Source: a virus. Taken from it: DNA of 64,000 bases. The stretch covers positions 1 to 64,000 of IMG/VR virus record IMGVR_UViG_3300046642_000884; one strand, given 5' to 3'. A program made the translations under genes and the position numbers. The stretch's first letter is position 1. Each line of letters opens with the position of its first letter. The notes beneath the pieces were generated by a model. That model made no database searches. It worked only from the letters and a program-made list of their open reading frames with translations, and was not told where the DNA came from. This document shows positions 1 to 64,000 of this stretch, in pieces.

Positions 1-55
1 CCGCGTGTTCTAAATCTTCTTCATAATTAAATGATCTGCCTGGAGGATGTATCAT
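1..55 (-). CDS. Truncated gene at left edge
   Basis: Minus-strand ATG at 55 behind an AAAGGACACC ribosome site; only 18 residues are visible before the edge. Function unknown. It lies just downstream of the baseplate hub gene, so it is probably the next structural gene. Confidence 0.5.
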   Translation of the reverse strand, partial: MIHPPGRSFNYEEDLEHA

Positions 56-84
56 AGGTGTCCTTTAGATTATTTAGCAGTCTT

Positions 85-1428
85 TTATAACTTTGCGCCT
101 TTTAGACATTGAAAGGTGCTGGTGGCCTGGCGTTCTCGTTCATCAGTGTATATTTCCTGAACCAGGTCTGTTACCAACCAAGGTCCATTTAACAAATAGG
201 TATTAATGTTTCCTGCTCCTGCGCCAATACCAATAGGTGGCACAAGCTGGGCCCACAGACCACGTCCCACAGTTACATTCAGACCTGTCTGCATTGGAAC
301 CTGAAGCACCAGTCCAGGAGAGTCCTTGCAGGCAGCGGAATACGATTGTTCTCCCGAGGTCTTGGTAAATGGGGCTGTAGCATTAGGGAATATTTTAGAG
401 TTGGTTATTTGTAGTCCGGCTAGAGCAGGACCAAATCCTCCCCCGCCGGCGGCGCTTGATACCGATGAAAAGAAGTTACTCATTCCTGAAGGAGCAGAGG
501 ATATAAGGCCTTGTGGAACAATATTACCCATTGCCATATCATAAACTCCCTGTGTCATCTGCCCTGCCCCAGATATATTCACTCCCGAGCCACGACCCCC
601 CGAACCAGTTCCTTCTCGAGCCTCCACCTGAGCAAATATAATAGCGTGATAGAGATGAGCATCCTGAAAACGTACCCCCCAGGTCTCTTTCTGAAGGAAG
701 TATTCTTGTTGACCGTGTGCTGTTAGATCAGACGATAACGGCGCCCCTCCAAATGTTCCAGAACCAGCAGCTCCAGCAATTCCAGCAAATAGCTGAGCTA
801 CTTGTTCAACATTCACTCCAAAACGATTTTTGAATATGACCCATGAACCAGTATCTTTAGATTGGGCTGAAACTGTTTCTTTAAGAATGTTTTTAATAGC
901 AGTTAGCGGATGATCACCTCCTCCGGTGTGTGGATCATCGGTGTCACCAATCATTCCAGACGAAGGTGTTAAAATATGTAAAGTATCTTTATTAAGATAT
1001 TGGTTCCATATTCTTTGAACATGGTCTGTTCCAGTAGCCATTGCATAGGCATCATCAAAGACAGTAGTGTTTCGGTCCTGATAATAAACAGGTCCGATAA
1101 AATCAATAGTATATATCTGAAACTTGAGAGTGCCGGGGGCTTGTTCTCCCTTCATCTTTAGCACCTGAATATCACCATAACCTCCCCCTTTGCCGGCTGA
1201 ATAGACATAATCGTTTGGGGGAGCCTTGAACTCAAATGAGGCAGGGTCACCAGGAACTATTCCCATATTTTCGACCACATTATTATCATCATAAACAATG
1301 GCCTGAGCAGTAATATACTCTTTGCATATACTTTCATAGACCCGTAGACAGTGAAGATAAGCAACAAGGTTTGTTCCCTTGATACCAAACGAAATCATTT
1401 GGCCTTTTGAGGGTTCAACATAAATCAT
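85..1428 (-). CDS. Baseplate hub-like structural protein
   Basis: 447 residues. The N-terminal third (YESI near residue 31, then IVYDDNN and PGDPASFEFKAPP) has the pattern of gp27/gpD-type hub domains, and two further blocks (residues 90-300) alternate beta-like and Gly-rich stretches. No transmembrane segment or signal peptide. The stop lies 3' of three structural genes whose ends overlap by one base, so it is cotranslated with gp53 and gp48. The hub assignment is an inference from position and pattern; it could be another wedge or hub protein. Confidence 0.55.
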   Translation of the reverse strand: MIYVEPSKGQMISFGIKGTNLVAYLHCLRVYESICKEYITAQAIVYDDNNVVENMGIVPGDPASFEFKAPPNDYVYSAGKGGGYGDIQVLKMKGEQAPGTLKFQIYTIDFIGPVYYQDRNTTVFDDAYAMATGTDHVQRIWNQYLNKDTLHILTPSSGMIGDTDDPHTGGGDHPLTAIKNILKETVSAQSKDTGSWVIFKNRFGVNVEQVAQLFAGIAGAAGSGTFGGAPLSSDLTAHGQQEYFLQKETWGVRFQDAHLYHAIIFAQVEAREGTGSGGRGSGVNISGAGQMTQGVYDMAMGNIVPQGLISSAPSGMSNFFSSVSSAAGGGGFGPALAGLQITNSKIFPNATAPFTKTSGEQSYSAACKDSPGLVLQVPMQTGLNVTVGRGLWAQLVPPIGIGAGAGNINTYLLNGPWLVTDLVQEIYTDERERQATSTFQCLKGAKL

Positions 1429-2309
1429 TACCGTTGTCCTAATAATGTAGCAATAGTCGCAGTCAGTTGTTGCGCAAGAGATTGATCAATCACTGAGACA
1501 AAACGTTTGCCTGCATTTATTTCATCCTCATAATCATACGCAGTGAGCGGCTCCCAGAACACTGCTTCATTCAACGATATATTTTGTGAAAGGATAATAG
1601 TATTTGAGGCAGTAGCAGTCAGAGTAGTATTGAACATATCCTGAAGACCATTGGGAGTGGTTGTAAATCCAGAGGCGTGTTGGGCTATTACCACACTGGA
1701 ATTAGCCTCGACCACCTGGGCCTGTCCAATCACATTACCGCCCGAGGTGACCTGGAGTATATGATCGTTTGCGAATACCGTATTAGCATTAGTCATTGAG
1801 ACCTGCCATTGCAACAGTTGATTGGTATTCATTCGCCAGTCCATATACGGCTGCATATAGTAGAGCAGTTTTCCGCTCATCTCTTCATAGATTGCCTGAA
1901 AAAACTTTTGCCAGGTCTTGGGAATCACATTATCATAAGTGGTCTTAGAAAGCTTTGGAGAAGTCTCAGTAGGCCAGGCTGTTCTATAATAGAGTATTTG
2001 TTGTTCAGCATATTCAATCGATCCATACTTGTCGCGAATATATGAATGAAATTCTGGAGCTGACATATGCCAACCATAGTATGGATCAACAGTGGTGTTA
2101 TTGACCCAAAGCAACCAGTCCAGATACGAATCCTGATAAAGTGTTTCAGCTAGCACATCTGCTCTTATGTCTTCTCCAAGCTCAATCGGATAATATGAAT
2201 CAGGATTTATTAATCGAGTATGAAGTATCTTTACTCTCTCAGATATGTTTCGGACCTGATTGTTAGCATAGGAGATAATAGGGAACTTGCTAAAATATGT
2301 GTCGCCCAT
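1428..2309 (-). CDS. 53: Baseplate wedge protein gp53
   Basis: 293 residues. The N terminus has the gp53 signature: YFSKFPIISY, then LINPDSYYPIELGEDIRADV, then DSYLDWLLWVNN, VDPYYGWHMS and an IRDKYGS block (residues 5-100). In T4 gp53 joins wedges to the central hub. It is about 100 residues longer than T4 gp53, with a C-terminal beta-rich extension (residues 170-293). It overlaps both neighbours by one base, implying translational coupling. Confidence 0.85.
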   Translation of the reverse strand: MGDTYFSKFPIISYANNQVRNISERVKILHTRLINPDSYYPIELGEDIRADVLAETLYQDSYLDWLLWVNNTTVDPYYGWHMSAPEFHSYIRDKYGSIEYAEQQILYYRTAWPTETSPKLSKTTYDNVIPKTWQKFFQAIYEEMSGKLLYYMQPYMDWRMNTNQLLQWQVSMTNANTVFANDHILQVTSGGNVIGQAQVVEANSSVVIAQHASGFTTTPNGLQDMFNTTLTATASNTIILSQNISLNEAVFWEPLTAYDYEDEINAGKRFVSVIDQSLAQQLTATIATLLGQR

Positions 2310-3409
2310 TATTGTAAAGTCTCAAAGCCGGTAATTAAAGCTTGTACCCCTGCCCGCTGTGTCGCATTCAAGTTTGGATTAGCTAATAATGTTCTTAAGT
2401 TATTTAAAGCATTAGTAAGTCCTAGATTGTCCAGAGGATTGGTATTATTTACAGCCTGGGTATGAACATCATCAGGATCATTCGAATCAGTCACATTTCC
2501 CTCAATCCAGTATTCTAGTTCGATAAAATGAGCGGTAATTTGAACTTGAGCGGGGGGATTCTCTCCGGGAGTTCCGTTTTTTCCATTTTTATCAAAAGCT
2601 GGACGCCCGCCTGGAGCATAATTGACGACGAAATGGTCGCAAACACACGGCTTGAACTTATATAAAAACTTAGAGTTTGGATAGAGACGAATATAGAATA
2701 TCTTGGGGAAGGTCCAGAGTATAGGAGCACCTCCCACGGCTCCAAAGGTATTAGGAGCCATAGCATTTCTGAATACTCTTATTATTTGCCGAAGAACATC
2801 GGCCTCCTTGAAATTGGTCGGAGACAATTCCCAGGTAAAGGCATGGCGTTTATACTGAGGTCCTCTCATTAACATCGTCACAAACTGATTGGGAGAGAAA
2901 CCTGCCAGGGCTCTGACGCCCCCCGCCACATTACCTAAAACACCAAACGAAAGATTTTGGACGGCAATAAGGGCCGAGTCTACTCCTTCGGCTGTGAGGC
3001 CTGGGCCAAGATTTGCATTTGATCCGGACCCGAAGGCTGCATTAAGCGCAACTCCGGGCATTGTTCCGACCTCGACCTCGTGCCAGTCAACCGAATCATT
3101 ATTAATCAGTTCACGAGGTAGTGGGAGAACAATTCCAGGATAACCCGAGTCCTGAAAGGTTCCAACTGAAGAAAGGCCATTTCGGGTATATTCAGAGGTG
3201 GTAAAAGTAATAATATACTTGGGAGTATCGAGCGGATAGGCCAAAGTTTGAACATTACCATTTCTCGTAAGGGCTCGCCCCGCAAAGAAATTATTCAACG
3301 AGGAATCAAAAAGTCCGGGAGTCGGATTATTATTGATTAGTCCTCCCGAAAGAGTAGTCTGAGAAGTTGATTGAAATGTGCTTAACGGCACATTAGATAG
3401 TCCTATCAT
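2309..3409 (-). CDS. 48: Tail tube cap-like protein (gp48 type)
   Basis: 366 residues, close to T4 gp48. The central KRHAFTWELSPTNFKEADVL followed by RVFRN parallels the conserved tail-tube cap motif (FTWDLTP... in T4), and the C terminus has a beta-type IELEYWIEGN. It would cap the baseplate and nucleate the tail tube. The N terminus is Ser/Asn-rich. First gene of the minus-strand structural trio. Confidence 0.65.
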   Translation of the reverse strand: MIGLSNVPLSTFQSTSQTTLSGGLINNNPTPGLFDSSLNNFFAGRALTRNGNVQTLAYPLDTPKYIITFTTSEYTRNGLSSVGTFQDSGYPGIVLPLPRELINNDSVDWHEVEVGTMPGVALNAAFGSGSNANLGPGLTAEGVDSALIAVQNLSFGVLGNVAGGVRALAGFSPNQFVTMLMRGPQYKRHAFTWELSPTNFKEADVLRQIIRVFRNAMAPNTFGAVGGAPILWTFPKIFYIRLYPNSKFLYKFKPCVCDHFVVNYAPGGRPAFDKNGKNGTPGENPPAQVQITAHFIELEYWIEGNVTDSNDPDDVHTQAVNNTNPLDNLGLTNALNNLRTLLANPNLNATQRAGVQALITGFETLQ

Positions 3410-3437
3410 TTGTAGCTATTTATCTGATAAATATAAG

Positions 3438-3551
3438 ATGGTAAATAAAAAAGAAGAACAAGAACAACAACAACCGTGGTGGTATTGGCCGGCCTATCCA
3501 TTTCTTGCGATGTGGGCTTTGTGGAAGCTGTTGACCACAAACAAACAATAA
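3438..3551 (+). CDS. Small Trp-rich membrane protein
   Basis: 37 residues: charged N terminus (MVNKKEEQEQQQ), then a hydrophobic Trp-rich segment (PWWYWPAYPFLAMWALWKLL). It ends one base before the gp4 start, which suggests cotranscription. Too short to assign. Confidence 0.5.
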   Translation: MVNKKEEQEQQQPWWYWPAYPFLAMWALWKLLTTNKQ

Positions 3552-3552
3552 G

Positions 3553-3978
3553 ATGAAAGGTTTATTTAAACTTAAAAACTCCTCCAAGTACCGAGGCAAC
3601 CCAACAAATATTGTGTGGAGGTCAAGCTGGGAGTTAAAGTATATGATGAAACTTGATAATGATCCGAATATTATTGAGTGGTCGTCTGAGGAAATCGCTG
3701 TGCCCTATCAATCTCCGCTGGATAATAATATTCATCGATACTTTCCTGATTTTCGTGTGAAAGATAACACAGGACATACTTACCTGGTTGAGATAAAACC
3801 AGCTAAAGAAACTGTTCAACCTGTGCATAAATCAACAATGCGACGCTTCCTGAAGGAAAGCGCAACCTTTGCCATCAACCTTAAAAAGTGGGAAGCTGCC
3901 CGCCGTTATTGTGAACAACGAGGTTGGAGTTTCAAGATACTGACTGAGATTGAATTAGGGATACCACAGCGTGGCTGA
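3553..3978 (+). CDS. 4: Head completion protein gp4
   Basis: 141 residues, as in T4 (gp4, also called gp50). The conserved block YRGNPTNIVWRSSWELKYM, then WSSEEIAVPYQSP, RYFPDFRV and VEIKP (residues 13-90) has the order of a TnsA/Holliday-resolvase-like nuclease fold: E (WEL), D (PDF), ExK (EIK). It acts on DNA-filled heads before tail joining. It overlaps the next gene by 8 bases. Confidence 0.9.
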   Translation: MKGLFKLKNSSKYRGNPTNIVWRSSWELKYMMKLDNDPNIIEWSSEEIAVPYQSPLDNNIHRYFPDFRVKDNTGHTYLVEIKPAKETVQPVHKSTMRRFLKESATFAINLKKWEAARRYCEQRGWSFKILTEIELGIPQRG

Positions 3979-4681
3979 GTCACTCGAGGACTATATCGCT
4001 CGACTTCGACGCGAACATTCCGCCTCAGGAAAAGGTTCACTCGAGTTCTACCTCTCCCAGATACGAGAACTTGCCCGGCAAGGACAAGCCGCCGAACAGA
4101 CCAAGAAGACTACGGCCCCCTCCTCGGCCGATGCATTAGCTACTGCTGCCGCTAAAAAAGATAGCATTACCCCGTCCGAGGCTCGCAAACAGGTCATGGA
4201 GAATGCGCAGGAGACAACATCCCAGGTCAACCGACGAATGATTGGACAGATGATCTTCTTCAATTATGATCCGAAGGGGAAGGGAACGCTGCCCTACTAC
4301 GATACTTTTCCCCTGGTGTTTCCGTTTACAATCGCGGGTAACTCCATGACTGGAATGAACATGCATTATCTGCCTCCGGTCGAACGCGCAAGGCTGATGA
4401 TGGCACTATCGTCAGTTGTCTCGACACACCGAGCCGACGAACACACTCGCCTGATCATTTCCTATAAAATCCTTTCGGGATCATCCAAGTATGCCTACTT
4501 TCGTCCGTGTATCAAAAAGTATCTACTTTCTAATATTCGATCACGACTTATGGTTATTTCCCCGCCCAAGTGGAATTCAGTTCTCTTTATGCCGTTGGCC
4601 AATTTTATGAAGTCTTCTGAATACCATGTTTGGCAAGATTCAGTTAATACAATAAGGAAGGCAGCGTTTCATGATCGCTGA
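3971..4681 (+). CDS. 2: DNA end protector-like protein (gp2 type)
   Basis: 236 residues. Variable charged N terminus, then IGQMIFFNYDPKGKGTLPYY, PLVFPF and GMNMHYLPPVERA (residues 90-145), a pattern I associate with gp2-type proteins of T4-like phages. T4 keeps genes 2, 4 and 53 together, as here. The function follows from synteny and pattern only. Confidence 0.55.
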   Translation: MAESLEDYIARLRREHSASGKGSLEFYLSQIRELARQGQAAEQTKKTTAPSSADALATAAAKKDSITPSEARKQVMENAQETTSQVNRRMIGQMIFFNYDPKGKGTLPYYDTFPLVFPFTIAGNSMTGMNMHYLPPVERARLMMALSSVVSTHRADEHTRLIISYKILSGSSKYAYFRPCIKKYLLSNIRSRLMVISPPKWNSVLFMPLANFMKSSEYHVWQDSVNTIRKAAFHDR

Positions 4682-4700
4682 GACCTAAATAGTCACATAA

Positions 4701-5426
4701 ATGCCTGCACAGTTTGATATCAATCAATTTCGTTCGGTAGTCGCGGGAGGCTTCGCCAAGCCTGATCGCTATCGCATCCGGTTTCCCATTCCGCTGGGAC
4801 TCAATCCGTTCGGAACCTATTACAATATCTCACGGTTTCTCGAGTTCTATGCGGAATCCATTCAGTTTGTTGGAGTAGGTTTTACGACAGTCAATATCCT
4901 TCGCTATGGTTATGGAGCCTCCGAGCAAAAGCCGATCTTCCCCAATTTTCAGGAGATACAGGTAGTTTTTTATGCGGATGCAGCTGGAGACAATCTCCGC
5001 TTCTTTCATGATTGGGCAAACCTCGTCAACAACTTTAATATGAAGGGAGGAATTGTCTCTCCCTCTGCTGATGGAGTTTACCCCTATGAGTTTGCCTATA
5101 AGGATGATTATGTGGTGGATGGAATGATCACGCTGCTGAATGGATTTGGAGATGAGGTTCAGACCTGGCATCCTCGCAGAATGTATCCGCTCCAGATTCC
5201 ATCTATTGCCTTGACTTGGTCATCAACTCGTGATATTCTTAAGCTAACTGTAATATTCACCTATATGGATTGGTATCGAGAAAAGGTCGAGGAGGGACAA
5301 CCGCTTCCCGCCACAGCCTTTGGAGGGGCTGGAGCAGGAGTCCCCGCAGGAATATCTGCAGGAAGCAATGCACCTCAAACCAGCGGAACCCCCACAATAA
5401 TAAACCAAACGGAGAATAAGACATGA
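4701..5426 (+). CDS. Tail tube protein family (gp19/gp54-like)
   Basis: 241 residues. FDINQFRSVVAGGFAKPDRYRI, NILRYGYGASE, VVFYADAAGDNLRFFHDWAN and YKDDYVVDGMI are hallmarks of the T4-like tail tube fold. The Gly/Ala/Pro-rich tail after residue 205 is unusual and fits gp54 (tube initiator) as well as gp19. A CTAAATA box lies about 10 bases upstream. Confidence 0.8.
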   Translation: MPAQFDINQFRSVVAGGFAKPDRYRIRFPIPLGLNPFGTYYNISRFLEFYAESIQFVGVGFTTVNILRYGYGASEQKPIFPNFQEIQVVFYADAAGDNLRFFHDWANLVNNFNMKGGIVSPSADGVYPYEFAYKDDYVVDGMITLLNGFGDEVQTWHPRRMYPLQIPSIALTWSSTRDILKLTVIFTYMDWYREKVEEGQPLPATAFGGAGAGVPAGISAGSNAPQTSGTPTIINQTENKT

Positions 5427-5644
5427 AAAAAATAGTAAAAGCTAAAAGCAGCCGCGCGATACAACCGTCATTAACCAGAGTTGAACGCTATCTGGAAGCT
5501 ATAGCAACCCTCTTCGAACTCTCACTTGAAATGACTATGGAAGAACTGAACGAGGTGGAAGAAATGCTTACTCTTTATGAGGATGATCTAGAGTTGGCTG
5601 GATTCGGGCTAAATATGTATGAAGCAAAAGATGAAGCAATCTAA
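5423..5644 (+). CDS. Small acidic protein, unknown
   Basis: 73 residues; a basic N terminus followed by an acidic helical part (residues 20-65). Overlaps the tail tube gene by 4 bases (ATGA), so translation is coupled. No recognised domain. Confidence 0.6.
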   Translation: MKKIVKAKSSRAIQPSLTRVERYLEAIATLFELSLEMTMEELNEVEEMLTLYEDDLELAGFGLNMYEAKDEAI

Positions 5645-5697
5645 AGTTGAAATTATTGAGTTTTACAACTAGCTTTCGTGAAACTGCCGGAAACCAA

Positions 5698-5722
5698 TAT
5701 AGGTCAGTAGTATTGACCTATA
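5698..5722 (+). promoter_or_regulatory. Perfect 9-bp inverted repeat ahead of a gene
   Basis: TATAGGTCA, seven bases, TGACCTATA. It sits 15 bases before the ATG at 5739 and immediately 5' of the ribosome site. It could be an RNA stem controlling translation, a processing site or a weak terminator for the preceding gene; no U-run follows. Confidence 0.5.
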
Positions 5723-5738
5723 ATAGGGAGAAAAAACT

Positions 5739-6182
5739 ATGAAAATCATCAAAAAAGCTAAGAAGTCTGAGAAAATGCCAGAACTGTCAGAACTTTATGC
5801 AGATTTCCGAACTATTCTCCATCATGACCCCACAGATAATAAGGCAGATTATGACCCTGTGGTGGAAATGTTCAAGACGGTGGCAAAACTCTTTAATTTT
5901 CCTCAGGATTTTGTCGACGATATCCTGGAACGTATTGAAACTACTCAAATAATTTACGAATCTCCGCTTGAAGCGGATTTTTCCTTAGTTACTAAGAATA
6001 TTGAACCTGACAATTCAATCAAATGGGGCGCACCAGAGTCCGACTGCACTTTAAAAGAAATAGACAAAAAACGCATCGAATATAAGGACAAGCTTTTCGA
6101 CGCTCTTTGGCAAAATGTCGACTCTCAAACTTCTGGAATGACTGAAGATGCCTATAAAAAACTCATGGATATGTATAAATAA
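5739..6182 (+). CDS. Unknown protein with paired basic N terminus
   Basis: 147 residues with an AGGGAG ribosome site. The first residues (MKIIKKAKKS) resemble the start of the 73-residue gene upstream (MKKIVKAKS), hinting at duplication of a 5' end. Mixed helical, acidic middle. Lies between tail tube and gp26-like genes. Confidence 0.65.
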   Translation: MKIIKKAKKSEKMPELSELYADFRTILHHDPTDNKADYDPVVEMFKTVAKLFNFPQDFVDDILERIETTQIIYESPLEADFSLVTKNIEPDNSIKWGAPESDCTLKEIDKKRIEYKDKLFDALWQNVDSQTSGMTEDAYKKLMDMYK

Positions 6183-6199
6183 GAAGTGGAGTTTTTGTT

Positions 6200-7018
6200 A
6201 TGATCCTGCCTAAGATCGATTCTATTCTCTATGATTTTACCATTCCGTCGACTAAAACAGTAATAAAGTTACGCCAGCTTCGGGCGAAGGACGAGAAGAT
6301 ATTGCTTACGGCAAAGGAGTCGACCGGGTCCCCAGAAGAACGGAATATCGAGATTCTGAATGGAATCAAGCAAGTTATCAACAATGCCATCGTAACTCCT
6401 GGAATCAAGGTGGAAGAGTTGGCACTGTTCGATATCGAGGCGGCTTTTATCAAGCTTCGCGCGCTTTCGGTTTCTAATATAATCCAGGCCACCTATCAGG
6501 ATAACGAGGAAATGGCTGAGTATTATGAGGCGGTCGAGAATTGGAAAAACCAACCCGAACTGGTTCAGAAAGCAGCTTCCAGAAATGATCTTCCGAAAGA
6601 ACCAGCTTCGTATAGCTTCGACATAGACCTGAACAAGGTCGAGGTTGTCTGGCCGGAAGGGATTTCTCCGCTTATAACAATCCCCAACAACAATATTACG
6701 GTTCGGATGAAGTATCCAGATGCGTCGCTTTATACCAATGCCGAGTTTCTCGCGGCTTCCGGAGAAAAACTGGTGGAACTGCTGATCCAGAACTCACTGG
6801 AATCTATCGAGGCCAATGGAGTCGTTTCGAGACCCAAGGACTTACCAGTAGCCGAAGTCAAGGAGTTTCTGGATGAGCTACCAATCGCTGTTTATGATAA
6901 GATAAGGGAATTCCTGGAAAAGTTGCCACATCTGCATTATGTTATCGAATATAAGAATAAGAAGGGCAGCGAAAGGAAGATAGTCTTAGATAAGCTATCA
7001 GATTTTTTTTCGTTCTGA
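6200..7018 (+). CDS. 26: gp26-like baseplate hub assembly protein
   Basis: 272 residues. N terminus LYDFTIPSTKTVIKLRQLRA then KDEKILLTAKE, IKQVINN and FDIEAAFIKLRALSVSN matches the T4 baseplate protein family that includes gp26 (residues 8-100). The zero frame ends TTT TTT TCG TTC TGA right after eight T residues, and a conserved-looking -1 frame follows (separate entry). It precedes a giant tail protein, the position of frameshifted tail chaperones in other phages. Confidence 0.8.
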   Translation: MILPKIDSILYDFTIPSTKTVIKLRQLRAKDEKILLTAKESTGSPEERNIEILNGIKQVINNAIVTPGIKVEELALFDIEAAFIKLRALSVSNIIQATYQDNEEMAEYYEAVENWKNQPELVQKAASRNDLPKEPASYSFDIDLNKVEVVWPEGISPLITIPNNNITVRMKYPDASLYTNAEFLAASGEKLVELLIQNSLESIEANGVVSRPKDLPVAEVKEFLDELPIAVYDKIREFLEKLPHLHYVIEYKNKKGSERKIVLDKLSDFFSF

Positions 7019-7200
7019 CGGCCGGACGGACTCTACAGGCGTACTATAAGACAATTTTTGAACTTAGTTACTATCATAAGTATTCGATAGCTGAATTGGA
7101 AAATATGGTAGTGTTCGAACTGGACCTGCTCAAGGAACAGATCGCAAACGCTATCGAGGAAGAAGCTGCTAAAAATTCAGGACTGGCGCTGGGCGACTAA
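6994..7200 (+). CDS. -1 frame extension of gp26-like gene
   Basis: An open stretch in the -1 frame with no good start codon, reading LTAGRTLQAYYKTIFELSYY then HKYSIAELENMVVFELDLL. T4-like gp26/gp51 partners carry a similar YSI-LE--- -FE pattern. The overlap holds TTTTTTTT (7003-7010), a slippery run of the T-TTT-TTT type. A -1 slip would give a fusion of about 333 residues. A lost T in the sequence could look the same. Confidence 0.6.
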   Translation, partial: AIRFFFVLTAGRTLQAYYKTIFELSYYHKYSIAELENMVVFELDLLKEQIANAIEEEAAKNSGLALGD

Positions 7201-7204
7201 TATT

Positions 7205-7450
7205 CTACTTAGATAGCCGAACTTTGTCGCGACGACGATTTCGCCAGGCCGAAACATCATGAGCAATGCCGGTGACAATACCTCCTCCAAGCGCGGCTCC
7301 GCCAAGCGCTCCAGGAATTCCTCCTCCCATGGCTCCAAGCGCGCCTCCAGCCAGCGCACCTAACGCACCCAACCGGAACCCACGTCTAACTTGTTTCTTG
7401 TTTTGTTCGTTAGAGAATTCTTTGATAACTTCTCGATAGCTTTTGATCAT
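7205..7450 (-). CDS. Glycine-zipper membrane protein
   Basis: 81 residues on the opposite strand to its neighbours. Basic ends flank a Gly/Ala-rich hydrophobic core (LGALAGGALGAMGGGIPGAL, residues 28-60) typical of glycine-zipper membrane segments. Unknown role. Confidence 0.55.
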   Translation of the reverse strand: MIKSYREVIKEFSNEQNKKQVRRGFRLGALGALAGGALGAMGGGIPGALGGAALGGGIVTGIAHDVSAWRNRRRDKVRLSK

Positions 7451-7476
7451 CGGCTATTTATGATCTAAATAACCTT

Positions 7477-10400
7477 ATGTCCGATACAGGGGCCGCGCTG
7501 ATTCGAAAAGGTGCCGAGGCGATAGGACTTATCGCAAAAAACCTGGGGAGTCCAGAACCCTCCTCGACAACTTTTTCGGCTGATAGCTTTCATCCAACAG
7601 ACCCCACCGAACCGGACGACCCCGAACATCAGCCAGATCGGGCTCCCTCAGAAGACCCGTCGAAAGTTGATATAAAGGCGCCTTATCTTGAAAAGGCTGG
7701 AAAACCTGCGTTTCGACTATCCGGCGATGACTTGGTAAAAAACCTCGAACGCTTACACGGTTCAATAATCGATTATATTGGGGTAGTCAATAAGAACACC
7801 CTTGCCTCGTTTGAGTATGTCCAGGCTAAATTAAAATCCCAGGATGCCTCGCTTACTAAAATTGTTCAACGTTCTGACCGGATGGAACGGGAATACAAAT
7901 CGCTGGATAGCCGGTTATCGCGTTTTGATAAAACCATCGCTTCGCTAAAGGAAGATATCACCTCCTCTAAAAAAAAGGCAGCCACTGAACAGGATGATGA
8001 CCGAAAAGATGCTGATCGCGACAACGATAAAGATAGCCATTCTCGTATAAAAGATGTAGCCGAGGGAGCGCTGGGCGGCGCGCTGGCTTCCAAGCTGGCC
8101 GGCCTCGCCGTCACCGCCACTTCTGGCCTGCTGAACGCCTTTCCTGGAGCTTTTCTAGGGGCTCTAGCCGTTCATGGAATAGAATATGTAAAATATCATA
8201 AAGAAATTGAAAAAGAAATGGATGATATGATGCCTCAGATTCGCGAATGGGCGAAGACTGAGGGGGCGGAGGGAGCCGCCCAGCATGCAGTCCGTGACAT
8301 GTTGTCAAAACATCCAGAATGGTCGGTTTATTTCAATTCCGGAGCTGTTGTTTCTCCAGGTTCGTTAAAACGAAAAACCCAGGAGCTAGGAAGACGTTTA
8401 GGTTTTGACTATGGGCCGGAGGATACTGGACCGCCGGGTAGCGAACCTTCCAGCCGACCTACAGTTCCTCCTTCAGGACCAGCTCAGCGAACCGAGCCAA
8501 AAAAGGATAAGATCGATTCTACACTGGGTTCGTTATTCTCAAGACAAGGAGCTGAAGATTTTTACAAAAACCATCCGATTCTCGGACCAATTTTTGGCAA
8601 TAAGCCAGCCGGGCCAGCCGCTCCAGCTCCAGCCGCTCCAGGCGGAGGAGGAAAACCCCAAGGCTCAATCGGTCCTGTTCTTCCCCAGCTGTTATCGAAG
8701 ATGTTTGGGAAGGGAGAGGTCACCCCGGCTACTAGAAAGACCACTCCCGATATACTTGCGCCTTTAGCAACACAACAAGGAAGCCAACAACAAACTGGCG
8801 GACCTTCGCTGTTTGGTTCAACCTACGGACCTCCTGAAGGAGCTACAGGAACTGATCTGATCGAATGGATGAAGTCGATTACTGCCGGAAGACAACCCGA
8901 CTTTAGCGGGAGGGGAGAAGGTGAGGGAGGGCGTGGAACTGGAGCAGTTCCAGGAGGACCGACATTCCGTCGCGGAGTTGGCCCCGGCGCGTTCTCACGA
9001 GTATCTCCAGGAGGGCCAGATGCTCCACGCCGAACTGGAACTGGCGGTTACGAAGGAGGCGGTCCTGGAGCATTCAAGGGTGATCCCGCCTCGTTAAAAG
9101 CCGGCACCGAGCGGTTCTTCATCCAACAAGGCCAGATCAAAGGAGTCGATGCTTCTCTTGTTCATCTAATCAAGGAATCTTCCAAAGACTTACCTCCCGG
9201 CTATCGAGTTGAGATGATTTCCGGACACGATGCGCGATCAACCGGAACTACCAATCATCCCGGCGGAGTTGCGATGGATGTTCGAATTTATGATGACAAG
9301 GGTAAAGCCATTCCGCACACCGGCTTCGGCCCCGGCTTCAAGGAATATGAAAAACTTTATCAATCGGTTAACGAACGCGGAAAAGTTCTTTATCCCGACA
9401 ACAAGTATATCTGGGGAGGAACCTGGATATCATCGGCAGCTGGTTATGGTGACCGGATGCACTATCAGCGGCTGGCTCCGTGGGTGCAAGGTTCATCGCA
9501 GACAATGGCCGGATATGATCCAGAAAGCGGCGCCAGGGGCCAGTTCCGGCAATCCGGCATGTCTTCTGAAGAACTCGGCGAATATAAAAAGTCCATTCAT
9601 GGACAGGCCGAGGCTGACTATAAAGGAGCAGCGGCTGCCGCTGGTCCGCCAGCCGCTGCCAAAGTCGACGCCACAAAGGATGCTAGCCCCGCAAGCAAAG
9701 CTATGTCCTCAGATAAAGCTTTCTCCTCGGCAAAGGCTGCACTTCCGCCCCAACTTGCGAAGGAACTTTCCGATAAAGAAATACGAGCCATCTCGGATGC
9801 GGCGAAGGGCGGAGATTCCGCAGCAACCCAGGCGGCAGTGGATCAGGTTATTGCCGGAAACAGCCGGCTATCAATGGCTCGAAAGCTGGGAATGCTGACC
9901 GATGATCATGTCTCGGGGATAACCCAGGGAGCGCTCACGGCTACTTCCGGTCAGCCCTCGTCCGGGCAAAAACTTGTTGATCTTCCTGCACTCCATCATT
10001 CAATTTCTGAAGCCGACATGGCCGCGTTCCGGGCAGATCATCCTGGAAAATTTAATCCTCACGAGTTTGCTGGTTGGAAACGCGATCAAGACCTAGCGGC
10101 TCGTAAGGAGACGACCAAAAAACAAGATGCTATGCATTCTGACCTGGGAGCGTATTCTAGCTTTCGGCCGTCTACTAATATCGAAGATGTTAGGGGTAGC
10201 TCAGGCCGAGCTTCGCTCGGAGAAACCCTGCAAATGCCACATCCTGGGCAGTCCGGGAAGTTTAATCCCTATACTGGGGATAAACGTTATTCTCCGGCCT
10301 CTCAACTTCTCGGAGATTCCCAGCCAGCAGCCGGGACAAAAGGAAATTATCTGGCCGGAGAACGTGGCTGGATCAAGGCCGAACTGGAGAGAGACCCAAA

Positions 10401-11556
10401 ACTTCGTCAGGCAGTAGTTGCTCTAGTTTCCCACGAACAAGCTGGGAAGGGCGACGCCCAACGAGTTACCGAATCGTTATTTAATCGGATGAATATGATG
10501 AAACAAAAAGACCCTAATTTAACACTACGGGACTATCTGTCGCGAACCGGAAATAATCAGTTTTATGGACCGCTTAAACACCAAATAACCTCGCTGGATA
10601 ATCCTAGAATGGCGAGGGGAGCGGATTTTGGAGTAATTAGCGGGGACATTGATTCAGCCATAGCCGGAGGTAATTTGGTAAGAGGTTTTACTGATCAGGG
10701 TTCGCAAGGTGATCCTAACTATGCCGCGGAAAAAGCTTCCGGGCAATTTGTCGAAAGCCACGGGGAACTATATGGAGATATGCAGATGAAGGGGGCCCGC
10801 GAGTATCGCGAACGGCAACAACGACTCGCGAGAGAAGGCTACGGAGCAGACGAACCCTATGGCTCGCTGCTTACTAAGCTAAGCCCGGAAGAACGCCAGA
10901 AATTCCCGTCAACCGACTGGCAGGGCGGAATGAAAGCAGGAGGGGAAGACATAACTTCCCGGTTTGCCACCAAACAGCCAACTGTCCAGGATCGCTTTGG
11001 CGGACTTCCCGATACTGCTTCGACGGTAAGGGATAGATTCGGGGGACTTCCCGACAGTCTGCCTCCGCCGTCGCACTGGCAAAAATTCAAGAACTTTATG
11101 TCGGGGGGAACCGGTCTTGCTGGGGAATCACCAGTTCCGGCTCCGGCGGCAATGGATCGGCCACACCAGGCCCAACTGAAAGAAACCAAGCCCCCCGAAA
11201 AATCTCTTTATCCAGCTTCTACGGGAGATAAGGAACGCGGAGCAGCCGCAGCGAAGGCGGGAGGTTTTGGAGATTATTCTAAACCAAGCACTCCTCCCGG
11301 AGGTTGGGGACCGGCGGCCGATCATAAAAAACCGGGGATGACTACCGGCCACCAGCCAGTAGCTCCGGCGGTTCCCAGCCACGGAGGTTCACATCGCGAC
11401 CCGGCCCGGAGACAGGCAACCGACGTTAGATCAGGCGATCGCTCTCATTCTCCGCCCAATCCGCAACATCATCCCGATCAGTTGCCAGCAACGCAGGGAA
11501 GCCACGGGGGCGGACAGAAGCACGATCCCGACAATATCGGAATCTGTTCGGTCTAG
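7477..11556 (+). CDS. Giant tail protein with peptidoglycan hydrolase motifs
   Basis: 1359 residues. Coiled-coil N-terminal part (90-190), a hydrophobic Gly/Ala segment (200-235), long Pro/Gly-rich linkers, then an M15-like Zn-peptidase core: SGHDARSTGTTNHPGGVAMD (about residue 580-600) with the second His in GDRMHYQ (about 660). A later block (965-1010: VALVSHEQAGKGDAQRVTES then LFNRM) resembles SleB-type cell wall hydrolases. Pro/Ser-rich tail. Its place after gp26 suggests a tape-measure or needle-like role that cuts the wall at infection. CTAAATA lies 5 bases before ATG, with no ribosome site. Confidence 0.75.
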   Translation: MSDTGAALIRKGAEAIGLIAKNLGSPEPSSTTFSADSFHPTDPTEPDDPEHQPDRAPSEDPSKVDIKAPYLEKAGKPAFRLSGDDLVKNLERLHGSIIDYIGVVNKNTLASFEYVQAKLKSQDASLTKIVQRSDRMEREYKSLDSRLSRFDKTIASLKEDITSSKKKAATEQDDDRKDADRDNDKDSHSRIKDVAEGALGGALASKLAGLAVTATSGLLNAFPGAFLGALAVHGIEYVKYHKEIEKEMDDMMPQIREWAKTEGAEGAAQHAVRDMLSKHPEWSVYFNSGAVVSPGSLKRKTQELGRRLGFDYGPEDTGPPGSEPSSRPTVPPSGPAQRTEPKKDKIDSTLGSLFSRQGAEDFYKNHPILGPIFGNKPAGPAAPAPAAPGGGGKPQGSIGPVLPQLLSKMFGKGEVTPATRKTTPDILAPLATQQGSQQQTGGPSLFGSTYGPPEGATGTDLIEWMKSITAGRQPDFSGRGEGEGGRGTGAVPGGPTFRRGVGPGAFSRVSPGGPDAPRRTGTGGYEGGGPGAFKGDPASLKAGTERFFIQQGQIKGVDASLVHLIKESSKDLPPGYRVEMISGHDARSTGTTNHPGGVAMDVRIYDDKGKAIPHTGFGPGFKEYEKLYQSVNERGKVLYPDNKYIWGGTWISSAAGYGDRMHYQRLAPWVQGSSQTMAGYDPESGARGQFRQSGMSSEELGEYKKSIHGQAEADYKGAAAAAGPPAAAKVDATKDASPASKAMSSDKAFSSAKAALPPQLAKELSDKEIRAISDAAKGGDSAATQAAVDQVIAGNSRLSMARKLGMLTDDHVSGITQGALTATSGQPSSGQKLVDLPALHHSISEADMAAFRADHPGKFNPHEFAGWKRDQDLAARKETTKKQDAMHSDLGAYSSFRPSTNIEDVRGSSGRASLGETLQMPHPGQSGKFNPYTGDKRYSPASQLLGDSQPAAGTKGNYLAGERGWIKAELERDPKLRQAVVALVSHEQAGKGDAQRVTESLFNRMNMMKQKDPNLTLRDYLSRTGNNQFYGPLKHQITSLDNPRMARGADFGVISGDIDSAIAGGNLVRGFTDQGSQGDPNYAAEKASGQFVESHGELYGDMQMKGAREYRERQQRLAREGYGADEPYGSLLTKLSPEERQKFPSTDWQGGMKAGGEDITSRFATKQPTVQDRFGGLPDTASTVRDRFGGLPDSLPPPSHWQKFKNFMSGGTGLAGESPVPAPAAMDRPHQAQLKETKPPEKSLYPASTGDKERGAAAAKAGGFGDYSKPSTPPGGWGPAADHKKPGMTTGHQPVAPAVPSHGGSHRDPARRQATDVRSGDRSHSPPNPQHHPDQLPATQGSHGGGQKHDPDNIGICSV

Positions 11557-11957
11557 ATGGGAGGTATATTATCTGGTCCGCGCCAGAGCTGTGTGGGATA
11601 TCGATGTTCGGTTTCTCTCGCCAGCCGATATAGCCCGGAAAAGTTTAGCGAAAGCAGCTGTCGCTTTAGATGAACGGCAACTTCCTCCACGAAATATTCC
11701 CAGACGTGTTCATCATTATGCGAGGCAACCATCTCGACCATATATCGATCTATTCCGATATGCAGGACGAAAGAATCACGTTGGGCATTTAGCCGGGGCT
11801 TTAGTTGAATGGCCTTTTGTAATAACGGTTCCCAGCGCTCGTGATATTCCTCCTGAAGCTTTTTAACTTCGGCTTCCAGGACAAGCTGGGAGTTCCGATA
11901 GGCTCGATCAAGTTCTTTATTGTGTTGGCTTTTAGATGTCCAGGGCCAGCTAATCAT
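11553..11957 (-). CDS. Unknown helical protein
   Basis: 134 residues, convergent with the giant tail gene and overlapping its end by 4 bases. Trp-rich N terminus then amphipathic helices; no signal peptide. Ribosome site AGGAGAAG. Function unknown. Confidence 0.6.
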   Translation of the reverse strand: MISWPWTSKSQHNKELDRAYRNSQLVLEAEVKKLQEEYHERWEPLLQKAIQLKPRLNAQRDSFVLHIGIDRYMVEMVASHNDEHVWEYFVEEVAVHLKRQLLSLNFSGLYRLARETEHRYPTQLWRGPDNIPPI

Positions 11958-11970
11958 AATCTTCTCCTAA

Positions 11971-12023
11971 AAAATAAGAGAACAGGCTGCCTCTAGGCCC
12001 ATCGGGTCGGGTCGCCTGTTCTC
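11971..12023 (-). terminator. Terminator after gene 32
   Basis: 10-bp perfect stem GAGAACAGGC / GCCTGTTCTC (11978-11987 with 12014-12023) followed on the minus strand by TTATTTTTT. It lies directly 3' of the ssDNA-binding protein stop. Confidence 0.8.
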
Positions 12024-12057
12024 CGCATCGCAAGAGTGATTTTAGTCTCTTATCCTC

Positions 12058-13098
12058 TCACGAATCTCGTAACTTCCGAAAATAATCGAGGTCGTCTTCG
12101 GTTTCGGATGCAGCCAGCTCAGGAAGCTTCTCGGCTTCCAACGGAGCAGTTCTTCCTTCGTCTTCCCATGGAGCGGATACTTGGGCATTTTCCCCTGAGT
12201 GATCATACTCCTTTTCGGGGGATTTCCACGGATCACTCTGTCCCTCAGCAACCTCATAGTTGCCGGTTCTATCAAGCGCCAGCACCTTGTTCAACCGTTC
12301 TTTCAGTTGATTATAGGTCTTGAACTTGGAAGGAGCTACAATCTCTTGCAGCGAATATTCCGACTTCCATATCGTCTCCAGCATATCTTCGTTGGATGAT
12401 AGGGCTCCACGTGGCTTCTTGACGCCAGATTCTCCCTCGACCAGGTCCCATTCTGACGAGTTATAGTTACGTTGTCCTTCGACCAGTCGAGCCTTCAGCT
12501 TAAAGTTGGCTCCGGTATATAGATCAAACGGGTTGAACTTTTCCACATCGGGGAACTTCGGGTTCTGCGCTTCTTCAATCTTATCCATAATGCGAGGACC
12601 ATACTTGAACAGGAACACCTTGCCGTTATTGGCCGGATTGGTTTGATCTTCCACCACATAGATATTGGAATAATAGCCGTTCTTTCGCTTGGAGCCGGGG
12701 GTAGGCGGCTTGGTAGTAAAATCTCCTGAGACAAATCGACGTCCCTCCGACTTTTCTCCTTCCGCCCATCGCTTTGAGTTATACTCAGAGAGCGGGTCCG
12801 CCGAACCTTCGGGGCGATCCTTAGTTCGGGTGGTCAGAGAGTTTTCGATATACCAGCCGCCGGGTCCCTTGAAGGCGTGTGAATACAGTTGAACAAACGG
12901 CTCGCCTTCGCCCTGTGGTTCTGGCAGGAACCTGATGACTGCATAGCCATTTCCGGTCTTATCGACGGTTAGTTTCCAAAAGCGGTTATCTTCATTTTCA
13001 TTATAGAAGTTGCCCTTGGACATTTGATTGAGTTTTTTGGTGAGTTGATCGAAACGATCTTGTCGGTTATTTTTTAGTTCTTGAAAGTTGCTTATCAT
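12058..13098 (-). CDS. 32: Single-stranded DNA-binding protein gp32, zinc-less
   Basis: 346 residues. FWKLTVDKTGNGYAVIRFLP, then YSNIYVVEDQTNPANNGKVF and the GANFKLK OB-fold block match T4 gp32; the C terminus is acidic (SETEDDLDYF) as needed for partner binding. The protein contains no cysteine at all, so the gp32 zinc site (His-Cys3) is absent; ENSLTTRTKD stands where that module would be. Strong own promoter upstream and a terminator downstream fit a highly expressed monocistronic gene. Confidence 0.93.
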   Translation of the reverse strand: MISNFQELKNNRQDRFDQLTKKLNQMSKGNFYNENEDNRFWKLTVDKTGNGYAVIRFLPEPQGEGEPFVQLYSHAFKGPGGWYIENSLTTRTKDRPEGSADPLSEYNSKRWAEGEKSEGRRFVSGDFTTKPPTPGSKRKNGYYSNIYVVEDQTNPANNGKVFLFKYGPRIMDKIEEAQNPKFPDVEKFNPFDLYTGANFKLKARLVEGQRNYNSSEWDLVEGESGVKKPRGALSSNEDMLETIWKSEYSLQEIVAPSKFKTYNQLKERLNKVLALDRTGNYEVAEGQSDPWKSPEKEYDHSGENAQVSAPWEDEGRTAPLEAEKLPELAASETEDDLDYFRKLRDS

Positions 13099-13140
13099 AG
13101 TTTCTCCTGGGTTTATCTTAAGTTATCTTAATCTTGTTGT

Positions 13141-13169
13141 ATTTTATCTGATAGTGCTATGGTTGTCAA
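13141..13169 (-). promoter_or_regulatory. Early promoter of gene 32
   Basis: Minus strand TTGACA (13164-13169), 17-base spacer, TAAAAT (13141-13146); the ATG of gene 32 is 43 bases downstream with an AGGAGAAAC site. Confidence 0.8.
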
Positions 13170-13378
13170 GGGGTTTCTTTGGCTTTGTCCTCCTTTTCGT
13201 CCTTTATTTCGGCTCGTAGATAGGAAAGCCGATCAATGTCGCGTTCAATAGCTTCCAGATACTTTTCGATAACTGCTTTTCGTTTAGCAGAGGTGTCGAT
13301 CTTCTTGGACTCCGTTCGCAACGTCTCGCGTTTTTTCAGAAGGTTGGATGTTTCGGAAAGCTTGTCCCAGGCGATCAT
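13166..13378 (-). CDS. Small coiled-coil protein, unknown
   Basis: 70 residues, almost wholly charged helix (KKRETLRTESKKID...). ATGA overlap with the upstream gene. Its stop overlaps the -35 of the gene 32 promoter. Confidence 0.65.
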   Translation of the reverse strand: MIAWDKLSETSNLLKKRETLRTESKKIDTSAKRKAVIEKYLEAIERDIDRLSYLRAEIKDEKEDKAKETP

Positions 13379-13725
13379 CGCGATAGTGCCAGTTTTTGGA
13401 TATTTGCGACAGCCATTGCCGAAGGTCGTTCTTTTGTTGGCTGTTTTCCAGCCGCCTGAGCAACAGCCAGCGCAGTTGGATAGTCCGGATTAGGGATCAT
13501 GATCAAGGCTCCCGTCCCATCATAGGCCGGGATCATATTCGGGACTGAACCAACAAACACCACATTATGCTGTTTTTCCAGTTCCTGGATCAGCTTAATA
13601 AAATCAACAATCAGAAGTTCTGCAGCTGGACCAAAATCGATAAGGAGGGGTAATAGTATTGCAAGCCAGGAAGGGCCAACCCCTAAAGTAACCAGTATTT
13701 GTAGCAATCCAAGAATCAGCGGCAT
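13375..13725 (-). CDS. Membrane-anchored unknown protein
   Basis: 116 residues from the ATG at 13725, chosen because GGAAGGGAAAG precedes it and the neighbour's stop abuts it. Hydrophobic N-terminal third (LILGLLQILVTLGVG and LAILLPLLI), then a soluble part. It sits in a small cluster with the holin-like gene, so a lysis role is possible. Confidence 0.6.
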   Translation of the reverse strand: MPLILGLLQILVTLGVGPSWLAILLPLLIDFGPAAELLIVDFIKLIQELEKQHNVVFVGSVPNMIPAYDGTGALIMIPNPDYPTALAVAQAAGKQPTKERPSAMAVANIQKLALSR

Positions 13726-13726
13726 T

Positions 13727-13888
13727 TTACTTTCCCTTCCAGGCTGCACACCAATGATCGGGGTCGAGCTTCTTGGCGCGAGCGCGTAACTTTTTAGCAG
13801 CTACCATATCGCCATCCTTTTCACAATCGCGCGCAGCTTCGAGTAAGGCTTCGACTTGTGCGGTCTTAAACATTCCAGGATGGTCCAT
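13727..13888 (-). CDS. Small helical protein, unknown
   Basis: 53 residues (MDHPGMFKTAQVEALLEAAR, then a DPDHWCAAW end). Stop codon is one base before the next ATG. Adjacent to the holin-like gene stop. No known domain. Confidence 0.6.
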   Translation of the reverse strand: MDHPGMFKTAQVEALLEAARDCEKDGDMVAAKKLRARAKKLDPDHWCAAWKGK

Positions 13889-14155
13889 TTACTTCGCTAA
13901 CATTGTCGTTGTGGGGGTTACTGAAGCTGGAGTAACAGTGTTCGTGAAGAAGGTTCGAAGCAACCAGGTTACGATGCTACCAACAACGCCTATTGTGGTT
14001 ACTACTGAGGATATTTGGTCGGGAGTTAAATTGAGTTGTCCCCCCGATAACCACACCAAAAGCATTGCACTGCCGGTGACTGCTGCAGTCCAGTTAATCT
14101 TGGACCACCACGACGATTGCACAATAACTGTTGCAGCTGGAACTATGTCTGCCAT
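13889..14155 (-). CDS. Holin-like two-helix membrane protein
   Basis: 88 residues with two hydrophobic helices (residues 22-37 and 50-67) separated by a short turn, short ends, size typical of class II holins. Preceded by AAGGAGAAAT and an ATAAATA late box (about 14170-14180). The holin call is by topology and late control; no endolysin is directly adjacent. Confidence 0.45.
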   Translation of the reverse strand: MADIVPAATVIVQSSWWSKINWTAAVTGSAMLLVWLSGGQLNLTPDQISSVVTTIGVVGSIVTWLLRTFFTNTVTPASVTPTTTMLAK

Positions 14156-14181
14156 GATATTTCTCCTTGTATTTATTTATC

Positions 14182-14343
14182 TCAGGATAAGCATTCGATT
14201 ACTAACTTTCTCCAATGATGTTCTATTTCCCATTGCCTATCTTCATCAGTTGCATCCCACATATGATTCCAATCGGCACGGCTTTGAATATCATATAAAA
14301 TTATTCGCACTATTTCTCTGGCTAATATCTCGTTTTTAGTCAT
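14182..14343 (-). CDS. Small unknown protein
   Basis: 53 residues (MTKNEILAREIVRIILYDIQ...), Trp- and His-rich second half. Its start abuts the stop of the upstream microprotein. No function assignable. Confidence 0.6.
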   Translation of the reverse strand: MTKNEILAREIVRIILYDIQSRADWNHMWDATDEDRQWEIEHHWRKLVIECLS

Positions 14344-14436
14344 TTAAAACCCCATATCAAAAAGTAACTTCCCTAAAAATTGGCCTGTTACAAGCGCAAA
14401 AATCATATACAACATAAACCTCTCATTCCTGGTCAT
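14344..14436 (-). CDS. 30-residue membrane microprotein
   Basis: MTRNERFMLYMIFALVTGQF followed by LGKLLFDMGF: one hydrophobic helix. Overlaps the end of the gp59 gene by 14 bases; stop and next start are adjacent. Tight packing on one strand supports it as real. Confidence 0.5.
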   Translation of the reverse strand: MTRNERFMLYMIFALVTGQFLGKLLFDMGF

Positions 14437-15001
14437 TAAACCTTTCCATTAATATCTTCTTAAACTTATCGCTATCAATATTTAGGAAAGGTTGATACTT
14501 CGGAATAATAAGGCTTATCTCTTTCCAAACTATATCGTTATCTAATGTCTTATTCCAGGTCTGATAAAATTTCACTAACTGATTCAAGATAACAAGAGTA
14601 TCGAGCGAGATGTGTTCGCCAAGAAAGAGCCGAAGCGCATAAGGATGCTCGTTTTGCTTCATTATAAAGTTCTCATTAAAGTCCGGAAGTAGCTGTTTAA
14701 TCTCCTCCTGGAAGGTATAGGACAGACTCTCCCGTCGTTTCTTCCAGTTCTTATAGATTGTTAGTCCTTTGTCGGACAGAATATCGCCAGGCCAAATATG
14801 CGGGTTCAAGCTTAGATTAGCCAGCAAGAGTCCCTGGGCATCGGGGTGTTTGGTTATTTTCATTAGCTGATACTTATCGCGGCGCTTCGATATATCAGGA
14901 CGATACTTTAGCTCTCCCTTATACTTGAACCAGTCGTAAGAAGGTTGGGAGAAGTGTAGCTTGAGCGTCAGAAACAATCGAAGACAATCATTGGGAGTCA
15001 T
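14423..15001 (-). CDS. 59: Helicase loader gp59
   Basis: 192 residues from the ATG at 15001, chosen because the upstream microprotein's TGA overlaps it; T4 gp59 is 217. DWFKYKGELKYRPDISKRRD, then KYQLMK, LLLANLSLNPHIWPGDI and the C-terminal FLNIDSDKFKKILMERF match gp59, which loads the gp41 helicase on gp32-coated forks. Confidence 0.85.
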   Translation of the reverse strand: MTPNDCLRLFLTLKLHFSQPSYDWFKYKGELKYRPDISKRRDKYQLMKITKHPDAQGLLLANLSLNPHIWPGDILSDKGLTIYKNWKKRRESLSYTFQEEIKQLLPDFNENFIMKQNEHPYALRLFLGEHISLDTLVILNQLVKFYQTWNKTLDNDIVWKEISLIIPKYQPFLNIDSDKFKKILMERFNDQE

Positions 15002-15135
15002 CGCATGACTAATGCCAACATAAGACCTATAAGAACACCAAGCCACGATCCAAAAAATACGATGGTAATAGCAATAAGAAGTCGTCTTGTTTGACCAATA
15101 CTCTCTATCCAATCGGCAAAATCTTTAAATCTCAT
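14998..15135 (-). CDS. Small membrane protein upstream of gp59
   Basis: 45 residues: MRFKDFADWIESIGQTRR then one hydrophobic helix. TGA overlaps the gp59 ATG (ATGCGATGA), implying translational coupling. Confidence 0.6.
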   Translation of the reverse strand: MRFKDFADWIESIGQTRRLLIAITIVFFGSWLGVLIGLMLALVMR

Positions 15136-15138
15136 CGT

Positions 15139-15489
15139 TCATATCCAGCGATCAATTTTATTAATAAACAGATTATTCAGATACTGTAAAAATCTGGCTT
15201 GTGGACCACAAAGCGCCTCATAATACATTTCCTCCAACAACTCTTTCTGAGGATCACGCTCATAAACTCGGTAACCTTGTTCCTTTAGAATTTCTTTCAT
15301 TTTATCATAATCCTTACAGTCAACAGTGAACTTGCCGGTGCGCTCATATAACTCTCTCTCAAGTTCTTCACTCTCAAAATAAGATAATTTATCCTCCTTC
15401 CCCACCACAAAATGTCCTCCTCGAACTTCCAGAGCATCGATCAATTCATCATCTGAAAATTGTTCGAAATGATCGGAAAGTTCGGTCAT
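15139..15489 (-). CDS. Unknown acidic protein
   Basis: 116 residues from the ATG at 15489, which overlaps the metallopeptidase stop (TAATG). Acidic (DHFEQFSDDELIDALEVRGG). No domain recognised. Confidence 0.65.
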   Translation of the reverse strand: MTELSDHFEQFSDDELIDALEVRGGHFVVGKEDKLSYFESEELERELYERTGKFTVDCKDYDKMKEILKEQGYRVYERDPQKELLEEMYYEALCGPQARFLQYLNNLFINKIDRWI

Positions 15490-15977
15490 TATTGATTGTT
15501 CTCTTTGAGATGGAGATAGAGTGCTTCGATCAATTTTTCCTCCATTTTTGTTGCCTCGATTTCCCAAGGCTTCCTTAGATATTCCTTTAGACTTTTTATG
15601 GTAGATTTATAGACTTTGTTTTTCCATCTGGCTCGATCTGAGTCTCTTTGATAAAAATGGAGTCGTCCTCTGGCGTATTGTTCAACATGCGACATTTCGT
15701 GGGCCAGCACCATATAGGTATCGGCGCGGGATAAAGATGGTCTAATAAGAATTTCAAACTCGCGAGGGAAGCCAGTTTCTTCAAATAAAGTAAACATACA
15801 AGAGCCATCATCGTGATAGGATAAATCCTCGGCGATTATGTTCTTATCGAAGACGATTCTAACAAGGATATTATCAGATAACCTTTTGGACAGCAATTCA
15901 TTGGCAAAAAACTTAGCCGCATATCTTATCGAGGACTTCTTAGTGTTTTTTGGTTTCCCAATGATTGATATTTTCAT
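15489..15977 (-). CDS. Zincin-like metallopeptidase
   Basis: 162 residues. LAHEMSHVEQYARGRL (about residue 94) carries the HExxH zinc-binding and catalytic motif, and the Glu in PWEIEA (about 140) is a candidate third ligand, as in minigluzincins. No signal peptide, so probably cytoplasmic. ATAAATA box and CTCC-type ribosome site lie upstream. Substrate unknown. Confidence 0.7.
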   Translation of the reverse strand: MKISIIGKPKNTKKSSIRYAAKFFANELLSKRLSDNILVRIVFDKNIIAEDLSYHDDGSCMFTLFEETGFPREFEILIRPSLSRADTYMVLAHEMSHVEQYARGRLHFYQRDSDRARWKNKVYKSTIKSLKEYLRKPWEIEATKMEEKLIEALYLHLKENNQ

Positions 15978-15993
15978 GGAGATTTATCATTAT

Positions 15994-16176
15994 TTATCTA
16001 TCGGCTGGATATATCACAACTCCTAAACTATCAGTAACTTTACTGATATGTCGGTTTACATAATAACCGCAAGTTTTATAAGTTTTTCGGCAGCGATCTA
16101 TGGTCAATTTAACGTGATCGAGGTCAGAACATTCCTTGATAAAGAAAAAATTCTTTCCATAAAAAGAATACATCAT
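15994..16176 (-). CDS. Small unknown protein
   Basis: 60 residues; aromatic N terminus (MMYSFYGKNFFFIKECSDLD). ATGA overlap with the gene upstream. Confidence 0.55.
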   Translation of the reverse strand: MMYSFYGKNFFFIKECSDLDHVKLTIDRCRKTYKTCGYYVNRHISKVTDSLGVVIYPADR

Positions 16177-16361
16177 AGCTTATTTTTTATCGCGCGAATT
16201 ACTTCCCCGAGCCGATGGGGGCTATTGTCGCCACGAGCCCAACCGTCTGCTATTTGCGCGCATTCCTCGATTATGGTATCACGGCTAATATCAATATCTT
16301 CCATAGCTTTTTTCCAGCCGTTATTATAACCTTCCTGATAGCGATTACTACGTATCATCAT
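16173..16361 (-). CDS. IIEECAQIA-family small protein
   Basis: 62 residues containing RDTIIEECAQIADGWARGD. Two paralogues with the same core occur at 29388 and 30828, an unusual within-genome expansion. Function unknown. Confidence 0.7.
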   Translation of the reverse strand: MMIRSNRYQEGYNNGWKKAMEDIDISRDTIIEECAQIADGWARGDNSPHRLGEVIRAIKNKL

Positions 16362-16442
16362 TTACTTACCAAAAAAGAACCAAGCATAAATTGGTAACAT
16401 TAAAACGGCTATTCCACAGACAATCCACCATTCAACGGGCAT
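16362..16442 (-). CDS. 26-residue membrane microprotein
   Basis: MPVEWWIVCGIAVLMLPIYA then WFFFGK: one transmembrane helix with a Trp-rich head. TAA abuts the next ATG. Confidence 0.5.
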   Translation of the reverse strand: MPVEWWIVCGIAVLMLPIYAWFFFGK

Positions 16443-16653
16443 TTATTTTCCCCTCTTGCTCATTCAACATCTTATATTCAGGACTGGTCGCTGTTTCTTC
16501 TCTGATTGCAACCCACGTGCCACACTTTGGACACATCTTTTCACGAGGGGCGTTCTCAGCAAATATCACTCGCCAAGGGTCTTGTTGATCACAATTACAT
16601 TGAGCGACCCAAAGGGTTCGTTTAACTGTTTTTTGATATTCTACTACCATCAA
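16432..16653 (-). CDS. Zinc-ribbon small protein
   Basis: 73 residues. AQCNCDQQD and KMCPKCGTW give two Cys pairs (residues 19-21 and 41-44) typical of a zinc ribbon. Overlaps both neighbours. Confidence 0.6.
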   Translation of the reverse strand: MMVVEYQKTVKRTLWVAQCNCDQQDPWRVIFAENAPREKMCPKCGTWVAIREETATSPEYKMLNEQEGKINAR

Positions 16654-16907
16654 TTAATGCTCCTTAATCTATCATTCAGGTTAGAGAGACATTTTCGAGC
16701 CATTTCGTCGCGAGGATGGTTTTCAATATGTCGATTCCAGCCTTCGGCAGCTCGTTCCAGTCGGGCTCGTGAACGTTTCTTCGCGGTGTTTACTTTGTCG
16801 AAAACGCGGCGGCCGTTTATAACACCAGGGGCGCGACCAGATCGTCGGCCGATAGGCATATCATCTTCGTCTTTTTTTATAACTATGATGCGAGGTTCTT
16901 CAGTCAT
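16650..16907 (-). CDS. Basic unknown protein
   Basis: 85 residues, Arg-rich centre (RRSGRAPGVINGRRVFDKVN), possibly nucleic-acid binding. ATGA coupling on both sides. Confidence 0.6.
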   Translation of the reverse strand: MTEEPRIIVIKKDEDDMPIGRRSGRAPGVINGRRVFDKVNTAKKRSRARLERAAEGWNRHIENHPRDEMARKCLSNLNDRLRSIN

Positions 16908-17140
16908 TTCTTCTCCAACATTCCTCTAATTTCAATCGGAGTTTCGGCTACTTTCTGGGCCTGTCCACTAACCAACCAGATTAGCGAACATTTTATAGGC
17001 TTTTCTCCGGACACTACATCAGGAATTTTGTCCTTGAAGTGTTTTACCTCCATAATCCTTCGAATGTCTTCGCCTCGGATTAGGATTTTCTCGCCATTCA
17101 GTTCATCGTGTGATAAGATGGTTAATTCAATAAAACTCAT
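16904..17140 (-). CDS. FlbD-like small beta protein
   Basis: 78 residues: FIELTILSHDELNGEKILIR, then IRRIMEV. The pattern (short beta strands, then an I-RI turn) is shared with the protein at 39315, so the two are probable paralogues. The FlbD resemblance is weak. Confidence 0.55.
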   Translation of the reverse strand: MSFIELTILSHDELNGEKILIRGEDIRRIMEVKHFKDKIPDVVSGEKPIKCSLIWLVSGQAQKVAETPIEIRGMLEKK

Positions 17141-17340
17141 TTCTCAAATCCTTTCACTGGACGCACAGTTAATGGGCCTATTCCTAGCGCCCATTGGTTT
17201 TCCGACAAGTTTTTGACAAATTCCTCAGCAATGCTTTTATCACGACAAATAGCCAAAACACCACTTAGATCACCATAACAAATAGCATAATCAAATGGAT
17301 AAGAATATGTTAGAGGGGCTGTCTCAATTGTAACTTTCAT
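17137..17340 (-). CDS. Small unknown protein
   Basis: 67 residues, AICYGDLSGVLAICRDKSIA in the middle. ATGA overlap with the gp33 gene side. No domain seen. Confidence 0.55.
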   Translation of the reverse strand: MKVTIETAPLTYSYPFDYAICYGDLSGVLAICRDKSIAEEFVKNLSENQWALGIGPLTVRPVKGFEK

Positions 17341-17612
17341 TTCTTTTTCTTCCTTCGCTTTGGCTTCTTTTTGGGAGGGAGCTTTTTCAAAAGATTAAGC
17401 GCCTCGGCTTCGGCCTGTATTTTATTCTTGAACTCTGGATTGCTTTTAATCAAGTGGATAACTTGCTCATATTCTAAATTGCGTTTAGAGCAGTAATCAA
17501 AAATGCAGTCAAGATAACCGACATTAGTCTCTTTGACTTGTCGCTCAATCTCACTAACAAATGAGAAGTCTGGATTTAGTATTTGTGATATCTGATTATT
17601 GTCTGCTACCAT
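17337..17612 (-). CDS. 33: gp33-like late transcription coactivator
   Basis: 91 residues from the ATG at 17612, which overlaps the upstream TAA. YLDCIFDYCSKRNLEYEQVI then SNPEFKNKIQAEAEALNLLK matches the helix pattern of late promoter accessory proteins that bridge RNA polymerase and the sliding clamp. The tail is nearly all Lys/Arg. It suits the many TATAAATA boxes in this window. Confidence 0.7.
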   Translation of the reverse strand: MVADNNQISQILNPDFSFVSEIERQVKETNVGYLDCIFDYCSKRNLEYEQVIHLIKSNPEFKNKIQAEAEALNLLKKLPPKKKPKRRKKKK

Positions 17613-17830
17613 TATAAGGTTTTTGCCCAACGTTTTTTCTGGGCAATACTCATTTTCCTACGTTGTTCCAGCGGCTTCTTTTTTCCTCTTGTTGCGTCTG
17701 CCATCGCCTTGATATTTGCGGCAATAATAGGATTATTAATAGTTAATCCGCGATTCCAACCACCAAGATTATGATTGCCTCTATTTGCTTTGTTTGTTAT
17801 ATTGTGTTGTTTTATATAAAGATAATACAT
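17612..17830 (-). pseudogene. Remnant of GIY-YIG / NUMOD3 homing endonuclease
   Basis: 72 residues. The start YYLYIKQHNITN is the first strand of a GIY-YIG nuclease, but the YIG catalytic part is missing and the frame jumps to a NUMOD3-like DNA-binding end (EQRRKMSIAQKKRW). Best read as an internal deletion product; the short frame may still be translated, coupled to gp33 by TAATG. Confidence 0.6.
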
Positions 17831-17844
17831 TTATAAAAGTGGGA

Positions 17845-18150
17845 TTTTTCTGTTGCCAAGATAATCCCGAAACTCCGCTTAGCTGTTAGGCAGCCAAGGC
17901 AAGTGGGAACTGTTCGTCGTTCTCTATTTTACGAGCCACTCGGCCAGCGATATCGTCTCGGTTTTAGCTTCAGTGATGTTCGATCCTTTCACCCCCATCA
18001 GGAACACAAGAAATTTGCCTCGTTCTACTCTTACGTTAAGTTACTGATAAAAGTCGGAAGAACTTGCAATTCTTGCGCTCCTGGTGGAGGTGCAGGGAAT
18101 GAGCCCTGGTGACAAACACCTATTTTGAACGTCATCAACGATAAACAAGA
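17845..18150 (-). ncRNA. ssrA: tmRNA, circularly permuted (two-piece)
   Basis: On the minus strand an acceptor piece comes first: T-arm-like CAGGG(6)CCCTG at 18093-18108, acceptor strand CACCTCC, then A and CCA (18082-18092). After an 85-base spacer the coding piece starts GGGGGTG (17990-17996), which pairs with CACCTCC, followed by AAAGGATCGAAC, the D-loop analogue. Its tag frame, 17924 to 17886, reads ENDEQFPLALAA stop, directly after AAAATA, as in E. coli ANDENYALAA. The resume codon would be GAG. An RNA stem GGGATT/AATCCC and T-run follow. The acceptor-first order is that of alphaproteobacterial split tmRNAs. Confidence 0.85.
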
Positions 18151-18237
18151 CACACTAGGTTTATCCAGATTAGCATTATAGCCGTATGTGGCTGCTTTTA
18201 GTGGACGTCCTCTGAACTCCTAATGTATCCTATGATA

Positions 18238-18266
18238 TTTATATAGCATCCGGCCTTAGATGTCAA
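18238..18266 (-). promoter_or_regulatory. ssrA: Promoter of the tmRNA
   Basis: AACAGTTC then TTGACA (18261-18266), 17 bases, TATAAA (18238-18243) on the minus strand. Start expected near 18231; the acceptor piece lies downstream. Confidence 0.85.
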
Positions 18267-18274
18267 GAACTGTT

Positions 18275-18679
18275 TTAGAGCGTTTCCGACTTGCTGTTAG
18301 ATAAGTTCTCAAGCTTTAGATTATAGCCTTCGCCCTTGGATAATATGCATACAACTTCTGGATTATTAGCAGGGATTATAACAATCACATAAGTTTGTTG
18401 CTCAGAATTAACAAAAACCATTATGACCTGTTTTCCATCAAAAACCCCAAAAATAGGTTTCTGGCCGGCTTGTTTTAGGTTTTGTTCTGCTGATTCTGAA
18501 GGAATACAAGAAAGATTTTCAGCTAAAACGGGCGGGCGATTTGGTCCCGGAGGTTTTGGGACTGGAAGCTTATCAGTAATCTGTGGTTCAGCCGCATAGG
18601 CAACTGGCATCATAGAACTTGTTTTACAAACCATTACTGCAAGAACAAGACCAAGGATAATAGATCGATGTAACTTCAT
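18275..18679 (-). CDS. Secreted unknown protein
   Basis: 134 residues with a signal peptide (hydrophobic residues 6-20, cleavage near VAYAAEP), a Pro-rich stretch, then a beta-rich domain with two Cys. AGAGGAAAACG ribosome site after a TAAATAAACC late-like box. Periplasmic role unknown. Confidence 0.7.
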   Translation of the reverse strand: MKLHRSIILGLVLAVMVCKTSSMMPVAYAAEPQITDKLPVPKPPGPNRPPVLAENLSCIPSESAEQNLKQAGQKPIFGVFDGKQVIMVFVNSEQQTYVIVIIPANNPEVVCILSKGEGYNLKLENLSNSKSETL

Positions 18680-18700
18680 TTACGTTTTCCTCTGGTTTAT

Positions 18701-18892
18701 TTATAAAAGGAAGGACCAGCCCTCGCCCAGCTCAAAGTCCCAGTCCATTGCTAATAGTTCTTTGTAATGATCTTTGGATATCTTGTCCATTCCTATAGGA
18801 CCAGCAAAAATAGTTCGGTGATCACAAGTAACTTCGTTTGAATATTCAGCGAGGATCGTCAGACCAGATATCAGGTTTTTTATTTTGGTCAT
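18701..18892 (-). CDS. Small unknown protein
   Basis: 63 residues, acidic and aromatic C terminus (MDWDFELGEGWSFLL). ATGA overlap with the upstream gene. Confidence 0.55.
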   Translation of the reverse strand: MTKIKNLISGLTILAEYSNEVTCDHRTIFAGPIGMDKISKDHYKELLAMDWDFELGEGWSFLL

Positions 18893-19119
18893 TTATTAGC
18901 TTTTCTTCTTCTATCGATGATTTGCATAAAAGCGTCCCTATTAAAAGCCGTTACGCTACATCCCGAATGATTAGGGCAACCACAGGCGCATGGCTCACAA
19001 GGGATAGGCGAGAACCAGTTTGGGCCAGCACCAGGATGACCTATCGGCTTCAAGTTTTCTGGATATGGCATTCCACTCGTCGTCTTTGGGATTTTTCCAC
19101 CCATTGCGTGCGGCCTCAT
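18889..19119 (-). CDS. Cys-rich small protein
   Basis: 76 residues; CEPCACGCPNHSGC (residues 41-54) could bind zinc. Start overlaps the stop of the preceding 361-residue gene (TAATG). Confidence 0.55.
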   Translation of the reverse strand: MRPHAMGGKIPKTTSGMPYPENLKPIGHPGAGPNWFSPIPCEPCACGCPNHSGCSVTAFNRDAFMQIIDRRRKANK

Positions 19120-20204
19120 TATAACACTCTCAATAGCACAGTCGTCTTGCCAATCCTTGTTACCGGCTTCGAAGAACCAGTAATCTCCTCCATCATATTG
19201 CGAAGGACAACCCTGCCGCCAGTAAGAACAGATTGCAATCGTCCTTCAGTCTTGCGTCCGATTTTCTTGGCCATAGATGTCTGCTCGTTGATATTGATGA
19301 TAGCAGAACGACGAACATTCAAGCCGTCAGAATCGTTGGCGCGGAATACAGACAGCAGCTTGGACTTGGTATTGTATGTCCATAACTCTTGCGCGGCGAT
19401 GATCTTGGCCGGATCAAGCGATACAAGCTTCAGTTCTTCATTGGATTTCTGATATTGAAAATGGCGTAACAGCTTTTCAACCGTTGGCTTTTTCTTGGCG
19501 CGTGGTCGTCTTGCCTTCTTAGCGTTGGACGCATAACGAACAGCATCATCTAAAAGGTTCTGATAGATAATGGCAAGCCGTTCCAACTCAGCATTAGAAT
19601 ACTTTTTATAGGCTTCCTTCAGGTCCTTATCCTTGGAATCGAACGCCTCAATTAGTTCCGCCGCAAGAGGACGAAAGTGATCGATTAGCTTATTAGCAAT
19701 CATTGCCGATGTACCAAGGCCTCGTAGATAGTCGTACAGCGACCATTTTGGAGTGATTGTCTTATCGTCTATCTGTCCTTCAATATCAGCAATCAGATCA
19801 GAAGCTTTTTCGCGAATACGTTGCTGGATATTGGGGGACAGCTTGATGATTATCGGTTCCGCTTCGGGAACTACAGCGTGCTTCAGGGTTTCCTTGAGCT
19901 GTCGCTCAAGAAACTCGATATTAGTCTCCTGAAGTGGATATCCCTCCATTGCTAGTCGAGCCAACCAGCCGGCGGTATTCTTTACCCATTCATCAGGGAC
20001 ACGTTCTAGCGTTTCAATGTCTTCTAATCGGTTGAACTCTTCAAGGTAGGTGTTCAAATAGCGGCGAGCGTCGCTGGTGTCCTTCATTGAAGAATACCAG
20101 GTCAGCGCATCACCGAGATGGGCGTTGGAATTCGGTTCGGTGGAACCGAATATTCTGGATTGAATAGTTTCGAATGTTGCGTTAGCGATAGCTTTAGATC
20201 GAGC
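19119..20204 (-). CDS. Conserved T4-like phage protein, unknown
   Basis: 361 residues starting at a GTG (20204) that has a perfect AAGGAGG six bases upstream; a longer frame exists but lacks a site. Helical, basic centre (KKARRPRAKKKPTVEKLLRH), then ELWTYNTKSKLLSVFRAND near the C terminus, a pattern I recall from T4-like marine phages as an uncharacterised family. Cytoplasmic; role unknown. Confidence 0.7.
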   Translation of the reverse strand, partial: ARSKAIANATFETIQSRIFGSTEPNSNAHLGDALTWYSSMKDTSDARRYLNTYLEEFNRLEDIETLERVPDEWVKNTAGWLARLAMEGYPLQETNIEFLERQLKETLKHAVVPEAEPIIIKLSPNIQQRIREKASDLIADIEGQIDDKTITPKWSLYDYLRGLGTSAMIANKLIDHFRPLAAELIEAFDSKDKDLKEAYKKYSNAELERLAIIYQNLLDDAVRYASNAKKARRPRAKKKPTVEKLLRHFQYQKSNEELKLVSLDPAKIIAAQELWTYNTKSKLLSVFRANDSDGLNVRRSAIININEQTSMAKKIGRKTEGRLQSVLTGGRVVLRNMMEEITGSSKPVTRIGKTTVLLRVL

Positions 20205-20370
20205 CACGAGCGGCCTCCTTGTTTGTGCAGTTCTTACAGGTCCATTCACAGATTTCAGGACCGCATTCGCTTAGGGGTTCATAGTAAAAGTGTGCGTGGC
20301 CGGCGTCCTGATCTTGCCAGGATATAAACCGGCCACACGAGCAGCATTTTACTGTTCTATTTTCGAACAT
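20194..20370 (-). CDS. Small zinc-finger-like protein
   Basis: 58 residues with CCSC (9-12), C36, CEWTCKNC (41-48): several Cys pairs suggesting a treble-clef or ribbon. Its 3' end overlaps the GTG start of the next gene and contains that gene's ribosome site. Confidence 0.6.
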   Translation of the reverse strand: MFENRTVKCCSCGRFISWQDQDAGHAHFYYEPLSECGPEICEWTCKNCTNKEAARGSI

Positions 20371-20376
20371 CTTTTA

Positions 20377-20559
20377 TTAGAGCGTCTGCTCATTTTGCTC
20401 CTTTTTGGGACCGATCAACAAGTCAATGTCGGAAGGACAATCGTGGACTTGTCGCAAGATATCCCACAAGTTGGTCTGATACACTTGACCGTGACCATTA
20501 TGTGGAATGGGTGTTATAATCAGTTGATCGATTTTTTGGTTGTTCATTTTCGTTCTCAT
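20377..20559 (-). CDS. Small unknown protein
   Basis: 60 residues; MNNQKIDQLIITPIPHNGHG; internal Met at residue 5 may be the true start. ATGA overlap with the upstream gene. Confidence 0.55.
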   Translation of the reverse strand: MRTKMNNQKIDQLIITPIPHNGHGQVYQTNLWDILRQVHDCPSDIDLLIGPKKEQNEQTL

Positions 20560-20738
20560 AAGTGCTTTACGCCATACTCTTCGTTTAGTCGTTTGCGATA
20601 GTTGTCCAGCGCTTTCATTACTGCTGGTTCAAGTGCTACACGGGCATAATCTCGAATGCCATCGTTGGCGGCAACCCAAATCTGGAAGCCGTCAAAGTCG
20701 GCATAAACGCCATCGCCTAGATATTCTCTATTTGACAT
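20556..20738 (-). CDS. Small conserved phage protein
   Basis: 60 residues from the ATG at 20738 behind AAGGAAAACG. MSNREYLGDGVYADFDGFQI then WVAANDG is a very common phage small-protein signature of unknown function. Preceded by a structured leader. Confidence 0.75.
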   Translation of the reverse strand: MSNREYLGDGVYADFDGFQIWVAANDGIRDYARVALEPAVMKALDNYRKRLNEEYGVKHL

Positions 20739-20980
20739 TTTCGTTTTCCTTGGAGAGTGCGTCCCTCCGTACTCAGGTTCCAACGGTATTGTTGTCGGAC
20801 GGCATATACGGATATGCCACGCACCATCTAAAGAAAGTAGCAACTACACGCAACAGTGCTGGTGACGCCTGCCAGGGCTCGCACACTACGTTCTGGCCAT
20901 CCTTCCCCCGTCGAGTCTTGCCTCGATATTCGCTAAATGAGCGGGACTAAATGGTAGGCTCTTACGCCGTGTAGTTTTAG
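20739..20980 (-). ncRNA. Structured leader RNA, unknown class
   Basis: About 240 bases without a credible gene. Minus-strand RNA can form GGCATA/TATGCC, CAAC/GTTG and TCGAG/CTCGA hairpins, and GTGCG (about 20815) pairs with CGCAC next to the ribosome site of the 20738 gene, closing a multi-branch domain. Could be a regulatory leader; no known riboswitch core recognised. Confidence 0.4.
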
Positions 20981-20985
20981 TTTAT

Positions 20986-21135
20986 TTACTTTTTAGTAGC
21001 TGCTTTTAGGTCAGCTTTCAGGGCTCTGCGGGTGTCCCGCAATGACCGGATATGATCCTTTTCCGATTTCGGAAGCTTCGATATGTCGCTTTCCAAGTCG
21101 CGGATCATCGCTTTGATCAGCTTGATGCTAGTCAT
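20986..21135 (-). CDS. Small basic coiled protein
   Basis: 49 residues: MTSIKLIKAMIRDLESDISK then a Lys/Arg-rich end. First gene after the promoter at 21167. Confidence 0.6.
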   Translation of the reverse strand: MTSIKLIKAMIRDLESDISKLPKSEKDHIRSLRDTRRALKADLKAATKK

Positions 21136-21166
21136 ACATTCTCCGTGTTAGTTAGGCATTATCTTA

Positions 21167-21194
21167 TTATTACATAATCCTAAGGATATGTCAA
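21167..21194 (-). promoter_or_regulatory. Early promoter
   Basis: TTGACA (21189-21194), 16-base spacer, TAATAA (21167-21172), minus strand, 32 bases before the 21135 start. The 120 bases upstream to 21316 hold no gene I can support. Confidence 0.7.
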
Positions 21195-21315
21195 GGGGAA
21201 AGTTCTTTAATGGAATCAAGGAGTTAATCCGTTGGAAACTTAAAGTGCCGAAACCAGCTTTGTTATATCGGCTTTAGCCCAAAACCATTGGTATAGGGCC
21301 GCTGGTGGTTTGTAA

Positions 21316-21507
21316 TTAGATTACCTTGTTGAAGCTTTCAACAATCCGACGAGTGATATCAAGCTTAGCTTCTAGATCAAGATCACAAGCTGTCATCGTG
21401 GCGATATTTATGTTTCCCCAATAAAGGTTCCATCCATAAACATCGCCATTTTTAGTAGGCTCAATGTAATAGCCTGCTTTTGTTGGTTCAGAGGCCCGAA
21501 GTTTCAT
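21316..21507 (-). CDS. Small unknown protein
   Basis: 63 residues from the ATG at 21507, which overlaps the DUF932 gene's stop. MKLRASEPTKAGYYIEPTKN then GWNLYWGNI; no known domain. Confidence 0.55.
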   Translation of the reverse strand: MKLRASEPTKAGYYIEPTKNGDVYGWNLYWGNINIATMTACDLDLEAKLDITRRIVESFNKVI

Positions 21508-22463
21508 TAGACGGTCGCCGAACAAAGCGCTTTTGTAACAGCTTCGTTCAGGGCCTTGACTTTCAGTTTTCGTCCAGCTCCGAACCAAGCCGAAGTCAAC
21601 CGGCTGTCCTGGGTTCGTCCTGCTTCGTGATCGAGATAGAAGGTCACAGCATTGTATGGCTGCCACCAGGTGCCTTCGCCGAACTCTGCGCCAGGCTGGG
21701 TGGTAACCGTCTCCAATAGCTTCTTGGCAGGAAGCGACAACTCGCGCGGCTCTTCCTTTTTAGATAACACCGGGAACAGATGCTTGAAATATTCCACGAT
21801 ATCGGTCTGGTTAGCTTTGCGTGTCGAAAGCAGTTGCGCTCGCTCCTTATATTCGGAAAGCTTCTTGCGAGCAATACCAAGGGTTTTCTTAGCTTCCTCG
21901 GCAATGAACTCCTTGCGATGGTTCACTCTCACAATCTTATCGTTTGTTGTAGTCGAGAGTGAGAGGCAAAGAGTATTCATACACACCACACGAATAGGCG
22001 TGAACGACACCGAGGTCGACCAGCCATACTTGTGGGGATTCGTAAACAACATATAAGACTGAATCTTATCGTTGCCCTTGAATAGATCGAATGCCTCGTT
22101 GATCTTGGCAAGACCGAAGACAATCTGTCCGTTTCTTAGCGAACCGGCCGTCTCCATCGTCATTTCGCCTTCTTTACAGTATTCAGTAAAGAACTCGAAT
22201 GCCTCGTCGTTTTGGACCGGATTCCAGTCATCCGACACAATATCGAGAATAGAGTTGTCGGAGTTTCGGATCAAGGCTTGTCGAGCGACAAGAGTTTTCT
22301 TGCCGTTGATAATTGCATAACACGGAACTTTTTCAACAGTCCAATTCAGCTTCGCTACTTTCTGAATCTGTTTAGGTGTTAGATTGGCCTCGACAGGGAT
22401 TCCTAATCCGTGCCATGGTAATTCTGCCTTATTATAGGCAAAGGTTTCTACTTCTGCGCTCAT
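21507..22463 (-). CDS. DUF932 phage/plasmid-like protein
   Basis: 318 residues, usual size. LPWHGLGIPV (15-24), SDDWNPVQNDEAFEFF (77-92), FTPIRVVCMNTLCLSLS (154-170) are the DUF932 signatures found on phages and plasmids; biochemical role unknown. Own promoter upstream. Confidence 0.85.
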   Translation of the reverse strand: MSAEVETFAYNKAELPWHGLGIPVEANLTPKQIQKVAKLNWTVEKVPCYAIINGKKTLVARQALIRNSDNSILDIVSDDWNPVQNDEAFEFFTEYCKEGEMTMETAGSLRNGQIVFGLAKINEAFDLFKGNDKIQSYMLFTNPHKYGWSTSVSFTPIRVVCMNTLCLSLSTTTNDKIVRVNHRKEFIAEEAKKTLGIARKKLSEYKERAQLLSTRKANQTDIVEYFKHLFPVLSKKEEPRELSLPAKKLLETVTTQPGAEFGEGTWWQPYNAVTFYLDHEAGRTQDSRLTSAWFGAGRKLKVKALNEAVTKALCSATV

Positions 22464-22492
22464 GATGTTTTCCTTTCAGGTGGTATTTTATT

Positions 22493-22521
22493 ATATTATC
22501 AAAAAGATTCAGGGATGTCAA
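22493..22521 (-). promoter_or_regulatory. Early promoter of DUF932 gene
   Basis: TTGACA (22516-22521), 17 bases, TAATAT (22493-22498); overlaps the 3' end of the methyltransferase gene. The ATG is 30 bases downstream. Confidence 0.8.
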
Positions 22522-23365
22522 GGACTATATTAATAAATAATTTCATTTCAGAAGCTTTTTTAACCCACAGCGAAGCCAATTCACTAGGACTAATTGATGG
22601 ATTTCCGGCAGTATTATATTTAACAATATCAAAGTTAATATTCTGGAATATACTTATAACTTTTTTATCAAATACCTTAATAAAATAATTACTCAGAGGA
22701 CTTAAACCAACAAAATTATCATATTTAATTCGACCAGCATTGGCGCCAACTCGTTGAATTGCAAAATCGGCTTGTTGTGCTGATACAATTCGAAAGAACT
22801 GTTTTAATTGGGAAAGCCGCATTATTGGAATCAATGGCCGCTCTAGGTCTGATTTTAGCCATATTTGAGCACAACAAGCAACGTTATAAGGAACACCTTC
22901 AAGAATAAAGGAATGTTCTGGCACTTCCTCATCATATATTAAAGAAAAGTAAAGGTCTAACCTATTAATGACACTTGATTTACGAAATGTTTTAGGTAGT
23001 ATAAATGCTATAACATTAGCAAAGCTTGCTGAATGATTAAAGAACTTAATAGCTAATGACGAAACTTTCCCGAAAGGCGGATTGCCTATAACAAGAATAT
23101 TATCTGGTTTGTGTTTAACCTCCAGAAAATCCTGCGCGACGATCGAAGAACTTTGGGGATCAATATCATAACCTATACTATTATTGGGAAGATGTTTTAG
23201 AAACGATCCGGTTCCAGCAGATGGCTCTATTATTAACGAGAACTGCTGAAGGTCCCCGCATACTCGTTGAGTTACTTCTATAAAATGTCTGGCATAAGCC
23301 TCGTTGGTATAGAATTGATCAAGTTTTTTTGCGAAGGATTCGGGGCGGACTGTTCTTTTGGACAT
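22499..23365 (-). CDS. N6-adenine DNA methyltransferase (R-M pair 1)
   Basis: 288 residues. IIEPSAGTGSF (44-54) is SAM motif I and IGNPPFGKVSS (93-103) the NPPF catalytic motif of N6-adenine methyltransferases; LDQFYTN at the start is typical of that family. Very A+T-rich codon use compared with its neighbours suggests acquisition. It overlaps the putative endonuclease gene upstream by 47 bases. Confidence 0.85.
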   Translation of the reverse strand: MSKRTVRPESFAKKLDQFYTNEAYARHFIEVTQRVCGDLQQFSLIIEPSAGTGSFLKHLPNNSIGYDIDPQSSSIVAQDFLEVKHKPDNILVIGNPPFGKVSSLAIKFFNHSASFANVIAFILPKTFRKSSVINRLDLYFSLIYDEEVPEHSFILEGVPYNVACCAQIWLKSDLERPLIPIMRLSQLKQFFRIVSAQQADFAIQRVGANAGRIKYDNFVGLSPLSNYFIKVFDKKVISIFQNINFDIVKYNTAGNPSISPSELASLWVKKASEMKLFINIVLDIPESF

Positions 23366-23951
23366 ACGGTAATAGCATCCCTAAATAATTATCATCATAT
23401 TCATTAATAACAATTCCTGAATCTTTTAGTTTCCGTAAATTAATAGTACATTGCACACGACGTTGATTACCATGACCAATTTTCGCAGTTATATATATAA
23501 TCTCCTTCTGAGGAAATAATAGATTACGCCTATGCTTCCAACGTTTTTTATGATCTTGTTGTGCTTCTCGTCCATAAGGAATAGATGTAATATACTCATT
23601 AAACTCACGGAGCGATAGTTCTGAAATACCATTCCATAACATACTATGGCTGTCTGGATTTATATTAATCTTTAGAACCTTATCATACACCTTGGAGTCA
23701 TCGACTTGGTGCCATCTTCCTATAACCATTATCATGGGATATTTTTTAGTATTTTCATAAAAATGAATAGGCGAGGAGCATGCCACAATATTTGACTGTC
23801 CTTTTACTACTTTAACAGAAAGACCAGAATGTCCATCAAACCCATCAAGAGAATCAGTATATGGTCTTTCTGCCATCTCAGGATGAAGTTGTCTGATTTC
23901 TATTTCGAATAAAAACCCATGATTTTGTGATGCCGACATATCGTAGACCAA
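23319..23951 (-). CDS. Putative type II restriction endonuclease (R-M pair 1)
   Basis: Up to 210 residues; start uncertain (23951, 23939 or 23891). DGFDGHSGLSVKVVKGQSNI (37-56) could be a PD-(D/E)XK nuclease core (D, then SVKxxK), and the following PMIMVIGRWHQVDDSKVYDK fits strands of such enzymes. Assignment rests on this and on the overlapping methyltransferase gene. A promoter -10 (TACGAT) ends just before the ATG at 23939, so the first two starts may be wrong. Confidence 0.55.
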   Translation of the reverse strand: MVYDMSASQNHGFLFEIEIRQLHPEMAERPYTDSLDGFDGHSGLSVKVVKGQSNIVACSSPIHFYENTKKYPMIMVIGRWHQVDDSKVYDKVLKININPDSHSMLWNGISELSLREFNEYITSIPYGREAQQDHKKRWKHRRNLLFPQKEIIYITAKIGHGNQRRVQCTINLRKLKDSGIVINEYDDNYLGMLLPYVQKNSPPRILRKKT

Positions 23952-23968
23952 AGATTTAGTTATGTCAA
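23940..23968 (-). promoter_or_regulatory. Promoter overlapping R-M pair 1 start
   Basis: AACAGTTC, TTGACA (23963-23968), 17 bases, TACGAT (23940-23945). Start would fall inside the annotated endonuclease frame, so initiation is unresolved. Confidence 0.7.
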
Positions 23969-23974
23969 GAACTG

Positions 23975-24226
23975 TTACTTCGTATTCGCCATTGCCTTTA
24001 AGGCATTTTGGATCAATCCCACTAAAACCTTGAGCTGAACGCCGGTTGCTGTAAGCACGTATTCAGTTCGCTTATTGTTTTTATCAAGAACGGCAACAGT
24101 CAGATCGAATGATGCGCCGCCATTGGGTTCCACATTCATCTGAAAAGCCTTGGAGTCCTGGTCGACCATAAAGACGGTATTGAGATAGTCACCATCGAAC
24201 TTAGGAGGAAGCTTTTTCGGGCTCAT
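23975..24226 (-). CDS. Small beta-rich protein, unknown
   Basis: 83 residues, FDGDYLNTVFMVDQDSKAFQ then a C-terminal helix. Preceded by an ATAAACA box and AGAGAATG. No known domain. Confidence 0.6.
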   Translation of the reverse strand: MSPKKLPPKFDGDYLNTVFMVDQDSKAFQMNVEPNGGASFDLTVAVLDKNNKRTEYVLTATGVQLKVLVGLIQNALKAMANTK

Positions 24227-24241
24227 ATCATTCTCTTGTGT

Positions 24242-24406
24242 TTATCTTGGTCCTGTTGATCGGGTTGTTTTACGGCGGAAGAAATAAGCGCCGATTGCCG
24301 TGATTATTCCGATCATAAAAACGATTGGTATTACCGACAGTAATCCGTAGACTAAGGAATACGCGATAATGAGTTGGAATTCAGTATACTGTGTTAGGTT
24401 GGTCAT
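24242..24406 (-). CDS. Small membrane protein
   Basis: 54 residues with one long hydrophobic segment (residues 11-43) and basic C terminus (FRRKTTRSTGPR). ATGA overlap. Confidence 0.6.
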   Translation of the reverse strand: MTNLTQYTEFQLIIAYSLVYGLLSVIPIVFMIGIITAIGAYFFRRKTTRSTGPR

Positions 24407-24555
24407 AATTTATCCTTTGGGGTTCGACGCTGGGCTTTTCGTCTGCGTTTAGCTTCTGCTTGAGCCATCCGTTCCAGGTCTCCAGCATCACGCAACTCAG
24501 GGTTCTCGCGGCGTTCCAGAACATAGGCAGAGGTAGTTTTAGTGATTTTCTTCAT
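24403..24555 (-). CDS. Small basic protein
   Basis: 50 residues: MKKITKTTSAYVLERRENPE and an Arg/Lys-rich end. Coupled to both neighbours by ATGA. Confidence 0.55.
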   Translation of the reverse strand: MKKITKTTSAYVLERRENPELRDAGDLERMAQAEAKRRRKAQRRTPKDKL

Positions 24556-24755
24556 TGTCGTTCCTTTATTTTATATCCAGCGTCACGTGCCCAGTTTAGA
24601 AACTGATATGCCCAATCTGGATCGCCTATATGCCAGCCACAAAGCATTTCTAACCGCTGAATTGGCTCCATTTTTTCAATACGACCATCGCACATCTCGT
24701 CATCAGGTTCAAGCCCTAATCTTTGGCGCATTTCTTCGATATATCTAAAGCTCAT
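24552..24755 (-). CDS. Small unknown protein
   Basis: 67 residues, helical with CGWHIGDPDWAYQFLNWARD. No known domain. Confidence 0.55.
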   Translation of the reverse strand: MSFRYIEEMRQRLGLEPDDEMCDGRIEKMEPIQRLEMLCGWHIGDPDWAYQFLNWARDAGYKIKERQ

Positions 24756-24758
24756 CGT

Positions 24759-25031
24759 TCATTCCTCCGACGAATAATCGTTGTCGCGCTCTTCATACTT
24801 TTTATCTTTCTTGCGGCGTCGTGGCTTTCCGAAAAGACGATCTTTGTTTACTTTAATATAGAGCAATCCCTCAGTCGTAACCACATAGCCTTTATCCTTT
24901 TTTTGGACAAAACCGTGCGATGCGAGTTCCTGCATTGTTTTGGGGAATCCCTGGTCAACAGCACCACATCTCGTGGAAACTGCACAATCATAAAGCCGTA
25001 ATAACTGCATTTCGTCAATGGTATTGTTCAT
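24759..25031 (-). CDS. Small winged-helix-like protein
   Basis: 90 residues. Helices then GFVQKKDKGYVVTTEGLLYI (40-59), the wing pattern of winged-helix DNA-binding proteins, followed by a very basic tail (KPRRRKKDKK). A regulatory role is only inferred. Confidence 0.5.
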   Translation of the reverse strand: MNNTIDEMQLLRLYDCAVSTRCGAVDQGFPKTMQELASHGFVQKKDKGYVVTTEGLLYIKVNKDRLFGKPRRRKKDKKYEERDNDYSSEE

Positions 25032-25201
25032 GTGACTATTTTTCCCTTTATTTGTCGGAGGTGTTCACGAGCATAAGCCACAGCGATTTCCTCGGAGAAG
25101 TAGCCAGCATAACACTTATACACCAGTTCACGAATAGACGGCTGAGACACATCATCAATATTCGGACGAAAGTCGATTACTTCTGGGTCGTTGTAGGTCA
25201 T
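25028..25201 (-). CDS. Small unknown protein
   Basis: 57 residues; first gene after the 25226 promoter, AGGAAAAGCT ribosome site. YKCYAGYFSEEIAVAYAREH. No known domain. Confidence 0.6.
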   Translation of the reverse strand: MTYNDPEVIDFRPNIDDVSQPSIRELVYKCYAGYFSEEIAVAYAREHLRQIKGKIVT

Positions 25202-25225
25202 AGCTTTTCCTTTACGCTATATTTA

Positions 25226-25254
25226 ATCATAATGAATATTGAGGAGAATGTCAA
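25226..25254 (-). promoter_or_regulatory. Early promoter
   Basis: AACAGTTC, TTGACA (25249-25254), 17 bases, TATGAT (25226-25231). Drives the six-gene run down to 23975. Confidence 0.85.
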
Positions 25255-26024
25255 GAACTGTTTTTACGATGACGATGCTTGACAGCCTTTTTATGCTTAT
25301 GAGGCTCGACCTCAACTTTTTTATGAGGAGGAATAAAAACACTAAAAATTGCTCCGATGAACTGGTTTAGTCGCTCCTGCCACATCTGAACAAAATCTCC
25401 TGACGTGAAGTTATCAACAGTTTTCACCTTCTCCTTGACTTTGGGAAGTGTGTTGCCCCATACAGCTTTTTTACACCAGCTCTCGCCTTTCTGTTTACCT
25501 TCATCGGTGGCACACATTGATTGCCACGCGGGTCGTTCAGGATGGCTCAGATGTTCCTCAGCGCCTTGCTTACCTTGTTGATGGATCAGATATAGATCAG
25601 GGGCAGTAGCTGGTTGATGGGTCTCCATCTCAAATTGTTTGCCTTCCGCCGACATTTTAGCGGCTGCAGCAACGGCGTTATCCCGTACATTCAGAATATC
25701 ACCGGAGCCATATTTAGCAAACTCTTCTCTGCTTAGCTGGAACAGCCCGATATACTTGCCAGTGCGGTTATTGGGGTCAAAATCGGATTCGACTTTGGCA
25801 ACCGCTTTCATAAGATTGTCATCTAGATCAAACGCGGCTGACGCCAGTTGAATTTCGTCAAGCGGGTTCCCAATGGGAATTTCTTTCAGAGTTTCGTGAA
25901 GGATTTCAGCAGGCTTTGGGGTTGGGGTTTCAGAATAGACATAACTGGATAGATAAAGATCATCTGCCACTGCAAGCTGCGGGCAGAGAACTGTCACGAA
26001 AACAGCAAAGTGTTTAGGTTTCAT
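25251..26024 (-). CDS. Secreted lytic transglycosylase
   Basis: 257 residues with signal peptide (residues 4-20). AVAKVESDFDPNNRTGKYIG then LFQLSREEF (75-103) is the SLT core: catalytic Glu in VESDF and the GLFQ motif. The C terminus is basic and His/Lys-rich (HKHKKAVKHRHRK), which may bind membrane or polyanions. No ribosome site: ATG is exactly the seventh base after the -10 of its promoter. Confidence 0.85.
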   Translation of the reverse strand: MKPKHFAVFVTVLCPQLAVADDLYLSSYVYSETPTPKPAEILHETLKEIPIGNPLDEIQLASAAFDLDDNLMKAVAKVESDFDPNNRTGKYIGLFQLSREEFAKYGSGDILNVRDNAVAAAAKMSAEGKQFEMETHQPATAPDLYLIHQQGKQGAEEHLSHPERPAWQSMCATDEGKQKGESWCKKAVWGNTLPKVKEKVKTVDNFTSGDFVQMWQERLNQFIGAIFSVFIPPHKKVEVEPHKHKKAVKHRHRKNSS

Positions 26025-26030
26025 CTTATT

Positions 26031-26059
26031 ATGATATTATAAAAGAAACGGAATGTCAA
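26031..26059 (-). promoter_or_regulatory. Early promoter giving a leaderless mRNA
   Basis: AACAGTTC, TTGACA (26054-26059), 17 bases, TATCAT (26031-26036), six bases, then ATG at 26024. Confidence 0.8.
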
Positions 26060-26742
26060 GAACTGTTTTGGTCGTATACCCAGATAGAATCCAGAACGGA
26101 CTTATCGACCAACTTATATCCGACCAGTAGTTCTCGGAACCTATCGTCGTCTGAGTTTTCCGCAATAATGGTCGGATGAAACTTTTTTATGGTTTTTTTC
26201 GCCCCCAGTAAAGCTTGATATTCATAACCTTCAACGTCGAGGGCAATCAGATCAACCGGATACTTGAACTTGAACGAATCAATGGTAAACATCGGGATAA
26301 AAGGAAGATGTGGACCGAACTCATCAACTTGGGTCTGACCATAATTGACTGGATCACAAGCTATTGGAACAATGTCATTTTTGTTTCCTAAGACTGCTTG
26401 ATATTTTAGGATATGATCGACCCGTGAGCAGTTGATATTCAGACAATGAAACGATACCGGATGAGGCTCGAAGGTATATACCAGTTTAAACTTTTGAGCT
26501 AACAGTCGGGGATACATACCAATCGCGCCGCCGGCCTGAATAGCAATATTATCACCTTTTATATGATAGAACCATTTTTTTGAATGGTGGTCACACCAAT
26601 CGCCAACAGGGCCTGGATAAAGATTACCAGCGGGTGTTAATCCATTCCAAAAGCCGTGATCGTATTCTGGTAGGAGCCAGTTTTGAAGTCTCTCGACCTC
26701 ATTTCTATTGCTTTGTTCCTTAACAATAAATTTCCAATCCAT
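26056..26742 (-). CDS. FkbM-family methyltransferase
   Basis: 228 residues. AIQAGGAIGMYPRLLAQKF (69-87) is the SAM-binding loop and VDLIALDVEGYEYQALLGAK (163-182) the FkbM signature. FkbM enzymes methylate sugars or other small acceptors. A second, divergent FkbM gene is at 47093. Possibly modifies glycans. Confidence 0.85.
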   Translation of the reverse strand: MDWKFIVKEQSNRNEVERLQNWLLPEYDHGFWNGLTPAGNLYPGPVGDWCDHHSKKWFYHIKGDNIAIQAGGAIGMYPRLLAQKFKLVYTFEPHPVSFHCLNINCSRVDHILKYQAVLGNKNDIVPIACDPVNYGQTQVDEFGPHLPFIPMFTIDSFKFKYPVDLIALDVEGYEYQALLGAKKTIKKFHPTIIAENSDDDRFRELLVGYKLVDKSVLDSIWVYDQNSS

Positions 26743-26762
26743 AATATATCAATCTTTTCTTG

Positions 26763-27026
26763 TTAAAAAGTATGCATCATTTCTACATCAGCTTTAGCCA
26801 AAAAACCCTGCTTCATTGCTGTTCTTTGACAAGCTGCTACATCTGCTGTTGTATAATCATCAAACGGTTGGCCCGTCACACACATTAGATACTGATCAAA
26901 AAGGAGTTGAGCATCAATTCCGTTTTCTTCGCCAGCATTAATAAAAATTTGCTGAAATGCTGGGCTTATCACTACATCATACGAATTGTGCGAGAAGTGG
27001 GCTTCGAGGCCGTGAAAGTTGAGCAT
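26763..27026 (-). CDS. Unknown protein overlapping methyltransferase gene
   Basis: 87 residues; overlaps the upstream methyltransferase by 50 bases in another frame. FHGLEAHFSHNSYDVVISPA. Length and downstream extension support it, but no domain is recognised. Confidence 0.5.
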   Translation of the reverse strand: MLNFHGLEAHFSHNSYDVVISPAFQQIFINAGEENGIDAQLLFDQYLMCVTGQPFDDYTTADVAACQRTAMKQGFLAKADVEMMHTF

Positions 27027-27555
27027 CGGTTTGTGTCCTTTCTGGTAATGTTAAGGTCTTCATTATGATTTGTTGCGGCAAAAAATTCCAGCAATAATAG
27101 CTGCTAGAGAATGTGATCTTGCTATTATCGCGACCATCCGGCATAATGAAACGAATACGTTTATCGAACATTAGCAATTGTAGGCCTTTGTCCTTAAAAA
27201 GCTGGATAGGGGCTGAATCATTCAGCCAAGTATTGGCCATAATAAGGGCAAACGGTTTATTGAACGAGAGAGCCCGTTCGAATATTTTCTTCTTACCAGT
27301 AAAAGGAGGATTGGAGATTATTATGTCCCAGCCGCGGGGTTCATACGAAAAAAAGTCCTGACCTAAATCAATGTGACTATATCTTACTACATTGTTTTTT
27401 GATATTTGTTTTACGAATTCGCTTTCGTGACTATCAAACGGACACCATACGACTGCGTCTTTTGGAATAAATTGCAGAATGGGTGTTACAGCATAGTCGG
27501 GCGTTAAACAATTATCGTTTTTTCCAGCTGAATATAAAATGTCTTGACTTTTCAT
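26977..27555 (-). CDS. DNA methyltransferase (R-M pair 2)
   Basis: 192 residues. WDIIISNPPFTGKKKIFERA (74-93) is the NPPF motif of amino-methyltransferases; the SAM loop is degenerate (WCPFDSHESEFV). Phage adenine methyltransferases have this short layout. It overlaps the upstream putative endonuclease by 4 bases. Confidence 0.75.
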   Translation of the reverse strand: MKSQDILYSAGKNDNCLTPDYAVTPILQFIPKDAVVWCPFDSHESEFVKQISKNNVVRYSHIDLGQDFFSYEPRGWDIIISNPPFTGKKKIFERALSFNKPFALIMANTWLNDSAPIQLFKDKGLQLLMFDKRIRFIMPDGRDNSKITFSSSYYCWNFLPQQIIMKTLTLPERTQTDAQLSRPRSPLLAQFV

Positions 27556-28256
27556 TCATAAATCTCTTTGGTTGGGTTGAACTTTAGTTGATGGCCGTAG
27601 GTGCGAATTTCCTTCCCAGTCAGACTAACTCCAATACGTGGGTCTTTCCGCGCAACAACATTCAGATATTGACTTTTTATTTTTGGCCAAAGAATTTCGA
27701 CAACCTTTTCTCCAGGTATTGACCATATTTCAGCAATGTTTGGACCATCATACCGTGCGATAAAATGTTTGTGATAGTTGCCGATTTTCTCTTTTAAAAT
27801 ATATTGGCGCTGTTTTTTTAGTGTGTTTTGGACACTGATTCCGTTATAGGTTCCTTGTAGGCTACTTCCAATGGTTGCCTTGTATTCTACGGGGCGGTTG
27901 TTTTGGTCATAACCGTCGGCGCCGCCCTTCTGACCTTCGCCAATGCTATGACCCATTTTGATGGCCATATCGATTTCTCGATGGCGGCCATAGGTAAATG
28001 GATCGCCCCAGTTATTTTTTCGACACAACGCCCACATACTCTCGCTTAGCTTCTGAAAGACTTTGCCAGCCTCGACACTGGTTGCGTGGGCTCTTGAAGG
28101 CGTCGGAATTTTAGGTTTTTTAAGCCTGAGTGCCGCGTTTTGGTGTTTCTTGGATTTGTGTTTGCGAAGATAAAGCTGTTGTTGTTTGGGAGTTAGACTT
28201 TTCCACCAGGCTGCTTGGTCGGGAAAGGCGACTATTTCTCTCAAATACTTCGGCAT
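27552..28256 (-). CDS. Putative type II restriction endonuclease (R-M pair 2)
   Basis: 234 residues from the ATG at 28256 (GGAG six bases ahead). GHSIGEGQKGGADGYDQNNR then PVEYKAT (about 105-131) looks like a PD-(D/E)XK core, D-(12)-ExK, and later strands KHFIARYDGPNIAEIWSIPG fit. Basic, helical N terminus may bind DNA. The function is inferred from motif plus adjacency to a methyltransferase. Confidence 0.6.
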   Translation of the reverse strand: MPKYLREIVAFPDQAAWWKSLTPKQQQLYLRKHKSKKHQNAALRLKKPKIPTPSRAHATSVEAGKVFQKLSESMWALCRKNNWGDPFTYGRHREIDMAIKMGHSIGEGQKGGADGYDQNNRPVEYKATIGSSLQGTYNGISVQNTLKKQRQYILKEKIGNYHKHFIARYDGPNIAEIWSIPGEKVVEILWPKIKSQYLNVVARKDPRIGVSLTGKEIRTYGHQLKFNPTKEIYE

Positions 28257-28285
28257 TTTATTCTCCAAGGTTTTTAATATTTATA

Positions 28286-28918
28286 TCATCGAATGCGAAT
28301 AACAAAGCCGAACGGCCCGATCCTCACATAAATGTCGCGTTGTCGATTCTGTGGATAGTAGTATTGCGGCGGTTGTTGTGGGTAATATCGTGGCGGTTGT
28401 TGTTGTTGATATTGTTGTGGAGGCATTTGATACTGTTGTGCCGGGGCTTGATATTGCTGAGGGGGATTATAAAGCGGAGGATTTGCAGAAGGAAGGTTTC
28501 CTTGAACCACAACGGTTGTCTTATCTAGTCCTTGTTCTTCGACCAGCGCATAAAGGGTCGTCGCGTTTTCACGGGACAGCCTGACGCAGCCGTGCGATAC
28601 TGCACGCCCTAGACTTTTCTCCGAATAGGTTCCGTGGATCGCATAACCATCAGTCCTAAAGAAAACGGAATGTGGCATTGGCGAATCATCGAACTTTTTC
28701 GAATACCAGATTTCGTTCATTGAGGTGGCGTTGTATTTTCCGTTAGGGGTGTCGTAACCGGGCGCGCCAGTCGACGTCGGCCAGATGTATTTCTGAACAC
28801 CATCCACGTCAACGAAAACAGTTTGAGAAGGCTTATCAACAGTAACGAGAATATCTGTAAAAGCAGGATTTACAGATAACAATGTCAGAACTGTTGTCGC
28901 AAGTAGCAGTTTTTTCAT
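28286..28918 (-). CDS. L,D-transpeptidase (YkuD type)
   Basis: 210 residues with signal peptide (1-21). ILVTVDKPSQTVFV starts the YkuD fold; YAIHGTYSEKSLGRAVSHGC then VRLSRE (112-137) holds the catalytic His and Cys. The last 70 residues are Pro/Gln/Tyr-rich repeats. It would form or exchange 3-3 peptidoglycan crosslinks in the periplasm, common in Rhizobiales-type hosts but rare in phages. Confidence 0.9.
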   Translation of the reverse strand: MKKLLLATTVLTLLSVNPAFTDILVTVDKPSQTVFVDVDGVQKYIWPTSTGAPGYDTPNGKYNATSMNEIWYSKKFDDSPMPHSVFFRTDGYAIHGTYSEKSLGRAVSHGCVRLSRENATTLYALVEEQGLDKTTVVVQGNLPSANPPLYNPPQQYQAPAQQYQMPPQQYQQQQPPRYYPQQPPQYYYPQNRQRDIYVRIGPFGFVIRIR

Positions 28919-28962
28919 ATTACAGCTTTATAAACGGAAAAAAATAATGGAACATTATCACA

Positions 28963-28991
28963 ATCATAACGATTGAAACTAGTTCTGTCAA
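28963..28991 (-). promoter_or_regulatory. Early promoter of L,D-transpeptidase
   Basis: CAGTCC, TTGACA (28986-28991), 17 bases, TATGAT (28963-28968); ATG 45 bases downstream, no clear ribosome site. Confidence 0.8.
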
Positions 28992-29005
28992 GGACTGATT
29001 AGGGG

Positions 29006-29194
29006 TCATAATGTCTCCAATAGCGCTTCAAGTTCTTTTCTGGCTTCGTAATAATCAGCCCAAAACCTTTTTGCCGTGCGTTCCAGTCTAAAGTAAACAT
29101 CGTCACCAGACAAACCAAGTTCAGTGTCACATTGCACTGCGGCGTGGTGACGATTTTCAAAGTTGATTAAAGCATTTTTGATATCGGGTCTCAT
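29006..29194 (-). CDS. Small helical protein
   Basis: 62 residues: MRPDIKNALINFENRHHAAV, amphipathic helices. ATGA overlap. Unknown. Confidence 0.55.
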   Translation of the reverse strand: MRPDIKNALINFENRHHAAVQCDTELGLSGDDVYFRLERTAKRFWADYYEARKELEALLETL

Positions 29195-29391
29195 TTTATC
29201 TCCTTAGCAGAATAATAGAAGTCTGCCTTTCGGTAGCGAACACTCATTCGATCGCTTGTCAGCTTTTGTGCATAATTTTCTGCTTCTTGCAGTGTCGCGA
29301 AGGTTAGTCGTTCACCATTACTTTTCAACCAGGCTTCACGATGGCCTGTGACACCTCCAGAAACTGTGCACCAAATTCCATACATTTTCAT
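29191..29391 (-). CDS. Small phage protein with F-T---A-- pattern
   Basis: 66 residues; LTFATLQEAENYAQKLTSDR resembles 31901 (LFPTLKMAEKKATELNRAY), so both may belong to one small family. Unknown function. Confidence 0.55.
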   Translation of the reverse strand: MKMYGIWCTVSGGVTGHREAWLKSNGERLTFATLQEAENYAQKLTSDRMSVRYRKADFYYSAKEIK

Positions 29392-29615
29392 TCATCCTTT
29401 AGTTTTCGGATTGTAGCGGCAATCTCGGCTGCTTCATCAGAACACCATAGATATTCGTGTTTTTGATGTTTTCGGTATTTTCCTTTATCATATTCAGAAA
29501 CCGCCTTGAACGCAGCTTTATCTGCAATCTGAGCACATAAATCGATTGTTTCATTACGTAATATACGCAACGCAAATTCAGTAGGGCTTTCAAATACACG
29601 CATTATCTCTTTCAT
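29388..29615 (-). CDS. IIEECAQIA-family small protein
   Basis: 75 residues from the ATG at 29615 (AGGAGAAACT before it). RNETIDLCAQIADKAAFKAV and YLWCSDEAAEIAATIRKLKD match 30828 closely (YLWCVDQSNEIADLIRQRKD). Unknown function. Confidence 0.65.
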   Translation of the reverse strand: MKEIMRVFESPTEFALRILRNETIDLCAQIADKAAFKAVSEYDKGKYRKHQKHEYLWCSDEAAEIAATIRKLKDE

Positions 29616-29623
29616 AGTTTCTC

Positions 29624-29695
29624 CTATTTCCACATATTGATTAAGGTGCCGATTAGAAAGCACAATGAGCCTGCACAATAAAACCAGTTCGCCAT
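29624..29695 (-). CDS. 23-residue membrane microprotein
   Basis: MANWFYCAGSLCFLIGTLIN then MWK. ATG overlaps upstream stop (TAATG). Confidence 0.45.
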   Translation of the reverse strand: MANWFYCAGSLCFLIGTLINMWK

Positions 29696-29865
29696 TAGTG
29701 TACCGTGTCCTTTGGTTTTCGAAGAACTTCTTGTTGCAGTGCCCACAACAGGAACGCCGTAATTTCGTCGTCTTTGGATTCCACTGCGATAGTCATTGCT
29801 CGCCGCATATATTCTTGTGGGCTGCAACCATAATCGGCCGCAAACATTCGTTCAGAGTTGGTCAT
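29695..29865 (-). CDS. Small unknown protein
   Basis: 56 residues: MTNSERMFAADYGCSPQEYM, helical. ATGA/TAATG coupling on both sides supports it. Confidence 0.55.
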   Translation of the reverse strand: MTNSERMFAADYGCSPQEYMRRAMTIAVESKDDEITAFLLWALQQEVLRKPKDTVH

Positions 29866-30032
29866 CGTTTTAGCCTTTCAATTGATGTTTCGGAATAACC
29901 GAACTTTTCTCGGAGCAGTTTTTCAGCTTGATTGGCGTCCATACCTCCCAGAAAAAGGCCCTTCAGGGGATTTTTCACGGTATCGACAGCAATACGAAGC
30001 TGGTGTTTATCAGGAACGTTTAGTCTTTTCAT
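29862..30032 (-). CDS. Small conserved phage protein
   Basis: 56 residues. AVDTVKNPLKGLFLGGMDAN then a helix; a pattern seen in many phage small proteins. Start at 30032 chosen because GGAG is spaced correctly there and not for an ATG two codons earlier. Confidence 0.6.
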   Translation of the reverse strand: MKRLNVPDKHQLRIAVDTVKNPLKGLFLGGMDANQAEKLLREKFGYSETSIERLKR

Positions 30033-30048
30033 TGTCATCTCCGGGTTA

Positions 30049-30528
30049 TTACTTAGACGACACTTCGTGGCATTGTGCCGTCATAACATAGACAACCTTT
30101 TCTTGTTGATTGAATAGCCGTTCTTGATAAAACCAGGCGCCTCCGTTGGTTTGTAAGATTTTTCCAAGCATAGTAACTTGTTTTTTATCACTAATACGTC
30201 TGCCACCCCAATACCATTCCAGTTTTCCTTCAACCTGCCAAAGCGCAACGTTGTCTTTATACTGCTCTGATCGGGAATATTGGTTATTGTTGATTGTGGT
30301 GTGAACTACCGCTATAGCAGTAGGTTTTCCTGTTTCGTCAAACGCCAAGCCAATATTAATCTTGTAAACAGGGTCGTGGTCGTTTTTGTCTTTTGGTTCT
30401 TCCTTCATAACCGCACATTCCAAATAGACAGGACTGGTTGGATTTTCGTGTTGTTGATTAGTGAACTGGGCGTGTGCTGTCGATGCAAGCAGTCCCAGGG
30501 TGAATAGGGCTAATGTAAGCTTTTGCAT
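30049..30528 (-). CDS. Secreted unknown protein
   Basis: 159 residues from the ATG at 30528 (GGAGATGACA site). Signal peptide MQKLTLALFTLGLLASTAHA, then a mixed beta domain with two Cys (CAVM and AQCH). Probably periplasmic. Confidence 0.65.
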   Translation of the reverse strand: MQKLTLALFTLGLLASTAHAQFTNQQHENPTSPVYLECAVMKEEPKDKNDHDPVYKINIGLAFDETGKPTAIAVVHTTINNNQYSRSEQYKDNVALWQVEGKLEWYWGGRRISDKKQVTMLGKILQTNGGAWFYQERLFNQQEKVVYVMTAQCHEVSSK

Positions 30529-30538
30529 TGTCATCTCC

Positions 30539-30826
30539 TTAGGCAAAATAAGTTCCACAGACTACGCGGTCGTAGTCATCAACGAATCGAACCACAACTC
30601 CACTGAAGTATGAGTCAGGAGAATAACCATCCCATCCTGATAGATCAGGAAATGCGTGGCGCATAAACTCGCCAAGATCATAGACATTGCCGCGATAACG
30701 AAAAAAAGTTGGACTTTCATCATCTTTGATGTAGTCAAAATCCTTGCGTTCCTTGTCGGACAGATCGAACCAATAGAGAACGTCGCGCGGGACATTGTTA
30801 GTTTTGATAGTTAGTCTGTCGGTCAT
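30539..30826 (-). CDS. Small acidic protein
   Basis: 95 residues, Asp/Tyr-rich (DYIKDDESPTFFRYRGNVYD). Unknown. Confidence 0.6.
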   Translation of the reverse strand: MTDRLTIKTNNVPRDVLYWFDLSDKERKDFDYIKDDESPTFFRYRGNVYDLGEFMRHAFPDLSGWDGYSPDSYFSGVVVRFVDDYDRVVCGTYFA

Positions 30827-30827
30827 T

Positions 30828-31034
30828 TTAGTCTTCGTCCTTTCGTTGACGAATCAAGTCGGCGATTTCGTTGGATTGATCCACGCACCAAAGATACTCG
30901 CCCTCCTGTTTGTTCTCATAATCGTGTTGGGCCTCCGAAGCCGCTTCTTCGGCAACCTGGGCGCACTCCTCGATGATATCGTTGCGGATCATTCGCATTG
31001 CGTGTTGGGTAACGGTTTCGTTGTCGCGTTTCAT
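30828..31034 (-). CDS. IIEECAQIA-family small protein
   Basis: 68 residues with RNDIIEECAQVAEEAASEAQ; third member of the family (see 16173, 29388). Confidence 0.65.
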   Translation of the reverse strand: MKRDNETVTQHAMRMIRNDIIEECAQVAEEAASEAQHDYENKQEGEYLWCVDQSNEIADLIRQRKDED

Positions 31035-31044
31035 TTTCTACTCC

Positions 31045-31908
31045 TTAGAAGTATCTGTCATAGCAAATCGGGCCAATGCCGCGATCCACAGACTTTTTCA
31101 CAGTCAGTAGTTTTCCACAGCAAGCACAGTTGCCAGTTCGATTTCCGTAGGCGATTGCAGCAGCCGCGGGATCACTCACAACTTTTTGAAGCTGGGCGAT
31201 TGTCTCGTCGGTCACTCGCCATTGTGCGACGAATGCGTTGGTTCCAGCTGGAACTTTGCCGATGAACTTGCGGTGTTCGTCGTAGATTCCAATATCACCA
31301 GCGAAGTGTGGATTGCGATTGAAGAAGAACGAACCGAGCCGCAGCTTGGGAGATTTCAGACCCTTGGAAGCAGCCTTGTCGAAGGCTTGTCGTAGCGCGT
31401 CGACCTTGAGTTCCGGAGCGTTTGCCTTGCGACCGGCAATCCGGGCGCGAGCCGCGTTGAACTTTTCGGAGCAGCGGTAAGCCGCAGCGAGTTGTTTTTC
31501 GGTGAGAGAGCCCCACTTGGCGACGCCGGCTTTTAGAGACACGGCGAACTCGAAGTTTTTGGAAGCTTCGAACCACGCCCAGATTTCAGGGTGTTGTTTG
31601 GAAAAGTAGTCGAAATTTTCCTCGACGGTCTTCGCCTTGCGGGCGACAGCAGCCATCTTGGATTTTGCGCGGACTTCCGGGGAAGACTTGAACGCGCGTT
31701 TGCCGGTTCCCTTGCACTTGAAGCAACGGAATCCGTTGCCAGCATACGAACGCCACGTGCCGCTGCCGTTACAGGCAGGACAGGGTTCGTTGAAAACGCG
31801 GACTTGTGCCGGATCGGCGTGTGGATGGACGGCGGCTGGTAGGACTTTCATCGGCGATCCAATGAGGTCGGACAGGTCGTCGTCGAATGGGTGGAGTGTA
31901 TCAGACAT
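31045..31908 (-). CDS. DnaJ-type zinc finger plus DUF6011-like protein
   Basis: 287 residues from the ATG at 31908 behind GAGGAATTCA. CPACNGSGTW and CFKCKGTGKR (28-66) are DnaJ-type CxxCxGxG knuckles; the C terminus NCACCGKLLTVKKSVDRGIG then PICYD is a DUF6011-like zinc site. Between them is a helical basic part. Possible nucleic-acid-binding protein. Confidence 0.7.
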   Translation of the reverse strand: MSDTLHPFDDDLSDLIGSPMKVLPAAVHPHADPAQVRVFNEPCPACNGSGTWRSYAGNGFRCFKCKGTGKRAFKSSPEVRAKSKMAAVARKAKTVEENFDYFSKQHPEIWAWFEASKNFEFAVSLKAGVAKWGSLTEKQLAAAYRCSEKFNAARARIAGRKANAPELKVDALRQAFDKAASKGLKSPKLRLGSFFFNRNPHFAGDIGIYDEHRKFIGKVPAGTNAFVAQWRVTDETIAQLQKVVSDPAAAAIAYGNRTGNCACCGKLLTVKKSVDRGIGPICYDRYF

Positions 31909-32086
31909 TGAATTCCTCGACTGCTGGCGCATAAACGAGACCGTTCCCGCCATATGCGCGATTTAGTTCAGTAGCCTTTTTTTCCGCCATTTTTAGGGTA
32001 GGGAAAAGAAGGGGTTTTCCGTTATGATCGTGACAGGCGCCAAGATCGGCGTTGGCTGTCAGACTATAACCGTGTAGGGAGTACAT
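31901..32086 (-). CDS. Small unknown protein
   Basis: 61 residues from the ATG at 32086 with AGAGGATACC ahead; overlaps the next gene by 8 bases. Resembles 29191. Confidence 0.6.
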   Translation of the reverse strand: MYSLHGYSLTANADLGACHDHNGKPLLFPTLKMAEKKATELNRAYGGNGLVYAPAVEEFNV

Positions 32087-32108
32087 TGGTATCCTCTTAT
32101 CTATTATT

Positions 32109-32137
32109 ATAATAAGATATCCTGAGCGATATGTCAA
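32109..32137 (-). promoter_or_regulatory. Early promoter, copy 1 of a duplicated segment
   Basis: TTGACA (32132-32137), 17 bases, TATTAT (32109-32114). The -35 to -10 segment and flanking bases are identical to those at 32369-32397. Confidence 0.85.
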
Positions 32138-32158
32138 GTACTATTTTTGTGAATGATT

Positions 32159-32362
32159 TCAAGGGGTTAGATGCGAATTATTATAGGTTGTAAGAACGTC
32201 TCTTATCAACCTCGCTTCGCCAATATTCAACCGGAGGCTGTATATTGGAATATGCTGCACTTCTGGGGATTCGAGATTGTAATCCTTATGAATTACAGCC
32301 TGAACCATTGCGTCCAGTTTAGCATTCAGTTTATCGATTAGAGCTTTTCGTTTATTAGTCAT
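32159..32362 (-). CDS. Small unknown protein, leaderless
   Basis: 67 residues from the ATG at 32362, which is exactly the seventh base after the -10 of the duplicated promoter and has no ribosome site. MTNKRKALIDKLNAKLDAMV, helical. The longer frame would start upstream of the promoter. Confidence 0.6.
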   Translation of the reverse strand: MTNKRKALIDKLNAKLDAMVQAVIHKDYNLESPEVQHIPIYSLRLNIGEARLIRDVLTTYNNSHLTP

Positions 32363-32368
32363 ATTATT

Positions 32369-32397
32369 ATAATAAGATATCCTGAGCGATATGTCAA
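32369..32397 (-). promoter_or_regulatory. Early promoter, copy 2 (leaderless)
   Basis: TTGACA (32392-32397), 17 bases, TATTAT (32369-32374), AATAAT, then ATG at 32362. Same spacer as 32109-32137. Confidence 0.85.
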
Positions 32398-32405
32398 GAA
32401 CTTTT

Positions 32406-33857
32406 TTAGACACTTTCGAAGTTTATCTCGAATTCCCATAAGTTCGAAACATATTCCAAAGTTTCGTCTGCGTCGTCTTCGTGTAGCGGTCGCGCCGTCC
32501 TGAAGTGCTTGAGATAGAGAGTTCTATCGCCATTCAGATCGGCTCCAACTACCTGAATGTTCGGAATTGAATTGCTTCGCTCGTATCTTATCGAGAGCAG
32601 CTTGCGGATGTTGTCGTATCCAATCTCGTCGTGGATTTCGGTCACGGTAAAAAAGTCATCGTCTTCCTTGTCCTCGATAGAGAACAGCTTCATATCGCGA
32701 ATGACTTTTGGGCTTAGAAATTGAGCTAAGAAGGAAGAATCAACAAATCCGGCCGCGATTGATTTGGTAAAGTCTAGATAGTTGTAGTCCAAAGAAGTCG
32801 TTCCATAAAACAATTTGTCCTCCTCGGTTTGGTCTTTACAAGCACGCTTAATGTCGCGGAAGATGTTATAGCCTAGCGTATAAGGATTGATATCGACAGT
32901 GAGGCCTCGTTGGTTGATAACGCCCGAATGTAGATGTAAAAACTGCATATACGAACCGTCGTCGATATAGCCTCGTTCATAAAGCGTAGTCATTAGCTCC
33001 ATATGTATAAAGCTTGCGAAGCCCTCGTTGATGACTTTGTCCTTGGCTTGCGGGTAGAAGTATTGCGCAACCTTGCGGACAATACGAATGATTTCTCGTT
33101 TCCAGGGTGGTAACCATTTGGCGTTCTTCTCAATAAAGTAGAGCAGATTTTCTTCTGGCTTGGCCAGCATAACGCTATTTTCTTCTTTTTGTTCGATCTT
33201 GGGAACTGTGGCTTCCCATACTGCATCGAAGTTTTTGATACGTTCTTCGGTCAGTTTAGCCGCCAGATAGTCTTCGTCACTTTCCTCCTTCTTTTTGGTT
33301 CGGCGAGTAAAACTATCAATTCCGTAATCAGAGATTGCATGACAACAATCAAGCCAGTCCTCGACTTCGTCTTCTCCATACTTTTCTTCACACTTCTGAA
33401 TATAGGCTTTGGCAAACTTTAGGTAGTTGACAATAGCATCAGGTTCAGTGAACTCCTGGAACACAAAGTTGTTCTTGAATACAAAATTATGTCCAACGCT
33501 TGAGTGGCAAAGCACCATACACTGGGAAGTCATATCATTTTGTTCAAGAATATAGTTAATGCAGGGATTGGTGTTTAATACCATTTCAAGAGCCAGTCCC
33601 ATCACCCCTAGATTATAGCGCTTTTTGATTATCTCGAATTGCTTGCCGAAGCTCCAGTGGTTATAAAGAATAGGCACACCGATCGATACATAAGAGTTGA
33701 TCATCCCTTCAAAGTCGATAACCTCGATCTGGTTAGGATAGAGCGGCATTTTCCATTCGTGAGCAATGCCCTCGATCACGTCCATAACGTTTTTGATCTT
33801 TGGAATAGTCCAATCTTCGCCGGAGCGAAATAACGGAAATTTAGATTTATATACCAT
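32406..33857 (-). CDS. spoVR: SpoVR family protein
   Basis: 483 residues from the ATG at 33857 (overlaps the YeaH-like stop, TAATG). IPILYNHWSFGKQFEIIKKR (about 60-80), NEGFASFIHMEL and the LHSGVINQRGLTVDINPYTL block are SpoVR/YcgB hallmarks. SpoVR proteins are encoded with PrkA kinases in stress-response operons; molecular role unclear. Last gene of the three-gene operon. Confidence 0.92.
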   Translation of the reverse strand: MVYKSKFPLFRSGEDWTIPKIKNVMDVIEGIAHEWKMPLYPNQIEVIDFEGMINSYVSIGVPILYNHWSFGKQFEIIKKRYNLGVMGLALEMVLNTNPCINYILEQNDMTSQCMVLCHSSVGHNFVFKNNFVFQEFTEPDAIVNYLKFAKAYIQKCEEKYGEDEVEDWLDCCHAISDYGIDSFTRRTKKKEESDEDYLAAKLTEERIKNFDAVWEATVPKIEQKEENSVMLAKPEENLLYFIEKNAKWLPPWKREIIRIVRKVAQYFYPQAKDKVINEGFASFIHMELMTTLYERGYIDDGSYMQFLHLHSGVINQRGLTVDINPYTLGYNIFRDIKRACKDQTEEDKLFYGTTSLDYNYLDFTKSIAAGFVDSSFLAQFLSPKVIRDMKLFSIEDKEDDDFFTVTEIHDEIGYDNIRKLLSIRYERSNSIPNIQVVGADLNGDRTLYLKHFRTARPLHEDDADETLEYVSNLWEFEINFESV

Positions 33858-35083
33858 TATGACTTGCTCTTGAAAAGGTCTCGGAATAGCGGCCAAATTT
33901 CTCGGCTATGACGAACAATACTGGCTCGTAGTTTTGGGTTCTTCTTCTCTTGATAAACGTCCATTACCTTTGGCCAGGGGAAGGCGACGGCCTCTTGCTC
34001 AATCTGGATATAACCAAAAAACTGAACCAATGGCATTAGATCGTCAAGTAATTGTGAAACGTTTGGATTATCTTCAGTTGCGTTATCTCCATCAGTAATC
34101 TGAAGGAAGTATAGATTGGACTTGCTCGGACTATACTTGCTTTCAATCAATTGCTTGGCCAGCTCCAATGCTGTCGATATCACTGTGCCTCCAGTTTGGG
34201 TTGTTGTAAAGAACTCCTCCTCACCGACTTCATGAGCTTCAGCAGTATGAACAATCCATACCAATTCGACTCTTTGATATTTTTTTACCAGAAAGAGATA
34301 AAGCAAATAAAAGAATTTTCGAGCAATCGTTTTTTCGTGTTCTCCCAACGAACCTGAAATGTCCTGAATACAGAACATCGTTGCTGTTGTTGCAGGTTGT
34401 GGGTCTAACGCAAAGTAACGATAGCGTAGATCAAAGGTGTCGATATACGGTATGGCCTTTATTTTGCGTTCCAATTCTTCAATGCGGTCTTGATCAGGAT
34501 CGTCTTTTTCTTCTTCCTCGTGGATTTGGTGTTTGTATGGACCAACGAAAGCCATACGACGAAGGTAAGCGTTTTTCAGGGATTTGACGATTGATAATCG
34601 ACCAGGAGGGCCCTCGATTTGGTATCCAGCATTGACGCGAAGAAACTCATTGACTGTGGCCAGTTCCTTTTTGACGAGGTCCGGCAGTTCAAGGTCATTG
34701 AAAAAGTAGTTCAAGAACTCTTCGGGGGAGATTTGGACGATGAAATCGTCGTGCGAGCCGTCATCAGTAAGACTGCCGCGGCGGCCTGAACCGTCTTCTT
34801 TTTCGGGTTTTGGAATACGATCGCCTCGCTTAAACTCGACATTTCCAGTAACGATATGGTTTTCGGTTTCGCTTCGATCATACGAAAATTTTGGTTCGGC
34901 AAGCTTGCTGTGCGGAACTCTGACTTTTTGATCAGATTGAGCACGAGTATCGAACTTGCCCTCCCCCAGGATTGCGGGAAGCGAGTTTTTGATACTTCCA
35001 CGAATCCGGTTGATGAACTTTCGTCGATTATCGGCGGATCGGTGGGCTTTGTTGGTGGTTCTTGAGTCGATGATTACGGCCAT
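33857..35083 (-). CDS. yeaH: YeaH / DUF444 family protein
   Basis: 408 residues. Basic N terminus, KFSYDRSETENHIVTGNVEF-type middle, then a VWA-like domain: MFCIQDISGSLGEHEKTIAR (about 238, MIDAS-like DxSxS) and FTTTQTGGTVISTALELAKQ. Start overlaps the PrkA stop. In bacteria YeaH works with the YeaG/PrkA kinase. Confidence 0.92.
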   Translation of the reverse strand: MAVIIDSRTTNKAHRSADNRRKFINRIRGSIKNSLPAILGEGKFDTRAQSDQKVRVPHSKLAEPKFSYDRSETENHIVTGNVEFKRGDRIPKPEKEDGSGRRGSLTDDGSHDDFIVQISPEEFLNYFFNDLELPDLVKKELATVNEFLRVNAGYQIEGPPGRLSIVKSLKNAYLRRMAFVGPYKHQIHEEEEKDDPDQDRIEELERKIKAIPYIDTFDLRYRYFALDPQPATTATMFCIQDISGSLGEHEKTIARKFFYLLYLFLVKKYQRVELVWIVHTAEAHEVGEEEFFTTTQTGGTVISTALELAKQLIESKYSPSKSNLYFLQITDGDNATEDNPNVSQLLDDLMPLVQFFGYIQIEQEAVAFPWPKVMDVYQEKKNPKLRASIVRHSREIWPLFRDLFKSKS

Positions 35084-36996
35084 CAGGTGTATTTACGCAC
35101 CCTCATAAACCACTCGACTATCAATCGAGCCTGTCGCGGAGTATATCCCAGGTCCTTCATTCGAGCTACAAAGTCGTCGTGCTTCTTACGATCCTCATCA
35201 GATGATTTCGGAGAAAACGAGATGATCGGCAAAAAGGCTTCGGTGGTGTCGAGAACTTGTCTCTCGATCACATCACGCATCTTTGCATAAGCATCCCATT
35301 TCGGCATTTCGCCCTTATGGCCGGCTTTGTAGCGCAACACGAATGCGACGATTTCATAACGCCACTCGCGAGGATTCGAGATATTCAAGCCTGCCTTCTC
35401 GACCTTTTCTAGCGAGGAATTGATCGCGGCCTTGTCGAGCATAGTTTGAGTATCAGGATCACGATAGTCGGTTTCGCGCAGCCAGGCATCAGCCCAATCA
35501 ACATACTTGTTGAATGTTGTCTGGCAATAATCACCATGAGCCGCTAATAGCGCTGATCGGATTTGCTTCTCAACGAACTCCAGATATTTTTCGTGGAGAA
35601 CACTGTCGAGGAAGCCGAGCAGCTTGGCTTCATTATCCTTGGGGAACTGCTCCTTCATAATCTCCGTCCGAAGCAGATACATCAGATGGATAGGATTGGC
35701 TGCGGCTTCTTCGTGATCGACATTAAAGGTCTTGGAAAGAACTCGAAAGGCGAACCGTGTTGATACTCCGGTCATCCCTTCGGTGACCCCCGCCTCATCC
35801 TTATATTCGGAGATGGGCTTGGCGTTTGGATCGGTGTCCTTCAGGTTTTCCCCATCATAGACCCGCAGCTTGGAATAGAGTGTGGAGTTTGAGGTGTCGT
35901 GCAGCCGCGAAAGCACAGCGAACTTGGACAACATTTCGAGGGTCCAAGGCGCACAAGGAGCGGCACGAAGAGTGGAGTTAGAGATTAGCTTTTCGTAAAT
36001 CCTGGCTTCTTCCTTAGAACGAAGACAATAGGGCACTTTGACCAAGGAGATACGATCAACGAATGGTTTATTGGTGGACTTGTTCTTGAACTGCATCCAT
36101 TCTTCTTCGTTCGAGTGGGCGGCAATAATAGCCTCGAATGGGATGGAGCCGATATTCTCGGTTCCGTTGAAGTTACGCTCCTGGGTGGCGGTAAGCAGTG
36201 GATTGAGCATCTTTAGCGGGGCCTTGAACATTTCCACGAAGTCAACCAAGCCACGGTTGCCGCGACAGAGGCCTCCCGAGTAGTTATAGGCATAGGGATG
36301 ATTCTGCGAGTAGCTTTCAAGCTTGCGAATGTCGATTTTGCCAACCAGCGTTGAGATGTCGGTATTGTTTTCGTCGCCAGGTTCAATCTTGGAAATGGCG
36401 ACTTGATCCAGAATGGATGGATAAAGCTTTTCGACCTTGAGTTGGCCGAGGTCGCCCTTGAGGTCTTTCAGTTTCTGTACTAGCCACGGTGATGGACAAG
36501 TGCGAATGTAGTAGGATGGGATTTTGTATTCTTTCTCGATACGAGAGAGGTCACTGCCCCAGAATACGTTTAGAGGATTATCGAATACCGGAGAGTCTTG
36601 CACGACATAGATTGGCTCTTGTTCCATCAGCAGCTTGAGTTTTTCGACTAGCGATGACTTGCCGCCGCCCACAGGTCCTAGCATATAAAGAATCGACTTA
36701 GATTCTTCGAGGTTCTGAGCGTTGTATTTGATTACATTGACCAGATTGTCGATCACATCCTCGAGTCCATAGAAGTCAGAGAACGTTTCATAGAGCTTGA
36801 TCTTGCGGTTGGAGAAGATGCGCGAGAGGATGGGATCATCTTGAGTATCGATGATCTTTGGTTTACCAATAGCTTTAAGCAGCCGCTCGGCTGCAGTGTT
36901 GTATGATGATGGTTCCGCCCGACAGCGGTCTAGATACTCTCGGAACGAGATTATTTCAGGTTTAGCAGAGTATTTTGTAACGAGAGAATTCAACAT
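35083..36996 (-). CDS. prkA: PrkA family serine protein kinase
   Basis: 637 residues, full family length. AAA+ part: LYMLGPVGGGKSSLVEKLKL (about 104-123) is Walker A and the NRGLVDFVEMFK segment follows; the C-terminal PrkA domain is present (TGVSTRFAFRVLSKTFN). Start at ATG 36996; a TTG two codons earlier and a 15-codon frame at a well-spaced upstream ATG make initiation uncertain. Promoter with internal palindrome and a CTAAATA box upstream. Confidence 0.93.
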   Translation of the reverse strand: MLNSLVTKYSAKPEIISFREYLDRCRAEPSSYNTAAERLLKAIGKPKIIDTQDDPILSRIFSNRKIKLYETFSDFYGLEDVIDNLVNVIKYNAQNLEESKSILYMLGPVGGGKSSLVEKLKLLMEQEPIYVVQDSPVFDNPLNVFWGSDLSRIEKEYKIPSYYIRTCPSPWLVQKLKDLKGDLGQLKVEKLYPSILDQVAISKIEPGDENNTDISTLVGKIDIRKLESYSQNHPYAYNYSGGLCRGNRGLVDFVEMFKAPLKMLNPLLTATQERNFNGTENIGSIPFEAIIAAHSNEEEWMQFKNKSTNKPFVDRISLVKVPYCLRSKEEARIYEKLISNSTLRAAPCAPWTLEMLSKFAVLSRLHDTSNSTLYSKLRVYDGENLKDTDPNAKPISEYKDEAGVTEGMTGVSTRFAFRVLSKTFNVDHEEAAANPIHLMYLLRTEIMKEQFPKDNEAKLLGFLDSVLHEKYLEFVEKQIRSALLAAHGDYCQTTFNKYVDWADAWLRETDYRDPDTQTMLDKAAINSSLEKVEKAGLNISNPREWRYEIVAFVLRYKAGHKGEMPKWDAYAKMRDVIERQVLDTTEAFLPIISFSPKSSDEDRKKHDDFVARMKDLGYTPRQARLIVEWFMRVRKYT

Positions 36997-37032
36997 TGTC
37001 AAAATGCATTTTCCTCGGTGTTATTTAGTCGT

Positions 37033-37060
37033 GTATTACCGATAATTATCGGGTTGTCAA
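37033..37060 (-). promoter_or_regulatory. prkA operon promoter with operator-like palindrome
   Basis: TTGACA (37055-37060), 16 bases, TAATAC (37033-37038). The spacer holds CCGATAATTATCGG (37039-37052), a perfect 14-bp palindrome, so a dimeric repressor could block polymerase here. Confidence 0.75.
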
Positions 37061-37714
37061 AGCTCGAAGGAAGATATCCGCGGCTATTTTTTCATAATCA
37101 CGATTTCTAAATCGTGTAATTTCTGGTTTTTCGTTTTTGACAATCACTAAAATTGTACTCCACGGACAATCTATGGCATACTGTTCTCTAACAAGGATCG
37201 AATAGATGACCGCTTGAAGCATATAAAGCCGAAACTTTTCACTCTTTCGCTCTATGGGTTTTCGCGAGGTCTTGAAGTCAAGTATGGTGTTTTCTTTTTG
37301 CCATTTGACCACAGCATCGGTAGTTCCTGCGGTTTTTAACGTAGCGCTCCATACTGGTAATTCTACTCCATAAACTGTTTCGATGTTTTTATCTAATATG
37401 GGTGTGATGTTGTGAAAAGGTCTTATATCGTTAGGATTAACAGTTTCATCCATTTTCCACACTCGCTGGTTGAGTAAATAACTCTCACATAACTTATGGA
37501 TCGTGTTTCCGTGCTTTCTGGATTCTTGAACTATCCTATCTGCCTCAAGATCGCCAATCTTCTCTCGCCATCGTTTAAGGAAGGTTTTATCCTGCAGATT
37601 GTCGATTACGGTAGTAACACTAGGCACAATACCTACCGGCGTAATATAGCAGCGACCGGCTTTAGTATCTTTGCGGTCCAGCTCTAAGCGAGGGAGAAGT
37701 TGATGATTAAACAT
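37046..37714 (-). CDS. PD-(D/E)XK exonuclease (RecB/MGME1-like)
   Basis: 222 residues. GRCYITPVGIVPSVTTVIDN (20-39), WREKIG and HGNTIHKLCESYL, then TDAVVKWQKENTILDFKTSR (131-150: D then DFK) form the RecB-type nuclease layout found in T4-like phages. Likely acts in DNA recombination or degradation. Confidence 0.8.
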   Translation of the reverse strand: MFNHQLLPRLELDRKDTKAGRCYITPVGIVPSVTTVIDNLQDKTFLKRWREKIGDLEADRIVQESRKHGNTIHKLCESYLLNQRVWKMDETVNPNDIRPFHNITPILDKNIETVYGVELPVWSATLKTAGTTDAVVKWQKENTILDFKTSRKPIERKSEKFRLYMLQAVIYSILVREQYAIDCPWSTILVIVKNEKPEITRFRNRDYEKIAADIFLRALTTR

Positions 37715-37962
37715 TAAAATTTTGCATAGTCACCGAGTGTATTACCGGGGCTTCGTTTATCTATTTCCCGCAGTTTATCTTTGAATGCTTCATCGGTTCT
37801 GGCCGATTTTAGGCCTAAGTCTCCTCCTGAATGCAAAAGAGGGGCACCACACATTACCTCTTCCTCAGGATGCTGTTTTTCATATTCTTCCATCTCCGAA
37901 ATGGACATAAACAGCTCTTTTATTTTGTTGGTTCTTCTGTGGCGAATTCTGTAGGTGGGCAT
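37714..37962 (-). CDS. FmdB-like small protein lacking Cys knuckles
   Basis: 82 residues: MPTYRIRHRRTNKIKELFMS like FmdB N termini, then GGDLGLKSARTDEAFKDKLR and a short conserved end. Common near T4-like phage replication genes; function unknown. One-base overlap with the nuclease. Confidence 0.65.
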   Translation of the reverse strand: MPTYRIRHRRTNKIKELFMSISEMEEYEKQHPEEEVMCGAPLLHSGGDLGLKSARTDEAFKDKLREIDKRSPGNTLGDYAKF

Positions 37963-38078
37963 TTTTCTTCCGCTGTCTTTCCGTTCTTTGGCTTCTTTAG
38001 TTTTTGTGTCCTTCTTTCTCTGAACTTTCGTTTCTTTAAGTTAAAATAATCATCGTCTTGCTTGAACGATTTAGACAT
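37920..38078 (-). CDS. Small basic protein
   Basis: 52 residues, Lys/Arg-rich (LKKRKFRERRTQKLKKPKNG); overlaps the next gene by 43 bases in another frame. AGGAGTAAAA site. Confidence 0.45.
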   Translation of the reverse strand: MSKSFKQDDDYFNLKKRKFRERRTQKLKKPKNGKTAEEKCPPTEFATEEPTK

Positions 38079-38096
38079 TTTTACTCCTTGTTGTTC

Positions 38097-38285
38097 TTAG
38101 ATAAACTCTACAATATTAAGTTCATATGCAACTTGTGTAAAATCATCAGGCTTACCAACAAAAACAACCGGCTTATCTGTGAAAGGAGCATAGTCGGGCA
38201 TACCAAATATTTTGCCGACATCGTTCTGACTAAAAGTCCTTTTGGTGGGAAGATTATCAAACTCGTTTCGCGTCATCTTAATCAT
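38097..38285 (-). CDS. Small unknown protein
   Basis: 62 residues: MIKMTRNEFDNLPTKRTFSQ ... VFVGKPDDF. No domain. Confidence 0.55.
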   Translation of the reverse strand: MIKMTRNEFDNLPTKRTFSQNDVGKIFGMPDYAPFTDKPVVFVGKPDDFTQVAYELNIVEFI

Positions 38286-38287
38286 TG

Positions 38288-38509
38288 TTACCCCCTGAAT
38301 ATTTTGCCGTCCTTTTCAACACAAAAAGCATAATTCGGCACGCTCGGATATAACCACGTTTCCTTGGGCAATAATCTTCGCTTTAAAACATAACCGTCGC
38401 CAAGCTGTCGAACAAACTCATACTCATCTGCGACTGCAGGTGCTATTTTCATAAAAGGCAACGCTGCAATCAGACTAAAAATACCTGTTAATAATGATCT
38501 GCGTTCCAT
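38288..38509 (-). CDS. Small exported protein (Tat-like signal)
   Basis: 73 residues from the ATG at 38509. MERRSLLTGIFSLIAALPFM then APAVADE: twin-arginine plus hydrophobic segment. The rest has one Cys. Unknown role. Confidence 0.55.
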   Translation of the reverse strand: MERRSLLTGIFSLIAALPFMKIAPAVADEYEFVRQLGDGYVLKRRLLPKETWLYPSVPNYAFCVEKDGKIFRG

Positions 38510-38510
38510 A

Positions 38511-38921
38511 TTACCAGCCTGGCCAAGCCTCCTGAATAATCCTTGCATCAATCCCTGGCGGAACCTTCTTGTCCTTCACCACATCAACCAAAAACTCCGC
38601 ATCTTTGGGATGAACTGATTCTAATAAAGTGACGAATAGTGCTTCGCGCTGTTTCTGTTTAAGGTTGGGATTACCGCCTTCCAGGAATATATACATGCGG
38701 CGATATTCGTGTCGAAGGACAAACTCAACGTCTAGTTCCGCACACGGCTTAAATGGAGGAGCGCCATCAGGTAGTAACCAGTTCAAGTTCCTATCGAACG
38801 CCATTTTGAGATAGCCACGCAAGGCCGGCTCATCATGATGGCGGAGTAAAATAATCTTATCCTGTCGGGTAGGAGCCATACAGATTTCTTGAAGTATCTG
38901 ATAAAAGTATTTCTTGATCAT
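38511..38921 (-). CDS. DUF6433-type T4-like phage protein
   Basis: 136 residues. LRGYLKMAFDRNLNWLLPDG, EYRRMYIFLEGGNPNLKQKQ and FLVDVVKDKKVP match a conserved hypothetical family of T4-like phages. Function unknown. Overlaps the upstream gene by 4 bases. Confidence 0.7.
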   Translation of the reverse strand: MIKKYFYQILQEICMAPTRQDKIILLRHHDEPALRGYLKMAFDRNLNWLLPDGAPPFKPCAELDVEFVLRHEYRRMYIFLEGGNPNLKQKQREALFVTLLESVHPKDAEFLVDVVKDKKVPPGIDARIIQEAWPGW

Positions 38922-39343
38922 GTATTTGCGCCTACGCTATTGGCCGACATATCTTTGACGGCGATTTCCTTCACTGTTATGATTCCGGTAGCGTTGTCTT
39001 GATGGAATATATTTTCAGCCAGTTCATGGAACGGGTGCCTTATTCCAAAGTGCATACATACCACCGATCGAATAGTCTCGATCATAAATGCACAAGGTTT
39101 CATTTCGTTTTGTTTATTAAGAACCACTCCCTTTGTTAAGAAGCCTTGTGCAATAACTGGAAGCATCTCCTCCATTATTTGATCTATTCGTTTGATTTTT
39201 AAAAGAGAGGTGGCGTTGTTAATATGTTCAATACTCTTAGGAACATCTTCAGAACGAAGAGCTGATCTGGTTGGATTTACTACTCGGGAAGGCGGAAATA
39301 GTATAATATTGCTATTAGACTGTTTCTTGGGTTTTTTGCTCAT
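38918..39343 (-). CDS. Conserved T4-like phage protein, unknown
   Basis: 141 residues, basic disordered start, then a helical part (FMIETIRSVVCMHFGIRHPF). Its start overlaps the upstream gene by 29 bases. Confidence 0.6.
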   Translation of the reverse strand: MSKKPKKQSNSNIILFPPSRVVNPTRSALRSEDVPKSIEHINNATSLLKIKRIDQIMEEMLPVIAQGFLTKGVVLNKQNEMKPCAFMIETIRSVVCMHFGIRHPFHELAENIFHQDNATGIITVKEIAVKDMSANSVGANT

Positions 39344-39587
39344 TACTCTTATTTATTTTTTTTACCTTATTGAGAGATACGCTTTCACCAAGAAGGTTTG
39401 TCCCACCATTTACTAGTTCCGCTATTCTTTCAGCAGTTTCCTGGAACTTTTGGTTTTCTCCATTTAAAAGAAAAACGCCTGAGCCATACTGAAGTGGAAT
39501 TACTCGTCGGATTTCGTCGTGGTGAAACCATACTGACATACCATTAGAACTATCGTCAGTTAGCAGTGTTAGCTTTATTAGGGTCAT
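39315..39587 (-). CDS. FlbD-like small beta protein
   Basis: 90 residues. MTLIKLTLLTDDSSNGMSVW then IRRVIPLQYGSGVFLLNG; paralogue of 16904. AGGAGAAATA site. Confidence 0.55.
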   Translation of the reverse strand: MTLIKLTLLTDDSSNGMSVWFHHDEIRRVIPLQYGSGVFLLNGENQKFQETAERIAELVNGGTNLLGESVSLNKVKKINKSNEQKTQETV

Positions 39588-39600
39588 TATATTTCTCCTT

Positions 39601-39903
39601 TTATGCAGAAGTCAATTGGATTGAAATAATCTTATCTAATCTAATTGAACGCCAACCAGACTGATCCACATCCCATACATGGATTACTCGGACTTTTTGT
39701 GGTTCGGTTTCGCCTTGAGCTAAGAAATTAGCACGGTCTTGTCGTTCGCTTTCGGTAGGAATCGGCTTATTAAAATAACTTGGCTGTAGAGTACATTTCA
39801 TCAGACGATTGGTGCCATCAACTTTTTCGAATAAAATCTCGAGGACAGCTTTTCGTAATTCGTTTAATATCTCAGTCTCATTTAACTTCATAAAATTAGC
39901 CAT
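39601..39903 (-). CDS. WYL_2 / DUF2693-like beta-barrel protein
   Basis: 100 residues from ATG 39903 (AAAGGATGC ahead). ILFEKVDGTNRLMKCTLQPS and IHVWDVDQSGWRSIRLDKI match the small Sm-like family seen in T4-like phages. Function unknown. Confidence 0.75.
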   Translation of the reverse strand: MANFMKLNETEILNELRKAVLEILFEKVDGTNRLMKCTLQPSYFNKPIPTESERQDRANFLAQGETEPQKVRVIHVWDVDQSGWRSIRLDKIISIQLTSA

Positions 39904-40141
39904 TTTTTTGCATCCTTTCTGCAAGCACCAGTATCATATCTAGATATTGTACAGGTATTTCGTAACCATCAGGGGAAACTATTATTGGGGCGATAGTCGC
40001 ATTTGGGAACTGTTTGATCACTTCATCACGTGTAATATCAACACCAATAACTATTTCCTTGTATTCAACCTTGTGATCGATAAGTTTCGATTCGGCTTGA
40101 TCACAAATTGGACAGTTTTCTCTAACATATATCTTATACAT
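39896..40141 (-). CDS. Glutaredoxin
   Basis: 81 residues. YKIYVRENCPICDQAESKLI carries the CPIC dithiol centre; APIIVSPDG gives the cis-Pro loop region. T4 nrdC plays the same role as donor to ribonucleotide reductase. A TTGACA-N17-TAAGAT match (40131-40159) overlaps its start codon, so use of that promoter for this gene is doubtful. Confidence 0.88.
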   Translation of the reverse strand: MYKIYVRENCPICDQAESKLIDHKVEYKEIVIGVDITRDEVIKQFPNATIAPIIVSPDGYEIPVQYLDMILVLAERMQKNG

Positions 40142-40169
40142 TTTTTATCCAGATGTCAAGCTATTTATC

Positions 40170-40487
40170 TTAAAAACAGACACGCCCCGTTCCGCCTAGG
40201 CCAAGCACACGAGCAGCGCCATCACTGAGGTCAAGCACACGGCCCCGTATAAAAGGACCGCGATCATTAATTCTAACATGAACACTTTTTCCGTGCGCTC
40301 TGACATTGATTAGTGTTCCTATTGGCAAGCTTCGGTGCGCTGCAGTCATAGCGTGGGGGTTGAGTCGTTCCCCAGATGCGGTGTGGTTTCCGGTTTCAGT
40401 TCCGTAATGGCTTGCAATTCCACATTGAGCGTTAGCAGTTCCCATAGAAAAAAGAAGGACTAACACAATACAAATAGTCCATTTCAA
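40170..40487 (-). CDS. rlpA: RlpA-like lytic transglycosylase / DPBB protein
   Basis: 105 residues, signal peptide (1-20), then GIASHYGTETGNHTASGERL, MTAAHRSLPIGTLINV and VRINDRGPFIRGRVLDLS: complete double-psi beta-barrel without SPOR domain. Expected in the periplasm acting on peptidoglycan. Confidence 0.9.
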   Translation of the reverse strand: MKWTICIVLVLLFSMGTANAQCGIASHYGTETGNHTASGERLNPHAMTAAHRSLPIGTLINVRAHGKSVHVRINDRGPFIRGRVLDLSDGAARVLGLGGTGRVCF

Positions 40488-40502
40488 GTCTAGCTCCTTT
40501 CA

Positions 40503-40862
40503 TTATAAAAGTCCATGATATATATCGTCTTGTTCATAGTATTTAGAGTCGAGATACCATGTTAACCAATCGTTTATTTGATGATAAAAAAGACCAGCAT
40601 GTTCTTCTTTTATCGGATTTTCTCCAGTTAAATCACCTAATAATGCTAAATGCAACCATTCGGCCTGTCCATCAATCATTCGACTAATAATAAAGGGAAC
40701 TATTTTATCCCCCATCGTAACAAGTTCTTGATAGGCTTCGCTGTCGGAATAATTTAAATCTGACCGCACCCTGTGATTTTCCCAGATTTTATTCAGCAAA
40801 CCACGCAGATGAGCTGCGATTTTTTGATATTTTAGGTAATCGTCGTAGGTTCCGTATTCCAT
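40503..40862 (-). CDS. Unknown HEAT-like protein
   Basis: 119 residues. YQELVTMGDKIVPFIISRMI and LHLALLGDLTGENPI follow a small widespread HEAT-like family found near mobile elements; function not known. Confidence 0.55.
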   Translation of the reverse strand: MEYGTYDDYLKYQKIAAHLRGLLNKIWENHRVRSDLNYSDSEAYQELVTMGDKIVPFIISRMIDGQAEWLHLALLGDLTGENPIKEEHAGLFYHQINDWLTWYLDSKYYEQDDIYHGLL

Positions 40863-40900
40863 CGCTCATGAAATCCCCTCGTTGGTTGTTCCAGGTATTT

Positions 40901-41107
40901 TTATTTATTCTCTTTTTTCATCCAATACATTGCTCGAACTTGTTCGCCATAGCTTTCAATAGTCTCAGCCCAAAGTTGGCCCTCCCCATAACTCCGACAA
41001 ATCCATGCAGCTATAGCAATTCCGCGCTTCATATCCTCGTTTAATTCTGGGACACCGCCAATTAAGTCAATATCATACATACTGGGTTGTCGGTTAAATT
41101 CTATCAT
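40901..41107 (-). CDS. Small unknown protein
   Basis: 68 residues; ATGA overlap with 41104. Trp-rich end. Confidence 0.5.
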   Translation of the reverse strand: MIEFNRQPSMYDIDLIGGVPELNEDMKRGIAIAAWICRSYGEGQLWAETIESYGEQVRAMYWMKKENK

Positions 41108-41346
41108 ATCTCTACTGTAGCCGGATCAACTTTACATTTCAATGGAACGGGATAACACCAGTGTTGGTTGTGTCTCAGCGGCAATCCGGTAAGCTTTCCA
41201 TCAGTCCACACAATCGAACCAGGGTCAAGGTCGCGTAGCTTGGCGACCCGTTCCCAGAACGTGAAGGCGACGTTTGGAACAGGTTTTAGACGACGGAACT
41301 CGCGGTTTTCGTCCTTAGATAGTCTGATTTCTATTCTTATCACCAA
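41104..41346 (-). CDS. Small unknown protein
   Basis: 80 residues; beta-rich (VIRIEIRLSKDENREFRRLK). No domain recognised. Confidence 0.5.
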   Translation of the reverse strand: MVIRIEIRLSKDENREFRRLKPVPNVAFTFWERVAKLRDLDPGSIVWTDGKLTGLPLRHNQHWCYPVPLKCKVDPATVEI

Positions 41347-41570
41347 GATACTCCCTCTTTATACCATTTAATAAAATTTCGCATTTGCATTATGAATAAA
41401 ATAGATGATAAAAATATTCCACCCCATAATCGAGGAGGAATAAACACGCCAATCCATAACGCCTCAGATAAAGCTGCCAACAAAGGACCACTTTTACGAT
41501 GATTTCCCATTAAAAACAGACCTAACAACAAAATTCCGGCGGCGACGAATTGTAATAATAAATATAACAT
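41340..41570 (-). CDS. PnuC-like short membrane protein
   Basis: 76 residues with three hydrophobic helices (3-20, 29-44, 50-62) and a charged end MRNFIKWYKEG. Similar to one repeat of PnuC-type transporters; role uncertain. Confidence 0.5.
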   Translation of the reverse strand: MLYLLLQFVAAGILLLGLFLMGNHRKSGPLLAALSEALWIGVFIPPRLWGGIFLSSILFIMQMRNFIKWYKEGVSW

Positions 41571-42334
41571 TATCTTGCAAATACCTCATAGCCTGTTTCG
41601 TTGATTCCAATTGTTGCTTCAAATTGAGCTGCTAGGCTTTTTCCCAGAACAGTCCAGCCATCATGCAATACCTTCTGTTTAGTGTGATGTAATAAAATGA
41701 TGGGTTCAACAGTAAAACAATCACCAGGATGCATTCTAACCTCGGCGTTATATCCCTCAGTCAATACGTGTGGGATAGAAGGATTTTCATGAAAGTTTTG
41801 GCCGATACCATGGCCAACAAAGTCTTTCGCCACATACATTTTATTATGAGCTATATATTCCTCGATATATTTTCCAATATCGCCAATCTTGCCTTCAGGG
41901 AAACATTGCTGGATTCCTATCTGGAGCGCGCATTCGGCTACCTCTACCAAATCTCTGGTCTTTTGTGGAATCTGTCCGACTATATAAGTCCGACAAGCGT
42001 CGCCGTGATAGCCGTCTTTTGATTTAAAGGTAATATCAACCGATACAATATCACCATCGTTCAGCAATTCGCCTTCGGCTGGAATACCGTGGCAGAGGAC
42101 CTCGTTTATAGAGGTGCAACAATATCCTGGGAACGGTGGCATTTCTCTATCAAATCGGTAACCATATTGGGCGTTTTTTAGATCATTGTCTTCGCCAAAA
42201 TTCTTAACGAATTGGTCAATGTTTCCAGTCGATATACCAGGTTTAATAAAAAACTTTAGTTCATCAAGACATTGGCTTGTTAATTTTCCAATCTCTCGCA
42301 TCTTCGAGAACTTATACGCGTAGTCAATTAGCAT
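41570..42334 (-). CDS. map: Methionine aminopeptidase type I
   Basis: 254 residues. CTSINEVLCHGIP, VSVDITFKSKDGYHGDACRT (metal ligands D and D), DFVGHGIG (His), FTVEPI (Glu) and QFEATI (Glu) give all five metal ligands. It would trim initiator Met from nascent phage proteins; one-base overlap with neighbours. Confidence 0.93.
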   Translation of the reverse strand: MLIDYAYKFSKMREIGKLTSQCLDELKFFIKPGISTGNIDQFVKNFGEDNDLKNAQYGYRFDREMPPFPGYCCTSINEVLCHGIPAEGELLNDGDIVSVDITFKSKDGYHGDACRTYIVGQIPQKTRDLVEVAECALQIGIQQCFPEGKIGDIGKYIEEYIAHNKMYVAKDFVGHGIGQNFHENPSIPHVLTEGYNAEVRMHPGDCFTVEPIILLHHTKQKVLHDGWTVLGKSLAAQFEATIGINETGYEVFAR

Positions 42335-42522
42335 TACTGATTTCGTCGGTGTTTTTGATATTCATTGGACCAACCATAAGTTTTTATCTGTTTGGCTCGT
42401 CGTTTCAGTTCTTTTCGGTATTGATATTCGACGGTTTGCCACAGCGCCCACCATAATAGTCCGACGACTGTAAGTGGGATTACAAAGAAAAAAAGTAGAA
42501 TATCGAAATAGGTTTCGATCAT
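42334..42522 (-). CDS. Membrane protein with basic tail
   Basis: 62 residues from the ATG at 42522 (overlaps upstream TGA). One helix (DILLFFFVIPLTVVGLLWWA) and a Lys/Arg-rich tail. Confidence 0.55.
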   Translation of the reverse strand: MIETYFDILLFFFVIPLTVVGLLWWALWQTVEYQYRKELKRRAKQIKTYGWSNEYQKHRRNQ

Positions 42523-42593
42523 CTTGTAATAACCACAAGAGCCACGAGGAGGATAATAACTATTAACAGTCCAATCGCATCTATCCAAGTCAT
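42519..42593 (-). CDS. 24-residue membrane microprotein
   Basis: MTWIDAIGLLIVIILLVALV then VITR; TGA overlaps the next ATG (AGATGATC). Confidence 0.5.
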   Translation of the reverse strand: MTWIDAIGLLIVIILLVALVVITR

Positions 42594-42617
42594 GTTTTGT
42601 AGCAGGCTAATAAAAGT

Positions 42618-42713
42618 TGGTTGGCCTCGTCGGTGCTGCCCCGACCCGTTGACGCCCATCTGGCGCTATATTAGAGGTTATAAATCTCCACCGCACGGCT
42701 GGTGCTGAAGCCA
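42618..42713 (-). tRNA. tRNA-like, anticodon probably TAT, abnormal T-loop
   Basis: 96 bases with CCA (42618-42620). Acceptor TGGCTTC/GAGGCCA pairs fully; D-stem CACC/GGTG; anticodon stem GGAGA/CCTCT with loop TTTATAA (one mismatch); long variable arm CGCC/GGCG; T-stem GTCGG/CCGAC with loop GGCAGCA instead of TTCRANY. Transcription start is expected at about its first base. Confidence 0.6.
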
Positions 42714-42721
42714 TTCTTGAT

Positions 42722-42750
42722 AGTGTAGTCTAAAAGCGGTTCTTTGTCAA
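42722..42750 (-). promoter_or_regulatory. Promoter directly at a tRNA start
   Basis: AACAGTTC, TTGACA (42745-42750), 17 bases, TACACT (42722-42727). The tRNA 5' end is at 42713. Confidence 0.8.
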
Positions 42751-42758
42751 GAACTGTT

Positions 42759-43106
42759 TTACTGTGTTACTTTACCAGAAACAGTAATTGCCTTGCCGTT
42801 ATAAAGAACAACGAATTTCACGTCTGTTCCAGGTGCAGCTGCTCCTAGCTTTTGGCCAGCCACAGTTGTTGTGCCTTGTGATGCAAGATAAAGCTTACAC
42901 ACTTCCTGAGCAATCGCGGTAGCAGTTTTCAATGATCCATTGGCATTGATAAATGCGTTTACGGTGTCCAGGTCTGGTGCAAACTTGCAAAGCGTTGTTG
43001 CGATACTATCGATTGATGCTAGATCAACTGTTTGCCCACAAAACGAAAGCTGAGCAACCAATGCTAAAGCTGCAACCGAAGCTGCTGTAATTCCTAAAGA
43101 TGTCAT
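42759..43106 (-). CDS. Secreted or membrane-linked unknown protein
   Basis: 115 residues, hydrophobic N terminus (LGITAASVAALALVAQLSFC) then a mixed Ala/Val-rich part. TATAAATA (43126-43133) and GGGAGGAG site upstream, so late-expressed. Confidence 0.6.
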   Translation of the reverse strand: MTSLGITAASVAALALVAQLSFCGQTVDLASIDSIATTLCKFAPDLDTVNAFINANGSLKTATAIAQEVCKLYLASQGTTTVAGQKLGAAAPGTDVKFVVLYNGKAITVSGKVTQ

Positions 43107-43125
43107 TTATAGTCTCTCCTCCCTC

Positions 43126-43133
43126 TATTTATA
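43126..43133 (-). promoter_or_regulatory. Late promoter box TATAAATA
   Basis: Exact T4-type late -10 element 19 bases before the ATG at 43106, followed by a good ribosome site. Confidence 0.7.
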
Positions 43134-43139
43134 GTGATT

Positions 43140-43211
43140 TGGTACTGCGCTAACGAATTGAACGTTACTGAAATTGGTTCACAGCCAACCCCCTGTCCTC
43201 CAGCACGCAGC
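43140..43211 (-). tRNA. tRNA-His (GTG)
   Basis: Acceptor GCTGCGT/GCGCAGT, anticodon stem GTTGG/CCAAT with loop CTGTGAA, T-arm TAACG-TTCAATT-CGTTA, A then CCA. The D-arm is weak (CTG/CAG only) and the usual extra 5' G cannot be judged. Confidence 0.6.
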
Positions 43212-43218
43212 ATTAATT

Positions 43219-43293
43219 TGGTAGCGGAAGTAGGAATCGAACCTACTCATTAGCGGATATGAGCCGCCTGTTCTCCCACTGAACTATACCGCC
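43219..43293 (-). tRNA. tRNA with CAT anticodon (Met or Ile2)
   Basis: D-stem GTTC/GAAC, anticodon stem GGCGG/CCGCT with loop CTCATAT, T-arm GTAGG-TTCGATT-CCTAC, CCA. Acceptor GGCGGTA/TTCCGCT has one mismatch. Confidence 0.8.
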
Positions 43294-43863
43294 TTAATCT
43301 CCATAATAGTCATCACAGATATTGACAGGAACCCATTCATAATTCCAATACCATCCTGTACAGGAATCAGGGTCGTCAAAATAGACCTCGTATCCGTTCC
43401 ACCAGTTATGAAAGCCGAAGTGCCGTTCGTGGAAGAAGAAGTCCCCGTGTTCGTGATGAAACTGTCCATGATGGAAAAAGTGATCGCCGTGGTCCTCGTG
43501 ATTGAAATCGGGTCCGTGGTGAATATTACCATGATCCTCGTGATGGAATGGTTGTGGATTAAAATGCGGCGCAACGTGTGGCACTACATGTGGTTGAAAA
43601 TGAGGTTGTGGCTGATAATGGGGTTGTGGGTTATAGTGTGGTTGCGGATTATAATGCGGTTGTGGTTGGGGATGAAATCCCCCGCCTCCTCCGCCATGAA
43701 ACTGGCCTCCGCCACCTCCACCGTGGAATTGTCCACCTCCGCCGCCTCCGCCGTGATAGCCGCCTCCACCACCGCCTCCCCCGCCGTGACCGCCTCCACC
43801 GTGTTGGGCGAAAGCTGTTGAAGCCATCAGAACTACTGCTAATGCGATAAGTGTCTTTCTCAT
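43294..43863 (-). CDS. Secreted Gly/His-rich protein
   Basis: 189 residues: signal peptide (1-19, ASTAFAQ), GGGGGGG runs, PQPHYN repeats, then a His-rich part ending WNGYEVYFDDPDSC. Possible metal binding or surface coat. Stop lies one base after the tRNA-Met 5' end. Ribosome site AAGGAGAAAA. Confidence 0.7.
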   Translation of the reverse strand: MRKTLIALAVVLMASTAFAQHGGGGHGGGGGGGGGYHGGGGGGGQFHGGGGGGQFHGGGGGGFHPQPQPHYNPQPHYNPQPHYQPQPHFQPHVVPHVAPHFNPQPFHHEDHGNIHHGPDFNHEDHGDHFFHHGQFHHEHGDFFFHERHFGFHNWWNGYEVYFDDPDSCTGWYWNYEWVPVNICDDYYGD

Positions 43864-43877
43864 TTTTTCTCCTTAAA

Positions 43878-43951
43878 TGGCGGGGGATGAAGGAATCGAA
43901 CCCTCGAAAACAGATTCAAAGTCTGTTGTCTTACCACTAAACGAATCCCCT
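43878..43951 (-). tRNA. tRNA-Gln (TTG)
   Basis: Anticodon arm ACAGA-CTTTGAA-TCTGT, T-arm GAGGG-TTCGATT-CCTTC, CCA encoded. First acceptor pair is A-C. Confidence 0.85.
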
Positions 43952-43954
43952 ATA

Positions 43955-44029
43955 TGGAACGGACGGTGGGACTCGAACCCACTTCTCTGGAATGGAAACC
44001 CAGGGCAACAGCCTATATACCACGCCCGC
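43955..44029 (-). tRNA. tRNA-Gly (TCC)
   Basis: Acceptor GCGGGCG/CGTCCGT, anticodon arm CTGGG-TTTCCAT-TCCAG, T-arm GTGGG-TTCGAGT-CCCAC, CCA encoded. Confidence 0.85.
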
Positions 44030-44034
44030 GTTAT

Positions 44035-44190
44035 TTAATGTAATAGATGTGCGCCTTGTGCGCCTGCGAAAATCAAGCTTGCGACCCAAAACGCTAATCC
44101 AGCCGAAACTAAATTCCAGCGGGCACCAACATTAAAGGCACCTAATACAAAACATACAAAAGCAAAAACAAGTAATACTAATCCTAACAT
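44035..44190 (-). CDS. Small two-helix membrane protein
   Basis: 51 residues, hydrophobic almost throughout (MLGLVLLVFAFVCFVLGAFN). AAAGGAGAAAT site and ATAAATA upstream. Confidence 0.6.
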   Translation of the reverse strand: MLGLVLLVFAFVCFVLGAFNVGARWNLVSAGLAFWVASLIFAGAQGAHLLH

Positions 44191-44217
44191 AATATTTCTC
44201 CTTTGGTTTATTTATAT

Positions 44218-44304
44218 TGGCGGAATGCCTCGGTTTCGATCCGAATACCTCTCGGTACGATGGACTTAGCAGGTCCCCTCAGCTCCTTGCTGATTGGTCA
44301 CTCC
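44218..44304 (-). tRNA. tRNA-Ser (GCT)
   Basis: Anticodon loop CTGCTAA on GGAC/GTCC, long variable arm, T-stem TTCGG/CCGAG with loop ATCGAAA, CCA encoded. Confidence 0.75.
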
Positions 44305-44308
44305 GTAA

Positions 44309-44416
44309 TTACTCATCAGGACCACCGCCAGGCCTGCCATGAAATGGTCCACTGCCGCTGGTGCCACCCGCTGCAAGAACCAATACAAGAAAAAATATTA
44401 TCAGAAACCAGAACAT
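44309..44416 (-). CDS. 35-residue membrane protein with Gly-rich tail
   Basis: MFWFLIIFFLVLVLAAGGTS then a Gly/Pro tail; AAGGAGTGACC site. Confidence 0.55.
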   Translation of the reverse strand: MFWFLIIFFLVLVLAAGGTSGSGPFHGRPGGGPDE

Positions 44417-44432
44417 TTTGGTCACTCCTTAT

Positions 44433-44509
44433 TGGGGCTCTAGGCGAGAATCGGACTCGCATTCTTCCATTACTGTTACCTGTTTAGGAGACAGGACAGA
44501 TACTAGAGC
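44433..44509 (-). tRNA. tRNA-Arg (CCT), nested D-arm
   Basis: Acceptor GCTCTAG/CTAGAGC, anticodon arm CCTGT-CTCCTAA-ACAGG, T-arm GCGAG-TCCGATT-CTCGC, CCA encoded. Only TATCTGT separates acceptor and anticodon stems; the other D-strand AGA, with TGG, lies after the anticodon arm. Confidence 0.75.
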
Positions 44510-44512
44510 AAT

Positions 44513-44595
44513 TGGCGATCGCCGCAGGATTCGGACCCGCATTTTCAGCTCCAATTACGGTTACTGAGGTAGAAGCTCAGCTCGGCTAGGCGACC
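44513..44595 (-). tRNA. tRNA-Arg (TCT), nested D-arm
   Basis: Acceptor GGTCGCC/GGCGATC, anticodon arm CTGAG-CTTCTAC-CTCAG, T-arm GCGGG-TCCGAAT-CCTGC, CCA. TAGCCGAG precedes and GTAATTGGAGCTGAAAAT follows the anticodon arm; AGC pairs GCT. Confidence 0.8.
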
Positions 44596-44814
44596 TTAAA
44601 ACCCTCGAATAACTTTCATCGCGTTATCGATAGCTCGTACTGCACAATCGTCGTTTGGATGTCTCAGTATATGCTTATTAAGATGACGGACCTTGTTATG
44701 CTCGCGGGTATGGCGAAGCTTATAAAGCTTTGCGTAATCCTGACCACGATGGGCGCGGCCGTGTTTGCGCTGCTTCTTAGACTTTTTTGCCTTTTTAAGT
44801 TTGGCAACAACCAT
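44596..44814 (-). CDS. Small, highly basic protein
   Basis: 72 residues; first 45 are mostly Lys, Arg and His (KLKKAKKSKKQRKHGRAHRG). AAGGAGAAAAG site; expressed from the 44893 promoter. Likely nucleic-acid binding by charge; it adjoins a tRNA, so RNA binding is possible. Confidence 0.65.
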   Translation of the reverse strand: MVVAKLKKAKKSKKQRKHGRAHRGQDYAKLYKLRHTREHNKVRHLNKHILRHPNDDCAVRAIDNAMKVIRGF

Positions 44815-44892
44815 GACTTTTCTCCTTTTGTTTAGGTTACTTCGTCATAGCTGTTGCTCCTTTGAATAGTGTTAAAGTAGTCGTTCATCTTA

Positions 44893-44921
44893 TTTATAAC
44901 AGGACCTACACCAGATGTCAA
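44893..44921 (-). promoter_or_regulatory. Early promoter
   Basis: AACAGTTG, TTGACA (44916-44921), 17 bases, TATAAA (44893-44898), 79 bases before the basic protein gene. Confidence 0.8.
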
Positions 44922-44931
44922 CAACTGTTTT

Positions 44932-45006
44932 TGGTTGGGGATCGTGGATTTGAACCACGAAATTCGGAGTCAGAGTCCGATGGTTTGCCAGTTAGCCTAA
45001 TCCCCA
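44932..45006 (-). tRNA. tRNA-Gln (CTG)
   Basis: Acceptor TGGGGAT/ATCCCCA, anticodon arm TCGGA-CTCTGAC-TCCGA, T-arm CGTGG-TTCAAAT-CCACG, CCA encoded. Confidence 0.9.
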
Positions 45007-45023
45007 ATAAAGTAAATATAACG

Positions 45024-46145
45024 ATGAAAAGACTTCGATCAATTATCAGTGAACTGTCGTTGCCCGTAGGCGTTAACGATGCCGAAGTCCGATTAAAGGC
45101 TGCTGGATGGCGACGTCTGGGCGGTGGTATGTTTGCCTCTGTTTATGGCAGGCAGGGTAAACCTTATGTCTTGAAGCTGTTTCAGGACCGAGACCACGCC
45201 TATAAACGGTTCCTGAAATTGGTCCAATCGCAGCCGGATAATCCACATTTTCCTAAATTACGCGGATTGCCTATGCGGGTTAATAAGAATTATACAGCAG
45301 TCCGAATGGAGAAACTTCAGCCATATAATGATCGGAGTGAGCGGCAACAAGAGGACACAAAAGATATCAATACTTATATATACACTATGAGGGATTTACG
45401 CAGGGAGGTTTCTGATCTTAAGTTTAAAGGAAATCGTAACGACAACACTATTCGGCGGATTAAAGAATTAAATAAAAAACTAGAACCAATATTTCACGGT
45501 CGAGCACAATTAGCCAAGGCCTTAGATGATATACAGAAGCACGTTATTGATCCAACTGGTGCTAATTTTGATCTACACGATGCTAATATTATGTGGCGAG
45601 GAAAAGTACCAGTATTAACTGATCCGGTAGCTTATGGAAATAGTGCTGAGGAAGCTGCGCCACCTCGTGCGCCTCGCCAATTCCAGTTTGTTTTTGATCA
45701 CCCGATTGTCCGCCCCCCAGCACCAAAGCCGTTACGACAAGTTGTACGTCCTGTAGAACCCCCAGAACATTTGCGAAAAAGTTTATTTGCGCGCGGCGGA
45801 TTTGGCCGGCCAGTTGGCAGAAGGGAAGCTGCAGCGGCTCTGAATAATGCTATTAAACAAGTTAAGCGTCATGTTGGTAAAAACAAAATTGTCTATGATC
45901 TATTAATCAATCCGAAGGGAACTACTAAAGAAGAAATTCTCGCCGCAACTGGTTGGAAACAAGTCTCAATAGCAGGAATGGCTCATGCAATGGGGCTTGA
46001 AGTGCGAAAAGTTAAAAGACGGAATCTACGTGGTAGAAAAGAAACACGATATTTTGGTTATATTCCATCCCATACAATAGTGATAAAAAAACGGGGACGG
46101 AATTTACGGGACATACTTCCTAGAAGAGCAGCTATAGATTTTTAA
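45024..46145 (+). CDS. Kinase-like protein with DUF3489-like tail
   Basis: 373 residues on the plus strand, start at ATG 45024. GGGMFASVYGRQGKPYVLKL (34-53) resembles a kinase Gly-loop and lysine, and NFDLHDANIMWRGKVPVLTD (about 180-199) the catalytic HD-N and DP motifs. After a Pro-rich linker, IVYDLLINPKGTTKEEILAA then TGWKQVSIAGM is a DUF3489-type winged helix. May phosphorylate a host or phage target; the fusion is unusual. Confidence 0.6.
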   Translation: MKRLRSIISELSLPVGVNDAEVRLKAAGWRRLGGGMFASVYGRQGKPYVLKLFQDRDHAYKRFLKLVQSQPDNPHFPKLRGLPMRVNKNYTAVRMEKLQPYNDRSERQQEDTKDINTYIYTMRDLRREVSDLKFKGNRNDNTIRRIKELNKKLEPIFHGRAQLAKALDDIQKHVIDPTGANFDLHDANIMWRGKVPVLTDPVAYGNSAEEAAPPRAPRQFQFVFDHPIVRPPAPKPLRQVVRPVEPPEHLRKSLFARGGFGRPVGRREAAAALNNAIKQVKRHVGKNKIVYDLLINPKGTTKEEILAATGWKQVSIAGMAHAMGLEVRKVKRRNLRGRKETRYFGYIPSHTIVIKKRGRNLRDILPRRAAIDF

Positions 46146-46165
46146 GATGAATAGGGTATTGATAA

Positions 46166-46249
46166 TGGCGATCCACGCAGGACTCGAACCCGCATTTTCA
46201 GCTCCAGTTACGGTGTCATGCGTTCGAAGCGCACGTCGGCTAGTGGACC
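46166..46249 (-). tRNA. tRNA-Arg (TCG), nested D-arm
   Basis: Acceptor GGTCCAC/GTGGATC, anticodon arm GTGCG-CTTCGAA-CGCAT, T-arm GCGGG-TTCGAGT-CCTGC, CCA. TAGCCGAC before and ACCGTAACTGGAGCTGAAAA after the anticodon arm. Confidence 0.8.
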
Positions 46250-46250
46250 A

Positions 46251-46333
46251 TGGCGATCACGAGGAGATTCGAACTCCTATTTCCAGCTCCAGTTACGGTT
46301 ACTAACTTCGCAGGCTAGTTCGGCTACGTGACC
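46251..46333 (-). tRNA. tRNA-Arg (GCG), nested D-arm
   Basis: Acceptor GGTCACG/CGTGATC, anticodon arm CTAGC-CTGCGAA-GTTAG, T-arm AGGAG-TTCGAAT-CTCCT, CCA. Same TAGCCGA ... TGGAGCTG arrangement. Confidence 0.8.
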
Positions 46334-46369
46334 TAATTATAAGGTAATCTACCTTTTTTCCAACCAAGA

Positions 46370-46447
46370 TCAAGCTTCAGACAAATCTAAATGATTTTGT
46401 CTTTCTTGTTTGGAAAGATTTATATAGTTTTCAGTAATTTCAAGCAT
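46370..46447 (-). pseudogene. N-terminal remnant of HNH endonuclease
   Basis: 25 codons: MLEITENYINLSKQERQNHL then DLSEA stop. Matches the start of the HNH protein at 52439 (KSKTERQSHLNLLEDC). The catalytic part is absent. Confidence 0.55.
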
Positions 46448-46459
46448 AATAAATAACCT

Positions 46460-46657
46460 GTGCTTATTAAAATTCAACGTCGAGAATTGGTAACAGTAGG
46501 TATTTTATACTACAGGCCTGACTTTGTCAATATCTTACAGGAATTTTATTGGCAGATCGACGATGAAATTCCACAATTACCTAGAGTCCATCGGTTCCTT
46601 AACTATTGGAAAACCGATATTGATGCGGTCATTCGTAGTATCGAGGTCTCGTATTAA
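46460..46657 (+). CDS. usg: Usg family protein
   Basis: 65 residues, GTG start. LVTVGILYYRPDFVNILQEF, YWQIDDEIPQLPRVHRFLNY then WKTDIDAVIRSIEV matches Usg, a small family essentially restricted to Alphaproteobacteria. Function unknown. ATAAATA ends four bases before the GTG. Confidence 0.75.
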   Translation: MLIKIQRRELVTVGILYYRPDFVNILQEFYWQIDDEIPQLPRVHRFLNYWKTDIDAVIRSIEVSY

Positions 46658-46944
46658 TTTTCAAGCCAATAACCCGGATTTTGTATAACGATGATCATTC
46701 GTCTTGATTCAACATTACTGTTGAATTCTTTGCCCCCTACCATTACCTAACATCCATTTAAGAAATGAGAATGCACACTCGTCGGAGAACTTGGGGTTGC
46801 TTCAAGTAGAGATTATCGCGTTTCACTTTACTCGTCTCTGTGATTCTAATCCTCACCTCACGGTGGACGGGAGTTACCCGCTACTTGTGCATTAGAAGTC
46901 CGGAGTTTCCTAGCCGTAGCTCGATCATCTAGGCTTGAAAAGAT
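46658..46944 (-). ncRNA. rnpB: RNase P RNA
   Basis: About 285 bases. P1: TTTTCAAGCC at the 5' end pairs with GGCTTGAAAA at the 3' end. P2: GATGATC/GATCATC. P3-like AGC-TACG-GCT. Conserved block CTAGGAAACTCCGGAC (cf. GAGGAAAGTCCGGGC), CGGGTAACTCCCG, CACC-GTGA-GGTG, ACAGAGA, and near the 3' end ACAAAATCCGGGTTATTGG (cf. ACAGAACCCGGCTTATCGG). Shorter than bacterial RNAs (350-400). It follows tRNA-Phe and tRNA-Glu with four bases or fewer between, so one transcript may supply both ribozyme and substrates. Confidence 0.9.
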
Positions 46945-47021
46945 TGGTAGGGGTAAGGAATGAATCAATTCCTGTTTCCGTCTTGAGAGAACGGTGTCCT
47001 GAGATACTAGACGATACCCCC
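46945..47021 (-). tRNA. tRNA-Glu (CTC)
   Basis: Acceptor GGGGGTA/TACCCCT, body TATCGTCTAGTATCTCAGGA as in Glu tRNAs, anticodon arm CCGTT-CTCTCAA-GACGG, CCA encoded. T-arm AGGAAT-TGATTC-ATTCCT has an unusual six-base loop. Confidence 0.8.
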
Positions 47022-47024
47022 AAA

Positions 47025-47099
47025 TGGTGCCTTAGGATGGAATCGAACCACCGACGCCATGCTCTTCAGGCATGCGCTCTACCACTGAGCTACTAAGGC
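47025..47099 (-). tRNA. tRNA-Phe (GAA)
   Basis: Canonical: GCCTTAG/CTAAGGC, GCTC/GAGC, CATGC-CTGAAGA-GCATG, GGTGG-TTCGATT-CCATC, CCA. Confidence 0.95.
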
Positions 47100-47908
47100 T
47101 TTTGTTCTACTATTGTTAAATTTATATCATCACTTTCATGAAGACAAATTAGACTTCGATTATTATGATAGGTTTTATAACCATAATCTTCTATGAAATC
47201 TTTAATTGGTTGTTCTCCAACTTTATGATATTCCGCATAAATGATCGGATGATGGCGATGAATAGTTGAATCACAACCTTTTAGAGCATCAAGTTCCATT
47301 CCTTCAATGTCTAGTTTTATTAGATCAACTCTTTCCAAATTCAAGGAATCAATAGTAAAGCTAGCGACTTTGGTTAAATGGTCATCATAATTTACGTCTT
47401 GACCTATTATTTCTCGGGCTGGAAGTGGTTTAATTTCAAGCGAACCAAACGATGAAGGAATAGTATAGTCCAACGTTGGAATTTCTAGTAGCCCAACTTT
47501 CTCGCCAACTGCGACATTCATAGCTGTGGCATTAAATACATTATTAAGTGCTATATTTCCGGCGAGAGCATAAAATATTCGCTCTTGTGCTTCGAAAGCA
47601 ATTACATTACCCCAGCCAGTCATATATTTGGCCAACTCGACTGTGAAAACTCCAATATTAGCTCCACAATCTATAGCAACAACTCCATCGCCACGGCTAG
47701 CTCTTCGATATGTAATAGCATCTTTGAAAAGCTGAGCTTCAAACATCCCATATTCAGAATCTCTTAAAAGTTCGTAACCAACACCATATTCATTGGTTAC
47801 ATCTTTACCTTCGTGTTCTACAGTGATTTTGAAATCATCTAAATGACTTAAGATCATAGGTCCATGATTAGTAGCAGCAAGAACAAAAACAGCAGGTCGT
47901 TTGGTCAT
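47093..47908 (-). CDS. FkbM-family methyltransferase
   Basis: 271 residues. AIDCGANIGVFTVELAKYMT (78-97) SAM loop and RVDLIKLDIEGMELDALKGC (about 198-217) FkbM signature. N terminus MTKRPAVFVLAATNHGPMIL is an extra segment. ATGA overlap with the amidinotransferase-like gene; stop overlaps tRNA-Phe. Confidence 0.85.
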   Translation of the reverse strand: MTKRPAVFVLAATNHGPMILSHLDDFKITVEHEGKDVTNEYGVGYELLRDSEYGMFEAQLFKDAITYRRASRGDGVVAIDCGANIGVFTVELAKYMTGWGNVIAFEAQERIFYALAGNIALNNVFNATAMNVAVGEKVGLLEIPTLDYTIPSSFGSLEIKPLPAREIIGQDVNYDDHLTKVASFTIDSLNLERVDLIKLDIEGMELDALKGCDSTIHRHHPIIYAEYHKVGEQPIKDFIEDYGYKTYHNNRSLICLHESDDINLTIVEQKP

Positions 47909-48732
47909 GATTTATTATCCAATCTAAGGGTTAGACAAGAGGCGGCTCCTCCCGCTTTTATAAAGGCTGAAAAATCGGTTTGTATAACAGTATAACCTCG
48001 CACAGTCAGTTCGTTAAACAATTCCTCGGATATACCATTATTGACGATCAAACTATCATTAACTGCTACTAAATTGCAGGCAAACGCCAAAGCGTCGGCT
48101 TCGGAAACGAAAATGTTTTCTTGTAAAGATAAGATTTTGCGTGAATCGGTATCAAATGCTTCAGGATTATTTAGTATCTCGCCGTGCGGCAGAATACACA
48201 TCGCCATATCGAGATGATAAAAACGGGGATCGATCAATTGTAAAGGTTTAACTGGTTTGTGAAAGGCCTTAATAACTTCAGCGGTTGCCTCAATATCACT
48301 CCGAATTCCGTGGCCTAACCAAAATGTTTTTCTGGTGGAATCCCATAAACAGTCTCCAGCTCCCTCGAATGGAATATATCTCCCATAATAAGCCGTAAAA
48401 TATACGTTGTCTATAAACAGTGATTTATAAAAGATACGATACCATCGTGCTTCTTCGGTTTGTCTTTCAGGATGTACAAACGATGATGCTAACGCTTTAT
48501 TATCAAGAACAACACCAGCATTAGCGACAAAACACATATCAGGACAGTCTGGTTGGCCGTGTTCTACTATAACTTTTCCTCCAGCATCTTCTATTTTACC
48601 TTTTAGCTGGTTCCATTGTTGTTGTGCTAGCTGGCTATAATCTAGTTTCCATTCATCCGGGTGCATCCAAGGATTTATTGAATAATCAACTCGGAAGTAT
48701 TCTGGTCGGACCATTAGGAAGGTAGGTTGCAT
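47905..48732 (-). CDS. Amidinotransferase / DDAH-like enzyme
   Basis: 275 residues. CPDMCFVANAGVVL (62-75), EGAGDCLWD (123-131), FYHLDMAMCILPHGEIL (176-192, catalytic His), and AGGAASCLTL near the end (catalytic Cys) match the arginine-modifying enzyme superfamily (dimethylarginine hydrolase, arginine deiminase-like). It could modify arginine or a guanidino compound; rare in phages. Confidence 0.8.
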   Translation of the reverse strand: MQPTFLMVRPEYFRVDYSINPWMHPDEWKLDYSQLAQQQWNQLKGKIEDAGGKVIVEHGQPDCPDMCFVANAGVVLDNKALASSFVHPERQTEEARWYRIFYKSLFIDNVYFTAYYGRYIPFEGAGDCLWDSTRKTFWLGHGIRSDIEATAEVIKAFHKPVKPLQLIDPRFYHLDMAMCILPHGEILNNPEAFDTDSRKILSLQENIFVSEADALAFACNLVAVNDSLIVNNGISEELFNELTVRGYTVIQTDFSAFIKAGGAASCLTLRLDNKS

Positions 48733-48745
48733 AATATATCCTTAT

Positions 48746-48819
48746 TGGTGCGGGCTGCGGGAGTTAAACCCGCGCCATCGCGTTGGCAACGCGAGAGACT
48801 ATCGTAATCCTTAGCCCGC
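48746..48819 (-). tRNA. tRNA-Gly (GCC)
   Basis: GCGGGCT/AGCCCGC, anticodon arm TCGCG-TTGCCAA-CGCGA, T-arm GCGGG-TTTAACT-CCCGC, CCA. Confidence 0.88.
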
Positions 48820-48828
48820 ATTATTAAA

Positions 48829-48902
48829 ACTTGGCAGTTTCACATACTCTCTCTTAGCTGCTCTATCCTATGTCTTCAGGTGACAAACGAGCAGTACCAA
48901 GT
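48829..48902 (-). other. Structured tRNA-sized element, unassigned
   Basis: Closing stem ACTTGGT/GCCAAGT and inner CTGCTC/GAGCAG, enclosing CCT/AGG; no CCA or T-arm. Confidence 0.4.
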
Positions 48903-49171
48903 TATTCTTTTGGTGTAAATTCTTGCAGCGCCTTGTCCGAACAAATATAATCATACTTGAGCTGACCTTTAAACTCTTCCTTTAATTGATTTTCAACATA
49001 GGCATGACCAGATTCTTTATCGGCAGCAAATACTGGACTATCCAAGAATTGTTGACATGATTCGGCTGTTGGAAAAGCTTTGGCTTGGTATTGTAGGGCG
49101 CCAAACTGTGTGCCAGCAGGCCCAACAGGAGATACAATTAACGTGGTTAATAATACAAAGATATGGAACAT
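48902..49171 (-). CDS. Small exported protein
   Basis: 89 residues with a hydrophobic N terminus (MFHIFVLLTTLIVSPVGPAG) and two Cys. YQAKAFPTAESCQQFL resembles 61813 (NYPTLNDCKLAIV), a possible paralogue pair. Confidence 0.6.
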   Translation of the reverse strand: MFHIFVLLTTLIVSPVGPAGTQFGALQYQAKAFPTAESCQQFLDSPVFAADKESGHAYVENQLKEEFKGQLKYDYICSDKALQEFTPKE

Positions 49172-49204
49172 AATTTACTCCTTTCGTTTTCCTTACCCTA
49201 ATAG

Positions 49205-49277
49205 TGGTGGCAGAGGAGTGAATCGAACACTCGTGACGTGGCTTATGAGACCTCGCGGGATACCAATCCTCCCTGCT
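49205..49277 (-). tRNA. tRNA with CAT anticodon (Met)
   Basis: Anticodon arm GAGGT-CTCATAA-GCCAC (one mismatch), T-arm GAGTG-TTCGATT-CACTC, acceptor AGCAGGG/CTCTGCC with a first-pair mismatch as in initiators, CCA. Confidence 0.75.
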
Positions 49278-49285
49278 TTGATTAT

Positions 49286-50155
49286 TTATAGTCCAAACAA
49301 CCCATCAAGCGGGCCGTGTTCCAGGCGATTATTCCAACCGGCGAAGCTGGATTTGAATTTTGATGGGTGTCCTTCTCCACAATGCCAGAAAAGGTTATCG
49401 TGGGCTTTGGCGGTGGTGACTGCATCATAATTTTTGTTGCCTTCCATTTCGACCATTATGAAATGATTATTGCCACCGTCGTCTATCTCAATACCTGTGC
49501 CACAGCCTTCAATACTGCCATCATAAAAATTAGTATAGGCAGCTGCCGCAAGATATGTTCCCCATTCACACCCTTCCAAGATTGGCAAGGAAATACGATT
49601 GGCGGTCGGAGGTAAATCAGGGCGATTTGGTAGTGAGTCAAACGCTAATCCAATACAGTTTGTCTTATGACCATTAACACGCGGTCGAATTTCCGTCAGA
49701 ATACCAAAAACCATATTGATCGCTGCATTAAAATCTGTTGTTGTTGGGCCACTTGTTAATCGAACAAAAACATCAAAACGTGAACGATGACACGAATTGA
49801 TAACAAAACCATGACCACCATTCATTGTCGGTTCAATTATAAAACCTTCAAACTGAAGACCATCAGGACCGCCTTGGTCTCCTGGATAAATTGCTGGGCC
49901 ATCAAAGTTCACAGCATGACCTTTTCCTGTATGGCGTAAAATACATTCACCTTCGGCAAAGATTTTAAGTCCATCATAGGCAAGATTGGGCCAATGATCG
50001 AACAACACAACGCCTTCAGAAAACACAAGAAGCGGCATTGGTTTTTTAGCAGCATGAATGGCAGCAATGTCGGCAGCCATAGTAGCGAGCTTGTCGGAGT
50101 TGTCCGATCCCCCCGTCATATCAAGATTATATTTTTCTGCAACGTTGATTGCCAT
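49286..50155 (-). CDS. Tailspike-like beta-helix protein
   Basis: 289 residues from the ATG at 50155. N terminus INVAEKYNLDMTGGSDNSDK is the degenerate entry motif of pectate-lyase-type helices; GGHGFVINSCHRSRFDVFVR and DGSIEGCGTGIEIDDGGNNH look like helix rungs. It may bind or cut a surface glycan. ATAAATA plus five bases precede the ATG, with no ribosome site. Confidence 0.6.
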   Translation of the reverse strand: MAINVAEKYNLDMTGGSDNSDKLATMAADIAAIHAAKKPMPLLVFSEGVVLFDHWPNLAYDGLKIFAEGECILRHTGKGHAVNFDGPAIYPGDQGGPDGLQFEGFIIEPTMNGGHGFVINSCHRSRFDVFVRLTSGPTTTDFNAAINMVFGILTEIRPRVNGHKTNCIGLAFDSLPNRPDLPPTANRISLPILEGCEWGTYLAAAAYTNFYDGSIEGCGTGIEIDDGGNNHFIMVEMEGNKNYDAVTTAKAHDNLFWHCGEGHPSKFKSSFAGWNNRLEHGPLDGLFGL

Positions 50156-50167
50156 AATATTATTTAT

Positions 50168-50253
50168 TGGAGGAAGGCTGACGAATCGAACGCCACAGGT
50201 TGCCCTGCGTTTGGTTTTCGAGACCATCCTCAACCCAGTTGAGTTAACCTTCC
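50168..50253 (-). tRNA. tRNA-Ser (CGA)
   Basis: GGAAGGT/GCCTTCC, anticodon loop CTCGAAA, long variable arm GCAGGGCAACCTG, T-arm TGGCG-TTCGATT-CGTCA, CCA. Confidence 0.88.
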
Positions 50254-50258
50254 ATAAT

Positions 50259-50344
50259 TGGCGGAGAGCTGACGAATCGAACGCCACAGGTTGCCCTGCG
50301 TTTAGTTTTCAAGACTATCCCCAGCCCAGCCAGGTTAACTCTCC
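50259..50344 (-). tRNA. tRNA-Ser (TGA)
   Basis: GGAGAGT/GCTCTCC, anticodon loop CTTGAAA, same variable and T-arms as the preceding Ser tRNA (likely duplication), CCA. Confidence 0.88.
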
Positions 50345-50454
50345 TTATCGAATATTGTAGTTAGCCACTTACCGAATATATATTGAGTATAAATCATCAC
50401 ACCAAACATAAGCAATAGTATTAGTATTACTATCGTTGAATCGACAAAGTTCAT
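50335..50454 (-). CDS. 39-residue membrane protein
   Basis: MNFVDSTIVILILLLMFGVM then a polar tail; its end overlaps the tRNA-Ser(TGA) 5' end by ten bases. Confidence 0.5.
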   Translation of the reverse strand: MNFVDSTIVILILLLMFGVMIYTQYIFGKWLTTIFDKES

Positions 50455-50819
50455 CTTGCTCCATCTCTTTTTGTCGGTGGGTTTGCATAATATTTACTTA
50501 TCGTCGCTTTCTGAATATATCGGTCGTCGGTCAGAATAGAAGGTCCCTTCAGGCTTTTTCCGTCGAGGGCCATAAAAGTTGCCTCAAGCAGATGATCCAT
50601 ATCAGGAGAATTCGGGTTGGAATAAACGACCTTCAAATCAATAGGCCAATCGATAGGTAAATCGACCTTATCGCCAATCTTTCTCACGGCCAGTTCAGTC
50701 AACTCTTCGCGGAACCTTTGGAGCGATTTACGGTGTTCGCGTTTATGCGGGGCTCCGTGAATATAAAGTTCCAGAGTCGGCGGCTCGGTCATCTCGTTGT
50801 ATTTGATGATAAGTTTCAT
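50451..50819 (-). CDS. rusA: RusA-like Holliday junction resolvase
   Basis: 122 residues from ATG 50819. NSPDMDHLLEATFMALDGKS then TDDRYIQKATISKY (about 66-110) matches RusA: DxDH, DAL-like and TDD-K active-site elements. ATG is exactly the seventh base after the promoter -10; no ribosome site, so leaderless. Confidence 0.85.
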   Translation of the reverse strand: MKLIIKYNEMTEPPTLELYIHGAPHKREHRKSLQRFREELTELAVRKIGDKVDLPIDWPIDLKVVYSNPNSPDMDHLLEATFMALDGKSLKGPSILTDDRYIQKATISKYYANPPTKRDGAR

Positions 50820-50825
50820 AGAATG

Positions 50826-50854
50826 ATGATAAGCTATATCCAACGTTATGTCAA
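50826..50854 (-). promoter_or_regulatory. Early promoter of rusA (leaderless)
   Basis: AAGTTC, TTGACA (50849-50854), 17 bases, TATCAT (50826-50831), CATTCT, ATG. Confidence 0.8.
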
Positions 50855-50858
50855 GAAC

Positions 50859-51062
50859 TTATTTTTTACAGTCTGATTTGGCTACTTCATAAGAATCAGT
50901 GGACATATTAAGATCGTGAATGCGTGTTTCAGTTCCGTCGGATTCGATGCCGCCCGACACGATTTTGTGTTTGCCAAGCAAATCAGTAAAATGAAATCTC
51001 TTCCATTTTTTGTATCGGCGTTTGGGGTGGTTCAGAGTTAAGAAGATGTCTTGATAATTCAT
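50859..51062 (-). CDS. Small basic protein
   Basis: 67 residues: MNYQDIFLTLNHPKRRYKKW. ATG eleven bases after the -10 of the 51073 promoter, leaving at most a four-base leader. Unknown function. Confidence 0.55.
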   Translation of the reverse strand: MNYQDIFLTLNHPKRRYKKWKRFHFTDLLGKHKIVSGGIESDGTETRIHDLNMSTDSYEVAKSDCKK

Positions 51063-51072
51063 GATGCTATTT

Positions 51073-51101
51073 ATCTTATCGGTTGCACTGCACTATGTCA
51101 A
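51073..51101 (-). promoter_or_regulatory. Early promoter
   Basis: TTGACA (51096-51101), 17 bases, TAAGAT (51073-51078); abuts the tRNA-Asp 3' end. Confidence 0.8.
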
Positions 51102-51110
51102 GACTTAAAA

Positions 51111-51187
51111 TGGCGCGCTATGGGGGTTTCAATCCCCCTCCTACCGCTCGACAGGCGGCTATGCTAGTCACTACACACCAATAGCGC
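51111..51187 (-). tRNA. tRNA-Asp (GTC)
   Basis: GCGCTAT/ATAGCGC, anticodon arm GCCGC-CTGTCGA-GCGGT, T-stem GGGGG/CCCCC with loop ATTGAAA, CCA. Confidence 0.85.
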
Positions 51188-51218
51188 TTTTCACTAAATA
51201 ACCTAAAGAGGAACAAAG

Positions 51219-51548
51219 ATGGGCTGGTGGGATGATCCTAATCAACTAAATAGAATTGAACAGAACATCCACTATATTGTATCCCAACTAAATAAGCTTA
51301 CACAAGGAGAAAAAAATATGTCTGCTGAACTCGATGCCCTAAAGGCACAAGTCGCACAAAACGCCTCAGTTGAAGCTTCGGCTGTTGCTCTGATCCATGG
51401 TCTTGCCGCTCAACTCGCTGCAGCCATTGCTAAGAATGATCCAGTTGCGTTACAAGCTTTTACGACTGACCTGCAAGCCTCGGCTAATGCTTTAGCGGCT
51501 GCTATTACAGCCAGCACACCTTTAACTAACACTGCCAACACCCCCTAA
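51219..51548 (+). CDS. Unknown helical Ala-rich phage protein
   Basis: 109 residues. Two helical halves (LNRIEQNIHYIVSQLNKLTQ and an Ala-rich AQVAQNASVEASAVALIHGL). CTAAATA box and AAGAGGAAC site. The Ala-rich half recalls phage structural or decoration segments; not assigned. Confidence 0.6.
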   Translation: MGWWDDPNQLNRIEQNIHYIVSQLNKLTQGEKNMSAELDALKAQVAQNASVEASAVALIHGLAAQLAAAIAKNDPVALQAFTTDLQASANALAAAITASTPLTNTANTP

Positions 51549-51986
51549 TTCATAGACAAGTAATGCTTTTTTAGTATTTTTGAGACGGGTGCCGAGGTTC
51601 TCAATCTTCGGCGCCTCAAAAAAATGCGTCAGAATAAAGTTTCCGAGTGGCTGATTATATGAAGTAGCTGTTAAAAGTGACTGGCGGCAGATTGGCTTGG
51701 CCATTGCTTCAATGACCATATAACGAACTTGGCCTTCAAGAGAGTTTTCTGGATAGCTGTTGTCTTTAAGCCATTTCCACATAGCATCTTTTCGTTCAAG
51801 CCTGGCTCCATAGATACCATATCCAGTATTGTTGTCGTGAATAGCGTTGGGGTTTAACCCGCTTTCCGTGAGGGCCTGTCCTATCAGAAGAGCTGCAGCA
51901 TATTTAAGGTTATCAGATGGAACTTGCTCGCGAGCAAGCTGGTCTATCGCAATCTTCATTGCTGGCATAATATCTAATAACGACAT
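51522..51986 (-). CDS. Phage tail lysozyme-like protein
   Basis: 154 residues. ALTESGLNPNAIHDNNTGYG then IYGARLERKDAMWKWLKDN (38-76) matches the phage tail lysozyme family (catalytic Glu in TESG). Convergent with the Ala-rich plus-strand gene. Would cut peptidoglycan glycan strands. Confidence 0.7.
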   Translation of the reverse strand: MSLLDIMPAMKIAIDQLAREQVPSDNLKYAAALLIGQALTESGLNPNAIHDNNTGYGIYGARLERKDAMWKWLKDNSYPENSLEGQVRYMVIEAMAKPICRQSLLTATSYNQPLGNFILTHFFEAPKIENLGTRLKNTKKALLVYELGGVGSVS

Positions 51987-52130
51987 CTACTTAATTCGAC
52001 TTTTATACAAGTGATCCAGTATAACTAGATTCATTTCTCTTTTCAGTTCAGCTTGTAACTCTTTATCCCGACACGGTAAGAAAAAAATTGCAAGGCCTAT
52101 CAATTTAACGAAGATAAACCGGCGCAGCAT
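51987..52130 (-). CDS. Small membrane protein, leaderless late
   Basis: 47 residues (MLRRFIFVKLIGLAIFFLPC). TATAAATA (52135-52142) ends four bases before the ATG; no ribosome site. Confidence 0.55.
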   Translation of the reverse strand: MLRRFIFVKLIGLAIFFLPCRDKELQAELKREMNLVILDHLYKSRIK

Positions 52131-52145
52131 CGGATATTTATAGGG

Positions 52146-52221
52146 TGGTGAACGCCCTCGGAGTCGAACCGAGACCTTCTAACTTAAGAGGATAGAGCAC
52201 TACCTATTGTGCTAGGCGTCC
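52146..52221 (-). tRNA. tRNA-Lys (CTT)
   Basis: GGACGCC/GGCGTTC, GCAC/GTGC, loop CTCTTAA, T-arm CTCGG-TTCGACT-CCGAG, CCA. Confidence 0.88.
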
Positions 52222-52228
52222 TTAAAAT

Positions 52229-52304
52229 TGGTAGACCCGTCCGAATTCGAATCGGAATCTCATGGATTAAAAGGCCAGCGCACTACCTATTATGCTACGG
52301 GTCC
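52229..52304 (-). tRNA. tRNA-Lys (TTT)
   Basis: GGACCCG/CGGGTCT, loop CTTTTAA on a weak stem, T-arm TCCGA-TTCGAAT-TCGGA, CCA. Confidence 0.85.
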
Positions 52305-52310
52305 ACAGAT

Positions 52311-52367
52311 AATCAAGCTGCGCGGCCTTTTCAACGATCGCTTTAACACCATCCGGTGAGCTTGATT
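52311..52367. repeat. 9-bp inverted repeat between tRNAs
   Basis: AATCAAGCT (52311-52319) and AGCTTGATT (52359-52367) form a stem between tRNA-Lys and tRNA-Ile; may be a processing hairpin. Confidence 0.5.
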
Positions 52368-52373
52368 GAGAAT

Positions 52374-52448
52374 TGGTTGGCCTAGAAAGAGTCGAACTTT
52401 CGTCTGTCGGTTATCGGCCGACTGCACTAACCGTTGTGCTACAGGCCA
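52374..52448 (-). tRNA. tRNA-Ile (GAT), C at position 33
   Basis: TGGCCTG/TAGGCCA, GCAC/GTGC, GTCGG-CCGATAA-CCGAC, GAAAG-TTCGACT-CTTTC, CCA. Position 33 is C, not U. Confidence 0.88.
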
Positions 52449-52771
52449 TTAGAAATTCTCTTTAGTTTCATTCGAGAGGCAATGCTTATATTAGCGCCAC
52501 AATCGTATGCATCTTGATTATTTTCACCTGCTGTTCCCCAATAAAGATGCTTTGGGTTGGAACATTTGTCATTATTACAAGCGTGACAACAATATATCTT
52601 CATACCTGTTGGTATAGTTGTTTTCAAGTAATGTGCTAATAAGCCTCGAAATTCACGACTTTCTCTACCGCCAATCTCAATACAATCTTCTAATAGATTT
52701 AAATGAGATTGGCGTTCTGTTTTTGATTTAAGTATGTGTGTATCAATCGATTCGAACAACAAGGCCATCAT
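52439..52771 (-). CDS. HNH homing endonuclease
   Basis: 110 residues. CIEIGGRES, YCCHACNNDKCSNPKHLYWG then ENNQDAYD (60-92) is the HNH form with CxxC-type zinc ligands common in T4-like phages. It overlaps tRNA-Ile and couples to HddA. A broken copy is at 46370. Confidence 0.85.
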   Translation of the reverse strand: MMALLFESIDTHILKSKTERQSHLNLLEDCIEIGGRESREFRGLLAHYLKTTIPTGMKIYCCHACNNDKCSNPKHLYWGTAGENNQDAYDCGANISIASRMKLKRISNGL

Positions 52772-53754
52772 ATCTTAAATACTTCACATCCTTTTTCAAC
52801 AAAATTGAAATCGTAAAACTTCAAAGGCGACAAGGCGTTTTTAATATCGATATGGTATTCTTCGTCGGCATAGAAGATAAAGAATCCTCCGCCTCCAGCC
52901 CCAATCAGTTTTCCACCACGGGCACCGTGTCGGCGCGCCATCTGGTAGATTTCATCAATCTCTGGATTGCTGATACCGCTAGCAACCTCTTTTTTATCGA
53001 GCCATGCATCAGCCATCAGGTCGCCAATTCGGTCGTATTGACGGTTTTCAAGTAAAGCGAAGGCGGTTAGCGCTCGGACAGCGTTGGCTTTTAATAATGC
53101 AAACTTAGTTCTATCGTCTTTAAGATTCTGATTCTGTATCTTTAGAATATCATTAGCAGAGCGATTAATACCACTATACACAAGAAGCAGGTTCCGATGA
53201 AGCTTTCTAAGTCCATAAAATGCCTCCCTTGAGCATGTTTGAGTTACCTCGCCGTTACGGCCAAACTTTAATAGGTTCAGACCGCCAAGTGCCGCGGCAT
53301 ATTGGTCTTGTTTGCCGACAGGGTGGCCGCAGCGATTGATTTCAATATGACATGCGTCTTCGGCAAGGTCCCATTTACTATAGGTATTGTCACCTTTTAA
53401 AGAATATAGCGCAGCAATTAAGCCGACTGTGAATGCTGAGGACGACCCTAAACCTGAACCATAAGCATCAATGTCGGAAACTGCTGAGATTGTGATATTG
53501 TTTGAAATTCCAAGTGTTTTTAATGTCTCACGGACCAAAGCATTCTTTATATCATCAGGACATTCGCCGTTTTCAGCTTCGGAAAAATGAGCTTGTGCTA
53601 TTTTGATGTTCTGGTGTTGTGATCTAGAGACATTGATCGTAATATATTTATCGATAGTCGCCGACAGGCAATAACCATCATCGTGTTTATAAAACGCTTC
53701 CATATCTCCACCGGAAAACAGTGAGATTCGAAGAGGAGTCTTTGAGATATACAT
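52768..53754 (-). CDS. hddA: Heptose 7-phosphate kinase (HddA-like GHMP kinase)
   Basis: 328 residues. TPLRISLFSGGDMEAFY, AYGSGLGSSSAFTVGLI (ATP loop, 96-112) and GGKLIGAGGGGFFIFYA (near 281) match D-glycero-D-manno-heptose 7-phosphate 1-kinases. Works after GmhA (56265) in GDP- or ADP-heptose synthesis. Confidence 0.85.
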   Translation of the reverse strand: MYISKTPLRISLFSGGDMEAFYKHDDGYCLSATIDKYITINVSRSQHQNIKIAQAHFSEAENGECPDDIKNALVRETLKTLGISNNITISAVSDIDAYGSGLGSSSAFTVGLIAALYSLKGDNTYSKWDLAEDACHIEINRCGHPVGKQDQYAAALGGLNLLKFGRNGEVTQTCSREAFYGLRKLHRNLLLVYSGINRSANDILKIQNQNLKDDRTKFALLKANAVRALTAFALLENRQYDRIGDLMADAWLDKKEVASGISNPEIDEIYQMARRHGARGGKLIGAGGGGFFIFYADEEYHIDIKNALSPLKFYDFNFVEKGCEVFKI

Positions 53755-53972
53755 TATCCGGTTGCCAAATAAGAATTAAAAAAACCTAAGTCATCAACCT
53801 TATCCGAATAGATATAACATCTAATCGATTCTGTATCTTTTACTACTCTAGTAAAATCTTGTTTTTCTCGGTCTGTTGTTGTATTGAAATACTTATCCAG
53901 CATTAGATGCTCGTCGTCTATTGTAGTAACAAAGGCTTCTTGATAGTTATAGTAGATTATATAGATACTCAT
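53754..53972 (-). CDS. Small unknown protein
   Basis: 72 residues from ATG 53972 behind the microprotein stop. MSIYIIYYNYQEAFVTTIDD; no domain. Confidence 0.5.
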   Translation of the reverse strand: MSIYIIYYNYQEAFVTTIDDEHLMLDKYFNTTTDREKQDFTRVVKDTESIRCYIYSDKVDDLGFFNSYLATG

Positions 53973-53973
53973 T

Positions 53974-54096
53974 TTATCCCCACATCGGTCCAGTTGTTGA
54001 TTTCCATTTCCCACAATGCTTGCATACGTTACCGTGATAATGATTCGGATCAGCAATATAGTAATGAAATCCAAAGAAACAAAGAACTTTTCTCAT
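53974..54096 (-). CDS. Small Cys-His protein
   Basis: 40 residues: MRKVLCFFGFHYYIADPNHY then VCKHCGKW, a minimal zinc knuckle family common in phages. Confidence 0.55.
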   Translation of the reverse strand: MRKVLCFFGFHYYIADPNHYHGNVCKHCGKWKSTTGPMWG

Positions 54097-55064
54097 AAAT
54101 CACCTCTCTGTTCTAAAATCCATTCGTTCTCTTGAAGCCATTTGAGCGTTAGAATGATCCCTTCGGAAATTGATACTGTCGGATGCCAACCGAAACCTTT
54201 TATTCTGGAAGTATCAACAAAAGAATATTTGCTGTCGCCTTTCCAACCCACTGGGTTTCCTGACCAAGTCACTTCAGGATTAATTCCAAGATAACGAGTG
54301 ATGATAGGAATCGTGTCGGTCAAAGAAACAGCATCATTATGACCAAGATTATAGATACCATGACTAAATGTCCAATCGGAATTGATGGCGTGCAATATTC
54401 CTTCAACGCAATCCTTAACATAAAGATAAGATTTCTGCTGATCTTTTCCTCCTACCACATAAAGTTTGGTTGGGTCTTTCTTTAGCTGTCGATAAAAATC
54501 GTAAATAAAGCCATGTGAATATCTTTCGCCGATAATGGACGAGAAACGAAATATCCAAGATTGCATTCCGAAACCAGAACAATAAGCTTGAATCAGTCCC
54601 TCACAAGCCAGCTTCGATGCACCATACAACGAGATTTGTGTAGGAATCTGACAATTTTCAGGGATTGGTTTGGGGAAATATTGCTTACCAATATCTCCAT
54701 ATATTGCTGAGGTTGAGGAGAATGCAATCTTATTAATGTTGGCTCTCCGCATCAATTCCAACACATTATAGGTCGCAATTGTGTTGTGTTCCAAGTCTCG
54801 TTTGGTGTCTTCAAAGCCGTGACGAACATCAGCATTGGCAGCAAGATGAAATACCATATCGATGTTGTCGTATATAGCGCCATCAAAATGTTTTGTTAGA
54901 TCACAATTAATGAAAGTAAAATTCGGATTCGAATTATTTTGATATCCTAAATGTTTTATTTTTTTGTTATCAAGACCAATAACCGTATGACCCAATTCCA
55001 ACAATCGGTCACACAGATGCGAACCTATAAAGCCTGCGGCGCCAGTTACAAGATATTTTGCCAT
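54093..55064 (-). CDS. NAD-dependent sugar epimerase/dehydratase (SDR)
   Basis: 323 residues. VTGAAGFIGSHLCDRL (GxxGxxG NAD loop), HLAANADVRHG, SSTSAIYGD and YGASKLACEGL (YxxxK catalytic pair, about 154-158). Acts on a nucleotide sugar, possibly the heptose product made by its neighbours. Confidence 0.9.
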   Translation of the reverse strand: MAKYLVTGAAGFIGSHLCDRLLELGHTVIGLDNKKIKHLGYQNNSNPNFTFINCDLTKHFDGAIYDNIDMVFHLAANADVRHGFEDTKRDLEHNTIATYNVLELMRRANINKIAFSSTSAIYGDIGKQYFPKPIPENCQIPTQISLYGASKLACEGLIQAYCSGFGMQSWIFRFSSIIGERYSHGFIYDFYRQLKKDPTKLYVVGGKDQQKSYLYVKDCVEGILHAINSDWTFSHGIYNLGHNDAVSLTDTIPIITRYLGINPEVTWSGNPVGWKGDSKYSFVDTSRIKGFGWHPTVSISEGIILTLKWLQENEWILEQRGDL

Positions 55065-56119
55065 TAGTTCACCCGATATATAAACTGCTCTTTAACCATT
55101 GCTCGGCTTTCAACAGTTGGATATTGCTGGTTTAGGGCCTCCAAAAGCTTTTCCCATTTATAATGCACTATTCTTGAGGAATATCGAGTACAGATATACG
55201 CCCTGTTGAATAATAGTTGATTTTTCAGTCCTTCAGGACTTTCACGCACCACCTGCACTGCATTATGCAGCTGATTTAAAAATATATTGGCGTGTTCGTT
55301 ATGGTTGGTTGTCGCCGAATACATAAACGGATTGAGACCCCCAGTGGTATCAGGAAGCGCTGCAAAATTAGGATGTACACAAACCAGTCCATAATACATG
55401 CCTTCCAGTACAGAACGACACATGGTTTCTGGCCAGATATTCGGATAGCCGAAAATATGATATTTCTCCAGTTGCTTGCGAAGTTCCCAGTATTCAGTAA
55501 AACCGTGATAGGTGATCTGAGGATGTTCCTCACAGGTCTTGTATAGCTGCTCGAATTGTTTGTCGCGGTCGTCCCAGCCATACATCTTGAATGACGAATG
55601 AACGTGCAGATGGATTTTTGGGTCTTCCTTGGCCATATGAACAAACACCGGCACCAGGATTTCAAGCCCGCGATGGGGTGTTGTGTAGTAGGCAATATTC
55701 ACCATTTCCTTGGGATCAGGTTTTTCTGGAGGAGGTAAAGTTTCGTCAATGTAAAAGCCGCCTTCGATTACAGTGTTCTTCGATTCATACGGCATTCCTA
55801 AATGATTCATAAACTGTTGATAATGCCAGTTTGACAGAAATACGATCTTATGGAATCGATTGCGTAAGTTTTCCTCCTTGAGATGAATGCTCTCAGGATC
55901 ATTCGGCAGATTATGCTCCCAATATACTCGAATCTTGTCCTCTTTGATTTCACGGATTCGTGAAGGGATAATCTGAACATTCTCGAATAAGGCACGAGGA
56001 ATGGTGCCGTCAAAAACAAATCTGGAGTAGCGTTCAGTACCACCGTGAGCATTGGCACCAACCTCATTGTTCTCCATCAGGTCCCAGTTATTATTAGGAA
56101 ATAGTTCTGCGTCAGTCAT
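55064..56119 (-). CDS. Glycosyltransferase (GT4-like)
   Basis: 351 residues. GGTERYSRF near residue 26, IVFLSNWHYQQFMNHLG, NIAYYTTPHRGLEILVPVFV and WPETMCRSVLEGMYYGLVCV (EGMYYG motif) are GT-B features. Likely transfers a sugar to LPS, a virion protein or DNA. One-base overlap with the epimerase. Confidence 0.8.
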   Translation of the reverse strand: MTDAELFPNNNWDLMENNEVGANAHGGTERYSRFVFDGTIPRALFENVQIIPSRIREIKEDKIRVYWEHNLPNDPESIHLKEENLRNRFHKIVFLSNWHYQQFMNHLGMPYESKNTVIEGGFYIDETLPPPEKPDPKEMVNIAYYTTPHRGLEILVPVFVHMAKEDPKIHLHVHSSFKMYGWDDRDKQFEQLYKTCEEHPQITYHGFTEYWELRKQLEKYHIFGYPNIWPETMCRSVLEGMYYGLVCVHPNFAALPDTTGGLNPFMYSATTNHNEHANIFLNQLHNAVQVVRESPEGLKNQLLFNRAYICTRYSSRIVHYKWEKLLEALNQQYPTVESRAMVKEQFIYRVN

Positions 56120-56268
56120 TTTATTTTTATTAACCTCACTGCTCCTGCTTGAATAAGATGTTTTGCTTCTCTTTTTGATGTGGCGAATTTTATACGAACC
56201 AAAGCATCTATCAGTTTTTCACCAGTTTTTACTTCAATTGTGGGCAAAATATCATATACGTCAGTCAT
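56116..56268 (-). CDS. Mini S4-domain-like RNA-binding protein
   Basis: 50 residues. IDALVRIKFATSKREAKHLI then QAGAVRLIKIK is the S4 helix-turn pattern found at the end of tyrosyl-tRNA synthetases. Coupled to both neighbours by overlapping starts. Confidence 0.55.
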   Translation of the reverse strand: MTDVYDILPTIEVKTGEKLIDALVRIKFATSKREAKHLIQAGAVRLIKIK

Positions 56269-56834
56269 TTTGGTTTTTCGTTGTTGTATATATCGAGAAT
56301 GGCGTGTAATAGTATTAGATGACTGATTTCCACGAATCCATAGCTATCGCTTGGAACATAAAAGTTCAAGTGTCCCATTTGTCGTAAAGGATTATCTGGT
56401 TTGAACCCGGAAAAGGTAAAAATAGTTGCAAACGGCTTTAGATAATATACTGCTTTTAGAATATTCTCAGATTGTCCTGAGGATGATATTGCAACTAAAA
56501 TATCGCCGTCTCTATATTGATAGTAAAGTTGTTTCGAGAATACTTGCTCATAACCATAATCGTTAGCGAGACAGGTCAGAGCCGCTGGATCATTCAAGGC
56601 AACAGCATTTATTCCGCCAGCTTTGGAATAGTCAATGGCCATATGAGAAGCAATAGCAGCAGAGCCGCCGTTGCCGATAAAGATCAGTTTATTCTGGGAA
56701 GTTCTAAAGTCTTTGACGTTGCTAATAAACGCATCATAACCCTCGGAAAAGCTGATCTTGCCGTTTTCCCTGGTTACTTCTACACAGTCTAAAATATGGA
56801 AGAGGTTGTCTTTATATTCGTCAAACGCACTCAT
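56265..56834 (-). CDS. gmhA: GmhA-like SIS isomerase
   Basis: 189 residues from ATG 56834 (a longer frame lacks support). IGNGGSAAIASHMAIDYSKA (about 50) and DILVAISSSGQSENILKAV (about 105) are phosphoheptose isomerase SIS motifs. Would make D-glycero-D-manno-heptose 7-phosphate for HddA. Confidence 0.85.
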   Translation of the reverse strand: MSAFDEYKDNLFHILDCVEVTRENGKISFSEGYDAFISNVKDFRTSQNKLIFIGNGGSAAIASHMAIDYSKAGGINAVALNDPAALTCLANDYGYEQVFSKQLYYQYRDGDILVAISSSGQSENILKAVYYLKPFATIFTFSGFKPDNPLRQMGHLNFYVPSDSYGFVEISHLILLHAILDIYNNEKPK

Positions 56835-57029
56835 TATTATTATTTTTTCTTCAGGAGATAGACCTCTCTCCTCGAGTCTTACACAATACCTCGCGATATT
56901 GAACCTCGTTGGACCCAACAGTCTTAGGTGTTCTATCTCAGCCGTTGGCCTTGATTGCTCACTGAAGAATATTTTTTCTGGGACGTAGGTAAAATATTTA
57001 GGTGATTTTATTGGTGTCCTACGCCTTAG

Positions 57030-57071
57030 AAAAAATAGAGTGGGATTGTATTGGGTCTCCGGAACAATCCC
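57030..57071 (-). terminator. Terminator 2 after the 57186 gene
   Basis: GGGATTGT/ACAATCCC stem then ATTTTTT on the minus strand. A third stem, CGTAGG/CCTACG (56984-57023), follows. Confidence 0.65.
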
Positions 57072-57112
57072 TTAAAACCATTAGTGACGGGTAAGACCAC
57101 TACATTTTACTA

Positions 57113-57166
57113 CCTTATAAAAGCCCCGTTGACTTATACTTACTTACGTCTAACTAGACACGGGGC
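57113..57166 (-). terminator. Terminator 1 after the 57186 gene
   Basis: GCCCCGT/ACGGGGC stem (57160-57166 with 57123-57129) then CTTTTAT on the minus strand, 20 bases after the stop. Confidence 0.7.
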
Positions 57167-57185
57167 CCACATCTAGTTATTCTAT

Positions 57186-57362
57186 TTAGTGAGAATCCAG
57201 AACTTGGTATCCCACTTTGGGAAGGTTTTCACGGAACCACTTTCGGTCCTCGTCGTTGAGAGCCTTGATTTCGCGAAGGAAGTCCACATTGGACTTTCCC
57301 GGCAAGAGGCCAAAGTAGTCCTTCATCGATTGAACAAAGGACATAGACTTGATTTCAGACAT
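57186..57362 (-). CDS. Small unknown protein, strongly expressed
   Basis: 58 residues: MSEIKSMSFVQSMKDYFGLL then EIKALNDEDRKWFRENLPKV. Double promoter (early and late), AGGAGAAACTG site and stacked terminators suggest a monocistronic, abundant product. Confidence 0.7.
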   Translation of the reverse strand: MSEIKSMSFVQSMKDYFGLLPGKSNVDFLREIKALNDEDRKWFRENLPKVGYQVLDSH

Positions 57363-57392
57363 TTCAGTTTCTCCTGGTTAATGTCTTTATTG

Positions 57393-57428
57393 TATTTATA
57401 GAGTATCAGAGTAGAAAGGAGATGTCAA
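57393..57428 (-). promoter_or_regulatory. Overlapping early and late promoters
   Basis: Early: AACAGTTC, TTGACA (57423-57428), 17 bases, TACTCT (57400-57405). Late: TATAAATA (57393-57400) sharing the last base. Confidence 0.75.
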
Positions 57429-57437
57429 GAACTGTTT

Positions 57438-57515
57438 TTAGAGCGGATAGACCCAAAAAATCATGACGGCATACCATAAAACTATTATCGCCAACAGTAT
57501 CCAGCGCAAATCCAT
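57438..57515 (-). CDS. 25-residue membrane microprotein
   Basis: MDLRWILLAIIVLWYAVMIF then WVYPL; AGGAGAAAAAA site just 3' of the giant RNA. Confidence 0.5.
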   Translation of the reverse strand: MDLRWILLAIIVLWYAVMIFWVYPL

Positions 57516-57539
57516 TTTTTTCTCCTGAAAAAATTAATA

Positions 57540-58440
57540 GAAACCTGAGATTACAGTTTCATTGATCGGCCTTTGAAGATTATGCCCCAAGATTGCCCAC
57601 TCGGGTTTCATTCGCGTCCACTCACTGCTTTTGATGCCATCGCTAGTCAACAAGTATCCGATCATGGTCGCCTTTGAAAGGTGGCGGTTCCTTTATCGCG
57701 GTAAGCTACTCGTCTGATTGTCGCTCCACCTGACTTTGGATCAGTTAGTCGCCGCTAAGCGATTATGAAGTTTCCTCAAACAACAGGGGTGAACCTTGCG
57801 GGCTCGCCTCGGACGATCTTCCTTGCGGGATCGTGTTTGACCACTTACGTCTACCACTGGAACAGTCTTTGCCTTTTTCTGAATGCTTCGTTTCAAATGA
57901 AGTTGAAATACCAATCTCGACACCCGCTTTATACACACATAATAACGTTGAAGCACGTTAAACTCTATGTGTATACTGGAGCGGGCGATGGGAATCGAAC
58001 CCATAGTAGAACCTACCTAGAAGCGCTGTTCCAGTTGTTCCGTAAGGTTTTGGCCTTATAGAATGCAACACTCCTAATTCCTTTCTCCTTGCGGGATACT
58101 CGAAAATACTTCAGGACAACGTACGAGCCGCCACCCTTGATATTTCGCGCCGCCCTTTGCCGCTAAGCATCGGACTTTGTCGCGCCCTGATCATTTACTA
58201 TCATATCTAAGTTGTTTGCGTATGATCGGTAGAGCCTAGCTGCCCTTTATTCCCCCAGTGTTACCCAGGAAACATTAACCTTCACCAACTGTCGATCCTA
58301 TCGCCACGGCCAAGTGACGAACTCCCTTGTTAGGAAATTAGTTTGATCGGTATGCTTCGCCCATTTCTGGTCGGGGGTGGTATAGGACACAATCCCCTGT
58401 CAGTTACTTACGTAACCTCTTTCCGCATACGGGAAACTGA
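57540..58440 (-). ncRNA. Giant structured phage RNA with embedded permuted tRNA-like domain
   Basis: About 900 bases, no credible gene, own promoter. Many hairpins with GNRA-type loops: GTTAC-GTAA-GTAAC, TTTCC/GGAAA, ACGATC/GATCGT, GAGCC/GGTTC, CTGA/TCAG. Inside lies a T-arm ATGGG-TTCGATT-CCCAT (57988-58004), CGCCCGC, T, CCA (57977-57987), a 49-base spacer, then GCGGGTG (57921-57927) that pairs with CGCCCGC; CTGTTCCAGT (57856-57865, minus) pairs with ACTGGAACAG (58026-58035). Could be a GOLLD- or ROOL-like RNA, or a second split tmRNA-like RNA; no LAA-ending tag was found. Confidence 0.65.
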
Positions 58441-58446
58441 ATTTTA

Positions 58447-58475
58447 AATCTAACACGTCTATCCATATATGTCAA
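58447..58475 (-). promoter_or_regulatory. Promoter of the giant RNA
   Basis: AACAGTTC, TTGACA (58470-58475), 17 bases, TAGATT (58447-58452); start near 58440. Confidence 0.8.
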
Positions 58476-58481
58476 GAACTG

Positions 58482-58558
58482 TTTTCACTGGGTGTGCCAC
58501 CAAGCAATCCTGCGGCCACAGGCGGATAGCTACTCCTACCGAATCGAACGGTTCACCC
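58482..58558 (-). other. Cloverleaf-like element, unassigned
   Basis: Outer stem TGGGTG/CACCCA; first arm is T-arm-like ACCG-TTCGATT-CGGT, then CCTG/CAGG. A T-arm directly after the 5' strand is the wrong order for a tRNA. Confidence 0.35.
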
Positions 58559-58563
58559 AATTC

Positions 58564-58638
58564 TGGTGCAGCCTCGGAATTTTGAAATCCGGACCTCAAG
58601 AATGTCGATCTTGCGCTCTTCCTCTGAGCTAAGGCTGC
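58564..58638 (-). tRNA. tRNA-Val (GAC), C at position 33
   Basis: GCAGCCT/AGGCTGC, GCTC/GAGC, CAAGA-TCGACAT-TCTTG, loop TTCAAAA, CCA. Position 33 is C. Confidence 0.88.
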
Positions 58639-58808
58639 TAAAAACCAAAACCTAACATCGCTATAATTTTGAAGATTCCGATAACAATGATGATGATTTT
58701 TAGTATTTGGATAATGTTGCCGGGAATACCGGCCATTCCGCCTAACCAGTCAAGGATGGCAATCAGCAGGATGATAAAAAGTAGAGTTATGAGAACTCCT
58801 AGGACCAT
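58638..58808 (-). CDS. Two-helix membrane protein, leaderless late
   Basis: 56 residues, hydrophobic throughout (MVLGVLITLLFIILLIAILD). TATAAATA (58813-58820) ends four bases before ATG. Confidence 0.6.
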   Translation of the reverse strand: MVLGVLITLLFIILLIAILDWLGGMAGIPGNIIQILKIIIIVIGIFKIIAMLGFGF

Positions 58809-58893
58809 GATATATTTATAAGGGAATGGTCGAGGCCCTATGTTTTGTTATCTATCCTCGCTTGTAATACTTTTATAAAAGTATAAAGGGTTC

Positions 58894-58967
58894 TGGTAGG
58901 CCTTAACGGTACTGCCCCGTTTTATTCTGGGTGTAGGCCAGATACTTTACTTTTAAGATAAAGGCCT
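58894..58967 (-). tRNA. tRNA-Val (TAC), abnormal T-loop
   Basis: AGGCCTT/AAGGCCT, anticodon arm TCTGG-CCTACAC-CCAGA (C33), T-stem AACGG/CCGTT with loop GGCAGTA, A then CCA. Confidence 0.7.
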
Positions 58968-58985
58968 TTTAGATAAATATTATTT

Positions 58986-59615
58986 ATGGTCCTCCCAACT
59001 TCCAATACCGATCATATTGTCCTGCAGTTCTCCACTTGCGCTCCGGCAAGTTTCGTTCCATTCACAAAAGGCTGGCCGAATCGTTGGACCAAGGCCATTC
59101 GGATACTAGGACATACTTATTTTTCACATGTTGATTTTGTTTTGGCAGACGGAACAATGCTTGGAGCTTCCGATAATCCTGATGCTCCAGTCATTGCTGG
59201 TTCACCTCGTGGCGTTGCAATTCGACCTCATGAATATCAAGAGTTTGGAATACGCCGTCGAATGATACTTTTCACTCCTCGGGTAAATGAAATACTTGCT
59301 TATGCTCATAAACAGATCGGCAAGCCATTTGATTCAGGGGCTCTCAATCCTAAGGTGTTCCTGTCTGATCCGTTTCTTGGAGACATTGAATCAAGAGATT
59401 GGCGGGACCCGCATAAATGGTTTTGTGCAGAATACTCGGTTTGTTGCTTTGAACAAGGAAATTATTGGGGAGATGGAGTCAAGTGTCCGATGATGAAAAA
59501 TAGAATAACGCCGGCCGATGAGTTTTTGATTTTTATGATGGATTCGGCATTCGTCAATCGCGATACCTTCTTCGAACCTTTACACGATCTAAAAATGTGG
59601 CCAAACGAAAAATGA
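58986..59615 (+). CDS. Permuted papain-like (NlpC/P60-type) hydrolase
   Basis: 209 residues. ILGHTYFSHVDFVLADGTML (40-59, His) and HKWFCAEYSVCCFEQ (about 142-156, Cys nucleophile) with AHKQIGKPFDSGA between them. Circularly permuted order as in YiiX-like enzymes. Leaderless: ATAAATA ends six bases before ATG. Confidence 0.65.
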   Translation: MVLPTSNTDHIVLQFSTCAPASFVPFTKGWPNRWTKAIRILGHTYFSHVDFVLADGTMLGASDNPDAPVIAGSPRGVAIRPHEYQEFGIRRRMILFTPRVNEILAYAHKQIGKPFDSGALNPKVFLSDPFLGDIESRDWRDPHKWFCAEYSVCCFEQGNYWGDGVKCPMMKNRITPADEFLIFMMDSAFVNRDTFFEPLHDLKMWPNEK

Positions 59616-59890
59616 CCGATACACCTAAACCAAAAAATGTAATCAAAACTATTACACATCCAATCACAATATCTCCAAAGAAGATTGAGCTGGGGCTGAC
59701 CTGGTATGGAACGGCGTTCCAGGTCAAGACAATTAAGAACTCAACCTATTACAGACCTGGACAATGGATGACCGCAGAAGTTGCTCAGAAATGTTGCGAT
59801 ATTCCCAACTGGGAGGTTACGATGGTTGATAATGACTTCTTAGGGACATTGCTTGGTTCGGTGACGTCACATATTCCGCTGCCGATATAG
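59612..59890 (+). CDS. Small unknown protein
   Basis: 92 residues from ATG 59612 (ATGA overlap). ITISPKKIELGLTWYGTAFQ; C-terminal hydrophobic patch. Confidence 0.55.
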   Translation: MTDTPKPKNVIKTITHPITISPKKIELGLTWYGTAFQVKTIKNSTYYRPGQWMTAEVAQKCCDIPNWEVTMVDNDFLGTLLGSVTSHIPLPI

Positions 59891-59892
59891 AA

Positions 59893-59977
59893 TGGTGGGT
59901 AACCTGCGAATCGAACGCAGCTAGCCGAAAGGCGTGGCTTTTACAGAGCCTCTGGTGTCCCAGCACGCGCGTTACCC
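59893..59977 (-). tRNA. tRNA-Tyr (GTA)
   Basis: GGGTAAC/GTTACCC, loop CTGTAAA, long variable arm GCCTTTCGGC, T-arm CTGCG-TTCGATT-CGCAG, CCA. Confidence 0.9.
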
Positions 59978-59981
59978 ATAA

Positions 59982-60058
59982 TGGTCAGGGCGGTCAGAAT
60001 TGAACTGACGGTCTTCTGGTTCCAGGCCAGACGGATTACCAAGCTTTCCCACGCCCTG
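59982..60058 (-). tRNA. tRNA-Pro (TGG), C at position 33
   Basis: CAGGGCG/CGCCCTG, TCTGG-CCTGGAA-CCAGA, GTCAG-TTCAATT-CTGAC, CCA. Confidence 0.88.
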
Positions 60059-60064
60059 TTAAAT

Positions 60065-60140
60065 TGGAAGCCTGAGTCGGTGCTGCCCCGACTAAAACCG
60101 GGTTTGCAATCCGGCACCGCTGCTGTTTGGTTTTCAGGCT
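60065..60140 (-). tRNA. tRNA-Cys (GCA), abnormal T-loop
   Basis: AGCCTGA/TCAGGCT, anticodon loop TTGCAAA on CCGG/CCGG, T-stem GTCGG/CCGAC with loop GGCAGCA, CCA. Confidence 0.7.
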
Positions 60141-60165
60141 GTTTGATTTCTGGACCTTATTGAAT

Positions 60166-60275
60166 ACGGAAGCCGGAGGATGTTGTAAATCTCCATTTTG
60201 TTCCACAAGAGCGCTGATGCCGCGGTCATGACCGCCGTCGAACTTGCGCTGCGCTACAACCGCAGGAACTTCCGT
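60166..60275 (-). other. Structured element between tRNAs
   Basis: Closed by ACGGAAG/CTTCCGT; contains GCGGTCATGACCGC (palindrome). No CCA; function unknown. Confidence 0.35.
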
Positions 60276-60279
60276 AAGA

Positions 60280-60359
60280 TGGTGTTGCAAGTGGGACTTG
60301 AACCCACAGAATCCCAAAGGTTTGAGCTTTGGAGGTTTGCCTGTTTCCGTCATTGCAAC
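60280..60359 (-). tRNA. tRNA-Leu (CAA), short variable loop
   Basis: GTTGCAA/TTGCAAC, CAAAG-CTCAAAC-CTTTG, seven-base variable loop, GTGGG-TTCAAGT-CCCAC, CCA. Confidence 0.8.
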
Positions 60360-60367
60360 AAATTGAA

Positions 60368-60446
60368 TTGTGCTATAACATCAGTGCACTGATCTGCCAG
60401 GTCGCGTCTAGATCACTTCCTTACTCCCGTCAAGGAGCTAGCACAA
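60368..60446 (-). other. Structured element between tRNAs
   Basis: Outer TTGTGCTA/TAGCACAA, inner CTCC/GGAG and ATCAGTGCACTGAT. No CCA. Confidence 0.35.
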
Positions 60447-60449
60447 ACT

Positions 60450-60527
60450 TGGTAGGTCAAGTCAGACTCGAACTGACAGACACCTCGTTTTAAGCGAGAT
60501 AGGTATTCCGATTCCCTTCATTGACCC
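60450..60527 (-). tRNA. tRNA-Leu (TAA), short variable loop
   Basis: GGGTCAA/TTGACCT, TCTCG-CTTAAAA-CGAGG, five-base variable loop, GTCAG-TTCGAGT-CTGAC, CCA. Confidence 0.85.
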
Positions 60528-60531
60528 GGAT

Positions 60532-60614
60532 TGGTAGACGACCGGGGAGTCGAACCCCGAAAAGCGCCGCTTCTAAGGCGGTTAGGTGTGCCAGTTTCCA
60601 TATGCCAGTCGTCC
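60532..60614 (-). tRNA. tRNA-Leu (TAG), short variable loop
   Basis: GGACGAC/GTCGTCT, CCGC-CTTAGAA-GCGG, variable loop CGCTTTT, long D region, CGGGG-TTCGACT-CCCCG, CCA. Confidence 0.85.
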
Positions 60615-60619
60615 GTATT

Positions 60620-60701
60620 TGGCTTCGGGTTGGGTTGCACGACTTCCCTTGCGTGACTCTCCAACCTATTCCTGGCCAGGAATGAAAGGTTGGCACCCGA
60701 A
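60620..60701 (-). other. tRNA-like element with nested arms and CCA
   Basis: TTCGGGT/ACCCGAA then G and CCA. CCAACCT/AGGTTGG encloses ATTCC/GGAAT; a CACG/CGTG arm follows. No T-loop consensus. Confidence 0.45.
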
Positions 60702-60707
60702 TAACTT

Positions 60708-60777
60708 TGGCGGGCCGAGTCGTTGATAGTGTTTATAGGCGATTGCAATCGCCATCACTATCAAAGACGTCAGGCCC
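60708..60777 (-). other. Rod-like tRNA-like element with CCA
   Basis: GGGCC/GGCCC then G and CCA. TTGATAGTG/CACTATCAA encloses GGCGAT-TGCA-ATCGCC; no D- or T-arm visible. Loop could present a TGC anticodon. Confidence 0.4.
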
Positions 60778-60782
60778 ATATT

Positions 60783-60858
60783 TGGTGGAGGTCGCGAGAC
60801 TCGAACTCGCCGCCTACTGCTTGCAAGGCAGTTGCTCTCCCAGATGAGCTAGACCCCC
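60783..60858 (-). tRNA. tRNA-Ala (TGC)
   Basis: Canonical: GGGGGTC/GACCTCC, GCTC/GAGC, ACTGC-CTTGCAA-GCAGT, GCGAG-TTCGAGT-CTCGC, CCA. Confidence 0.95.
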
Positions 60859-60942
60859 CGTTTTTATTCTTTTCCAACATTTTAGATGATGTTTATGCAT
60901 CTTTACCTTCTATCACTATAGCCCCGTGATTAGTTGTTGATT

Positions 60943-61290
60943 TTAGTATTTGCGAAATGGTAAATCGTCAAGGCATGTCCTGAACAAGAACGATAACAAC
61001 GACCAATGTTGACCAGGAGGACATTCTGGAGGAGAGGATGAAGAAGAGGGTGGAGGCGAAGGTGGAATTGTCACACACTTATCTTCCGAAAAAGTTTGAC
61101 CGTTTGGACACGTTGAACGATGCTTATGTTCAGTATAATGCTTATGTTCAGTATGATGCTTATGATAAGCATGAGGCTGATGATAAGTATAAAACCAAGG
61201 AAAAGGAAACCAATACAAACGTGCCGAAGCTGGCGACACTGATGTTGTGATCAAACTTAAAACAAATAATATCAAAAAGATTGTTCGCAT
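60943..61290 (-). CDS. Secreted His-rich protein
   Basis: 115 residues from ATG 61290. Signal peptide (MRTIFLILFVLSLITTSVSP), His repeats (HKHHTEHKHYTEHKH), Cys pair, Pro/Ser run. Possible metal binding. Confidence 0.65.
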   Translation of the reverse strand: MRTIFLILFVLSLITTSVSPASARLYWFPFPWFYTYHQPHAYHKHHTEHKHYTEHKHRSTCPNGQTFSEDKCVTIPPSPPPSSSSSPPECPPGQHWSLLSFLFRTCLDDLPFRKY

Positions 61291-61309
61291 ATAATATTTA
61301 TCACTAAGA

Positions 61310-61384
61310 TGGTGCCTCAATCGTGAATTGAACACGAATTCCTGCTTTACCAAAGCAGTGTTCTAACCATTGAACTAAAGAGGC
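61310..61384 (-). tRNA. tRNA-Thr (GGT)
   Basis: GTTC/GAAC, CTGCT-TTGGTAA-AGCAG, TCGTG-TTCAATT-CACGA, CCA. Acceptor GCCTCTT/TTGAGGC has two end mismatches. Confidence 0.85.
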
Positions 61385-61540
61385 TTAACCTGGAAATGTG
61401 ACTTCTTGATGATACGAATTACCATCATTGTGGTGGGCTGGAGCCGTGAGATATCCAGCCCATACTAAAAAAATTATTGCGAGCATCAATACAGTGATGA
61501 TCATAGCAGCTTCGAATGCCGCCAAGAGATATTTGGTCAT
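61385..61540 (-). CDS. Small membrane protein
   Basis: 51 residues, one long helix (residues 4-30), polar tail. Stop adjoins tRNA-Thr. Confidence 0.55.
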   Translation of the reverse strand: MTKYLLAAFEAAMIITVLMLAIIFLVWAGYLTAPAHHNDGNSYHQEVTFPG

Positions 61541-61546
61541 TACCCT

Positions 61547-61801
61547 TTATCGTAGATCGAGGGGTAGATGATGTTGCCTATAGTACTCGCGAGCTTCGGC
61601 GCGATGGGCGCGGGCCCAAAGAACTTCATTGGGATGCTCCCAATAATAGCTACAAGCGCCATCGAATCGATGATAGGAACAATAGCCACGGTCTAGTTGG
61701 TGTTCGATTACAGCTCCGGCAACGCCAGCAGCCACAAGGGCACAACCTCCGGCCTGAAGTCCAACGAATAATAGAGTAAGGAGTAGAGCGATTTTCTTCA
61801 T
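61547..61801 (-). CDS. Lipoprotein, leaderless late
   Basis: 84 residues from ATG 61801. MKKIALLLTLLFVGLQAGGC has a lipobox with Cys at about 20; soluble part Arg/His/Tyr-rich. ATAAATA five bases before ATG. An outer spanin role is possible. Confidence 0.65.
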   Translation of the reverse strand: MKKIALLLTLLFVGLQAGGCALVAAGVAGAVIEHQLDRGYCSYHRFDGACSYYWEHPNEVLWARAHRAEAREYYRQHHLPLDLR

Positions 61802-61812
61802 GCTGTTATTTA

Positions 61813-62004
61813 TTAATGTTTTACAACTGAACCGGATATTGGCATACATTCTCCATGTACACCAAGTATATTAATATCTGCATAGCCTTGTTGAACAATA
61901 GCAAGCTTACAGTCGTTTAGTGTTGGATAGTTTCCTGGTAAAACTCCTTGAGACTGATGAAAAAAGTTTAATAAAACAATAACCCAAACTGATACAGTTG
62001 ACAT
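61813..62004 (-). CDS. Small exported protein
   Basis: 63 residues, hydrophobic N terminus, two Cys; AAAGGAGTAAC site and TATAAATA at 62023-62030. Confidence 0.6.
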   Translation of the reverse strand: MSTVSVWVIVLLNFFHQSQGVLPGNYPTLNDCKLAIVQQGYADINILGVHGECMPISGSVVKH

Positions 62005-62022
62005 GGTGTTACTCCTTTGGGT

Positions 62023-62030
62023 TATTTATA
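62023..62030 (-). promoter_or_regulatory. Late promoter box TATAAATA
   Basis: Exact T4-type late element 18 bases before ATG 62004. Confidence 0.7.
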
Positions 62031-62034
62031 TAGA

Positions 62035-62111
62035 TGGTAGGGCGACGGGGATTCGAACCCCGGTTTCACAGTTTGAAGGACTGTTTTCCTGGACCGCTAG
62101 AAGACCGCCCC
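62035..62111 (-). tRNA. tRNA-Glu (TTC), C at position 33
   Basis: GGGGCGG/TCGCCCT, ACAGT-CCTTCAA-ACTGT, CGGGG-TTCGAAT-CCCCG, CCA. Confidence 0.88.
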
Positions 62112-62433
62112 ATTAACGAACGTTTTGCTGCTTGACTTTACAAACACCTGTTCTTTCACAGGAGGACCGTCCGTCCTAGACCATTATTTGTATCAACGCG
62201 ATAGTCAGGCGCACTAGGTGATTTCGTGTGGGCCGCTTTTACGTGTTAGCTTCCGCCGGCCTTTAGGGCCTTACCCACAGCACACGTCATTCGGGATAAT
62301 CTCAGAGTGCACTCGGGATAATCTCAGAGTGCACTATCCGCAACTATCCTACATTGAACTTCTACGACTTTTATTTTTTGGTCGAAAGCTAGAAACGACA
62401 GGACGACCTCATTACCCCGAGGCCGGTGGGGGT
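62112..62433 (-). ncRNA. Possible structured noncoding RNA
   Basis: 320 bases between tRNAs without a gene; GC-rich hairpins (GGCC/GGCC near 62260) and a 22-bp tandem repeat. Likely transcribed with the tRNAs from 63104. Class unknown. Confidence 0.4.
62291..62334. repeat. 22-bp tandem repeat, two copies
   Basis: TCGGGATAATCTCAGAGTGC plus AC, repeated exactly at 62291 and 62313. Confidence 0.9.
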
Positions 62434-62508
62434 TGGCACCGGAGGTAGGAATCGAACCCACTGCGCGCGGTATTGGAAGCCGCCGTTCTGCCAATGAACT
62501 ACACCGGT
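62434..62508 (-). tRNA. tRNA-Trp (CCA)
   Basis: GTTC/GAAC, GCGGC-TTCCAAT-ACCGC, GTGGG-TTCGATT-CCTAC, CCA encoded. Confidence 0.85.
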
Positions 62509-62512
62509 ATAT

Positions 62513-62589
62513 TGGCTCCCATCGTAGGATTCGAACCTACCACGATCTGATTAACAGTCAGGTTCACACACCTAGTGCGATTGATGGGA
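62513..62589 (-). tRNA. tRNA-Asn (GTT)
   Basis: TCCCATC/GATGGGA, loop CTGTTAA, GTAGG-TTCGAAT-CCTAC, CCA. Confidence 0.9.
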
Positions 62590-62596
62590 ATAATCT

Positions 62597-62671
62597 TGGT
62601 GCCGGAAGGAGGAATCGAACCTCCATACCTCGCTTACAAGGCGAGACCTCTACCATTAAGGCTATACCGGC
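62597..62671 (-). tRNA. tRNA-Thr (TGT)
   Basis: CTCGC-CTTGTAA-GCGAG, GGAGG-TTCGATT-CCTCC, CCA; one acceptor mismatch. Confidence 0.9.
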
Positions 62672-62839
62672 GAATATCTTTCCCTCAATGATCTTGATGC
62701 TATCTCTGACCCTGCCTAGTGGGATAAGAAGGTGTCACGGGACGTAAAGACACCACCTTGCCTCCGATTGGCGATTTGTCGGTTAGGGGAGCATTTGCGC
62801 TTCATGCCGCCGACAAGCCTGCTACAAAACTTATATATT
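62672..62839 (-). other. Gene-free spacer with stems
   Basis: TTGTCGG/CCGACAA around GCAT/ATGC, and a GTGTC/GACAC hairpin. No gene or known RNA recognised. Confidence 0.35.
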
Positions 62840-62915
62840 TGGTGCCACCGGACAGATTTGGACTGTCTTTTCAGCTTTACGAAGGCTGTACATCACCAGA
62901 AATGCTTCAGGTGGC
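62840..62915 (-). tRNA. tRNA-Thr (CGT), tentative
   Basis: GCCACCT/CGGTGGC, CAGCC-TTCGTAA-AGCTG (one mismatch), GACAG-TCCAAAT-CTGTC, CCA. Confidence 0.7.
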
Positions 62916-63103
62916 TTCAAATATATAACTGGAGGGGGAGTTTTTAGGTTCCGTTTCCTCCACTTTTAGCGGAGGCTTGAACCTTCGCTAGAAGTTAGAT
63001 GATATTATACACGGACCATTCGCTCGGCGCGAGGCCGGCAAAGGTTTTAGTTATAGTACTACGTAAACACATCTTAATCATTGTTCTATTTATATATATT
63101 CTC

Positions 63104-63132
63104 AATGTAATGGTTCTGGGACAGAATGTCAA
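63104..63132 (-). promoter_or_regulatory. Promoter of the right tRNA block
   Basis: TTGACA (63127-63132), 17 bases, TACATT (63104-63109). No gene is seen between 62916 and 63277 apart from stem CGAGC/GCTCG around ATCACG/CGTGAT (about 63140-63180). Confidence 0.7.
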
Positions 63133-63277
63133 TAGCTTTTTCGAGCTTTCCTATCACGATTTCGTGATCGAGGCAGGCTCGCTATGACGACTTACGGAAT
63201 GTCCATCCGCAAGGTTAGGTTAAGAGCATAGTCAACCTAGGACAAATCGCCTGTCAGTCTATTTAGTAAATAGGCTT

Positions 63278-63808
63278 ATGGTTGTAAAGAATACTGAGGC
63301 TGCATTATCGCTTATAATAAAATGGGAAGGCCCCGAGGTTAATCGTTCCTCGACAGAACCGGGAGGAATATCCAAGTATGGTATCTCACTTCAGACCTAT
63401 GCTGACTTCTGTAAGAAAAACGCTTTGCCAGTTCCTACCATGGACGATATCGCAGCGTTTACCGAGCTACAAGCTCGAGATTTTTATTCGAACTCGTTTC
63501 TCCCATCTATAAGATTTAACGATCTTCCGTCAGGAGTGGATGTTCGTCTGGTTGATATCGCAATAAATCTTGGAGTAACTGGAGCAATTAATATTCTGGA
63601 AATGGTGTTGCTGCAATGGCCGCTCACCGGACACATAACTGATGACCTAATAAAAATGATAAATAGTTATGATGCTAAGTGTATAGTGTTAGCTTTATCC
63701 GCCGCGTATATTTCCAATAAACACACAAAACCTACGTGGATAACATTTGGACACGGATGGACTAATCGAAATATTGATGGAACTCAAAAATGTTTAGCCT
63801 TGGTATAA
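63278..63808 (+). CDS. GH108-like endolysin
   Basis: 176 residues. IIKWEGPEVNRSSTEPGGIS then KYGISLQTYADF (13-44) is the N-acetylmuramidase GH108 core with its catalytic Glu; LVDIAINLGVTGAINILEMV fits the C-terminal part. TAAATA ends five bases before ATG. Confidence 0.8.
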   Translation: MVVKNTEAALSLIIKWEGPEVNRSSTEPGGISKYGISLQTYADFCKKNALPVPTMDDIAAFTELQARDFYSNSFLPSIRFNDLPSGVDVRLVDIAINLGVTGAINILEMVLLQWPLTGHITDDLIKMINSYDAKCIVLALSAAYISNKHTKPTWITFGHGWTNRNIDGTQKCLALV

Positions 63809-63812
63809 AAAA

Positions 63813-64000
63813 ATGATATTCAAACGCCACCGTAAACTCGCAACAGCTCCACAATGGCCGCGACAAAGCGATTGTATCTCATACTATGGCGATCCTCGTG
63901 GTGAAAACGGTCACTATAATCCAACCTGGGCGGCTAACCATCTTGTTCATGTTCATTGTCCCTGGGCGCTCTATATGGGTGAACAAGCAGTCCCGTATAT
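63813..64000 (+). CDS. Partial M15-like peptidase gene
   Basis: Starts ATG 63813 and runs off the window. YYGDPRGENGHYNPTWAANH then VHCPWALYM resembles phage M15-type L-Ala-D-Glu peptidases; the zinc ligands would lie beyond the edge. Confidence 0.55.
   Translation, partial: MIFKRHRKLATAPQWPRQSDCISYYGDPRGENGHYNPTWAANHLVHVHCPWALYMGEQAVPY

Follow-up and report, generated by a model that had tools for sequence, protein, structure and literature searches.

Is a split tmRNA gene in a T4-like phage a working gene of that phage, and what do its unusual loops mean? The locus lies in a stretch of 64,000 nucleotides (the window), positions 1 to 64,000 of IMG/VR virus record IMGVR_UViG_3300046642_000884. 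The source record comprises 184,965 bases and carries T4-like gp23, gp32, gp33 and gp59 along with T4-like head and replication genes. A sequence-only reading of the window had proposed a circularly permuted phage tmRNA at 17845-18150. Searches by cmsearch with tmRNA and alpha_tmRNA models were positive and bore out this assignment: RF01849 (alpha_tmRNA) matched 18190-17838 with 53.4 bits (gathering score 50; E = 4.9e-12 for the 64-kb window) and RF04321 (tmRNA_permuted) matched 18143-17886 with 52.7 bits (gathering score 47; E = 1.9e-7 for the 64-kb window). Both scores exceed their cut-offs, by a small margin, and together with the E-values this excludes a chance match. The gene, which occupies 18190-17838 on the minus strand, is a two-piece (circularly permuted) tmRNA of alphaproteobacterial type; the element was thus correctly located at first, but its full RF01849 extent is larger. 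ARAGORN missed it, though the program called 26 tRNAs in the window. The gene consists of the following parts:

18082-18190, minus strand: acceptor piece with CCA at its end (RF01849 match, RF04321 from 18143; the 5' boundary is that of the model match)
18137-18143, minus strand: distal 5' strand of helix 2, TATCGTT, with partner GACGATA at 17957-17951 (RF04321 alignment)
18115-18120, minus strand: proximal 5' strand of helix 2, GGTGTT, with partner AACATC at 17980-17975 (RF04321 alignment)
18093-18108, minus strand: T-arm CAGGG-CTCATT-CCCTG with a T-loop of 6 nt, usually 7 (sequence)
18082-18092, minus strand: acceptor 3' strand CACCTCC (18092-18086), discriminator A and CCA (18084-18082) (sequence)
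17997-18081, minus strand: spacer of 85 nt, predicted to be removed in processing (sequence)
17835-17996, minus strand: coding piece (Rfam matches; end placed at the 3' hairpin and T-run)
17990-17996, minus strand: acceptor 5' strand GGGGGTG, forming 7/7 pairs with 18092-18086 (sequence)
17980-17989, minus strand: shortened D-loop AAAGGATCGA, 2 nt less than AAATAGGATCGA (sequence comparison)
17934-17945, minus strand: small pre-tag hairpin GGCC-GAGT-GGCT (sequence; comparison with the IMG/VR locus L342)
17886-17924, minus strand: tag frame ENDEQFPLALAA-stop with resume codon GAG and A at -4 (sequence)
17841-17868, minus strand: 3' hairpin GGGATT...TTGGCAACAGAA...AATCCC followed by a T-run (TTTT) (Rfam alignment, relatives)

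The acceptor piece lies 5' of the coding piece, ends in CCA, and is joined to it by a 7-bp acceptor stem spanning the spacer. The upstream acceptor piece, the pairing of GGGGGTG with CACCTCC and the spacer of 85 bases had all been described before and were recovered with every pair intact. The stem GGGGGTG/CACCTCC contains G3-U70 next to A73 and hence the alanine identity, since G3-U70 together with a discriminator A is the identity rule for tmRNA (PMC3968760). Furthermore, the 3' hairpin with a TGGCAACAGAA loop, a trait of RF01849, is present as TTGGCAACAGAA on a GGGATT/AATCCC stem; it is an alphaproteobacterial signature and, together with the T-run, probably a terminator. As judged by the curated models, the gene is a member of the permuted tmRNAs which departs from them at the elbow.

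Comparison with more than 100 relatives revealed covariation in the acceptor stem, the T-stem and the 3' hairpin. The acceptor stem is paired at 7/7 positions in the listed loop variants and the T-stem at 5/5 positions in 125/125 relatives; the 3' hairpin occurs with 11 distinct stem sequences in 12 relatives with a 6-nt T-loop and with 72 in 107 relatives with a 7-nt T-loop. A crude test of helix 2 across the relatives gave 5.0 bp as compared to 4.76 bp in shuffles, which is not above shuffles; the evidence for helix 2 is therefore the Rfam alignments and the 6 and 7 bp of the window tmRNA itself.

The tag frame, claimed earlier to follow AAAATA, was confirmed at 17924-17886: the codons GAG AAC GAC GAA CAG TTC CCA CTT GCC TTG GCT GCC TAA encode ENDEQFPLALAA, which ends in LALAA, a proteolysis-type end. 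Among 117 distinct viral tags, position -4 is A in 109, window included, and LAA forms the end in 95. Glutamate is the first residue in 1/117, the window's own tag; the GAG resume codon is indeed as unusual as had been remarked. Tags of viral two-piece tmRNAs also include ANDNFAPSGYALAA. A pseudoknot (PK1) before the tag is usual in tmRNA, though it is absent from some phage relatives. The lack of this pseudoknot and of covariation had been named as what would speak against the gene; covariation was found, whereas the pseudoknot stayed unsupported, the best H-type candidate before the window tag being no better than shuffles (z +0.29), a value compatible with a weak or tertiary-stabilised knot. 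The usual pseudoknot is present in some relatives (L339, L495), and about eight phage relatives have almost no space for it, their tag starting approximately 27-31 nt past the D-loop. Viral two-piece tmRNAs with a tag about 30 nt past the D-loop and scarcely room for PK1 are L230, L247, L259 and L276. The pre-tag hairpin of the window is shared with L342 (GGTC-GAGC-GACT), with a compensatory C-G/T-A change and the common pattern GGYC-GAGY-GRCT. In the window tmRNA this small hairpin occupies the place where a clear PK1 would be expected.

The most informative feature is the T-loop, which had already been called unusual and which marks a recurring subtype. In the window tmRNA the T-loop CTCATT has 6 nt in place of the usual 7, and 2 nt fewer stand ahead of the D-loop GG; because both loops replace the usual form, we class the RNA as a variant with a compact elbow. 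Viral contigs were scanned three times, with a variable-length D-region, with a short D-loop only and with a 6-nt T-loop only, so that no scan was conditioned on both loops. After near-identical cores had been merged, 141 distinct tmRNA cores were available. Cores with a 6-nt T-loop have a D-gap of 2 (n = 13) or 3 (n = 2), and cores with a 7-nt T-loop a D-gap of 4 (n = 124) or 3 (n = 2). The short D-loop is thus found in 15/15 cores of the former and the normal one in 124/126 of the latter kind. Besides the window, 12 distinct viral tmRNAs combine the 6-nt T-loop with a D-gap of 2 and two combine it with a D-gap of 3, all with intact tags. One locus, L250:5267 (reverse complement), has the 6-nt T-loop TTCGAA and a D-gap of 3, not 2; gp33, gp59 and gp32 were not found near its tmRNA, and it may have reached the compact elbow independently.

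In a gp32/gp59 tree comprising 54 rows, both loop traits coincide throughout. They shift together at least three times: where branches are supported, 3/3 independent pairs changed jointly, and on the best tree 6/6 changes did so. Three independent pairs are too few for significance in a sign test, and exchange of tmRNA genes between phages could inflate the number of independent changes; hence co-adaptation of T-loop and D-loop is strongly suggested, yet unproven. According to a review, SmpB binding requires contacts between D-loop and T-loop (PMC3968760); a matched change of both loops therefore points to selection and argues against decay.

We also searched bacteria and isolated phages for this elbow. 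The normal D-region pattern was present in 107/385 alphaproteobacterial genomes and the short pattern was found as a tmRNA in 0/385; a 6-nt T-loop pattern gave no tmRNA in 190 alphaproteobacterial genomes nor in 200 genomes sampled from the phylum. Since some letters are fixed in these patterns, the absence from bacteria is not absolute. Single pattern hits in bacterial genomes (L463, L612, L613, L614) are not tmRNAs. Most hits of a short-D-loop scan of genome contigs were in Streptomyces, and those checked included no tmRNA. BLAST of the tmRNAs with 6-nt T-loops against isolated phages returned no match with such a loop and one weak hit, Streptomyces phage Francob; the isolated phages RcXuper, RcSimone-Hastad, Cp1R7A-A1, DSS3P8 and DLP6 have T-loops of 7 nt. 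As far as literature and sampled genomes show, the coupled compact elbow appears to be new, and it was seen here only in viral contigs.

The tmRNA gene follows a putative promoter and precedes gp33-gp59-gp32, all of them on one strand:

18236-18266, minus strand: putative promoter with TTGACA, a 17-nt spacer and TATAAA at 18266-18238, running into TATAAATA (sequence)
17337-17630, minus strand: gp33, late-transcription coactivator (Pfam PF16805), second ORF downstream of the tmRNA (Pfam; synteny)
14423-15112, minus strand: gp59 helicase loader, conserved neighbourhood (homology; synteny)
12058-13098, minus strand: gp32 single-strand DNA-binding protein, conserved neighbourhood (homology; synteny)

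We take TATAAATA at this promoter to be the T4 late-promoter box. Promoters of the TTGAC type precede 83/155 distinct viral tmRNAs as compared to 1.2% of shuffled upstream regions. Using gp33, gp59 and gp32 of the window, we searched the tmRNA-bearing viral contigs, comprising 28 loci with a 6-nt and 141 loci with a 7-nt T-loop. Matches to gp33, gp59 and gp32 were obtained at 20/28, 17/28 and 14/28 of the former and at 31/141, 36/141 and 30/141 of the latter loci, and at both kinds of loci every match lies 3' of the tmRNA and shares its strand. The conserved locus and the enrichment of promoters show that this is a standing phage gene, a conserved part of the T4-like replication locus and no stray host fragment; its role in infection is thereby testable.

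A gene of this general type was known already: 53 of 133 distinct phage tmRNAs have been reported as two-piece forms (PMC9004378), and our acceptor/D-region pattern recovered at least 120 viral stretches, nearly all two-piece tmRNAs. Likewise, dozens of viral contigs and, among isolated phages, Pelagibacter phage Mosig (PMC9004378) show this arrangement of the locus; a phage two-piece tmRNA is therefore not new in itself. Mosig is also T4-like, carries its two-piece tmRNA 5' of gp33 in the same orientation and has the order SsrA-gp33-...-gp59-...-gp32 of the window, but it differs by a 7-nt T-loop (TGCAACT), a longer D-loop and a different tag. The T4-like Methylophilales phage Melnitz has a two-piece ssrA 5' of gp33 on the same strand as well; it was reported with a glutamine riboswitch (PMC9004378), whereas an Rfam scan found none in the window. 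With alphaproteobacterial tmRNA (RF01849; Caulobacter type) the window shares the permuted order, the acceptor stem, the GGATCGA D-region, the TTGGCAACAGAA 3' hairpin and the LAA tag; the alphaproteobacterial genes sampled have a longer D-loop, none of them a short one, whereas the window tmRNA has a short D-loop and no significant PK1. The IMG/VR loci L339, L340 and L342 likewise combine the compact D-loop and a 6-nt T-loop with gp33/gp32 nearby; their T-loops are TTCAAT/TTCAAC in place of CTCATT and their tags begin with A. By loops and pre-tag hairpin, L342 comes nearest to the window.

The window phage itself is without close kin, given that relatives of its gp23 reach at most 59% identity. 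The closest isolated phage by gp23 is Stenotrophomonas phage DLP6 (54%), and by gp59 the closest are Sinorhizobium phages (about 40% identity); the Sinorhizobium phages phiM12, phiN3 and phiM7 yielded no permuted tmRNA. A gp59-based search for related loci found none, nor did any close relative sharing the tmRNA sequence turn up. An exact search with the tag DNA matched a protein gene only, and matches to the loose pattern AACGAC...TGGCAACAG arose mostly by chance. DLP6 (L622, KU682439.2:102838-103059) carries a permuted tmRNA of 136.8 bits, which adjoins a tRNA cluster and is apparently unannotated. The gammaproteobacterial host group of this phage is not known for permuted tmRNA.

Taken together, the window probably encodes a functional phage trans-translation RNA that would use host SmpB and carries a co-adapted compact elbow. 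The anatomy of the gene, its conserved locus and the coupling of its loops are established by these data; we infer its expression, processing, charging, SmpB use and role in infection as follows. The T4-like phage probably infects bacteria in which SmpB can work with tmRNA of the alphaproteobacterial type; the record itself yielded no SmpB. A single transcript would start at the sigma70-like promoter, the 85-nt spacer would be excised by RNase P and 3'-processing enzymes, and acceptor stem and helix 2 would hold the two pieces together. Host AlaRS could charge the RNA via G3-U70 and A73, and host SmpB would bring it to stalled ribosomes, where (A)ENDEQFPLALAA would be added to the protein; the LAA end should direct this protein to host Clp proteases. 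The probable benefit is that ribosomes are kept free while mRNA is degraded in infection. The compact elbow, with its 6-nt T-loop and a D-loop 2 nt shorter, arose or spread several times among such phages. In a further-reaching and rather unlikely version, the elbow is a form evolved in phages that alters recognition of the tmRNA by SmpB, by the ribosome or by some factor of the host, and in the window phage the phage-encoded RNase P RNA (46654-46941) may mature the tmRNA, giving a partly self-supplied ribosome-rescue module.

Alternatively, the RNA might be transcribed and fold, yet serve to tie up the host's SmpB or inhibit the host's trans-translation instead of tagging proteins. The altered SmpB-binding elbow would suit such a decoy, and a phage-borne tmRNA relative, from mycobacteriophage DS6A, was reported to inhibit endogenous tmRNA (PMC11915505). 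This inhibitor is described there as being without a tag frame, whereas the window tag is complete and ends in LAA like most viral tags; a decoy would have no need of a degradation tag, and we regard this explanation as improbable. That the gene is a decaying copy of host origin, its low score and odd loops being damage, is very improbable: scores near the cut-off, the GAG resume codon and the weak PK1 would fit decay, but both loop changes recur jointly in the other viral tmRNAs with intact tags, the gene occupies the conserved gp33-gp59-gp32 locus, and stems, tag, promoter and terminator are intact. Finally, tmRNA genes are common integration sites of prophages (PMC11915505, PMC9004378), and a prophage could in principle have picked up part of a host tmRNA, or the contig could be a chimera; this is extremely improbable, as the gene is complete, the surrounding record spans 185 kb with T4-like genes for head and replication, and the flanking phage genes follow the order seen in the isolated phage Mosig.

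The coupled shortening of T- and D-loop amounts to a natural compensatory experiment on the SmpB-bound elbow, and the compact form could be used to probe the range of loop lengths tolerated by SmpB and by the ribosome. Furthermore, many phage two-piece tmRNA genes escape ARAGORN, which misses 7/28 loci with a 6-nt and 40/141 loci with a 7-nt T-loop.

Several further elements were observed on the minus strand of the window. ARAGORN called an array of 26 tRNAs at 43140-62915; Rfam gave one more tRNA-like match, at 46948-47021, that ARAGORN did not call. Inside this phage tRNA array, a bacterial class A RNase P RNA (RF00010) was identified at 46654-46941 with 148.7 bits (cut-off 100); such an RNA was present in 0/37 other phage or viral records searched. 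Its occurrence here is already unusual as such, and it is possibly linked to tRNA and tmRNA maturation. Three neighbouring genes at 32406-37002, with matches to SpoVR, DUF444 (YeaH-like) and PrkA serine kinase, constitute a bacterial operon in a phage, and an ORF at 41570-42334 resembles methionine aminopeptidase by its sequence.

Follow-up and report, generated by a model that had tools for sequence, protein, structure and literature searches.

Four genes for putative arginine tRNAs lie on the minus strand of the window, by which we mean the whole 64,000-nucleotide stretch analysed (positions 1 to 64,000 of IMG/VR record IMGVR_UViG_3300046642_000884). They fall in two pairs, tRNA-Arg(CCT) at 44437..44509 with tRNA-Arg(TCT) at 44517..44595, and tRNA-Arg(TCG) at 46170..46249 with tRNA-Arg(GCG) at 46255..46333, separated by a protein kinase-like ORF on the opposite strand (44862-46145, +; phrog_15752, described as a host-transcription-inhibiting kinase). 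Each gene has a 7-bp acceptor stem, perfect or with G-U, an anticodon arm with a 5-bp stem, a 7-nt loop and U33, and a 5-bp T stem. CCA is encoded after N73 in each case (44433-44435, 44513-44515, 46166-46168 and 46251-46253, respectively), and N73 is G in three genes and C (44436) in the CCT gene. Acceptors, T-arms and CCA, which a first-pass annotation of this DNA had called intact, were thus seen in all four genes, with the qualification that the T-loop of the CCT and TCT genes (44433-44595, -) begins UCC, not UUC (C at 55).

The acceptor and anticodon stems are separated by a 5' spacer of only 7-8 nt (UAGCCGAN; UAUCUGU in the CCT gene), and the anticodon arm is followed by a 3' spacer of 18 (CCT), 23 (TCT), 24 (TCG) or 23 (GCG) nt, for example UAACCGUAAUUGGAGCUGAAAAU. 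These measurements, and the strand, agree with the 7-8 bases before and 18-24 bases after the anticodon arm reported in the first-pass annotation. The canonical cloverleaf criterion, a D hairpin between the acceptor and anticodon stems, was therefore unmet in the window genes; a conventional D-arm, which that annotation had named as the outcome that would refute it, was ruled out as impossible in 7-8 nt.

Standard tRNA finders dealt poorly with these genes. ARAGORN missed three of the four and called the GCG gene Val-AAC. The Rfam tRNA model (RF00005) gave 34.0, 25.6 and 24.3 bits for three window genes, with the CCT gene unlisted, and its alignment of two of them (34.0 and 25.6 bits) deleted the D-arm and inserted about 20 nt past the anticodon arm. 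A model of the nested fold described below scored 53.4 (CCT), 89 (TCT), 83.1 (TCG) and 86.5 (GCG) bits, against 25.4 for the highest-scoring ordinary tRNA in the window. Minimum-energy folding recovered the nested fold for none of the four genes; the CCT gene alone scored strongly (z -3.6), but in a fold with the anticodon arm disrupted, and the folding was thus uninformative. It is common for tRNA transcripts to escape correct recovery by minimum-energy folding.

Covariation among homologues supports a nested order in which the putative D 5' strand is followed by the anticodon arm, the D-loop and the D 3' strand. In the TCT gene (all parts on the minus strand), the 5' strand of an outer D helix, AGC at 44585..44587, is predicted to pair with GCU at 44547..44549 (alignment columns 9-11 with 51-53), and the 5' strand of an inner helix, CGA at 44582..44584, with CCG at 44558..44560, both assignments resting on covariation. 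The anticodon arm (44564..44580), placed by gene structure and covariation, is nested between the two D strands. The transposed D-loop, UAAUUGGA (A14 A15 Y16 U17 G18 G19 A20; 44550..44557), was identified by its conserved motif and by the base-20 and 15:48 statistics given below. In the CCT gene (within 44437..44509, -) the inner helix is CUG:CAG and the D-loop UAAUGGA. The first-pass annotation had proposed an anticodon arm nested in the D-arm, with a D-loop-like motif and a second D-strand on the 3' side, and the homologues agree with this, but it had overlooked the inner helix (CGA:UCG and others). Its AGC:GCT pairing held for three genes, whereas the TCT:AGA pairing claimed as its counterpart in the CCT gene did not: UCU:AGA competes there with CUG:CAG and gets no support from the nested-fold model, which favours the inner helix.

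The covariation analysis proposed in that annotation used 41 homologues that have 8-nt 5' spacers, aligned by sequence alone and scored against the proposed structure, and both helices co-varied far above the shuffled and slid controls. Pairing was possible in 95.3% of cells compared with 64.3% in shuffled alignments, 301 cells were changed on both sides compared with 85, and the covariation score was 0.839, compared with 0.215 when shuffled and at most 0.17 when the partners were slid. The outer pair 10:52 occurred as GC (26), AU (11) and CG (3). Outer helix variants included AGC:GCU, AAC:GUU, AGU:ACU and ACA:UGU, while the inner helix appeared as CGA:UCG, CCC:GGG, CAC:GUG, CUC:GAG, CUG:CAG, CAU:AUG and others, its third pair often being non-standard. 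RNAalifold yielded the nested fold unaided from the homologue alignment.

An earlier, looser screen for nested genes had demanded inner pairing and was thus biased, and its unbiased repeat, which constrained neither spacer pairing nor anticodon, gave 121 unique genes. Inner-helix cells were paired in 307 of 363 cases in this set, compared with 196.5 +/- 6.9 (maximum 223) in 5000 shuffles. These counts are uncorrected for relatedness; the hosts span several phyla, and a set clustered at 80% identity, itself drawn with the inner-pairing condition, gave the same picture. The 7-nt subtype, to which the window CCT gene belongs, has a freely varying inner helix and a short outer helix that is not resolved; MAFFT misregistered the inner 3' strand of this subtype, and pairs were counted from anchors instead. 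Purine 37 and U33, the criterion for the anticodon arm, were present in the nested genes, homologues included. A 7-bp acceptor, a 5-bp T arm with a TTCRA-type loop and an encoded or addable CCA were likewise found, except for the T-loop of the window UCC copies, that sequence being confined to the window CCT and TCT genes among the 121.

A complete D-loop, U-A14-R15-Y16-U17-G18-G19-N20, forms the bulge between the inner and outer 3' strands. Position 15 was compared with position 48, taken as the base just before the T stem, and the pair was A:U in 114 genes, G:C in six and G:G in one. This lone G:G case is the gene of phage phiCbK; an unusual 15:48 G:G pair is also known in E. coli tRNA-Cys (PMC9976931). 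As 15:48 co-varies, the elbow is seemingly retained even though the strand arrives from the other side, and on these comparisons it appears to be kept in the nested tRNAs.

Anticodons in the 121 genes were without exception those of Arg (TCT, TCG, ACG, CCT, GCG; 84 genes) or Ile (GAT, TAT, CAT; 37 genes). A CCG nested copy was found in Brevundimonas phage Bajun. A Val-TAC-like nested gene (L327:4, +) was the only candidate outside Arg and Ile. The suggestion in the first-pass annotation that only Arg isoacceptors have this architecture consequently holds within the window but fails in its relatives, which include Ile-GAT, Ile-TAT and CAT genes. Position 20 was A in 83 of the 84 Arg genes, all four window genes among them, and U in 33 of the 37 Ile genes. 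In E. coli, ArgRS relies chiefly on A20, and IleRS reads D20 together with the discriminator (PMC9976931). The combination of A20 and C35 required for Arg identity was satisfied. Base 20 was fixed in some of the search patterns but the anticodon in none, so the association between the two was not built in. N73 was A in all 37 Ile genes; in the 84 Arg copies it was A in 28, U in 29, G in 26 and C in one (A or G in 54 of 84), a mixture that, together with C73 in the window, would count against a strict E. coli-type A/G73 set of Arg identity bases. In a quick tree built from the 121 genes, five Arg/Ile changes were required as opposed to about 32 when shuffled, indicating that the two specificities form few groups, with the proviso that trees from 80 nt are weak. 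The conserved identity bases point to function, expression and charging being inferred.

The source phage is a tailed one whose baseplate and ssDNA-binding genes are of T4 type. All Arg tRNAs found in the window's 184,965-base record are nested and none is ordinary; by wobble reading, which is inferred, they could together read all six Arg codons. A bacterial class A RNase P RNA (46654-46941, -; 148.7 bits) lies inside the tRNA array and adjoins the nested GCG gene, and given this RNA the source phage may process its own tRNAs. A tmRNA gene is present at 17838-18190 (-), matching both the alphaproteobacterial (53.4 bits) and the permuted (52.7 bits) tmRNA families. Elsewhere in the record, on the opposite strand and far from the array, a 120-nt tRNA-like match (G000:C1:106380-106499; L429:181-300) carries some 45 additional bases that separate its acceptor from its T arm and may be an inserted element. 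Across nested-gene loci the median number of ordinary tRNAs was seven, with at least five in 76 of 133 loci. In 17 of 93 cases the locus also contained an ordinary tRNA with the nested gene's anticodon, fewer than the 27.4 +/- 3.6 expected (P = 0.0016); against this, some relatives do adjoin an ordinary tRNA of the same anticodon.

An initial pattern scan returned mainly chance matches and was useful only after filtering. Homologues were sought in IMG/VR with a pattern combining the D-loop-like motif and the T arm and leaving the anticodon unconstrained; matches were obtained in 115 contigs, and later scans added more. The nested design for Arg and Ile is present in well over a hundred other phages, mostly unannotated. 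Among isolates, blastn identified 30 Caulobacter and eight Brevundimonas phage records, several Vibrio phages, Microbacterium phages Pumpernickel, Zooman and A3Wally, Streptomyces phage TunaTartare, Pseudomonas phage Boevelstad, Maribacter phage Panino and Limnohabitans phage DC31; representatives were checked, and the genes were unannotated in nearly all of these phage records. Phage phiCbK, published as the sole phage of its group without an Arg tRNA (PMC3556154), carries an unannotated nested Arg-ACG gene at NC_019405 52333-52411. This copy is identical (83/83 bases, 100%) across 21 Caulobacter phage records, including that of Rogue, a genome 62.6% identical to phiCbK (PMC3556154).

A pattern scan of 84,980 genomes located nested genes in contigs of three MAGs only (L234; L235, L250 and L295; L264). 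Contigs L250 and L234 carry phage-type genes; L264 yielded no match. No nested gene was found in 398 genomes of one phylum, a weaker result than the larger scan, given that only 11 candidates per genome were scored without a positive control. Phage T5 was rejected as a carrier, its Arg tRNA being ordinary. Within T5 RNAX, a stable RNA of unknown function, we observed a tRNA-like piece (L428:15434-15504, -) that has an acceptor, a T arm and CCGUAACUGGU but lacks a proper anticodon arm; conserved in more than 300 T5-like phage records, it might be what is left of a nested tRNA. Several other features were noted in passing. One nested tRNA (L132:2260-2345) has a 9-nt near-duplication inside the anticodon loop. 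The deposited tRNA names of A3Wally (L431, MZ150783) apparently treat the anticodon as a codon; one entry, for instance, is Val(gtt), against Asn(gtt) in the related phage Zooman. In Vibrio phage VspSw_1, a GOLLD RNA (185 bits, L307:9266-9686) falls within the tRNA region.

We consider it highly probable that the nested genes encode Arg, and elsewhere Ile, elongator tRNAs with a rearranged D-arm. Gene structure, nested pairing, a conserved D-loop, 15:48 covariation, identity bases and array context are seen in the sequences, while transcription, processing, charging by a host synthetase and decoding are inferred. In the arrangement envisaged, the 5' D strand would lead directly into the anticodon arm, and the RNA past that arm would climb back to pair with the inner half of the 5' D strand. 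The complete D-loop would then bulge out before pairing resumes with the outer half of the same strand, and a short A-rich linker would join the outer helix to the T arm. The anticodon arm and the inner and outer helices are inferred to stack coaxially, to about the length of an ordinary anticodon/D stack. The bulged D-loop could still reach the elbow, through 15:48 and through G18 and G19 with the T-loop, and would present base 20 to ArgRS (A20) or IleRS (U20). In the source phage such tRNAs would cover all of the phage's own Arg decoding.

It could be envisaged that the proposed fold is right but non-translational, the RNAs acting as sponges or decoys that occupy host proteins which bind or cleave tRNAs. 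Phages do counter tRNA-targeting defences with tRNAs of their own, and among the RNAs of T5 are stable tRNA-like species whose function is unknown. Such a role seems improbable, however, in view of the amino-acid-specific position 20 and N73, the intact anticodon loops, the CCA or CCA-ready ends, the location in tRNA arrays, the complementarity with ordinary isoacceptors and a source phage in which no other Arg tRNA was found. It is very unlikely that these are D-armless tRNAs in which, as in mitochondrial tRNA-Ser, the 5' spacer would be no more than a connector, with the 3' spacer forming a class II-like arm. The Rfam alignment, with its deleted D-arm and insertion after the anticodon arm, is what this would look like, but bases of the 5' and 3' spacers co-vary in two helices, and the 3' spacer shows a full D-loop motif, with covariation at 15:48, and is without a conserved hairpin; one relative (L153:919-1008) does have an extra variable-arm hairpin past the D-loop. 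The D-armless and class II folds were both rejected by the covariation between the spacers. That the genes are pseudogenes or remnants of recombined tRNA genes, as two UCC T-loops, one C73 and the failure of tRNA finders might suggest, is scarcely tenable given the compensatory change, the conservation across unrelated phages, the 83/83 identity in 21 Caulobacter phage records and the selection already seen on the helices.

Most likely, then, the nested genes give rise to Arg and Ile tRNAs that work in translation after charging by host synthetases; both their expression and their charging are inferred. It is also probable, with somewhat less assurance than the elongator assignment itself, that they represent a second topology for a working elongator, in which phage Arg and Ile tRNAs supply the D-loop from the 3' side and are charged by ordinary host ArgRS and IleRS via base 20. 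Its recurrence in well over a hundred other phages makes the design look like a real second way of building a tRNA, so far as can be judged from genes whose expression and charging remain inferences from sequence. If nested tRNAs work, the L shape and elbow would be reachable by a second strand path, which would constrain ideas on tRNA origin and on what synthetases, EF-Tu and the ribosome need. Because standard finders mostly miss nested genes, the tRNA sets of many phages, phiCbK among them, are mis-stated. Nested tRNAs would also offer a ready natural scaffold for tRNA engineering. The rearrangement may, speculatively, be kept as an escape from host nucleases or modification enzymes that read a normal D-arm.

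To our knowledge, the cloverleaf arm order is treated as universal, and the known odd tRNAs lose or resize arms. No odd tRNA with a re-threaded arm, and no description of the nested fold, was found in the searched literature; preprints and many journals lay outside that search, and a prior description is not excluded. A review of odd tRNAs covers altered stem lengths and lost arms, with no phage and no permuted case (PMC7609411). The nested topology is therefore new relative to the searched literature, and by its parts and likely function the molecule is likely a tRNA. With canonical bacterial class I tRNA-Arg and tRNA-Ile it shares the acceptor, anticodon and T arms, U8, A14-R15-G18-G19, 15:48, the position-20 and N73 identity bases and the anticodons. 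It differs in that there is no D hairpin, the D-loop and D 3' strand sit 3' of the anticodon arm, and the 5' D strand pairs with strands flanking the D-loop on both sides. D-armless mitochondrial tRNAs (e.g. tRNA-Ser AGY) have a similarly short acceptor-anticodon connector but no D-stem, whereas nested tRNAs retain a D-loop and two D-like helices in a new arrangement. Allo-tRNA (8/4, 9/3), tRNA-Sec and tRNA-Pyl are likewise natural departures from the standard arms (PMC7609411), although in these the stem lengths are altered and the arm order is unchanged. Permuted tRNA genes and permuted tmRNA are alike only in the word 'permuted': there the permutation affects the ends of the gene and leaves the mature tRNA in normal order, while in nested tRNAs it is the RNA whose elements follow a different order. 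Finally, the tRNA-like domain of tmRNA has acceptor and T arms and a long helix replacing the anticodon and D elements, and is without anticodon or decoding, in contrast to nested tRNAs, which have a standard anticodon loop.
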